Under the pieces are notes generated by a model, which saw nothing but the letters and a program-made list of their open reading frames with translations, did not search any database and was not told the DNA's origin. From Acidobacteriaceae bacterium (GTDB taxonomy: Bacteria; Acidobacteriota; Terriglobia; Terriglobales; Acidobacteriaceae), in contig JASIAO010000234.1 of NCBI GenBank assembly GCA_030041955.1, positions 1 through 34,593 of the forward strand: 34,593 nt of DNA, given 5' to 3'. Of this stretch, positions 1-34,593 are shown one piece after another. The position numbers and the translations under genes were made by a program. Within the stretch, counting starts at the first letter, position 1. Every line of letters begins with the position of its first letter.

Positions 1-320
1 GTTTTGTCGAAGTGCGCCTCCGTGACCTCTTCGAGCTTAGCCAGTTCGCCCTGACCTGCACTGGCGAAGAGGATGTCGATCTTACCTTTCTCGCGGTTGA
101 CTATCTCATAGAGACGGTCGAGATCGGCTAGATTGGCCGCATCGCCCTGCACACCGGTCACGTTCCTGCCGATGAGTTTTGTGGCCTCATCCAACTTATC
201 CTTGCGACGACCGGTGATAAACACGTACGCGCCCTCTTCCACGAAGAGCTTCGCTGTTGCGAGCGCCATGCCAGACGTGGCCGCGGTGATAACGGCTACT
301 TTTCCTTCGAGCTTTCCCAT
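1..320 (-). CDS. SDR family oxidoreductase, partial (C-terminal part beyond window)
   Basis: The first 106 codons of a short-chain dehydrogenase/reductase are visible, starting at ATG 320 behind a good AAGGA ribosome binding site. The fold signature is clear: [12 protein letters not shown] for beta-1, a TGRR-type segment after beta-2, and the FASAG version of the NNAG motif. The Ser-Tyr-Lys active site lies outside the window. The cofactor loop, normally TGxxxGIG, reads TAATSGMA here, so two glycines are replaced by alanine. That may weaken NAD(P) binding or reflect drift in a paralogue. It lies 84 bp downstream of a second SDR on the same strand and is probably co-transcribed with it. The substrate cannot be told from sequence. 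Confidence 0.85.
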
Positions 321-404
321 AATCGTCCTTTCCCTGGTGTGTGATTGCGGTTGGTGCGGGGCCCCGCTGCCGTATCGCTACAGGGCCGCTTGACTGCCAG
401 GGGA

Positions 405-1151
405 TTAGCGGAGGCCGCCGCTGGCGATGATGAGTTCGCCGGTAAGCCACCTCGCATCCTCGGAGGCAAGGAAGGTAACAACACGGGCAATGTCATCAGG
501 CTGGCCAGTGCGTCCAAGCGGCGTCTGCTGGATAAGCGCCTTTTCGAAGTCGGATCCGATGACGCCGGCACTGTGTGTGCCTTCGGTTTCGACGGGGCCG
601 GGATTGACGGAGTTGACGCGGATTTTTTTCGCGCCAAGCTCCCTGGCAAGCACCCCGGTCATGGCATCCAGTGCGCCCTTCGTCGCCGTATAGACCGCGG
701 TGTTGGGCGGGGTGACGCGGCTGGCCCCGGAACCGATGTTGATGATGCTGGAGCCCTCGCCAAGGTGCCTGGCGGCAGCCTGCGTGGTCAGCAATACACC
801 GAGTACGTTGATGTTGAAGATTTTGTGGAACTGCTCTTCAGTCACCGCTTCGATGGATGCGAATTCGTAAACGCCCGAGTTGTTGACCAGAATGTCGAGG
901 CGTCCGAAGTTCCTGATGGCTGCGTCGATCAGGCCCTGTGCCTCTGCAGCTTTGGAGACATCTCCACCGACGGCCACGGCTTTGCCACCGGCATCTGTAA
1001 TGCTGCGAACGACCGCGTCGGCACCCGCCTTGCTGGACGCATAGTTGACGATCACGGCGGCGCCTTCAGCAGCCAGCGATTTGGCGATGGCGGCTCCTAT
1101 ACCTTTGGAGGCGCCCGTAACAACTGCAACTTTACCTGTGAGCTTGCTCAT
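405..1151 (-). CDS. SDR family NAD(P)-dependent oxidoreductase (3-oxoacyl-ACP reductase / glucose 1-dehydrogenase-like)
   Basis: A complete 248-aa classical SDR, the usual family length. It has the cofactor motif TGASKGIG (residues 12-19), NNSG (90-93), catalytic Ser141, Tyr154 and Lys158 in the YTATK segment, and the NPGPVET loop after the active site. An AGAGGA ribosome binding site lies 7 nt before ATG 1151. Such proteins reduce ketones or oxidise alcohols with NAD(P)H in the cytoplasm; the annotation is often FabG-like, but fatty-acid synthesis is unlikely for a gene outside a fab cluster. It is followed by a second SDR (1-320) and faces a divergent ArsR-like regulator, so the three may form one regulated module (inference). 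Confidence 0.9.
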   Translation of the reverse strand: MSKLTGKVAVVTGASKGIGAAIAKSLAAEGAAVIVNYASSKAGADAVVRSITDAGGKAVAVGGDVSKAAEAQGLIDAAIRNFGRLDILVNNSGVYEFASIEAVTEEQFHKIFNINVLGVLLTTQAAARHLGEGSSIINIGSGASRVTPPNTAVYTATKGALDAMTGVLARELGAKKIRVNSVNPGPVETEGTHSAGVIGSDFEKALIQQTPLGRTGQPDDIARVVTFLASEDARWLTGELIIASGGLR

Positions 1152-1253
1152 ATCTTTATCCTCTTTCCGGAACCGGATTGATTCGAAGCCTTCATGGGCG
1201 CCTCACTGGGCAGGCCATCGCCGGGCTCTGAAGTGTAGATGAGGTCACCCGAA

Positions 1254-1270
1254 GAACGATTCATTAGTTC
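1254..1270. promoter_or_regulatory. Possible operator: GAAC-N9-GTTC inverted repeat
   Basis: A short inverted repeat, GAAC (1254-1257) and GTTC (1267-1270), sits between the divergent SDR and HTH genes. ArsR-type repressors bind imperfect palindromes in such places. Four-base arms arise easily by chance, so this is only a candidate. Confidence 0.2.
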
Positions 1271-1321
1271 CGAAGCGCTGAACTATTGAACATTTTTCAT
1301 TCTCTGGCTACTCTTATAGGC

Positions 1322-1705
1322 GTGCGCCCGCTTTACCATCCCTCGATCGAAGACGTTACGGTTGAGGGGATTCTTCACGCATTATCCGACCCGATACGGG
1401 TGGCCATCTACGCAGACATCGTGGCGCAGGGGTGCTCCCAGAACTGTTCGACATTCCTGACTGTCAGCGACAAGACGATTCCTAAATCCACGCTCTCTCA
1501 GCACTTCCGAGCGCTAAGAGAAGCGGGGCTGATTCGTGGAGAGCGGCGAGGCGTCGAAGTGCATAACACTTCGCGCTGCGCGGAGATTGAGCAGCGCTTT
1601 CCGGGCCTGATTCGGGCGATCGTCAACGCGCATGCCATTCAATCGCAGAAGGAAGCGGCGAAAGGATCTTCCAGACGGGCAACGAAGAGGGCGAAAACCA
1701 GGTAA
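1322..1705 (+). CDS. ArsR-like winged-helix transcriptional regulator
   Basis: A 127-aa protein if translation starts at GTG 1322; a TTG at 1286 would add 12 residues. I prefer 1322 because the conserved-looking part begins VRPLYHP, but neither start has a strong ribosome binding site. The segment GILHALSDPIRVAIY is the typical ArsR opening helix. A recognition helix follows around KSTLSQHFRALREAGLI, then a wing (RGERRGVEVHN). No clear metal-binding cysteine motif (ELCVCDL type) is present, although a CSQNC pair occurs between the first helices, so metal sensing is unproven. The C-terminus is rich in Lys and Arg. It is divergent from the two-SDR unit and is its likely local regulator. Confidence 0.8.
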   Translation: MRPLYHPSIEDVTVEGILHALSDPIRVAIYADIVAQGCSQNCSTFLTVSDKTIPKSTLSQHFRALREAGLIRGERRGVEVHNTSRCAEIEQRFPGLIRAIVNAHAIQSQKEAAKGSSRRATKRAKTR

Positions 1706-1770
1706 AGATGATGCAGAGTTCAGGGCGCAACGAAACTCATTTTCTGTCGGCCCACTCCCTCCTCTGCGCG

Positions 1771-1799
1771 TCCGCTTTACCGATTTTCGATAAGGCGGA
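1771..1799. terminator. Hairpin between convergent genes, possible terminator
   Basis: TCCGCTTTA (1771-1779) pairs with TAAGGCGGA (1791-1799) with one G-U, and inner CGA/TCG pairs extend the stem around a T-rich loop. It lies between the convergent HTH and ABM-domain genes. No T-tract follows on either strand, so intrinsic termination is doubtful. Confidence 0.3.
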
Positions 1800-1863
1800 T
1801 CAGCTCTCATGGCTGACGGCGTGACACGTCGCGCCAGTCGGTTGAGAGCTTCGTCCTATGTCA

Positions 1864-2187
1864 CTATCCACCTGCCTCACTCAGAGGCGTTGAGTCGTAG
1901 TGGAGCACCCCTTCCGGGCGGGTCAGCAGGAAACGGTCATCCTCGGGAAAATAGCGGGCTATGCTGATATCCTCACCCGCGAAACTCTGGATCGCTTTGT
2001 TGTCGGTCCACCAGCTTAGAGTGACGATTTCAGATCGCTCCTCATCGAGATCTCTGGTTGCGACTACGGCGCCGAGGTTTCCCGGCAGAGCTCGATACTC
2101 TGCTATCCCTGTACTGCGCACGTACTCGACGTATTCATGCTTCAGTTCACGGCGAATTTCAGCCCGCCACTCCCGAAGAACGGCCAT
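1864..2187 (-). CDS. ABM-superfamily (antibiotic biosynthesis monooxygenase-like) protein
   Basis: A 107-aa single-domain protein. I place the start at ATG 2187 because AGGGGG lies 5-6 nt upstream; a longer reading from 2223 would add 12 unlikely residues. The pattern VLREWRAEI ... EYVEYVRSTGIAEYRALPGN ... ATRDL ... EIVTLSWWTD ... IQSFAG fits the dimeric alpha+beta ABM fold. Members are cofactor-free monooxygenases or haem-degrading enzymes, and many have no known substrate. The gene stands alone on the minus strand, convergent with the HTH regulator. The family call is good; the reaction is unknown. Confidence 0.75.
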   Translation of the reverse strand: MAVLREWRAEIRRELKHEYVEYVRSTGIAEYRALPGNLGAVVATRDLDEERSEIVTLSWWTDNKAIQSFAGEDISIARYFPEDDRFLLTRPEGVLHYDSTPLSEAGG

Positions 2188-2343
2188 GTTACCCCCTGCG
2201 CTTAAGTGATTCTCCGACGTCACCGTCTTCTTGTACTATGCCGGTAACGTGCTTCGAGCTTCGCGATCCCAACAGCACAAAGCCTCCCACTCCCAACCAG
2301 ACAATATGCAATGTGGCAGCGAACGGCAAAATGCCGTCGCGAC

Positions 2344-3288
2344 CTAGTCAGCCGGCATCGCCAGCTCTTCTTCCAAAATCGGCTCCAGTAGCGCTACGTG
2401 TTCGTGTTTGGTGGTGTTGACCAGCAGAACGCCGATCAAAATAATGGCGGCACCCATGATCATTGGCAATGTCACTTTCTCGCCTGCCAATCGCCATCCC
2501 AGCAGTACTGCTACCACCGGATTCACGTAGCAATACATCGAGACTCGTGCCGCACTGGTGACCTTGAGCAGCCAGACATAAGAGCTAAAGGCAACGACAG
2601 AGCCGAAAATCACCATGTAGGCGAGCGACCACCAGGCGCGCGGAGCCACTTGAGCAAAGTGGAGGCGTTCCCCGAGTGCGACCCCGGTCGTGAGCAAAAG
2701 CGCGCCCCCAGCCAGCATCTGCATCGCGGCAAACATGATCACGGAGCCGCCGTTATCGACACCGCGCCCGTAGATCGCACCCACCGACCAGAGGATCGCG
2801 CTCGCCAGCACCGCGAGGTCGCCGAGCATCGAGTCGTGTCCCTGGCCCACACCAAACAGGACGCCGATTCCGACCAGCCCGAAGACCATGCCAAGAAAAA
2901 CTCGTCCGGAAGCGTGGCGCTCCTGTCCGAGAAATCCGGCGAGCAACACCATGATGATGGGCTCGGTGGCGCTGATCATCGAGGCGAGGCCGGAGTCGAC
3001 ATGCATTTCCGCCCAGGCCAGCAGGCCGTGACTGCCGAGAAATAGAATCGCCCCGATTAGCACGGCGGGCTTCCAGAGCCGGTGGTCAATTCTCACTCCG
3101 CGGCAGACGAGCCATGCCAGCAAAATGAGCGCGGCCGCCAGGTGACGCAGGCCCATGAGAATGAGCGGCGGAATGCCGTCGAGACCCCAGCGAATCGCAA
3201 GATACGAGGCCCCCCAGATAAGGTAGATGGAAACGAAGGCGAAGAAGAGCTTCACGCCGCGGGCGTCGGGATGGGGGCGGGAGGTCAT
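2344..3288 (-). CDS. EamA-domain DMT superfamily transporter (YedA-like)
   Basis: About 314 aa with ten hydrophobic segments arranged as two EamA repeats. FFAFVSIYLIWGASYLAIRWG is the usual opening of the family. YedA-like features include PLILMGLRHLAAALIL, the TEPIIMVLLAGFL segment in the first repeat and YVNPVVAVLLGW in the second. I chose ATG 3288 over ATG 3378: the extra 30 residues are not family-like and hydrophobic segment 1 then begins about 10 residues in. There is no strong ribosome binding site. The protein sits in the inner membrane and probably exports a small metabolite or amino acid. Its neighbours do not name a substrate. Confidence 0.88.
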   Translation of the reverse strand: MTSRPHPDARGVKLFFAFVSIYLIWGASYLAIRWGLDGIPPLILMGLRHLAAALILLAWLVCRGVRIDHRLWKPAVLIGAILFLGSHGLLAWAEMHVDSGLASMISATEPIIMVLLAGFLGQERHASGRVFLGMVFGLVGIGVLFGVGQGHDSMLGDLAVLASAILWSVGAIYGRGVDNGGSVIMFAAMQMLAGGALLLTTGVALGERLHFAQVAPRAWWSLAYMVIFGSVVAFSSYVWLLKVTSAARVSMYCYVNPVVAVLLGWRLAGEKVTLPMIMGAAIILIGVLLVNTTKHEHVALLEPILEEELAMPAD

Positions 3289-3511
3289 GGTGCTATCGTG
3301 TATGAACAGCCAAATGGGAGTTAGTAAAGGGCTTCGTGCCGAACAATGACTCCACGCTGGTGACGGCACGCGATACACCCGATTGCACGAGATTTAGTTC
3401 CCTACGGGCTCGCTAAAGCCAGCGGAGGTTCTCGGGAGACAGCTTCGCGCGCTTAACCGATCATCCGATCGGTCTGGTGAATGAATCGGCAACAAAGCAC
3501 GCTGGTCGCGT

Positions 3512-4351
3512 CTACCAGGGTGCCCTGTAAACGTCAGCCATACTCCAATCCTCCCCCTTCACTATGGGCGTCATATAAGGACCGATCACGGCGCCCTGGC
3601 GGAATCTGTCAAGGTCGCTTTCGATGGAAGGCAGGCCAATCTGAGCTCTCCGCTCGTCCGCGGCCGCCATGTTATCCATCAGCGGCCAGTAAAGCTTTGC
3701 GCTGCCCGGGGTATCGCCCGGTCCCATGATGGAGCCGTAAATCTGGGGCTTGCCTGCCACTTCGGCAAGGCGATCGCATAAATGGGCATAAAGCCGGGGA
3801 TTAAAATGATCCTCCCGGAACACTCTTTTGATGTTCGCGAGCTGACTCACTCTCCAGACGTTGTCGCCATCGGCATGTCCGAAGAGAAAGAAGAACTCAG
3901 CCCCGGCTTCATCACCGACGGCGGCTCTCTGCGGCCAGCCATTCTCTGCGACAATCGACTGGACACGTGCATCCGTTGTCTTACGGAATCTGGCGTAGCG
4001 CCGAACGATCTCGGGAGCGTCAGGCGCCTGGGCCCAAAGTGCATAAACCACTGAATCGTAGAAATTGGGATTATGCTCTTTCACTTTTGAACAATCGACA
4101 TAGGACTCAAGGGTCTGCCGAAATGCAGGATCTTGCTTAGCCTTTTCGAGGTCCGCCAAAAGCGCCTGGTCTGCATTGAACAATTGGACAATTTCCCGGG
4201 CAAGCACTTCGTCGTGGCGCGCCGTTGAAGTAACCGGTCCAAACGGCGACGCCTGTACGGCTCTTACGGGCGTAAGCGCACTGGCTGAAACGATCGCCAG
4301 TACCGCAGAGAGCAAGGGGGCAACTGTCTTGTTCGCTATAAATGTGGCCAT
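3512..4351 (-). CDS. Secreted DUF6624-type protein
   Basis: A 279-aa protein starting at ATG 4351, with GGAAGG 8 nt upstream; a start at 4390 would bury the signal peptide. The N-terminus (ATFIANKTVAPLLSAVLAIVSASA) is a Sec signal peptide with likely cleavage near VRAVQA. The mature part has the DUF6624 landmarks: a DARVQSIVAENGWP segment, a following VGDEAGAEFFFLFGHAD block, then LCDRLAEVAGKPQIYGS, in which the DR and YG residues are conserved in the family. The function of DUF6624 is unknown. The gene is monocistronic as far as can be seen, 62 bp downstream of the GNAT gene on the same strand. Confidence 0.7.
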   Translation of the reverse strand: MATFIANKTVAPLLSAVLAIVSASALTPVRAVQASPFGPVTSTARHDEVLAREIVQLFNADQALLADLEKAKQDPAFRQTLESYVDCSKVKEHNPNFYDSVVYALWAQAPDAPEIVRRYARFRKTTDARVQSIVAENGWPQRAAVGDEAGAEFFFLFGHADGDNVWRVSQLANIKRVFREDHFNPRLYAHLCDRLAEVAGKPQIYGSIMGPGDTPGSAKLYWPLMDNMAAADERRAQIGLPSIESDLDRFRQGAVIGPYMTPIVKGEDWSMADVYRAPW

Positions 4352-4413
4352 CCATATTGCCTTCCGCTGTTGGCTCAAGTGCAGAAACAAGCCCTATACC
4401 GCAATGGCTGCCC

Positions 4414-4956
4414 TCACTGCGAATCAGGCTCCAGAGGCATCTCCATGAAAACATCGGCGCGGCTATATGGCATTGGGGGGAGAGTCTCAGGCTTTACATG
4501 GAGAAAGCCGACCGACTCGTATAAGTGAATGGCATCCCTGAGCCGCGTATTGCTGCCGAGAAACAGAGATCTGGCGCCGATCTTTCTGGCCTGCGCAATC
4601 GCGTGTTGAAGCAAACGGCGGCCGAGGCCTCTGCCGCGCAGATGAGGAGAAACCGCCATCTTGGAAAGCTCGTAGACGCCATCGCGCATGGGAATCAGCG
4701 CGACGCATCCGATGGCCTCGGAGCCTGCGTACGCCATAAAGATATGGCCGCCCTTCAGGAGAATGGAGTGCACAGGATCGTTCAGGGTCTCGCGGTCCTT
4801 GGCTTCAAGAGTGAAATACCGTGTAATCCACTCCTCATTCAGCGTCCGGAATGCAGTGGCGTCATCGCCGGGTGCGAGCGATCGAATGTCAATGACTGGC
4901 TGAGCTGAGAGCGAGTTCCGGGAATCGACTGGCGACGTGGGGTGAGTCGTATGCAT
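4414..4956 (-). CDS. GNAT family N-acetyltransferase
   Basis: A 180-aa acetyltransferase. The acetyl-CoA pyrophosphate-binding loop RGRGLGRRLL lies at residues 107-116, after the beta-4 segment YELSKMAVSPH. A SEAIGCVALIPM strand and a late LYESVGF motif are also typical. ATG 4956 has GAGG about 9 nt upstream. GNAT proteins move an acetyl group from acetyl-CoA to an amine on a small molecule or protein; the acceptor cannot be predicted here. It may share a transcript with the downstream DUF6624 gene, but nothing links their functions. Confidence 0.88.
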   Translation of the reverse strand: MHTTHPTSPVDSRNSLSAQPVIDIRSLAPGDDATAFRTLNEEWITRYFTLEAKDRETLNDPVHSILLKGGHIFMAYAGSEAIGCVALIPMRDGVYELSKMAVSPHLRGRGLGRRLLQHAIAQARKIGARSLFLGSNTRLRDAIHLYESVGFLHVKPETLPPMPYSRADVFMEMPLEPDSQ

Positions 4957-5057
4957 GGACGGCCTCGGGACAACAGAATGGCTGTTTCAATGGATGATGT
5001 TGCATGGCCGATGGCTTCATACAAATCTGCTTCAGTGGATTCGATAAGCCCCGGCGC

Positions 5058-6206
5058 TCACCGCCTGAGCGGCCTGAAGAACTCCCGGATGTCAGCGGCC
5101 AGAAGTTCCGGTTGCTCCATAGCCGCAAAGTGCCCACCACGAGGCAGTTCGGTCCACCGCTGCACGTTGTAACCGCGCTCAACCCACTCTCTTGGCGGGA
5201 TTATGATCTCCTTTGGAAAGTGAGCTATCGCGCACGGAGCCTGTACAAAGTCGTCAGCGGTGAAGCGGAGCGGTGCTCCCCTTCCTTCGCGATACAAGCG
5301 GAACGATGACGAAATGGTCTCGGTCATCCAGTAGAGTGTGACGTTTCGAAGCAGTTCGTCGCGTGTGAACGTGCGATACACGTCGCCATCGCAATCGGAC
5401 CAATCGCGGAACTTCTCCAGGATCCACGCAGCCAAGCCGGCCGGCGAGTCATTGAGCGCGAAGGCTGGTGTGTTGGGGCGCGTTCCCTGCAAATGTGCGT
5501 AGGCTCCGTTTTCGTCGAACCAGCTTGCAGCGTCGGCCAGAAAGCGCCCCTCGGCTGCGGACGGCGTCGTGCCGGGAGGCAAATGGGGGCGGTAGGAACC
5601 GGGAATGTAATTGAGGTGGATACCGATGATGCGTTCGTGGTGGCGCAAGCCAAGCGCAGTGCTCACGCCGGCGCCGAGATCTCCGCCCTGGACAGCGAAT
5701 CTCTGATACCCGAGAGCATTCGTGAACTCGGCCCAAATTTCAGCGATACGAAAAACGTTCATTCCGAGTTGTGCGGGTTTGTCGGAGTAGCCGAATCCAG
5801 GCAGTGATGGGATGACTACATCGAACGAGTCTGCGGCGTCGTGGCCATGTGCTGCAGGATCGGTGAGAAGAGGCAGAATCCTGAGCATCTCAAGAAACGA
5901 TCCGGGCCAGCCGTGTGTAATAACCAGCGGCATTGGAGATGGGCCGGCGCCTTTCTCACAGATGAAGTGAACCCAGCCATCCTTAGCTCTGTAACGGTAG
6001 TGATGGAGAGCCGAGAGACGATCCAGCTGCGCCTTCCAATCGAACGTATCCATCCAATAGCGACACAAATCTTCGAGAAATTCGCGATTCACGCCCAGGG
6101 ACCACCCGGCGCCGGGAACGGTTTCCGGCCATCGCGTCTGCCGCAGGCGACGGCGCAGGTCGTCCACTGCCGGCTGCGAATATGGTAGAAGGAAGGGCTC
6201 CATCAT
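5058..6206 (-). CDS. Epoxide hydrolase, EHN-type alpha/beta hydrolase
   Basis: A 382-aa protein of the microsomal/juvenile-hormone epoxide hydrolase type. Residues 1-105 form the EHN N-terminal domain (DDLRRRLRQTRWPE and GWSLG motifs). The hydrolase core follows, with the oxyanion motif HGWPGS (98-103) and nucleophile Asp176 in GGDLGAG. Tyr305 in SFRLYRE is a probable lid tyrosine, Glu333 in FPKE the probable charge-relay acid, and His359 lies in GGHFAAMEQPE. All catalytic positions are intact, so hydrolysis of an epoxide to a diol is likely. The start is ATG 6206 with GGAG 9 nt upstream; the second ATG directly follows. It lies 135 bp after the DapB-like gene. The substrate is unknown. Confidence 0.9.
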   Translation of the reverse strand: MMEPFLLPYSQPAVDDLRRRLRQTRWPETVPGAGWSLGVNREFLEDLCRYWMDTFDWKAQLDRLSALHHYRYRAKDGWVHFICEKGAGPSPMPLVITHGWPGSFLEMLRILPLLTDPAAHGHDAADSFDVVIPSLPGFGYSDKPAQLGMNVFRIAEIWAEFTNALGYQRFAVQGGDLGAGVSTALGLRHHERIIGIHLNYIPGSYRPHLPPGTTPSAAEGRFLADAASWFDENGAYAHLQGTRPNTPAFALNDSPAGLAAWILEKFRDWSDCDGDVYRTFTRDELLRNVTLYWMTETISSSFRLYREGRGAPLRFTADDFVQAPCAIAHFPKEIIIPPREWVERGYNVQRWTELPRGGHFAAMEQPELLAADIREFFRPLRR

Positions 6207-6341
6207 ATGGACAGCTCCAATTCACGCGGATATTCGAATGTCCTGCCGATCGCACCACAGAGCAACCGTTGACTCGTTCGAGGAGTAACCGCCCGCGCGT
6301 GCTGCAACTTGCCGCCGCTGCTTCTGCTATCGCCATCCAAT

Positions 6342-7145
6342 TCAATTGTCGAACAGCAAACGGTCCAGGCCTCGAATCAGTCCTGTCGTCGCCATGACCT
6401 TTTCGATTGCCAGCATCGTGCCCGCCACGTATGGCATCGCCCCGGAACCGGCGTCGTGACGAATAACCAGACGTTCATCAGGTAATCCAAAGAGCGTTTC
6501 AAATCCAATCACGTGCCCTGGCAGACGTATGGAGTGGATCTGCGTTCCGGCTATGGTAGCTCCTCGCGATTGCGAATCACCGTGGGTGTCCGCGATTGGA
6601 ATCTCGATCCGGTTGCGTGCGACAGAAGCAAGTTCCTCCGCCAATTCGCGCGTCGTTCCGCTGGGAGCATCTACCTTGTCCGCGTGGGCATAGTCGATGA
6701 TTTCCCATGACGGCAGAAATCCTGCTGCAAAGAGCGCGAAATGTTTAGCCAGAGCAGCGGTAATGGAAAAGTTGCCCGCCGCGATCACTCCCAGGTTGCG
6801 TTTTCTGGCCAATTCATCGATTTCGAAGTAATCAGAGGCCGTCAATCCGGATGTGCCGATTACGACACGGACGCCGCGGTCGAGCGCCTGCAATGTCCGC
6901 TCTTTCACCGAGCCCGGCGATGTGTAATCCACAACTACGTCCACCGGCAGCGACAGGGCATCGTTAAGAGAATTCGCAACCCTCACCCCAACCGGCTCGA
7001 GGCCAAGACACGTTCCGATATCCTGCCCCGCAGCACCTCTGGATATTGCGCCTGACAAGGTGAAACGGCTCGAGGCGAGAATCTTTGTGACGAGTGCTCG
7101 ACCAACCCAGCCCGTTGCACCCGCCACGCAAACTTTGATTGACAT
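6342..7145 (-). CDS. DapB-like reductase (divergent dihydrodipicolinate reductase family)
   Basis: 267 aa, the usual DapB length. The N-terminal Rossmann motif is VAGATGWVG (residues 7-15), followed by VDYTSPGSV (72-80), GTSG (97-100) and AAGNFSITAAL (122-132). The DapB signature region appears as YAHADKVDAPSGT (152-164). In true DapB this reads AHHxHKxDAPSGT, with a His-His pair; here the first, catalytic His is Ala153, while His154 and Lys157 are kept. The gene is not near other lysine genes. It is probably a paralogue with a changed reaction rather than the biosynthetic dapB. No clear ribosome binding site is seen. Confidence 0.75.
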   Translation of the reverse strand: MSIKVCVAGATGWVGRALVTKILASSRFTLSGAISRGAAGQDIGTCLGLEPVGVRVANSLNDALSLPVDVVVDYTSPGSVKERTLQALDRGVRVVIGTSGLTASDYFEIDELARKRNLGVIAAGNFSITAALAKHFALFAAGFLPSWEIIDYAHADKVDAPSGTTRELAEELASVARNRIEIPIADTHGDSQSRGATIAGTQIHSIRLPGHVIGFETLFGLPDERLVIRHDAGSGAMPYVAGTMLAIEKVMATTGLIRGLDRLLFDN

Positions 7146-7653
7146 AGGGCGACTCTAACAGCGATCTGACGTTCCTCACCGCATCAGCGACCACGTGCAA
7201 CTTCTGCTGGACCTACCTTCGAGGACCCCGAATTCGCGCCTGAAGATTAACTGGATGGATCATCGTTCGCGTTGTAACCTCCATTCTGTCGCAATATTCC
7301 CTCCGCTGGATGCCCAATTCGGCGGAGACACTCGCGACGCGACAAACCAGTACAAACTCACGGTCCAGACGATCCGGTGCCAGTAGAGATGTTTGCCAAT
7401 GCGATTGGATTCAAGGATGTCGAGAGGCCGGGCACGGTTTCGAGTGGAGATCGTTGCTCTCCAGGAAGAACCCCTTCATGCATCAACCTGGGCTCTGGGT
7501 GTGGCCGGCTCACATCGAAGTTCCGGCCTGGGCGCTGTGGGCCAGTGATTTGCGTGGACGGGTAGCCGCTGGTACTGCATGCCGATGCGCCTGCTGCGAG
7601 TATGTGGCACAAGTGCGGCGCGCTCGCGGAGCACTATCTATCCTTGGGGTCCC
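7146..7653. other. 508-bp gap with no recognisable gene
   Basis: Between the DapB-like gene and the M61 fragment only short open frames without family motifs occur on both strands. No tRNA, repeat or convincing promoter was seen. It could be decayed sequence of the accessory region. Confidence 0.4.
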
Positions 7654-8337
7654 ATGCGGACCCGAGTGAAATCCACCATCCTTCGCATCGCGGTATTCTG
7701 CTGCGCCGCATCTTTCAACGTCGAGGGTGCCGCTGCTGCCGGCGCGAAGTTGCCCATTTGTATCGACGTGGACGCCACCGACACCGTGCACAAGGTGTTT
7801 TCTGTCACCGAATTCATCCCTCTTCATGACGAGACTTCGATTACGTTGTTGTATCCGAGATGGAAGATTGGAAGTCATGCACCGACCATCTCCGTCGCCG
7901 ACCTTGCGGGTCTGGAGCTACGGCTGAGTGGCAAGCCTCTGCAGTGGCGTCGCGATCCGCTCAATGTCAACGCTTTCCACGTATCTATTCCGCGCAGTGC
8001 GTCCGTGCTCGAAGCCCAATTTCAATATCTTTCTCCACTCAATGGGGGAGTCATGACCCGCAATATCGTGCAGGTCCAGTGGGAACACCTGATGCTCTAC
8101 CCGCAAAGCATGGGCGGGAACGAAATTCCCGTGGTGGCGCGGCTGCGTCTCCCTGCCGGTTTCCATATAGCATCCAGTCTTCGGGTTGAACAGGAAAGTG
8201 GCACTGTCTTCGACTTCCGCAGGTGCACTCTCGGGGAACTGGCAGATGCGCCTGTCCTGGCCGGACGCCTCATGAGGGACTGGCTGCTCTCAACAGGCGA
8301 TGCCCGTCCTTATGGAATGGAATATCTGAGGACGTGA
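7654..8337 (+). pseudogene. Truncated M61 glycyl-aminopeptidase-like gene (N-terminal domain only)
   Basis: A 227-aa reading frame from ATG 7654, with GGGG about 6 nt upstream and a signal peptide ending near VEGAAAAG. The body matches the N-terminal beta domain of M61 peptidases: LYPRWKIGSHAPTISVADLAGLELR, QWRRDPLNVNAFHVSIP, a QFQYLSP strand, then LYPQSM and RLRLPAGF. Full M61 proteins are about 550-650 aa and carry a thermolysin-like HExxH zinc site plus a PDZ domain; neither is present. The frame stops after ADAPVLAGRLMRDW and about 20 unrelated residues, only 50 bp from the tRNA-Phe 3' end. It probably lacks peptidase activity. Confidence 0.6.
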
Positions 8338-8344
8338 GTCGAGG

Positions 8345-8369
8345 AGAGGATCTGCCGGTCGCGTCCTCT
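8345..8369. terminator. Weak hairpin between M61 fragment and tRNA-Phe
   Basis: AGAGGA (8345-8350) pairs with TCCTCT (8364-8369) around a 13-nt loop. It follows both the M61 fragment stop (plus strand) and the tRNA-Phe 3' end (minus strand). There is no good T-tract, so its role as a terminator is uncertain. Confidence 0.25.
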
Positions 8370-8387
8370 AAATTATTGATTATAAAG

Positions 8388-8462
8388 TGGTGGCCAGGGA
8401 CGGGATCGAACCGCCGACGCCGGCCTTTTCAGGGCCGCGCTCTACCACTGAGCTACCTGGCC
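8388..8462 (-). tRNA. tRNA-Phe (GAA)
   Basis: Read on the minus strand, all four arms fold. The acceptor GGCCAGG pairs with CCTGGCC. The D arm is GCTC/GAGC around AGTGGTA. The anticodon stem is CGGCC/GGCCG with loop CTGAAAA, anticodon GAA. The T arm is GGCGG/CCGTC around TTCGATC. The discriminator is A73 and CCA is encoded in the DNA. The length is 75 nt because the D loop is one base short. It separates an accessory-looking left region from the core region on its right. Confidence 0.96.
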
Positions 8463-8532
8463 GCCGGATGGAACCAGCGCTGTTGGGGAGCTGTCTGACT
8501 GCGGCAGGCACTGCCGATCGCGTCGCAACAAC

Positions 8533-8570
8533 CTTCGTCAGTATAACAAAGCAGTCCTGGCGGATCGGAT
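8533..8570 (-). promoter_or_regulatory. Possible tRNA-Phe promoter
   Basis: On the minus strand TATACT (8545-8540), preceded by TTTGT, resembles a -10 box about 70 nt before the mature tRNA 5' end. No good -35 hexamer stands at the right distance. Confidence 0.3.
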
Positions 8571-8649
8571 GCCCCTTTATCACTATCCCGCGCCCACCCG
8601 CGATACACTTGTGCCACTGAATTCAGCTCCTCCCCAGGAATCGAGGCTG

Positions 8650-10209
8650 ATGCCCCATCGTCGCGCCGCACGTCTGCTTACCCTGCTTCTCGCCGCGTCG
8701 CCCTCGTTCCTGTTTGTCCGTGCCGCTCCGGCAGCGCAGACCCGGCCCATCGCGGAAATGCGTACCGCGCATGCTCTCGACGAAGCGCGCCAGCAGGGTC
8801 CGGACGCTCTCTATGCTTTCTTTGCGCGCATGCCCAAGGGTGCCGATCTGCACGTCCACCTCAGCGGCGCTGTCTACGCCGAGACCTGGATTCACGAAGC
8901 CGCCGAGGACAACATCTGTGTCAACGCGGCGCAATTGCGATTCGATGCCGGCCATCACGCGCCCGATTGCCCCGCTGGCGAGTCCCCGGCCGCCGCCGTC
9001 TCCTCCGATCAGCATCTCTACGACGAGCTTATCGACGCGTTTTCCATGCGCAGCTTCATTCCCGTCACAGGCGACTCCGGCCACGATCACTTCTTCTCGA
9101 CCTTCGGCCGCTTTGGAGAAGAGGATGTTCATGCCGGCGAGTGGGTCGACGAGGTTGCCTCCCGCGCCGCCGCGCAGAACGAGCAGTATCTGGAACTGAT
9201 GGACACTCCGGATTTCAAACCCGTCGCCGCCGCCGCAGCAACACTCGGCTGGGATCCCAATCTCACCGAGTTCCGGCAGAAGCTCCTCGCCGATCCCGCA
9301 TTTCGTGAAAGTATCGCGAGCAATCGCGCAGCCTTCGATGGCATGCTGCGCCAGCGCAATGCCATCGAGCACTGCGGCCAAGCGGATGCCGCGCCGGCCT
9401 GTGCCGTCACCGTGCGATTCCTGTATCAGGTTCTCCGCGGATATCCCCCGCAGCAGGTATTCGCGCAAACCCTTCTCGGATTCGAGGTCGCATCCGCCGA
9501 TCCTAACGTCGTCGGCATCAACTACGTGATGCCCGAGGACGGCTACATCGCCATGCGCGATTACACCCTGCAGATGCACATGCTCGACTACCTGCATGGC
9601 GTTTATCCGAAGGTCCACATCACGCTGCACGCCGGCGAGCTCGCGCCGGGCCTTGTTCCTCCCGAGGGCCTCACCTTCCACATCCGGCAGGCCGTCGAGC
9701 AGGGCCACGCAGAGCGCATCGGTCATGGTGTCGACATCATGTACGAAGACCATCGCTGGCAGCTCATGCGGGAGATGGCCGACCGTCACGTAATGGTGGA
9801 AATCAACCTCACCAGCAACGCCGTCATCCTCAACGTCACCGGCAACGACCACCCCTTCATGCTCTATCGCAAAATGGGTGTGCCTGTCGCGCTCTCCACC
9901 GATGATGAGGGCGTCTCTCGCATCGATCTCACCCATGAGTATGTGCGCGCCGCCGTTACCTATCCGCTCACCTATCTCGATTTCAAGCTGATGGCGCGCA
10001 CTTCCATTGAGCATGCCTTCCTTCCGGGCGCCAGCCTCTGGCAGCGCTTCACGCCGGAGCATCTGGACGCCCCCGTCGCCGCATGCCGCGGCCAGTTGGG
10101 CAATGAAACGCCGGCAGGGATGTGTGCAACTCTGGTTCACTCCAGCGAGAAAGCGCAGCAGGAGTGGGAACTGGAGCGCAGATTTCACCAATTTGAGACA
10201 AGTTTCTGA
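8650..10209 (+). CDS. Secreted adenosine deaminase-family protein (ADGF/CECR1-like)
   Basis: 519 aa from ATG 8650 (GAGG 3 nt upstream, AGGA further up); a start at 8569 would place 27 residues before the signal peptide. The leader RRAARLLTLLLAASPSFLF suggests Sec export with cleavage near APAAQ. Every zinc and catalytic position of adenosine deaminases is present: HVHLSG (His68, His70), LHAGE (His327, Glu330), IGHG (His359), and STDDEG (Asp418, Asp419). The opening MPKGADLHVHLSGA and the insert between the first motifs resemble secreted ADGF-type enzymes. It probably deaminates extracellular or periplasmic adenosine or a related purine. The glycosyltransferase starts 22 bp downstream, so the two may be co-transcribed. 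Confidence 0.88.
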   Translation: MPHRRAARLLTLLLAASPSFLFVRAAPAAQTRPIAEMRTAHALDEARQQGPDALYAFFARMPKGADLHVHLSGAVYAETWIHEAAEDNICVNAAQLRFDAGHHAPDCPAGESPAAAVSSDQHLYDELIDAFSMRSFIPVTGDSGHDHFFSTFGRFGEEDVHAGEWVDEVASRAAAQNEQYLELMDTPDFKPVAAAAATLGWDPNLTEFRQKLLADPAFRESIASNRAAFDGMLRQRNAIEHCGQADAAPACAVTVRFLYQVLRGYPPQQVFAQTLLGFEVASADPNVVGINYVMPEDGYIAMRDYTLQMHMLDYLHGVYPKVHITLHAGELAPGLVPPEGLTFHIRQAVEQGHAERIGHGVDIMYEDHRWQLMREMADRHVMVEINLTSNAVILNVTGNDHPFMLYRKMGVPVALSTDDEGVSRIDLTHEYVRAAVTYPLTYLDFKLMARTSIEHAFLPGASLWQRFTPEHLDAPVAACRGQLGNETPAGMCATLVHSSEKAQQEWELERRFHQFETSF

Positions 10210-10231
10210 GACAATTCCTGAACGATTGCCG

Positions 10232-11506
10232 ATGAGAATCGTCTTCTCGACCTATGGCACGTTTGGGGATGTCAATCCCCTCGTCGCTTTGTGCCTCGAG
10301 CTCAAGCGCCGCGGCCACCAGCCCGTGCTCGCCATCCCGGAAATGTTTCGCCCCAAGGTCGAGCCGCTCGGCATAGGCTTTACGCGCGTGCGTCCCGATC
10401 AGGACCCCACCGACACGCGCCTCATCGCGATGATCTACGACATCAAGCACGGCACCGAAACCGGCCTCCGCGAATTCCTCTTCCCGTCGCTCCGCGAGAG
10501 CTATCAGGATCTCCTCGCCGCGGTTGAAGCCGATGGCGGCGCCGATCTGCTGGTCACCGGCGAGCTCGCTTACGCCGGCCCCATCGTCGCGGAGAAGACC
10601 GGCATTCCCTGGGCTTCCTACGTGCTCGCGCCGTTCTCCTTTTTCTCCGCGTACGATCCGCCCGTGCTCCCGCCCTATCCCACGCTGGCCCGCGTGCAGG
10701 AGTCCTTCCCGCCCCTCGGCCACGTGGTCGCGCGATTCGCGCGCTTCGTCACGCGCAAGTGGCCGGAGCCCGTCTACACGTTGCGCCGCGAGCTCGGGCT
10801 CCCCCCCGGCAAGGATCCCATCTTCGACGCGAAGCACTCCCAGCGCCTGGCCCTCGCGCTCTACTCGCGTGTCATGGGCGAGCCTCAACCGGACTGGCCG
10901 CCCTCCGCGAAGATCACCGGCTTCGCCTTCCACGACGGCGCGGGCGACGAGGGTGAGTTGCCGCCTGAGCTGGCGGCGTTCCTCGAGGCGGGTCCGCTGC
11001 CTCTGGTCTTCACCCTTGGCTCCGCCGCCGTGATGAATGCCGGCGATTTCTACGAGCAGAGCGCCGAGGCCGCGGAGATTCTCGGCCAGCGCGCCGTGCT
11101 CCTCATCGGCGCAGACGACCGCAATCTTCCCAGGCGCAGGCTCCCCGACACCATCTGCGTCACGCGCTATGCGCCTTATTCCAAAATCTTCCCCCGTGCC
11201 TCGGTGCTCATCCATCAGGGCGGCATCGGCACCACCGCGCAGGCCCTGCGCGCCGGCAAGCCCATGCTGGTGATGCCCTATAGTCACGATCAGCCCGACA
11301 ACGCGCGTCGCGTGCGCCGTCTGGGAGTCGCCGAAGTCCTCGGCCGTAACCAGTACAAGGCAAAGCCTGCGTCTCGGCTCATATGGAAACTGCTTTCAGA
11401 TAACACTTATCAGGCGCAGGCCAAAATCGTTGCAGCGAAGATCGTCGCCGACAACGGAGCCGTCGCCGCCTGCGACGCTCTGGAAGCCATGGTCCTCAAA
11501 TGGTAG
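10232..11506 (+). CDS. MGT/UGT-type glycosyltransferase (GT1-like)
   Basis: 424 aa from ATG 10232. The N-terminus MRIVFSTYGTFGDVNPL is the glycine-rich acceptor-domain start of the GT1/GT28-like family. The C-terminal donor-binding signature reads HQGGIGTTAQALRAGKPMLVMP, followed by HDQPDNARRVRRLG. These enzymes use a nucleotide sugar to glycosylate lipids, sterols or secondary metabolites in the cytoplasm. No clear Shine-Dalgarno precedes the start; it lies 22 bp after the adenosine deaminase-like gene, so translational coupling or a shared transcript is plausible. It ends 4 bp from the convergent comEC stop with no terminator between. The acceptor is unknown. Confidence 0.88.
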   Translation: MRIVFSTYGTFGDVNPLVALCLELKRRGHQPVLAIPEMFRPKVEPLGIGFTRVRPDQDPTDTRLIAMIYDIKHGTETGLREFLFPSLRESYQDLLAAVEADGGADLLVTGELAYAGPIVAEKTGIPWASYVLAPFSFFSAYDPPVLPPYPTLARVQESFPPLGHVVARFARFVTRKWPEPVYTLRRELGLPPGKDPIFDAKHSQRLALALYSRVMGEPQPDWPPSAKITGFAFHDGAGDEGELPPELAAFLEAGPLPLVFTLGSAAVMNAGDFYEQSAEAAEILGQRAVLLIGADDRNLPRRRLPDTICVTRYAPYSKIFPRASVLIHQGGIGTTAQALRAGKPMLVMPYSHDQPDNARRVRRLGVAEVLGRNQYKAKPASRLIWKLLSDNTYQAQAKIVAAKIVADNGAVAACDALEAMVLKW

Positions 11507-11510
11507 CTCG

Positions 11511-14264
11511 TTACTGCGCGGCCCAAACCGAGGCCTTCACGCTGTTGCCGTCCAGGTAGAACGTCGAAAGCCCCAGCAAGTCCGTCCGGTACGTCCGCAC
11601 GTGTGCCGCCTGTAGCTGCTCCAGCACCTCATGCCGCGGATGGCCGTAGAAATTCCGGTGGCCCACCGAAATTCCCGCCCACGCCGGCGCCACCGCTGCC
11701 AGAAACGCCGGTGTCGTCGATGTGCGGCTGCCGTGATGCCCCACCTTCAGGAAATCCGCATGCAGCCCTCCCCGCGCCAGCATGCGCTCCTCGCTCGGCG
11801 ACTCCGCGTCGCCCTCCAGCAGCGCCGTCGTGCGCCCATAGCGCATCTGCACCACCATCGAATCGTTATTGGTCGGGATCGGCCCCGGCTGATAATCCGG
11901 TTCCGGCGCAAGCACCCGCACCTGCACATCATCAAAATCGAATGTCTCCCCTGCCACATGATGCACGATGCGCGTGTGTATCGCGGCGGCCTCACTGAGA
12001 ACCGCATCGTAGAGAGCCGAATGTGGATTAATGCCGATCCACAGCGCGCGCGGGCGAAAATTCGCCAACACCGCCGGCATCCCGCCGATGTGATCGGCGT
12101 GAGCATGCGTAATCTCCACCGCGTCCAGCCGCCGAATGCCGCGCGACCACAACGCCGGCGACACCACGTCTTCGCCCACATCGAAGTTCGAGTCTCGCGC
12201 TCCCGGTGCGCTCCCGGTCAGCCCCGCCGGCCCCACAATCCCGCCTGCGTCGATCAGCAGCGTTTTCCCGTTAGGCGTAATCACCAGCAGGGAATCGCCC
12301 TGGCCGACATCGATGGTCGAAATCTCCAAAGCTCCCGCGCGATGTGTCACCGGCCGAGGCAGTGTGGCCGCCGCAGTGGCCAGCGCCAGCGCCGCAGCGC
12401 AGGCGACGATGGCGAATCGCCTGATGCGGATCAGCAGCAGAGCCGCCGCCGTAAGCAGCAGCGTGGCAGTGATGGCCAGGGGAACAGGAGCGGGAATTCG
12501 CCAGTCTCCCAGACGCATCGCTCCAAAGGCATGCACCAGCGCGCTGACTCCGCGCAGCAACAGCGCCAGCGCCATCCCGGTAATCATTGCAATCCTGGGA
12601 ACCGTCAGCACGAGTGCCAATGTGGCCAGCGCGAGCGGCAATAGAATCCCCAGCAACGGGACGATCAGGAAATTCACTGGCAGCGCCACTGCGGTGACGC
12701 GGTGAAAATACACCGCCATCGGCAGCGACATCAGCAGCTCAATGGCCATCGACGTCACCAGCAATTCCACGATGATCAGCGTCATCCGGACCCCGCGCGG
12801 AAAAAGTTCGTACGCGATGCGCCTGCCCGTGATCGAACGCAGCAACTCCGCCCAGGCCCGCAAGCTCACGCGAAACTCCGCAGCCAGGGGTGGCAAGGAG
12901 GGATCCAATGGCAGCAACCATAAATTCCGTGTGGCCTGCAAATACGGCCCGAACGTACGCTCGGCAGCGGGCACGGCAATACCCGCAACCGCCAACACGG
13001 ACAGCAGCGTCATCTGCAGTCCGGCTTCAAAGAGTGCCGCTGGATTCACTGCCAACATCACCAGCGCCGCGAAGCCGATGGCATTCATCGGCCGCCGCTC
13101 GCGCCACAGCATGCGCCCCGCCAGATACAGCGTCACCATCCAGAATGCGCGCTGCACCGGCTGCCCGAAACCCGTGAACAGCGCATACGCGAGCGATAGC
13201 GCAATAGTGGCGAGCGATGCGCCCGCACGCGGCAGCCGCAGCCGCCGCGCCATCCAAAAAATGAGGCCCGAGAAAATCGCCAGATGCATTCCGGAAACCA
13301 CCAGCAGGTGAAACGATCCCGTGCGCTCGAAGCCGGCGCGCAGTCGCTGCCCCAGCAGCGTGCGGTCTCCGGTCAGCATGGCTGTCAGCATCGCCGCGTC
13401 ATCGTGCGTCAGCCGCAGCGTTGCCGGAACCCACGCCGGCGCGGGCCCATCCGCTAGCGCTGCCAGTCGCTCGCTCGCATCCTGCTGCAGACTGTGCAGC
13501 CAGCACCAGAAGCCAGGTCGCTGATCTGTCGCAATCGCTGTGACGTTTTCGAGATGAGCGCTCCCCTGCGCGCTGATTCCCTGTTGCCGCAGCCACGCGC
13601 CCGCATCCCACACGCCCGGATCGAGAAACCGCTCCTCCGCGTGCATCTCCGCATCCCCGCGCAGCGCCTCGCCGCAGCGCAGAACAGGGAAGGCTGTGTC
13701 TGCCCCCGCATACAGCGTCAGGCGCAGACCCTCCGGAGTCGGCAACCGCTGCCCATCCACCGCAGCCACGCGCACATCAAGCTGCTGGCTCTGCTCCTCC
13801 CGTACCACATCGGAATACGGCGCCAGCGTCTCGATCCGGCGCACCGGGGAAATGCGGACAATCGTGCCCTCAATGGCATGCGTGGTTGCTATCCCTTCAC
13901 GCCGCGTCGCCGGAGTAGGCGCCGGTGTCGCCCAGGCGATGCGCGACAGCGGAGTATTCACCGGCGAACGCGGCTGCGTCTCCGCGCAAAACCCTCCCAG
14001 CAGCACACAAAGCGCCGTCGCTGCGCCAAGGGCCAGGCGCTCCGCGCGCAACAAGGCAACCAATGCCGTCACGAACAGGAGAATCACCGCAACGAGCAGT
14101 TGTCCGGGCTGCGTCCAAACGAATTTCGCCGCGAGTATCCCGCCCGCAAAGCAGATCGCCGCGAATAACGCCGGCGCGCGCGACACCGCGCTCATTCGCG
14201 CCGCCGCTTTCGATGGCGATTTCGTCCGGACGCTCGGCGATTGCTCGATGAGTGCAGCGGCCAT
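11511..14264 (-). CDS. comEC: ComEC/Rec2 family DNA uptake channel protein
   Basis: 917 aa, a full-length ComEC. An N-terminal membrane part with a DUF4131-like region leads into the competence domain, where GMHLAIFSGLIFWMARRL lies in the first conserved transmembrane block. Many membrane helices continue to about residue 630. The C-terminal metallo-beta-lactamase-like domain has IDVGQGDSLLV, the HAHADHIGG metal motif and KVGHHGSRTST. ComEC carries single-stranded DNA across the inner membrane during natural transformation. It is the last gene of the leftward valS cluster, 31 bp after rlmD. No other com genes are in the window. Presence of an intact comEC suggests, but does not prove, competence. 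Confidence 0.93.
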   Translation of the reverse strand: MAAALIEQSPSVRTKSPSKAAARMSAVSRAPALFAAICFAGGILAAKFVWTQPGQLLVAVILLFVTALVALLRAERLALGAATALCVLLGGFCAETQPRSPVNTPLSRIAWATPAPTPATRREGIATTHAIEGTIVRISPVRRIETLAPYSDVVREEQSQQLDVRVAAVDGQRLPTPEGLRLTLYAGADTAFPVLRCGEALRGDAEMHAEERFLDPGVWDAGAWLRQQGISAQGSAHLENVTAIATDQRPGFWCWLHSLQQDASERLAALADGPAPAWVPATLRLTHDDAAMLTAMLTGDRTLLGQRLRAGFERTGSFHLLVVSGMHLAIFSGLIFWMARRLRLPRAGASLATIALSLAYALFTGFGQPVQRAFWMVTLYLAGRMLWRERRPMNAIGFAALVMLAVNPAALFEAGLQMTLLSVLAVAGIAVPAAERTFGPYLQATRNLWLLPLDPSLPPLAAEFRVSLRAWAELLRSITGRRIAYELFPRGVRMTLIIVELLVTSMAIELLMSLPMAVYFHRVTAVALPVNFLIVPLLGILLPLALATLALVLTVPRIAMITGMALALLLRGVSALVHAFGAMRLGDWRIPAPVPLAITATLLLTAAALLLIRIRRFAIVACAAALALATAAATLPRPVTHRAGALEISTIDVGQGDSLLVITPNGKTLLIDAGGIVGPAGLTGSAPGARDSNFDVGEDVVSPALWSRGIRRLDAVEITHAHADHIGGMPAVLANFRPRALWIGINPHSALYDAVLSEAAAIHTRIVHHVAGETFDFDDVQVRVLAPEPDYQPGPIPTNNDSMVVQMRYGRTTALLEGDAESPSEERMLARGGLHADFLKVGHHGSRTSTTPAFLAAVAPAWAGISVGHRNFYGHPRHEVLEQLQAAHVRTYRTDLLGLSTFYLDGNSVKASVWAAQ

Positions 14265-14295
14265 GGCTATCGTCGCCCGGCCTGCTCAGGAATCG

Positions 14296-15591
14296 CTAAC
14301 CCAGCGTCAGATGTGCGACGCTTTCCAGATGAAAAGTCTGCGGAAACAGATCGACCAGGTGCAGACTGCCGAGGCGATAGCCGGATTCTAGCAACGCGGC
14401 GAGGTCGCGGCTCATCGTTGCCGGATCGCACGAAACGTAAGTAATGCGCAGAGGCCGCAGCTTTCCCAAAAGGGACCTCACTTGCGCTCCGAGCCCATCC
14501 CGCGGCGGGTCCGCGACTACTAAATCCGGCACAGGCTCCCGCCGTTCTGCGGCCTGACGGAGAAAAGTCGCCGTCTCCGCAGCGATCACGTGATGCGGGC
14601 GCCCGCGTGCCGCGCCGCGCAGATTCTCGCGCAGGTCGCGCACCGAGCTCGCCGCTACCTCGACCGCAGTTACTTCAGCAAATCTCTCCGCCAGTGGCGC
14701 CGAAAACAAGCCAACTCCGGCATACAAATCCCATGCGCATTTCCCGCTCTCGCCGCCCACCGCAAGCTGCACCAGAGCGTCGAGCAGGAAACGATTTGCC
14801 TGGAAAAACGAGCCCAGGCTCACGCGATATTCATGCGCGCCGCACCGGTATTGCAGCGCCTCTTCGCCTACATGCGCCACCAGCCGGCTCGCGCGCTGCG
14901 CCCGCTCCACAGAGAAGACCCCTGCTCCGACAAGTTCCGGCAGAAGTCCGCGCAGCTTCGGCCATATCTGCGTCAGCTGGCGTTTCGCATCATCTGGGTC
15001 GCGCTCCGTCCACAGGGCGATCAGCAGCGCCGACTCGTCCTCATTCGTGAACAGCTCAATCGCGCGCGCCCACTCCGCCAGGCCCAGTCCATCGCTCTCG
15101 CGATTCAGCTCCGTGATCGCGCGCTGCAAAACCGGCGCCGCAATCGGACACTCCGCTATCGGCAGATTTACATTCGAGTTCCGCCGCTTATAACACAACG
15201 CGAACGGATGTCGCTGCACGTGCAGCCGCACCCTGTTCCGATATCCGAACGGCTTGCTGGTGACCGCGGCGATCTCAGGAATTTCGCGGATTTTCGCCCG
15301 TTCCAGCGTCTCCCGCAGAATCGCCGTCTTCATCTCCACCTGCGCGGCGTAGTTTGCGTGTTGATAATGGCATCCGCCGCACGCTCCGAAATACTGGCAC
15401 CGCGCGGGAATGCGCACCGCGCTCGGCTCCACCACTGCCTCAATCTCAGCCGTGGCGTAGCCGCGCTTCTCCTCGGCCACGCGAGCCTCAACCGTCTCGC
15501 CCGTCAGCGCGAACGGCACAAAAACAGCCTTCCCCTCGACGCGCGCCAGCCCCGCGCCGCCGTAAATCATCTTCTCGATGCGCAGTTTCAC
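14296..15591 (-). CDS. rlmD: 23S rRNA (uracil-5-)-methyltransferase, RlmD/RumA type
   Basis: 431 aa. A TRAM domain opens the protein (KLRIEKMIYGGAGLARVEGK). Four Fe-S cysteines follow: Cys65, Cys71, Cys74 (CQYFGACGGC) and Cys148 (AECP). The SAM-binding motif is WDLYAGVGLFSAPLA, and DPPRDGLG, nucleophile Cys388 (YVSCDPATMSRDL) and general base Glu423 (HLESV) complete the active site. It methylates a uridine of 23S rRNA at C5; RlmD acts on U1939 in E. coli, but bacteria with one homologue can modify another site. The GTG start (15591) overlaps the stop of the previous gene as GTGA, and CAGGAG just before it is the ribosome binding site. Confidence 0.9.
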   Translation of the reverse strand: MKLRIEKMIYGGAGLARVEGKAVFVPFALTGETVEARVAEEKRGYATAEIEAVVEPSAVRIPARCQYFGACGGCHYQHANYAAQVEMKTAILRETLERAKIREIPEIAAVTSKPFGYRNRVRLHVQRHPFALCYKRRNSNVNLPIAECPIAAPVLQRAITELNRESDGLGLAEWARAIELFTNEDESALLIALWTERDPDDAKRQLTQIWPKLRGLLPELVGAGVFSVERAQRASRLVAHVGEEALQYRCGAHEYRVSLGSFFQANRFLLDALVQLAVGGESGKCAWDLYAGVGLFSAPLAERFAEVTAVEVAASSVRDLRENLRGAARGRPHHVIAAETATFLRQAAERREPVPDLVVADPPRDGLGAQVRSLLGKLRPLRITYVSCDPATMSRDLAALLESGYRLGSLHLVDLFPQTFHLESVAHLTLG

Positions 15592-16307
15592 TCCTGCCTC
15601 ATATAGAACAGGCTGAAGCGCGGCAGGTCGTGCTGCTCCAGCAACCGCTTGTGCAGAAATTGCTGCTCGATCTGCCGAATCTGCAGCGCCTGCATGCGCC
15701 TCCGGTACGGCGCAATTTCCCGCTCGCTCTGCTCGCGCAGCGCCGCCAGCTCCGCTTCAGGAGCCGTCGCCATCAGCGCCGTCAGCAACTTCTCTTCGAG
15801 CACCGTGAGCGTGCGCTCCAGTTCCTCGAGGTTCAGCGTGGACGTCTGCTCTCGCGCCGACTGCGCCAGCGCCATCAGCCGCTCCGCAATTTCCGTCGCC
15901 GTCTGCGCTGCGAGACCTGCCAGCTTCGCCGCCTTCAATTTCGAAGCCGCCTCGCTCAGATGCGCGGCCACACGCTCATGCTCCAGGCCAGCGCCCTCCG
16001 CATCGGCCTTTGATTTTGCCGTGCCCACCATGGCCTCGGCCATCTCTTCGGCTGCCGTCATCACTTCCTGCGCGCACCACGCCAGCCCGTTGATGCGCCG
16101 CACATTCGTGCGCGTTTTCCGCGCATCGTAGCGATCGAAAGCTGCGTCGATACCGCGCAGCACTGCCTCCAGTGGAATGCCCGCCTCTCGCCACGTCTCG
16201 ATCAGCGCCCAGTCCAGCGTGCTCAGCAGCAGAATCGATCCCCGCCGCTGCTGAAAGCGCTCCTCGATCTCCGTAAAGTAATTGAAGTAGTTTTCCACTA
16301 CACTCAC
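15588..16307 (-). CDS. Conserved-looking alpha-helical protein of unknown function
   Basis: 239 aa, not recognised. The first 75 residues are compact (MSVVENYFNYFTEIEERFQQRRG, then LLSTLDWALIETWREAGIPLEAVLRGIDAAFDRY). Residues about 80-215 are Ala/Glu/Lys-rich and likely form long helices or a coiled coil. There is no signal peptide or membrane segment, so it is probably cytoplasmic. It is locked into the operon by GTGA overlaps on both sides, its GTG start with the coaX stop and its own stop with the rlmD start. That implies translational coupling and a real gene. Its function cannot be inferred from sequence. Confidence 0.8.
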   Translation of the reverse strand: MSVVENYFNYFTEIEERFQQRRGSILLLSTLDWALIETWREAGIPLEAVLRGIDAAFDRYDARKTRTNVRRINGLAWCAQEVMTAAEEMAEAMVGTAKSKADAEGAGLEHERVAAHLSEAASKLKAAKLAGLAAQTATEIAERLMALAQSAREQTSTLNLEELERTLTVLEEKLLTALMATAPEAELAALREQSEREIAPYRRRMQALQIRQIEQQFLHKRLLEQHDLPRFSLFYMRQE

Positions 16308-17152
16308 GCGCCCGCGGCGCGTGTCTTCGCGGCTTCCGCCTGGCTGCGCGCCGCGCGATTGCGGTCCCCGGCGTGGTTACGGTCGTAGATCAGCCGCAGC
16401 CCTTCCAGAGTCAGCATCTCGTTCACTTCCGTGATGTACTTCGATTCGCGCGCGATCAGGTGCGCCAGTCCGCCCGTCGCCACGCACTTCGTTTCCGTGC
16501 CCAGCTCCGCGATCATGCGCTCCAGGATTGAGTCCACCAGGCCGATGTGACCCCAGAACAACCCAATCTGCAGATTGTCCACGGTGTTCGTGCCGATAAT
16601 CTTCGCCGGCCGCCGAATCTCCACGCGTGGCAGCCGCGCTGCCCGGGCAAACAGCGCTTCCGCGGAGATGTTCAGCCCAGGCGCAATCGCTCCGCCGAGA
16701 AATTCACCTTTGCGCGAGACCACATCGAAGTTGGTTGCCGTCCCCAGGTCCACCACAATCGTCGGCCCGCCGTACAGATGGAACGCGCCCACACAATTCG
16801 CCACGCGATCCGCGCCCACTTCGCCCGGATTGTCCGTCAGAATCGGCAGCCCTGTCTTCACGCCCGGTTCGATGAACAGCGGCTTCTGGTTGAAATACCG
16901 TTCGCAGAACTGGCGCAGGATCCAGTCGATCGGCGGCACTACCGACGCGATGACGATCCCGCGAATTGCTCCGCTCTCCACGCCTTCGCTCTGCAAGAGG
17001 CTGCGGACCAGAATCCCGTACTCGTCGGCCGTCTGCCCCTGCCGCGTGCTGATGCGCCACGTCGCGCGCAGTCCTGCCGTGAGTCCCTCGGGCGTCACCC
17101 CATAGAGTGCGATCACCGTATTGGTGTTGTTCACGTTCAGCACCAGCAGCAT
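16304..17152 (-). CDS. coaX: Type III pantothenate kinase
   Basis: 282 aa of the ASKHA fold, catalysing ATP-dependent phosphorylation of pantothenate, the first step of CoA synthesis. The phosphate-1 loop reads LNVNNTNTV (residues 5-13) where most CoaX proteins have D-x-G-N-T, so Asp6 is Asn and Gly8 is Asn. The rest is standard: TADEYG, SVVPP, GADRVANCVGA with Asp115 as the probable catalytic base, VVDLGTATNFD and GGAIAPGL. It starts 15 bp after the birA stop and overlaps the next gene. The changed loop is the only oddity; cofactor use may differ. Confidence 0.92.
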   Translation of the reverse strand: MLLVLNVNNTNTVIALYGVTPEGLTAGLRATWRISTRQGQTADEYGILVRSLLQSEGVESGAIRGIVIASVVPPIDWILRQFCERYFNQKPLFIEPGVKTGLPILTDNPGEVGADRVANCVGAFHLYGGPTIVVDLGTATNFDVVSRKGEFLGGAIAPGLNISAEALFARAARLPRVEIRRPAKIIGTNTVDNLQIGLFWGHIGLVDSILERMIAELGTETKCVATGGLAHLIARESKYITEVNEMLTLEGLRLIYDRNHAGDRNRAARSQAEAAKTRAAGA

Positions 17153-17167
17153 GGCATCTCCATTCTC

Positions 17168-17962
17168 TCAGGCTTCCCGCACGCCGCCGGAAAGCACCGT
17201 GCGCAGGCCCTCCACCGTGCGCACGCGGAGGAAACCCCGCGCATCCAGGCCCTCGGTCACACCGGTAAATCCGCCGTTTTCGTCCACGCGCACGCGCTTT
17301 CCGCGGATCCACGACGACCCTGCTTCCAGTCGCTCGCGAATGCTCTGCGCGGCGCGCTCCGCCGAATCGGCGAGCGCCGCGGCCTCGCAATCCAGCGATT
17401 GTAGCAAAGCCAGCAGCAGCTCCTGGCGCGGCCACGAGCGTCCGGTTTCGATCTGTAGCGACGTCGCAATCTCACGCAGTTCTTCAGGAAATTGTGGCTG
17501 ATGCACGTTGATGCCGATCCCCACCACCGCGTGCTGCACGCGCGTCACTTCCGCGTTCAGCTCGGTGAGCATCCCGCAGAATTTTTTCCGGCCGAGCAGC
17601 AGATCGTTCGGCCAGCGCAGATCGGATTCGAGCGTGGTAACCGTGCGAACCGCCTGCTGCACTGCGAGCCCCGCGGCCAGCGAGAGCCACAGAATGTCCG
17701 CCGGCGCAATCTGCGGCCGCAGCAAAACGCTGACGTACAAACCGGATCCCGCCGGCGACTCCCATGTGTGCGCGCTGCGTCCGCGCCCCGCCGTCTGCGC
17801 ATCGGTCAGATACACGCTGCCATCCGGGGCTCCTGCCTGCGCCTGCTGCATGGCGCGCGTATTCGTCGAGCCGATCGTAGGAAAGTAGTGCAGCCTGCCT
17901 GCGAATCGCGTCCCCTCGATCGCCGCGTTCAGCTCATCCAGATCGAATGCGTCCTGCGTCAT
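17168..17962 (-). CDS. birA: Biotin--[acetyl-CoA-carboxylase] ligase
   Basis: 264 aa from ATG 17962; the open frame runs further upstream but only this part is BirA-like. Motifs: GSTNTRAM, QTAGRGRSAHTWESPAGSGLYVSVLLRP (biotinyl-AMP loop), RWPNDLLL, the Lys in GRKKFCGMLTE, and VVGIGINVHQ. A C-terminal SH3-like domain follows (GKRVRVDENGGFTGVTEGLDARGFL). There is no N-terminal DNA-binding HTH, so this is a monofunctional (group I) ligase that activates biotin and attaches it to the carboxyl carrier protein, without repressor activity. It lies between nadC and coaX, 62 bp after nadC across a heptamer array. Confidence 0.92.
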   Translation of the reverse strand: MTQDAFDLDELNAAIEGTRFAGRLHYFPTIGSTNTRAMQQAQAGAPDGSVYLTDAQTAGRGRSAHTWESPAGSGLYVSVLLRPQIAPADILWLSLAAGLAVQQAVRTVTTLESDLRWPNDLLLGRKKFCGMLTELNAEVTRVQHAVVGIGINVHQPQFPEELREIATSLQIETGRSWPRQELLLALLQSLDCEAAALADSAERAAQSIRERLEAGSSWIRGKRVRVDENGGFTGVTEGLDARGFLRVRTVEGLRTVLSGGVREA

Positions 17963-17993
17963 GTCGTCCGCTGCCAGCTGTCCTGAGTAGCTC

Positions 17994-18028
17994 GACCGAT
18001 CGCTGCTCACTAATCGCTGATCTCTCAA
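17994..18028. repeat. Heptanucleotide array, nadC-birA gap
   Basis: Five consecutive 7-nt units, two of them CGCTGCT (18001) and CGCTGAT (18015), with CACTAAT (18008) between. The last unit covers the nadC stop codon (18025-18027). The same unit type recurs in other gaps of the window. Confidence 0.5.
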
Positions 18029-18909
18029 TACAGCTCCGCGGTAATGCGCATCGAGAGGTCCACCGCCGGCGCGGAGTGCGTCAGCGCCCCCACCGAAATG
18101 TAATCCGGCCCGGCCAACGCGTACTTGCGCACATTCTCGAGCGTGATCCCGCCCGACGCCTCCACGGGAATATCGAAGCCCCGCTCCTGCACCAGCGCGA
18201 CCGCCTTCTTCACCTCGCCCGGCGTCATATTGTCCAGCAGCAGCGACTCGGCGCCGTGGTCCAGAGCCAGGTTCAGCTCGTCCACGTTCCGCACTTCGAT
18301 GTCGATCGTCTGCCCTGGCTTGCGCCGCTCCCGCGCGCTCTCCAGCACCTTCACGATCCCGCCGCCCAGTGAGATGTGGTTGTTCTTGATCAGAATTCCA
18401 TCCGACAGATCGAGCCGGTGATTCTCCCCGCCGCCGCAGCGTACCGCGTACTTGTCCAGGATGCGCAGCCCCGGGACGGTCTTCCGCGTATCCAGAATCT
18501 TCGCCCCCGTCTCTTCCACCTCGTCCACGTAGCGCCGCGTCATCGTTGCAATGCCGCTCATCCGCTGCAGCAGGTTCAGGATCACCCGCTCGCACGCCAG
18601 AATCACCCGGGCATTGTGGCGGATCACCGCAATCGCCTGCCCCTTGCGCAGCCGTACTCCGTCGAAAATCTCCGGATGGCTCACCACTTCGAACCGTCCG
18701 CTGTTTCGCGGGTCGAGCCGCGAAAAAATCTCCAGGAAACGCGGAATGCACCCCACGCCCGCGAGCACGCAGTCCTCTTTGGCGATGATGGTCGCCGCGG
18801 CGCGCAGCGTGGGATCGACGGTCAGCGCGGTCGTTACGTCGCTGGTAGCTCGGTCCTCCACCAGCGCCTGCTCCAGAATGGCCTCAATTCGGCGGCTCTT
18901 CCATTCCAT
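18025..18909 (-). CDS. nadC: Quinolinate phosphoribosyltransferase (nicotinate-nucleotide pyrophosphorylase, carboxylating)
   Basis: 294 aa, normal length. It converts quinolinate and PRPP to nicotinate mononucleotide in de novo NAD synthesis. Seen: EDRATSDVTT near the N-terminus, VILACERVILNLLQRMSGIAT, the DTRKTVPGLRILDKYAVRCGGGENHR block that binds quinolinate, LIKNNHI, and the barrel ends SLLLDNMTP and EASGGI. The ATG (18909) is only 6 bp after the valS stop, so it is translated from the valS transcript. No nadA or nadB is nearby. Confidence 0.95.
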   Translation of the reverse strand: MEWKSRRIEAILEQALVEDRATSDVTTALTVDPTLRAAATIIAKEDCVLAGVGCIPRFLEIFSRLDPRNSGRFEVVSHPEIFDGVRLRKGQAIAVIRHNARVILACERVILNLLQRMSGIATMTRRYVDEVEETGAKILDTRKTVPGLRILDKYAVRCGGGENHRLDLSDGILIKNNHISLGGGIVKVLESARERRKPGQTIDIEVRNVDELNLALDHGAESLLLDNMTPGEVKKAVALVQERGFDIPVEASGGITLENVRKYALAGPDYISVGALTHSAPAVDLSMRITAELY

Positions 18910-18915
18910 GGCGAT

Positions 18916-21750
<2,835 letters not shown>

Positions 21751-21768
21751 GCAAATTTCCATCATAAT

Positions 21769-21780
21769 GCGCGCGCGCGC
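21769..21780. repeat. (GC)6 dinucleotide tract in the valS upstream gap
   Basis: Twelve alternating G and C lie between the upstream terminator and the valS start, just upstream of a TATGAT on the minus strand. Alternating purine-pyrimidine DNA can adopt a left-handed form under supercoiling. A regulatory role is speculation. Confidence 0.35.
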
Positions 21781-21789
21781 CGCCAATGG

Positions 21790-21811
21790 AAAAGGCCGCG
21801 CTGACGCGGCC
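21790..21811 (-). terminator. Intrinsic terminator after the bamD-like gene
   Basis: On the minus strand a perfect 7-bp GGCCGCG/CGCGGCC stem with a 4-nt loop is followed by TTTT and CC. It is the clearest rho-independent terminator in the window. It separates the bamD-like gene from valS, so valS needs its own promoter. Confidence 0.8.
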
Positions 21812-21847
21812 TCTCCCTGCTCACGCTTTACGTCTGCTGCCGGTCTT

Positions 21848-21868
21848 CGAGCTACCAGCAACCAGCTT
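21848..21868. repeat. Short heptamer run, bamD-like 3' end
   Basis: Three 7-nt units, CGAGCTA (21848), CCAGCAA (21855) and CCAGCTT (21862), lie just after the stop of the bamD-like gene. The motif differs from the main heptamer family, so this is a weaker case. Confidence 0.25.
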
Positions 21869-21872
21869 GTTC

Positions 21873-23480
21873 TTAGAACGGGTTCAGCTTATCCACGCCC
21901 TTCTTCTTCTTGTGCTTGCTCGACGACTCGTCCTTCTTGTCGTAGGGCACCTTTTTGTTCTTGGTGGTCGGCTTCCCGCTCGCATTGGCGCCGGTCTGCA
22001 CCTGCGCCCCTGCCGGACCGCTCGGCACCTGGTTGATCTGCTCCGGCGCCGCAGCCGGCTTATCCACCGGCGGCAGCGGCTGGTTGTTCGTCGGCCCCAC
22101 CGGGGCAACCAGAGGCTGTGCGGCTGGCTGCGCCGCGGCGCCTGGCGGCGTATTCGCCGTCGCGCCCGCTCCGCTGTCCTCCGTCACCCCCGCGCCCGTA
22201 TCCCCGTTCTGCACCTGCACGCTCACGCTGTTGCCCGGCGCGCTGTTCGCCGTTGGCACGTCACCGAGGGTCAGCGTCTGCACTGCGCCTTCGCCTTCGG
22301 CCGCGGGCGTTGCCTGCGGTGCGGCTGCGGAAGCCTGTACCGGAGCCGGCGCGCCCGGACCCACTTCCGGAATCGGCTTGCCCGCCATCGCGTCCACCAG
22401 CGCCGTCTTCGCCTCTTCATTCAGATCCTTCGGAATCACCGGCGGCGGACTCACCAGCGAGGGATCGCCCACGCGCGCGGCCCTGATCGTATCCGGCCCG
22501 CGTCCCAGCAGCGAGAGCGCCCGCGAGCCCAGCTTCACGTTCACGCGGCTGTCCTCCTCCGCCTGGCTCTCGGCCAGCTCCGCAGCCGTCGGATCCGGAA
22601 CCGGACGCCCCATCGCGATCAGCCGGTCCTTCGCGTCTTCCACATGCGGCGCCAGCGGATACCGCGTGCACACCCGGTCCCATGCGGCTGCGGCGCGGTC
22701 GTTGTAATACTTCTCCAGCTCGGCTTTGGCCTTGGGTGGAATCCTGAAGCGCGACGAGACATACGCCGCCTCCTGCGCGTACGCGTCGCCGATCGAAATC
22801 AGCGTGTCGTCCGCCTTGCTGAAGAGCGGATAGTCATCAGCCACCGTCTGCAGCCGCGCAATCGAAGCCGCCCAGTTGTCGCGCGAGAAGTAATATTCTC
22901 CAATCTCGTACTGCCGCTGCGCCAGCACTTCCTGCACCTCGCGCAGTTTCTGCTTGGCCCTGGGAATCAGCGGCGAATCCGGGAACTGCTCCAGCATGGT
23001 GCGGTACTCACGCTCCGCGTTCACCGCGTTCTGCGGATCGCGGTCCGGCTTCTCCATCTGCTGGAAGTAAATGTCCCCCACTTTCATCTGCGCTTCGGCC
23101 GCTTCCGGACTGTTGGGGAAAAACGTGATGAAGTCCTTGTATTCCGATTCCGCCTGCGCCAGCGCTGCCGATCCACCTTCCTTGAACCACGTGTCGCCCA
23201 CCGCCAGCTTCGCGCGCATCGCGTACTCTGAGTCCGAATACGTGTTCAGCAGCGTCTGCAGATCCAGCCGGGCCACGTCGTACTTGCCCTTCTTCATGGC
23301 CAGCATGGCCTTGTCGTACAGGATCTTGTCCGGCTGCTCGGAGTTCACCTTCTGCAGCGCCGTCTCGCTCGTGTTGTAGTCCTTCGGGTTCTTCTTGTGC
23401 TTCCTGGCGAACGCGCAGGGTGAGAACGCGATGGCCGCGCCCAAAGTAACCGCCGAAATCCGAATAACCAGCCGATTCAT
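21873..23480 (-). CDS. BamD/YfiO-like TPR protein with long C-terminal tail
   Basis: 535 aa. A signal peptide ([23 protein letters not shown]) precedes TPR-like helices over residues about 45-250. These have the BamD pattern [42 protein letters not shown] and later [12 protein letters not shown] and [11 protein letters not shown]. BamD is the lipoprotein that, with BamA, inserts outer-membrane beta-barrels. The only Cys near the cleavage site (FSPC) is not a canonical lipobox, so lipid anchoring is uncertain. Residues about 330-510 are an Ala/Pro/Gln-rich low-complexity tail, followed by a Lys-rich end ([10 protein letters not shown]), making it about twice the usual 240-280 aa. A terminator follows the gene. 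Confidence 0.75.
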
Positions 23481-23559
23481 AACACCTCAGAAGTCGCGGA
23501 CGCTTCACGGTCTTCCAGGGCTCGGCGGTCCGCGACGACCCTGCCCCAGGTTTTCAATC

Positions 23560-24234
23560 TTACGCGGCCACCTGCGCCGCACGCAGCGCCGCTTCCAGCA
23601 GCCGTCGCGCATCGCGCTCTGCGTGCCCCTCGCCGAAAACCGCATTCCCGGCCACCAGCAGCTCGGCTCCCGCTTCGACGACCGCGCCGACGGTGTCGTG
23701 AGCTACCCCGCCGTCCACCTCAATCCTAAACCGCAGTCCCAGTTCCTGCCGAAGTTCTTTCAGTCGTCGTATCTTGTTCAGCGAATAGGGGATAAACCGC
23801 TGCCCGCCAAACCCAGGATTCACGCTCATCACGAGCACATGGTGCACCATCCCCAGCACCGGAATCAGCAGTTCCACCGCCGTCGCCGGATTGATTACCA
23901 CCGCCGGCTCCATCCCGTGCCGCTCAATCAGCTCCAGCGTGCGATGCAGGTGCCGGCAGGCTTCGTAGTGGACGCTCACCCAGCTCGCCCCCGCCTCGGC
24001 AAACGCCGGGATATATTCGTCCGGATTTTCGATCATCAGATGGCAGTCCAGCGGCAGCTTCGTGTGCTTCCGCAGCGACTGCACAATCGGCGGTCCCACC
24101 GTGATATTCGGGACAAAATGCCCGTCCATCACGTCCACGTGGATCACACTTCCGCCTCCGCGCTCCGCCGCCGATACTTCATCGGCCAGCCGCGCAAAAT
24201 CCGCGGAGAGTATGGATGGAACCAGCTCAACCAA
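23560..24234 (-). CDS. rpe: Ribulose-phosphate 3-epimerase
   Basis: 224 aa, normal length, starting at TTG 24234 with GGAAA 6 nt upstream; the family start VELVPSILSADF allows no later start. It interconverts ribulose-5-phosphate and xylulose-5-phosphate in the pentose phosphate pathway. TIM-barrel motifs with metal and catalytic residues: HVDVMDGHFVPNITVGP, DCHLMIENPD, VMSVNPGFGGQRF, EVDGGV, and VAGNAVFGEG for phosphate binding. It is divergent from tyrS, and the shared gap carries two heptamer runs. The bamD-like gene follows 79 bp downstream. Confidence 0.96.
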   Translation of the reverse strand: MVELVPSILSADFARLADEVSAAERGGGSVIHVDVMDGHFVPNITVGPPIVQSLRKHTKLPLDCHLMIENPDEYIPAFAEAGASWVSVHYEACRHLHRTLELIERHGMEPAVVINPATAVELLIPVLGMVHHVLVMSVNPGFGGQRFIPYSLNKIRRLKELRQELGLRFRIEVDGGVAHDTVGAVVEAGAELLVAGNAVFGEGHAERDARRLLEAALRAAQVAA

Positions 24235-24252
24235 GATATTTCCAGTGTATCA

Positions 24253-24273
24253 AGCAGTCAGCGGTCAGCGATC
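24253..24273. repeat. Heptanucleotide array upstream of rpe
   Basis: Three tandem units, AGCAGTC (24253), AGCGGTC (24260) and AGCGATC (24267). On the minus strand they read as CGCTGAC-type units, the same family as the other arrays. They lie 18 bp upstream of the rpe TTG start. Confidence 0.5.
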
Positions 24274-24372
24274 AGGACATGCGGATATCCAGCGGCACCG
24301 CGGGTCTTTGAGCCTTCGCCGCCCATCGCTGGCTGCTGATCGCGCAGAACGGCCCGCGCGGGGAAGTCCACT

Positions 24373-24400
24373 CGCTGAACGCCAAACGCTGATCACTCAC
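24373..24400. repeat. Heptanucleotide array upstream of tyrS
   Basis: Four 7-nt units: CGCTGAA (24373), CGCCAAA (24380), CGCTGAT (24387) and a diverged CACTCAC (24394). They end 13 bp before a TATACT that could be the tyrS -10 box. Confidence 0.5.
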
Positions 24401-24413
24401 CTCTAACCGCTTT

Positions 24414-24419
24414 TATACT
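24414..24419 (+). promoter_or_regulatory. Candidate -10 box of tyrS
   Basis: TATACT lies 11 bp before ATG 24431, which would give a leader of only a few bases. No Shine-Dalgarno precedes the ATG, consistent with a nearly leaderless message. No good -35 hexamer is seen. Confidence 0.35.
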
Positions 24420-24430
24420 GATTCCTGCCC

Positions 24431-25684
24431 ATGTCCAGCTTCCTTCCCGTCGATGAGCAGCTCGACCTGCTCCAGAAAGGCGCGGCCGAGATCATCCGCG
24501 TCGACGACCTGCGCGCCCGCCTCGAAAAATCGCGCCAGACCGGCGTCCCCCTTCGCGTCAAAGCCGGATTCGATCCCACCGCTCCCGACCTCCACCTCGG
24601 CCACACCGTCCTGATGCGCAAGCTCAAGCACTTCCAGGACCTCGGCCACCAGGTCATCTTCCTCGTCGGCGACTACACCACGCTCATCGGCGACCCCACC
24701 GGCCGCAACGCAACGCGCAAGCCGCTGACACGAGAGGAAATCGACGAGAACGCGAAGACCTACACCGACCAGGTCTTCCGCATCCTCGACCGCGAGAAAA
24801 CCGAAGTCCGCTTCAACTCCGAGTGGCTGGGCAAGCTCTCTTTCGAGGACATCATCCGCCTGGCCGCCAAATTCACCGTCTCGCAGATGCTGGAGCGCGC
24901 CGAATTCCACGCGCGTTTCCAGAATGAGCAGCCCATCTCCCTCCACGAGCTCCTCTACCCGCTCGCCCAGGGATACGACTCGGTCGCTCTGCGCTGCGAC
25001 GTGGAGCTGGGCGGCACCGATCAGAAATTCAACCTCATCGCCGGCCGCGAGCTGCAGCGCGACTTCGGCCAGCCTCCGCAGATCGTCCTCATGACCCCCA
25101 TCATCGAGGGGCTCGACGGCGTGCAGAAAATGTCGAAGTCCCTGAACAACGCCATCGGCATCCACGAGCCGCCCCAGGAGATGTACGGCAAGCTCATGTC
25201 GATCTCCGACGAGCTCATGCCTCGCTACTGGACCCTCCTCACCGATCTCCGCCAGAGCGAAATCGACAAGATGAACGCGGACATCGCCTCCGGCGCGCTC
25301 CATCCCATGCAGGCCAAAAAGAACCTCGCCCGCACCATCGTCGCCGGCTTTCACGGCCAGGAGGCTGCGCAACAGGCTGATGACAACTGGGCGCGGCAAT
25401 TTCAGCAAAAGTCCGACGACCTGGAGGGTCTCGACGAAGTCCGCATCGCGTTCGCCGAGCTCACCAACCCCTCCTCAGCGCCCGGCCTGCACGTTCGCGT
25501 GCCCAGGCTGCTCGTCCGCCTCGGCCTCGCCGCATCCGGTGCCGAAGCCAGCCGCAAGCTCGCCGAGAGCGCCGTCCGCCTCGACGGCCAAACCATCTCC
25601 GCTCCGACGGTTGCCCTCACCGCACTGCCCGCCCGCGTCACTGTCCGCGTCGGCAAACGCGCCAAAATCGCCATAATCGAATAA
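24431..25684 (+). CDS. tyrS: Tyrosine--tRNA ligase
   Basis: 417 aa. It charges tRNA-Tyr with tyrosine. Class I signatures: [20 protein letters not shown] (HIGH equivalent HLGH) and KMSKS in [13 protein letters not shown], which places it in the TyrZ-like subgroup having the KMSKS form rather than [18 protein letters not shown] and the [19 protein letters not shown] block are the amino-acid site. A C-terminal S4 RNA-binding domain is present ([28 protein letters not shown]). It is divergent from rpe and monocistronic. A REP element begins 12 bp after its stop. Confidence 0.97.
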
Positions 25685-25695
25685 GGCTGGTCACC

Positions 25696-25721
25696 GGGTA
25701 GGCGCGACATTCATGTCGCGC
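25696..25721 (+). repeat. REP unit upstream of RAYT
   Basis: GTAG (25698-25701) stands at the foot of a perfect 9-bp inverted repeat, GCGCGACAT (25702-25710) and ATGTCGCGC (25713-25721). A GTAG-type tetranucleotide at the hairpin foot is the hallmark of REPs recognised by RAYT proteins. It is inverted relative to the two downstream copies. Confidence 0.7.
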
Positions 25722-25744
25722 AATTCAGGCATCTGTGACGAGGT

Positions 25745-25758
25745 GCGGCTTGAGCCGC
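25745..25758. repeat. GCGGCT-TG-AGCCGC palindrome, left side of RAYT
   Basis: A perfect 6-bp inverted repeat with a 2-nt loop, 24 bp after the upstream REP. A near-identical palindrome lies at 26255-26268 on the other side, so it is probably a second component of the REP element. Confidence 0.55.
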
Positions 25759-25830
25759 TGAGGCCCATTCCTTTCCTGCCGGAACTTCCGTCATCTGGCG
25801 CGAGGTGCCGAGCGGTCTTACGCTTTCCAC

Positions 25831-26262
25831 GTGCGGCCCGCCCTTCAAACCTACTTCCTGACGATTGTCGCTGCGGAACGCAGGAGGTTGCTGCAATCGG
25901 ATCGTTCGGCGGCTCTGCTGCGGCAAATCCTGTTTCACTACCGTGACGAGCGCCGCTACGCCCTGCACCCTTTTGTCATCATGCCTGACCACCTCCACCT
26001 GCTCCTCACGCCTGCCGCCGATCAATCCCTGGAACGCTGCGTGCAATGCATCAAGGGCGGCTTCTCGCATGCATTCCGAAGTCAGACTGGCTGGAAAGCG
26101 GAGCTCTGGCAAAGAAGCTTCTATGAACATCGCATCCGCGATGCTGAAGACTACCGCCAACACTGCTTCTACATTGCCGGAAACCCGAAGACTCCGGACT
26201 ACCCCTGGCTGGAGATGGATGGACCGGCAATCGACGGAATGCCGGCCGGCCTCGGCGGCTGA
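25831..26262 (+). CDS. REP-associated tyrosine transposase (RAYT), Y1 HUH family
   Basis: 143 aa from GTG 25831, the only usual start codon downstream of an in-frame stop at 25759. The Y1 transposase fold is clear: TYFLTIVAAERRRLLQSDR, then the HUH metal motif HLHLLL in VIMPDHLHLLLTPA. A helix with CIKGGFSHAFR and the ending LWQRSFYEHRIRDAEDYRQHCFYIAGNP, carrying the catalytic Tyr of EDYRQH, follow. RAYTs nick at REP hairpins and are usually single-copy and not self-moving like insertion sequences. The stop codon lies inside a palindrome (26255-26268). It appears intact. Confidence 0.88.
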   Translation: MRPALQTYFLTIVAAERRRLLQSDRSAALLRQILFHYRDERRYALHPFVIMPDHLHLLLTPAADQSLERCVQCIKGGFSHAFRSQTGWKAELWQRSFYEHRIRDAEDYRQHCFYIAGNPKTPDYPWLEMDGPAIDGMPAGLGG

Positions 26263-26268
26263 AGCCGC
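26255..26268. repeat. GCGGCT-GA-AGCCGC palindrome overlapping the RAYT stop
   Basis: A perfect 6-bp inverted repeat with a 2-nt loop whose middle contains the TGA stop of the RAYT gene. It is the partner of the palindrome at 25745-25758. Confidence 0.55.
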
Positions 26269-26292
26269 GGGATTTGCGACTGCCCCTTGTCC

Positions 26293-26314
26293 GCGGCATG
26301 AATGCCGCTCCTAC
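26293..26314 (-). repeat. REP unit 1 downstream of RAYT
   Basis: A perfect 7-bp inverted repeat, GCGGCAT/ATGCCGC, with a 2-nt loop is followed by CTAC (GTAG on the minus strand) at 26311-26314. It is opposite in orientation to the upstream REP. Confidence 0.7.
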
Positions 26315-26316
26315 CC

Positions 26317-26340
26317 GCGCAGCATGGATGCCGCGCCTAC
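26317..26340 (-). repeat. REP unit 2 downstream of RAYT
   Basis: A 9-bp inverted repeat with one mismatch (GCGCAGCAT/ATGCCGCGC) is followed by CTAC at 26337-26340. It is in tandem with REP unit 1, as in BIME-type clusters. Confidence 0.65.
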
Positions 26341-26370
26341 CTGAAAAATGCAACAATCCCTCTGGCCGCA

Positions 26371-26398
26371 CTCTGAACCCTAACCCCTGTCCTCAACG
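26371..26398. repeat. Heptanucleotide array at the ruvA 3' end
   Basis: Four units, CTCTGAA (26371), CCCTAAC (26378), CCCTGTC (26385) and CTCAACG (26392). The array runs into the ruvA stop codon (26393-26395). Confidence 0.4.
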
Positions 26399-26983
26399 AA
26401 TCACCTTCAGCGCGCCCCGGAACAACTCGTCGAAGTTCGCTCCCGCCGTCTTGTCCCGCTCCACTGCCGTCTCAATCGCCTTTTGCGCCGCCGGCCGCGA
26501 GTACCCCAGATTCACCAGCGCCGACAGCACATCTTCCGCAGCCGGAACCGCGGCCAGCGCCGGCTCCGGCGCCACGGCAAAGTCTTCGAGCTTCTCCTTT
26601 AGCTCCACGACGAGACGCTCGGCCAGCTTCTTGCCCACTCCAGGAATCCGCGTCAGCGTCGCGTGATCCTGCGCGCGAATCGCCGCCACCGTCCGCTCCG
26701 GATTCAGCCCGCTCAGAATCGTCACCGCCAGCTTCGGTCCCACGCCGGACACGGTGATCAGCCGCTCGAACAGCCGCTTCTCATCGCGCTCCAGAAACCC
26801 GTAAAGCGCCAGCGTGTCCTCGCGTACCTGCGTATAAATGTAAAGCGCGACGTCGCTGCCCTCGCGCGGCAGCGCCGTAAACGTCGGCACGCTGATGGTG
26901 ACGTCGTAGCCTACCCCGCCGGCCTCCACAATCGCCTGCCCCGGACTCTTCGCGAACAGCTTTCCCCGCAAATGCGCAATCAT
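26393..26983 (-). CDS. ruvA: Holliday junction branch migration protein RuvA
   Basis: 196 aa from ATG 26983, where the family start MIAHLRGKL is found; an earlier ATG at 27001 lies within repeats. Domain I is an OB fold (GGVGYDVTISVPT). Domain II carries the helix-hairpin-helix pairs LITVSGVGPKLAVTILSGL and LTRIPGVGKKLAERLVVELKEKL that hold DNA. Domain III (SALVNLGYSRPAAQKAIETA) contacts RuvB. RuvA forms tetramers on four-way junctions. No ruvB or ruvC is nearby. The ribosome binding site AGGGAT is part of a heptamer array. Confidence 0.95.
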   Translation of the reverse strand: MIAHLRGKLFAKSPGQAIVEAGGVGYDVTISVPTFTALPREGSDVALYIYTQVREDTLALYGFLERDEKRLFERLITVSGVGPKLAVTILSGLNPERTVAAIRAQDHATLTRIPGVGKKLAERLVVELKEKLEDFAVAPEPALAAVPAAEDVLSALVNLGYSRPAAQKAIETAVERDKTAGANFDELFRGALKVIR

Positions 26984-26985
26984 GC

Positions 26986-27020
26986 GATCCCTAATCCCCA
27001 ATCCCTAATCCCTGGTCCTG
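26986..27020. repeat. Heptanucleotide array between the S9 peptidase stop and the ruvA start
   Basis: Five 7-nt units, read on the minus strand as AGGGATT-like repeats. They include the S9 peptidase stop codon (27005-27007) and end 2 bp before the ruvA ATG. Each AGGGAT resembles a Shine-Dalgarno sequence; the one nearest the ATG is correctly spaced. Confidence 0.6.
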
Positions 27021-29194
27021 GTCCACTCATCCACCCAGTCATTCACCGTCTTGTACCAGAACTGCGAATTCTGCGGCTTTAGCACCCAATGCCCCTCATC
27101 GGGAAAATACAGCATCTTCGATGGCACCTTCATCCGCTGCAGCGTGTCGAAGATCTGATACCCCTCCGACACATCCAGCCGGTAGTCGAGCTGCGAGTGC
27201 ACCACCAGGGTCGGCGTTTTAAAGTGCGTCTCCGCCAGCATCGGTGACCACCGCCGATACAGCGGCCGATTCGTCCACGGTGTCCCTTTGAACTCCCACT
27301 CGTTGAACCACAACTCGTCCGTCGTCCCGTACGCCGACTCGGTGTTGAACATCCCGTCGTGCGTCACGATGCACTTGAACCGGTCCGTGTGTCCCAGAAT
27401 CCAGTCCGCCATGTACCCGCCGTAGCTCGCGCCCAGCGCGCACTCCCGCGTCTTGTCGATAAACGGATAATGCAACTCGGCGTAATCCAGCCCGCGCATC
27501 AGGTCGATGTACGGCCGCCCGCCCCAGTCGCCATTCACGCGATCGACAAAGGCCTGCCCATACCCGGTCGACCCGCCCGGATTGATCATGACAACCACAT
27601 AGCTGTTGGCTGCGAACAGCTCCGGATTCCAGCGATACGACCAGCTGTCGCCCCACTCGCCCTCCGGCCCGCCATGAATCAGAAATTTCACCGGATATTT
27701 CTTCGTCGCATCGAACCCCGGCGGCTTGATGATGAATCCCTCCACCCGCACTCCGCCAATCGAAGGAAACCAGAACGACTCCATCTTCGGCAGATCGAGC
27801 TGGGCGAGGACGGCGTCGTTCAGATGCGTGAGTTGCGTCACTGCCCGCACGCTGACCGGGCCGAACCCCATCCTCAGCTCTGGCATGCCGGCCACCTTCA
27901 TTCCGCTGCCCTCAGCCGGCGCCGCTGTCTCTTCTGAAATCTCGACCACCTCGCCGGGCGATCTCACCGTCATGCGATTCGCAACGATCGCCTTGCCATC
28001 CGCAACAATATGCAGGTCCCCGTAGGTTCCCTCGCGCGTCAGCATGCTCATCTTGCCGTCGAGAGTTGTTTCGTAAATCGGCTCCTCGCCCTTATCTCCG
28101 CTTGCGAAATAGATAGTCTGCGAATCCGGCGCCCACGCCTCCTCATCCACCCACCGGTCGAAATTCGGCAGAACTTCCCTGATCTGCTTCGTCGCGCGGT
28201 CGTAAACGACCAACCGGAAGCGGTCGCTCTCATACCCGGCCCGCTCCTGCATCCGCCATGCAATCCATTTCCCATCCGGCGAGTAGCGCGGCGTAAAATT
28301 CCCGCCCGCGCTCGTCGAAATCTTCACCGGCTGTGCATTTGGCTCATCCAGGTTCAACGCAAAGATCGACACATTCGTGCTCAGCGCCGGGTCATCGACT
28401 TTCTTTTCCTCGAACGCGATCTCCTTTCCGTCCGGCGAAAACGCGTATCCATCCGGTTCGCCCAGCGAGAACGGCGGAACGTCGTGCTCGTCCCCCGGAT
28501 TCAGGTCGCGAAAGCTCCCATCCGCCACGGAAACCAGAAACAGATGGCTCCGCTTGTCATCCGTAAACGCGTTCCAGTGCCGATAGAGCAGGTGGGTGAA
28601 GATCTTCGCCTTCACCTTGCTCTCGGCCTGCGCCTCATCCTTGCGCTTATCGCACGCGTCCTCATCCGAGCCGGACGGCGCGATTCCCGGTCCCGGACCA
28701 GCGCTGCATTCGGAATAAACCTGCGACAAAAACGCAATGTGCTGCCCATCCGGCGACCACATCGCTCCATCAGTCTCCGTGCTGATGTGCGTCAGCTCGT
28801 GTGGCTCACCAATCGTGCCCGCCTGGCCGTTGAAATCGGCCAGCCAGATCTGCTGCCCGCCATCGCGCCCGCTCTCAAACAGAATCTGCTTCCCATCCGG
28901 CGAAAATCGACCTCGGCTCTCGCCCGCATTCCACGCCAGCAGCGGTTTCTCCGCTCCTCCATTCACCGGCACGATCCACAGATGTGGCGTGCGGGTGTTC
29001 TGTTCGAGAGTCACGTCCGTCGCCGAAAACAGCACCCACTTCCCATCCGGCGAGACGTCGATGTCTCCCAGCCGACGCATCTTCATCATGTCGTCGAAGG
29101 TCATCGGCCGCTGCGTTACCGCCGTCGGCACCGTCTGCGCCCCGGCCAGCGACGCTGCCATCAGCGCCGCCATCGCCCACACTTTTCCCCTCAT
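27005..29194 (-). CDS. Secreted S9 family peptidase (DPP5-like prolyl oligopeptidase)
   Basis: 729 aa from ATG 29194, with AAGGGG about 9 nt upstream. The signal peptide is MRGKVWAMAALMAASLAGA. Residues about 35-440 form a WD40-like propeller with repeated SPDGK motifs. The C-terminal alpha/beta hydrolase domain carries Ser590 (GASYGGYM), Asp670 (HSQLDYRL) and His702 (DEGHWV), a complete triad. The LGHTDRFKCIVTHDGMFNTESAYG stretch is typical of the DPP5-type dipeptidyl peptidases, which release dipeptides from oligopeptides in the periplasm. It is followed by ruvA across a heptamer array; no functional link is evident. Confidence 0.93.
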   Translation of the reverse strand: MRGKVWAMAALMAASLAGAQTVPTAVTQRPMTFDDMMKMRRLGDIDVSPDGKWVLFSATDVTLEQNTRTPHLWIVPVNGGAEKPLLAWNAGESRGRFSPDGKQILFESGRDGGQQIWLADFNGQAGTIGEPHELTHISTETDGAMWSPDGQHIAFLSQVYSECSAGPGPGIAPSGSDEDACDKRKDEAQAESKVKAKIFTHLLYRHWNAFTDDKRSHLFLVSVADGSFRDLNPGDEHDVPPFSLGEPDGYAFSPDGKEIAFEEKKVDDPALSTNVSIFALNLDEPNAQPVKISTSAGGNFTPRYSPDGKWIAWRMQERAGYESDRFRLVVYDRATKQIREVLPNFDRWVDEEAWAPDSQTIYFASGDKGEEPIYETTLDGKMSMLTREGTYGDLHIVADGKAIVANRMTVRSPGEVVEISEETAAPAEGSGMKVAGMPELRMGFGPVSVRAVTQLTHLNDAVLAQLDLPKMESFWFPSIGGVRVEGFIIKPPGFDATKKYPVKFLIHGGPEGEWGDSWSYRWNPELFAANSYVVVMINPGGSTGYGQAFVDRVNGDWGGRPYIDLMRGLDYAELHYPFIDKTRECALGASYGGYMADWILGHTDRFKCIVTHDGMFNTESAYGTTDELWFNEWEFKGTPWTNRPLYRRWSPMLAETHFKTPTLVVHSQLDYRLDVSEGYQIFDTLQRMKVPSKMLYFPDEGHWVLKPQNSQFWYKTVNDWVDEWTRTRD

Positions 29195-29234
29195 GCGTCT
29201 GGCCCCTTCTTCACTTCTGCTCTGATAGCGGTTC

Positions 29235-31376
29235 TTATGCTACATCGCGCGCGCTGGCTCCGCCCGCAGCCGTCGTGCGTGGCCGTGCTCCTTCGGCCGC
29301 CGCTTCATCCACCGGCAGATCAATCGTCACCTCGGCTCCGTGCGGCTCCACATTCGCCGCCGAAATCTCACCGCCGTGCTCGCGCACGATGGAGTAGCAC
29401 AGGCTCAGTCCCAGTCCGAACCCCTCGCCCGGGTTCTGCGTGGTGAAAAACGGATCGAAGGCGCGCCCCGGATCGCTGAATCCGGGCCCGTTGTCGGCAA
29501 ACCTGATCCGTACCCCCTCCCGCAGCCCCGTAACGTCCACGCTCAGCCGCCGCTCCGCGTCTCGCGGCATCTCTTCGAGCGCCGTGACAGCGTTCTTGAC
29601 GATCTGCAGAAAAACCTGGCGGATCTGATCCTCGTTTGCCATCACCGGCGGCAGAATCTCCGGAATCTTCAGTTGCAGATCGACGCGCGCACGCTCCAGG
29701 TCGTGCCGCGCCAGTTTCTCGATGTCGCGCAGCAGCAGTTCCACTGAGATTGGGCCGCGGCTCTCAGGCGTAATCCTGCGAAAGCGCACCAGGCTCTCGA
29801 TAATCTTCTTCATCCGCCGCGCCTCGCTCAGGATCACCTGGGCGCGATCCCGCACTCCGCCGCTCTCGCTTTCCGACAACAGCTCGGCAAAGCCAGTCAC
29901 CGCTGTCAGCGGATTATTCAGCTCGTGAGCCACTCCCCCTGCCAATTGTCCCAGCCCTGCCAGCCGTTCAGAGTGCATCAGCCGCCGCAGCAGCCCCACC
30001 TGCTCCCTCGCCGCCGCGATGCGAGCTACCAGCAGTTCCAGCGGCAGAACGTCATCGGTGCGCAGCGCCAGCCCCGGCTGGCGCAAGCCGCCCAGGAGCA
30101 GCGCCCCCTGCCAGCCGCCGTCGCGCACGCGGATACCAATGATCCATGAATCGCGATGATTGAGTCCCTTCGGAAGCGCCTCCGGCGAAGCAGACGCGCG
30201 CGACCCGGCACTCCCTTTATCCTCCGCCGCCATCACCGGAGTCAGATCCACCCGCATCAGGTGGCCGATCTCCCGCGCCATATAGCGGGCGCTGGTCAGC
30301 TCCGCCAGCTTCTCCTCCGTCACGCGCGCGCCCGCAACGTTCAGCGCGCCGGCTGCCTCGGCCGGAATGCCTGCGTGGCCGACCAGCCGGAACGTTCCTC
30401 CCGCATTGCGCACGAAAACAGCCGCCTGCGCAAACCGGCTGGCCTCCACGATGGTCTCGCACACCTGGCCGTACTGCCGCTCGCTCTGATCCAGCGGCAT
30501 CACTCCCAGATACAGCTCGTTGTACTTCTCCATCTCCCGCCGCGCCCGGCGGTCGCGCGCGAGCGCCGCCTGGTTCGACGCGATTTCGTCCTCCAGCACC
30601 AGAACGATCATGCCCAGCGCAGTCAGCACCTTCACCAGGTCGATCGCGCGCAGAAACTCCGCGGGTGGAGGTGCGATCGCCGGGATCGCGTGCAGAATGC
30701 CCGGTACGGACCACACCGCCAGTCCTCCCACCGTAAACAGCACGCCTGTGGTAGCCCGGCGGAACGCCGATGCGAACAGCATCGCCGTCATCAGCAGAAT
30801 GCCGCTGTGCACCAGCTCCAGCGCCTCCGTATACTCCGCGCGCAACGTCAGCCAGGCGCATCCCGCGCCCACCACCAGCACCAGCGGCAGGCTCAGCCAC
30901 TCCGGCACCAGATTCCGGTGCAGGCTCCAGCGCGCGCCCACCAGCAGCGTCGCCGCCAGGCAGAGCAACAATACGGCGCGGACCGCGGTGCCCGGCGCGC
31001 TGTAGACCGAGCTCAACGTGGCATAGAGCACCAGCGGCGCGCCGAACGCGGTCACGTACAGAATTTTTGGCTTTTTCGTGAAATATTGCGCCGCCAGCGA
31101 GCCCAGGAACATCAGTGCGCCAAGTTCCATGCAGTCCCGCGCCACCGTTTGGCCGCCTGCCGTGCCGCCATAGCGGGAAACCTGCGCCGCCAGTTGCACC
31201 ACCAGCAGGAACCATCCCAGCAGCCACAGCAGGTGCCGGTGCCGCGCGTTCGGCAGTTCGCCCAGCCGCTCCGCGCTGGCCGGATGCGACCGCCACTCAA
31301 GCCACAACGTTCCAAACACCGCTATCAGAGCGGCCAGTATCGCGAGCGTGGGAATATCGAAGGTTTGCAGATTCAT
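29235..31376 (-). CDS. Membrane-anchored sensor histidine kinase with GAF-like domain
   Basis: 713 aa. Residues 10-262 hold about eight hydrophobic segments, an integral-membrane sensor. A GAF-like region follows (about 300-455: QVCETIVEASRFAQAAVFVRN ... IIGIRVRDGGWQGALLLGG). The H-box GGVAHELNNPLTAVTGFAELL has phosphoacceptor His484. The ATPase domain has the N-box (QIVKNAVTALEEMP), G1 box (FADNGPGF) and G2 box (GFGLGLSLCYSIVREHGG). The ELNNPLT form is the NtrB-like HisKA type. No response regulator is in the window, so it is an orphan kinase here. The signal is unknown. It lies 40 bp upstream of the S9 peptidase gene on the same strand. Confidence 0.92.
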   Translation of the reverse strand: MNLQTFDIPTLAILAALIAVFGTLWLEWRSHPASAERLGELPNARHRHLLWLLGWFLLVVQLAAQVSRYGGTAGGQTVARDCMELGALMFLGSLAAQYFTKKPKILYVTAFGAPLVLYATLSSVYSAPGTAVRAVLLLCLAATLLVGARWSLHRNLVPEWLSLPLVLVVGAGCAWLTLRAEYTEALELVHSGILLMTAMLFASAFRRATTGVLFTVGGLAVWSVPGILHAIPAIAPPPAEFLRAIDLVKVLTALGMIVLVLEDEIASNQAALARDRRARREMEKYNELYLGVMPLDQSERQYGQVCETIVEASRFAQAAVFVRNAGGTFRLVGHAGIPAEAAGALNVAGARVTEEKLAELTSARYMAREIGHLMRVDLTPVMAAEDKGSAGSRASASPEALPKGLNHRDSWIIGIRVRDGGWQGALLLGGLRQPGLALRTDDVLPLELLVARIAAAREQVGLLRRLMHSERLAGLGQLAGGVAHELNNPLTAVTGFAELLSESESGGVRDRAQVILSEARRMKKIIESLVRFRRITPESRGPISVELLLRDIEKLARHDLERARVDLQLKIPEILPPVMANEDQIRQVFLQIVKNAVTALEEMPRDAERRLSVDVTGLREGVRIRFADNGPGFSDPGRAFDPFFTTQNPGEGFGLGLSLCYSIVREHGGEISAANVEPHGAEVTIDLPVDEAAAEGARPRTTAAGGASARDVA

Positions 31377-31713
31377 TTTCCGCAGCGGCTGACCCGATCG
31401 ATCCTCGGCGCGATGCGTGATTCAGTCGTCGTCCGGTCCACCGGGACAGTCCGCCCTCTACCCCGGCTTCGCTTCACGGGGTGGTCGTCCACGGGCCTCA
31501 TCCTACGAGCTGGAAGCCGCCGGTCCCTCTACACCCCAGCAAAGTCTAACTGTTTTCTAAGGCAGGGGTAAGCATCTTCTCAGCCTCCGTATTCACAAAG
31601 CTACCTATGCCGCCCGGCACCGCTCCCCGCGCCGCTGCGAATCTTCCCCTCCAACGGTGATCCCATCCACCTTCCTTTGCGTCTATTCTGAAGCAAGACC
31701 AGGAGCCGTAACC
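31377..31713. other. 337-bp divergent intergenic region, no gene seen
   Basis: This gap separates the histidine kinase (minus) from the LolA-like gene (plus). It should contain both promoters, but no convincing -35/-10 pair stands out. Short open frames here have no family motifs. AGGAG at 31701-31705 is the ribosome binding site of the plus-strand gene. Confidence 0.5.
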
Positions 31714-32682
31714 GTGTCGTCTGCTTCTCCCCATCCCCTGCATCGTTCGCGCCTCGCCGCTCTGCTGGCCGCGCTGCTGCTCCTGCCTTTCGCGGCCGCA
31801 CCGGCGCTCCACGCCCAGGCATCCCGCGATTCCATGCCGCTCGATTCCGGTTTCGGCCCGCTCGACCCCACCCCGCCCTCCATCCCCGTCGATCAGATCA
31901 TCAAGGAGTTTACCGCCAAGGAAACCCTCTTCAACCAGGCCCTCAACGACTACACCTGGACCCGCACCGTCAAAGTTCAGGTGCTCGACGACGACAACCA
32001 GCCCACCGGCCAGGTGTACTACCAGGTCGTCAACATTTACTACAACCCCCAGGGCGAGCGTAAAGAGCGCGTCGTCGACGCTCCCCAGAGCACCATCAAA
32101 GACGTGATGATGAGCGAAAGCGACTTCTCCGACATCGAGGAGCGCCTCTTCTTCGTCCTCACCGCCGAAGCCGCCAGCCAGTACGACATCACCTACCTCG
32201 GCAAGCAGCGCATCGATCAGATCGATACCTGGGTCTTCGACGTCAAGCCCAAGGTCATCGAGAAAAAGCACCGCTACTTCCAGGGCCGCATCTGGGTCGA
32301 CCAGAAGCAGCACCAGATTGTCGTCACCGACGGCAAAAACGTCCCCGACGACCTGCGCCCCGGCCACGAAGACCTCACGCTGCCCTTCATCACCTGGCGC
32401 CAGCTGGTCGACGGTCAGTACTGGTTCCCCGTGTACACCCACGGCGCTGCCATGCTGCATTTCTCCGCCGGGAAGGGCTACCTCAGCCAGAACGTCAACA
32501 TGGACGAGATGGTCGATTACACCAACTATCACCGTTTCCGCACCAGCATCCGCATCATCTACAACGGGCAGGACATCACCAACAACTCTCACCCCACCAA
32601 TCAGCCGTCCGCGCAGCCCGGATCACAACCAGCACAGCAACCGCAGCCCCAATCAGGATCGCAGCCGAACCAACCGCACTAA
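31714..32682 (+). CDS. Secreted LolA-like (outer membrane lipoprotein-sorting-type) protein
   Basis: 322 aa from GTG 31714, chosen because AGGAG lies 8 nt upstream and the signal peptide (RLAALLAALLLLPFAAAPALHA) then sits near the N-terminus; an ATG at 31657 would add 19 residues. The body has beta-rich repeats like YTWTRTVKVQVLDD, VYYQVVNIYYNPQGERKERVV, TWVFDVKPKVIEKKHRYFQGRIWVDQKQHQIVVTDGK. These recall the LolA/LolB-like fold found in MucB/RseB and DUF4292-like proteins. The last 40 residues are Gln/Pro-rich (NQPSAQPGSQPAQQPQPQS). A role in the periplasm or outer membrane is likely; the exact function is unknown. The DUF1080 gene follows 47 bp downstream. Confidence 0.65.
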   Translation: MSSASPHPLHRSRLAALLAALLLLPFAAAPALHAQASRDSMPLDSGFGPLDPTPPSIPVDQIIKEFTAKETLFNQALNDYTWTRTVKVQVLDDDNQPTGQVYYQVVNIYYNPQGERKERVVDAPQSTIKDVMMSESDFSDIEERLFFVLTAEAASQYDITYLGKQRIDQIDTWVFDVKPKVIEKKHRYFQGRIWVDQKQHQIVVTDGKNVPDDLRPGHEDLTLPFITWRQLVDGQYWFPVYTHGAAMLHFSAGKGYLSQNVNMDEMVDYTNYHRFRTSIRIIYNGQDITNNSHPTNQPSAQPGSQPAQQPQPQSGSQPNQPH

Positions 32683-32732
32683 TCACTGGGCGCTGTACGC
32701 TGTACGCTGTCCCCTGTACGCTGTACGCTGTG
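32677..32732. repeat. Heptanucleotide array (8 units) at the DUF1080 gene start
   Basis: Eight contiguous 7-nt units: two diverged ones (32677 and 32684), then six of the CGCTGTA type from 32691. The array starts within the end of the LolA-like gene (its stop is 32680-32682) and its last unit contains the GTG start codon of the next gene. It is the most regular array in the window. Confidence 0.8.
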
Positions 32733-33503
32733 AAGAACCCCATCCTCTGCCTCGCTCTTGCCGCCCTTGCGCTGCCCGTCTTCGCCCAGCAGTCCTCCGG
32801 AATGAAGCCCGAAGACACCGAGGTGTGGAAACCCGTTCCGCCCGTCGTCACTCCCGGCGCAACCTGCGCCGCGCCGCCCTCGGACGCCATCGTCCTCTTC
32901 AATGGCAAAGATGAAGACGCGTGGGTTTCCGCTCAGGATCACACCCCGGCCCGCTGGATCGTCCACGACGGCATCCTCACCGTGAACAAATCCGCCGGCA
33001 ACATTGAAACCCGCCAGCGCTTCGAGGATTACCAGCTCCACATCGAATACCGCATTCCCAAAGACGTCACCGGCTCCGGCCAGGCGCGCGGCAACAGCGG
33101 CGTCTTTCTCGCCTCCACAGGCCCCGGTGACGATGGTTACGAACTCCAGGTCCTCGACGGCTACAACAACCCGACCTACGTCAACGGCATGGCCGGCAGC
33201 ATCTACAAGCAGTCGCCGCCGCTCGTGAACCCCTCGCGCCCACCGGGCGAGTGGCAGTCCTACGACGTGATCTGGACCGCCCCGCGCTTCCGACCCGATG
33301 GCTCCCTCGCGTCGCCCGCGTATGTCACCGTCTTCTTCAACGGCGTCCTCGTGCAGGATCACTTCCAGCTCACCGGCCAGACCCTCTACATCGGCAAGCC
33401 GTTCTACAAGGCGTACGACCGCGCCCCCATCAAGCTCCAGGCCCACGGCGACCCCAGCCCACCCATCAGCTTCCGCAACATCTGGGTCCGCGAACTGCCC
33501 TGA
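32730..33503 (+). CDS. Secreted DUF1080 (3-keto-disaccharide hydrolase-type) protein
   Basis: 257 aa starting at GTG 32730; the leader KNPILCLALAALALPVFAQQ is a signal peptide that requires this start. The DUF1080 concanavalin-like jelly roll is clear: IVLFNGKDEDAW, WIVHDGILTVNKSAGNIETRQRFEDYQLHIEYRIP, RGNSGVFLA, YELQVLDGYNNPTYVNGMAGSIYKQSPPLVNPSRPPGEWQSYDVIW and ISFRNIWVREL. Members hydrolyse 3-keto-glycosides or bind carbohydrate. No Shine-Dalgarno precedes the GTG; the place is filled by heptamer repeats. It follows the LolA-like gene and may share its transcript. Confidence 0.9.
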   Translation: MKNPILCLALAALALPVFAQQSSGMKPEDTEVWKPVPPVVTPGATCAAPPSDAIVLFNGKDEDAWVSAQDHTPARWIVHDGILTVNKSAGNIETRQRFEDYQLHIEYRIPKDVTGSGQARGNSGVFLASTGPGDDGYELQVLDGYNNPTYVNGMAGSIYKQSPPLVNPSRPPGEWQSYDVIWTAPRFRPDGSLASPAYVTVFFNGVLVQDHFQLTGQTLYIGKPFYKAYDRAPIKLQAHGDPSPPISFRNIWVRELP

Positions 33504-33507
33504 GTTG

Positions 33508-33527
33508 CAACGCTGCCGGAAGCGTTG
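33508..33527 (+). terminator. Hairpin after the DUF1080 gene
   Basis: A perfect 7-bp CAACGCT/AGCGTTG stem with a 6-nt loop lies 4 bp after the stop codon. It is followed by AAAA rather than T, so it is not a standard intrinsic terminator on the plus strand. It may stabilise the 3' end. Confidence 0.35.
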
Positions 33528-33562
33528 AAAACGGAGTTCGGCAACTTCCGTATCGACGGTTA

Positions 33563-33591
33563 TCCGGCCAGAAGGGCGCCCAATGGCCGGA
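33563..33591. repeat. Nested palindrome in the DUF1080-ICMT gap
   Basis: An 8-bp stem, TCCGGCCA (33563-33570) and TGGCCGGA (33584-33591), encloses a second palindrome, GGGCGCCC (33574-33581). It could be an unrelated REP-like element or part of transcript end formation. Confidence 0.45.
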
Positions 33592-33730
33592 AGCCGGTTT
33601 CCAAAGTCTTACCGTAGGGTGAGAATTCACACTCGCCACGGATCCGCGGCGGTATTCTGAAGCGTTCGTCGGACGATGATCGCGGTACGCGTGCGCGATT
33701 CCCGCTGTTCCGCGATCCCGAGAACAACCG

Positions 33731-34408
33731 ATGGGGTATTGGACGATGATTGCAAGGTATGTCGTCCGCTTTTTGACCCTGATAATCCTGTTCAGCTGCA
33801 TCCTCATGGGCGCTGCCGGAACGATTCGCTATTGGCAGGCATGGGCATTCCTGGTGCTGATGGGGAGCGGCAGCCTCGCGTCGGTGATTTACCTCCAGCG
33901 CAGGGATCCGGCACTGCTGGAGCGCCGACTGCGGCGACAGGAACAGCGCCCGGTGCAGAAGGTATTTCATGGATCGGTTATGGGCGCATGGCTGCTGACA
34001 TTCCTGCTGGCGGGCCTGAACCGTCGCTTTGGCTGGGACCCGGTGTTGCCGCGCTGGGCGTGCGTCCTGGGGCTGGTGGCTGTGGTGTGTGGCTTTGCGA
34101 TTACGTTTGTCTCGCTGCGGGCGAACACGTTTGCCTCCGCAACCATCGGGCTCGAGAAGGATCAACGTGTCATCGCAACCGGGCCCTACCGGTTCGTGCG
34201 GCATCCGATGTATTCAGGGATGGCGGTGCTTGTATTGGGGATGCCGATTGGACTGGGCTCGGTGACGGCGCTGGTGACCAGCGTGATCGTCATCGCAATG
34301 CTGGTGCTGCGGCTGCTCGATGAGGAGAAGCTGCTGCGCGCGGATTTGCCGGGCTACTCTCAGTATTGTGCGCGCGTACGATGGCGACTGGCCCCGAAAG
34401 TGTACTAA
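33731..34408 (+). CDS. ICMT/PEMT-type membrane methyltransferase
   Basis: 225 aa from ATG 33731; ATG 33746, which has GGGG/TTGG upstream, is equally possible and would remove 5 residues. About four to five membrane helices precede the SAM-binding signature of isoprenylcysteine carboxyl methyltransferase-like and phospholipid methyltransferase proteins: TGPYRFVRHPMYSGM, then LLDEEKLLRADLPGYSQYCARVRWRL. Bacterial members methylate lipids, small hydrophobic thiols or unknown substrates at the inner membrane. Base use is less C-ending than in the neighbours. No obvious partner is nearby. Confidence 0.88.
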   Translation: MGYWTMIARYVVRFLTLIILFSCILMGAAGTIRYWQAWAFLVLMGSGSLASVIYLQRRDPALLERRLRRQEQRPVQKVFHGSVMGAWLLTFLLAGLNRRFGWDPVLPRWACVLGLVAVVCGFAITFVSLRANTFASATIGLEKDQRVIATGPYRFVRHPMYSGMAVLVLGMPIGLGSVTALVTSVIVIAMLVLRLLDEEKLLRADLPGYSQYCARVRWRLAPKVY

Positions 34409-34410
34409 CG

Positions 34411-34477
34411 CAGGGCGCAGGGACCGAACTCGCGACCTGGTGCTGGCAGGCAGGGCGTCCACCCCGCAACAACCCGC
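34411..34477 (-). pseudogene. Decayed tRNA-Gly(GCC)-like sequence
   Basis: On the minus strand a GCGGG start, a GCG/CGC D-arm remnant, a CTGCCAG loop with GCC at the anticodon place, then GGTCGCGAGTTCGGTC as T-arm line up with bacterial tRNA-Gly. The anticodon stem and the acceptor stem do not pair, so it is not functional. The likeness may partly be chance; treat as a candidate. Confidence 0.35.
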
Positions 34478-34503
34478 CTTGCTTACCACGATCGACGAAC
34501 TCT

Positions 34504-34593
34504 CTACCCCCTGACCCTCATCCCCACCGGATCCCACTCCACCACCTTCCCCTGCTCATAACTCAGGTTGCTCAGGAGCGCCGCGCCCGCCGC
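34504..34593 (-). CDS. C-terminal end of a probable Gfo/Idh/MocA family oxidoreductase, partial
   Basis: The last 29 codons of a gene entering from the right edge, ending in TAG at 34504-34506. The segment AALLSNLSYEQGKVVEWDP resembles the C-terminus of Gfo/Idh/MocA-type sugar dehydrogenases, where a helix with N-x-S-Y is followed by the W-D-P strand. These enzymes oxidise sugars or inositols with NAD(P). With so little sequence the family is likely but not certain. Confidence 0.5.
   Translation of the reverse strand, partial: AAGAALLSNLSYEQGKVVEWDPVGMRVRG

What the first reader, a model, noticed from the sequence alone, without database searches (positions are those of the whole stretch)
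17994..32732. A family of heptanucleotide tandem arrays in at least six intergenic gaps
Runs of 3-8 contiguous 7-nt units occur at 17994-18028, 24253-24273, 24373-24400, 26371-26398, 26986-27020 and 32677-32732. The units fit a loose consensus C-N-C-T-R-A-T; CGCTGAT, CACTAAT, CCCTAAT and CGCTGTA all appear. Some sit next to each other in the same order, such as CACTAAT followed by a C-x-C-T-G unit in two separate gaps. Every array lies in a gap, and most overlap a stop codon or abut a start. None was seen in the accessory left 8.4 kb. They resemble in style the short tandem heptanucleotide repeats of cyanobacteria, but in an acidobacterial-type genome and with different units. The shared period and location suggest one process making or keeping them.
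Basis: seen in the sequence. Interest (0 to 1): 0.75.

Follow-up and report, generated by a model that had tools for sequence, protein, structure and literature searches.

The report
Heptamer arrays pointing at gene edges
Short seven-letter DNA repeats sit in gaps between genes in this soil bacterium and, with other letters, in its relatives; they lie hard against gene ends in one fixed direction and sometimes form matching hairpin arms, which known explanations do not cover.

Summary
In a 423-kb sample of this acidobacterial genome, period 7 is the one short period clearly enriched in gaps (22 runs versus 0.4 shuffled; genes 6 versus 3.7). Arrays found without assuming a motif share a unit, close to C-N-C-T-R-N-N. 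Such arrays are known (TAACTGA repeats; GGGNATC repeats of Xanthomonas and Nostoc), so the class is not new.

What I add: (1) A strict polarity. The 3' end of the C-strand abuts a gene. At stops in this genome: 26 of 27 within 20 nt on that side versus 2 of 20 on the other. It holds with other units in other acidobacteria (94 of 121) and, more weakly, in loci of other phyla (61 of 95). (2) Paired arrays in a gap face outwards (36 versus 1 inward), making a hairpin. In one other genus the two arms match although the unit changes between species (22 of 24 versus 19% swapped). (3) At most 9 of 60 own arrays fit a G-quadruplex pattern, and several array-rich genomes show no RVT_1 reverse transcriptase.

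Most likely: slippage-made arrays reaching the gene edge by directional spread or selection, with inverted copying between arms. The cause of the polarity remains open.

The parts
17994..18028 (+). Array 1: 3 consensus units (18001-18021: CGCTGCT CACTAAT CGCTGAT) with a degenerate unit on each side; spans the 14-nt gap and touches the stop of the NadC-like gene (18025-18909, minus)
24253..24275 (-). Array 2: about 3 units, C-strand on minus, 18 nt from the called start of the Rpe gene (23560-24234, minus); left arm of an inverted pair
24373..24407 (+). Array 3: 5 units, 3 of them full consensus, 23 nt before the start of the class Ib tRNA synthetase gene (24431-25684, plus); right arm of the pair (partner test p 0.04, marginal)
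26371..26398 (+). Array 4: 3 consensus units (26371-26391) ending 1 nt from the stop of RuvA (26393-26983, minus); no partner arm (p 1.0)
26986..27020 (+). Array 5: (CCCTAAT)-type units over the 21-nt gap, supplying the TAG stop of the S9 peptidase gene (27005-29173, minus)
32677..32732 (+). Array 6: 8 units filling the whole 47-nt gap; the TAA stop of the left gene (31714-32682) and the called GTG start of the right gene (32730-33503) lie inside it

Best explanation
These are members of a widespread class of polar heptamer arrays at gene edges. Shown: period 7, units favoured by each genome, residence in gaps, the C-strand's 3' end against a start or stop codon, different arrays or none in the same gap of related species, and, in the complete form (common in two other acidobacteria, a minority here), two outward-facing arms of the same unit that make the gap a hairpin with a unique loop. 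Inferred: arrays are born and lengthened by replication slippage. They advance in the direction of the C-strand's 3' end (or lose the spacer on that side) until coding sequence stops them, which puts them against gene ends and lets them supply stop codons. A second arm arises and is kept matched by inverted copying (quasi-palindrome template switching, recalled) or by selection for the hairpin. Because the same DNA polarity is seen at starts and stops, where the transcript carries opposite strands, the cause is more likely at the DNA level than one RNA motif read by a protein.
For: Period-7 excess in gaps and a motif found without assuming it (6.56 bits versus control mean 4.16, maximum 4.94 of 20). 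Polarity: own genome 42 of 51 arrays (unbiased subset 23 of 26; 20 of 21 without the window); stops 26/27 versus 2/20, starts 10/24 versus 3/31. Other acidobacterial genomes with other units: 94/121, stops 45/71 versus 4/77, starts 18/50 versus 1/44. Loci of other phyla: 61/95; within 20 nt 47 versus 23; stops 34/58 versus 9/38. Neighbouring arrays: outward pairs 36, inward 1; 16 and 2 in named loci. Arms match within one mismatch: G101 13/18 (chance 21%), G388 8/8 (chance 24%), own genome 2/2; genus of G388, 22/24 within two mismatches versus 19% swapped, 0 of 5000 permutations, and 18/20 without G388 and sister copies. Loops unrelated (17 of 26 pairs of G101 and G388 compared). A 21-nt difference in the left arm of two relatives; 7-nt indels are reported for Cyanothece TAACTGA sets (PMC4679880, section read). 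In 18 of 27 stop-facing own arrays the stop lies inside or within 3 nt.
Against: No growth gradient inside arrays (35 versus 41 halves). In the own genome 31 of 46 testable arrays have no significant partner arm. Arm match is not clear in G089 (3 of 8) or the named loci (6 of 16, chance 26%). In one search the two relatives differ by 29 nt in all, not a multiple of 7. Plain slippage does not explain why unrelated gaps of one genome share a unit, nor why some unit positions (C, C, R) change least within arrays (frame fitted on the same arrays). No closely related strains were at hand to watch an array being born.
Confidence: 0.4

Rival explanations
1. Functional transcript-boundary element: arrays and hairpins act in the RNA or on RNA polymerase leaving a gene (stabiliser, RNase site, insulator), and selection places them at the stop or start and keeps the arms complementary.
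For: Tight spacing to genes (median 5 nt on the C-strand 3' side), arm covariation while the sequence turns over, presence inside a ribosomal-protein gene block.
Against: Presence is very patchy among congeners (2 hits in G003 versus 305 in G006) and among orthologous gaps; single arms dominate in the own genome; folding energies of the orthologous gaps are only mildly low; no sign that arrays replace intrinsic terminators (2 of 27 stops with array, 31 of 213 without, 21 of 240 shuffled).
Confidence: 0.27
2. Passive slippage of chance seeds in unconstrained DNA, without any special process.
For: Turnover, confinement to gaps; a link between 7 nt and polymerase slippage has been suggested (discussion of PMC4692102).
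Against: Chance seeds would give all units and both orientations; observed are a shared unit and polarity.
Confidence: 0.13
3. G-quadruplex elements, as proposed for GGGNATC repeats.
For: Same intergenic location and same polarity in xanthomonads and Nostoc (PMC4692102, passages read).
Against: Only 9 of 60 own arrays contain even a two-G quadruplex pattern, 6 of 60 a three-G pattern, yet the polarity is the same.
Confidence: 0.03
4. Template-directed repeat addition by a telomerase-like reverse transcriptase (compare DRT10) at DNA ends.
For: The G-strand runs 5' to 3' away from the gene, the polarity of a telomere (recalled); few favoured units per genome; a bacterial enzyme of this kind is reported (PMC12632851, passages read).
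Against: No RVT_1 match in array-rich genomes G008, G010, G025, G228, G279 and G388 (14 of 28 genomes searched have one); units vary within arrays; no growth gradient. RVT_1 may miss distant families.
Confidence: 0.04
5. RNA-binding or translational regulator sites, as proposed for TAACTGA repeats upstream of start codons.
For: Some arrays end 3-6 nt before a called start codon.
Against: Most own arrays near a gene abut stops (26 stops, 10 starts within 20 nt), with the opposite strand in the RNA.
Confidence: 0.06

Closest known systems
GGGAATC / GGGGA(C/T)T heptamer repeats of Xanthomonas and Nostoc (Rehm et al. 2015, PMC4692102)
   Same: Period 7, intergenic, genome-wide, few units, pairs on opposite strands in close proximity (70 cases in Xcc, 75 in Xac), shorter distance to the ORF on the 5' side of the G-rich strand whatever the ORF's direction, overlap with stop codons
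   Different: Units here mostly lack G-runs, so quadruplexes cannot be the common cause; here the rule is tested for several units and arms are shown to covary between species. That paper found only a few pairs in Nostoc
TAACTGA direct repeats of Beggiatoaceae, Cyanobacteria and Bacteroidetes (MacGregor 2015, PMC4679880)
   Same: Intergenic heptamers; the unit in rotation (AACTGAT) fits N-N-C-T-R-A-T; mostly just before start codons in the Maribeggiatoa genome
   Different: Here many units per genome and mostly stop-side; that paper calls direct repeats of related heptamers rare in its genome
Cyanobacterial short tandemly repeated repetitive (STRR) sequences (recalled; no paper read)
   Same: Heptamers in gaps
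   Different: Not compared here
REP/BIME and MITE elements (recalled)
   Same: Intergenic inverted repeats
   Different: Arms here are tandem heptamers that differ between loci, and the loops compared are unrelated

Membership tests
Intergenic bacterial heptamer repeats (general kind) | Period-7 tandem units enriched in gaps over shuffles | tested here: met
   22 versus 0.4 in gaps; genes 6 versus 3.7
Intergenic bacterial heptamer repeats (general kind) | Shared unit across loci of one genome | tested here: met
   Motif without prior, 22 gap arrays, 6.56 versus 4.16 bits
GGGNATC quadruplex repeats (PMC4692102) | G-tract in each unit, quadruplex-forming | tested here: not met
   9 of 60 arrays with a G2 pattern, 6 of 60 with a G3 pattern; by pattern only
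GGGNATC quadruplex repeats (PMC4692102) | G-strand starts near an ORF edge and runs away from it | tested here: met
   42 of 51 own arrays
TAACTGA repeats (PMC4679880) | Unit TAACTGA | tested here: not met
   None of the 22 gap arrays found by period alone has it in any rotation (listing, read by eye)
TAACTGA repeats (PMC4679880) | Mostly just upstream of start codons (Maribeggiatoa) | tested here: not met
   26 stops versus 10 starts within 20 nt
MITE / dispersed mobile element | Conserved body between copies | tested here: not met
   No similarity among 17 loops of G101 and G388; own-genome loops not compared
Telomerase-like templated addition (DRT10) | Reverse transcriptase present in array-rich genomes | tested here: not met
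   No RVT_1 match in G008, G010, G025, G228, G279, G388
Telomerase-like templated addition (DRT10) | ncRNA with A-B-A' template for the unit | not tested
   Not searched

The most novel reading that the evidence does not exclude
Across bacteria a directional process, blind to the unit's letters, lays heptamer arms outward from both edges of genes and keeps the two arms of a gap complementary, so that gaps become rapidly changing hairpins framed by gene ends: a gene-edge maintenance or marking system, or a mutational engine, that I did not find described as such.
Probability: 0.28. Interest if true: 0.85.

Novelty: new variant of a known kind. Interest (0 to 1): 0.6.

Why it matters
Heptamer repeats in bacterial gaps are on record, and the 2015 papers I read leave their function open. 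A polarity rule that holds for several unrelated units, and arms that covary between species, weaken the quadruplex and single-motif explanations and give the question sharp tests: strain comparisons, flipping one array, following arms over generations. If the arrays reach and rewrite stop codons, they also shape gene ends.

Tried and rejected
Unit-order grammar (xxT before xxA): 6 of 12, rejected. Growth gradient along arrays: a first count of 14 versus 48 in named loci was an end artefact of the regular expression; corrected 35 versus 41, none. Arrays as substitutes for intrinsic terminators in the own genome: no support. Conserved loop or mobile element: none among 17 loops. Reverse-transcriptase dependence: not supported. 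Empty-site comparison in Chryseobacterium: of 30 fetched loci, one of them the query's own, six show CCCTAAT arrays by eye; where I read it, the array supplies the stop codon, but divergence was too high to see whether DNA was inserted or replaced. Relatives of G101: its genus has only one genome held, so no comparison. Rho-dependent termination: weighed without a call and not pursued, since cyanobacteria lack Rho (recalled).

Rows dropped before counts: own genome 60 arrays, of which 6 in genes and 3 at contig ends, leaving 51; named loci 138 arrays, 36 at ends and 7 in genes, leaving 95, 151 arrays, 12 in genes, 13 at ends, 5 without C/G skew, leaving 121, the ACCCGTA subclass set aside in the mismatch count, 20 of the 40 relatives of G388 were fetched.

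Full report
Observation. The six stretches are in the sequence. Five of them contain an array of at least three C-N-C-T-R-N-N units on the plus strand; the window shuffled 200 times gave at most two (mean 0.065). The sixth (24253-24275) is of the same kind on the minus strand (motif fit). Simple period-7 autocorrelation alone detects three, so the others are degenerate members recognised by the consensus.

Genome-wide test. The pattern CNCTRNN x3 + CNCTR has 163 hits in the own genome, its reversed control 27; CNCTRAT arrays also satisfy the reversed pattern, so the contrast is conservative. I took contigs 1-20, 200-211, 400-409, 411 and 412 (at most the first 20 kb of each) plus the window as a sample (422,654 bases; the 200s and 400s were chosen as number blocks after a hit list that names C200 and C205 had been seen) and called genes with a codon model of my own. 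Period-7 runs: 22 in 269 gaps (19 outside the window) against 0.4 in shuffled gaps (maximum 2 in 20 shuffles); 6 in 337 genes against 3.7. Besides 7 and its harmonic 14 (14 runs) no period exceeds 2 runs in gaps. Counting CNCTR arrays in the same sample: at least 3 units 28, shuffled 0.3, sequence read backwards 8; at least 4 units 17, 0 and 2. A motif fit with no prior on the 22 arrays gave [AT]NC[CGA][CG]T[GA], 6.56 bits against a control mean of 4.16 and maximum of 4.94 in 20 controls. Five of the 22 form a subclass ACCCGTA/AACCGTR. With ACCCGTA-type arrays set aside, differences between neighbouring units fall unevenly over the seven positions (p 7e-7; least at C, C and R, T less clear); the frame was fitted on the same arrays, so this is somewhat flattering.

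Distribution. In the own genus (12 genomes searched) the count runs from 2 (G003, 100% complete) to 305 (G006), with controls 0 and 31. In 396 genomes of the phylum 130 match; two genomes of one family have 1587 and 1234 hits (controls 101 and 50), while some have hits only to the reversed control, such as G388 with 0 and 176, which carries other heptamers.

Polarity. For 51 own-genome arrays with genes on both sides (60 arrays, 28 from the sample and 32 from contigs fetched because they held hits, minus 9 dropped) the 3' end of the C-strand is nearer its gene in 42 (p 3e-6; sample subset 23 of 26, and 20 of 21 without the window). Within 20 nt: 36 on that side, 5 on the other. Split by gene end: stops 26/27 versus 2/20 (p 7e-10), starts 10/24 versus 3/31 (p 0.009). 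In four other acidobacterial genomes plus G009 of the own genus, arrays found by period alone and oriented by C over G, with units such as CCCTGAA, CCTCAGT, CCAAAAT and CGCAAAT, give 94 of 121 (p 7e-10); stops 45/71 versus 4/77, starts 18/50 versus 1/44 (on the loci, where 33 of 38 first showed it, and more). By genome: G101 43/53, G388 25/33, G089 18/25 (p 0.04), G009 6/8 and G279 2/2, the last two not significant alone. Some of those regions were chosen because they held arrays, but blind to orientation. In the 118 named loci, with a crude ORF caller, 61 of 95 (p 0.007), within 20 nt 47 versus 23, stops 34/58 versus 9/38 (p 8e-4). Single CNCTR motifs outside arrays are slightly skewed the same way (381 versus 311). 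Stop positions are exact once the reading frame is right; start positions depend on my gene callers.

Hairpins. Arrays within 200 nt of each other are outward-facing in 36 cases, inward in 1, same-way in 20; in named loci 16, 2 and 20. Outward pairs carry the same unit within one mismatch more often than chance in G101 (13 of 18, chance 21%) and G388 (8 of 8, chance 24%); own genome 2 of 2; not clearly in G089 (3 of 8) or the named loci (6 of 16, chance 26%). Loops share no sequence (17 of the 26 pairs of G101 and G388 compared). In the genus of G388 I followed a block of ribosomal-protein genes (ten identified by Pfam: L3, L4, L2, S19, L22, S3, L16, S17, L14, S14) through 20 of its 40 relatives: the same gap carries different units in different species and none in others. 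In 24 two-array gaps from 13 species the arms match within two mismatches in 22, against 19% for swapped arms and 32% for other species at the same gap; 0 of 5000 permutations reached the observed mean, and the right arm is C-rich in 21 of the 22, equal in 1. Without G388 itself and one of each evident sister copy it is 18 of 20, again 0 of 5000. Folding energies of the orthologous gaps are only mildly low (median z from 0 to -2.2). Two relatives differ by 21 nt, three units, in the left arm, but by 29 nt in all. In the own genome only 10 of 46 testable arrays, in 7 gaps, have a significant partner (p at most 0.02), 5 are marginal, 31 have none, and 5 had no room. The window's pair 24253/24373 is marginal (p 0.04).

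Window arrays in relatives (read by eye). The gap at 26984-27004 has an array in G004 on the same strand with other units; beside the same RuvA gene arrays are seen in G009 and, on the opposite strand, in G008 and G011; none is evident in G003 or G005. The 32683-32729 gap is all array in the window; both neighbours were found together only in G004, with a short remnant at most. Array 1 has a degenerate counterpart in G001.

Mechanism. Because starts and stops show the same DNA polarity, the transcript carries opposite strands at the two, which argues against one RNA motif read by a protein. A quadruplex pattern is present in 9 of 60 arrays at most. Reverse transcriptases of the RVT_1 family are not found in several array-rich genomes, so templated addition is not required at that sensitivity. 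Slippage with coding sequence as a hard stop would explain confinement, abutment and supplied stop codons (in 18 of 27 stop-facing arrays the stop is inside or within 3 nt); inverted template switching, a mutational route known from quasi-palindromes (recalled), or selection would keep arms matched. What makes the process polar is not shown; the growth-gradient test was negative.

Prior work. Rehm et al. (PMC4692102; abstract, first part of results, discussion and passages read) describe the same geometry for G-rich heptamers in three genomes, and opposite-strand pairs in xanthomonads but few in Nostoc. MacGregor (PMC4679880; abstract and one section read) describes TAACTGA arrays. The DRT10 preprint (PMC12632851; passages read) reports a bacterial telomerase-like enzyme. 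In my searches (listings, open-access library only) I saw no report of acidobacterial heptamer arrays, of the polarity for units without G-runs, or of arm covariation between species.

Noticed in passing
window 25888-26262: IS200-like Y1 transposase fragment (Pfam Y1_Tnp, 124 aa), possibly a REP-associated transposase (recalled kind), beside two near-copies of a 26-nt unit with a GCAT/ATGC inverted core (26292-26341).
   Followed up: no
L310 (G101) about 9943-10087: A dispersed repeat of roughly 140 nt with many copies, mostly at about 77-90% identity, in the same genome, separate from the heptamers.
   Followed up: no
L275 (G388) 3624-12104: Heptamer hairpins between ribosomal-protein genes, with units differing from species to species.
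   Followed up: yes
L203 (Chryseobacterium sp. OV279) 838-921: A (CCCTAAT)-type array of 12 units supplies the stop codon of the adjacent gene (read by eye); relatives carry shorter versions or none.
   Followed up: partly
L039, L066, L073, L083: A second own-genome subclass with unit ACCCGTA/AACCGTR (5 of 22 de novo gap arrays).
   Followed up: no
G031 (L268-L270): 155 pattern hits genome-wide but no period-7 run in a 60-kb sample; its arrays may be clustered elsewhere.
   Followed up: no
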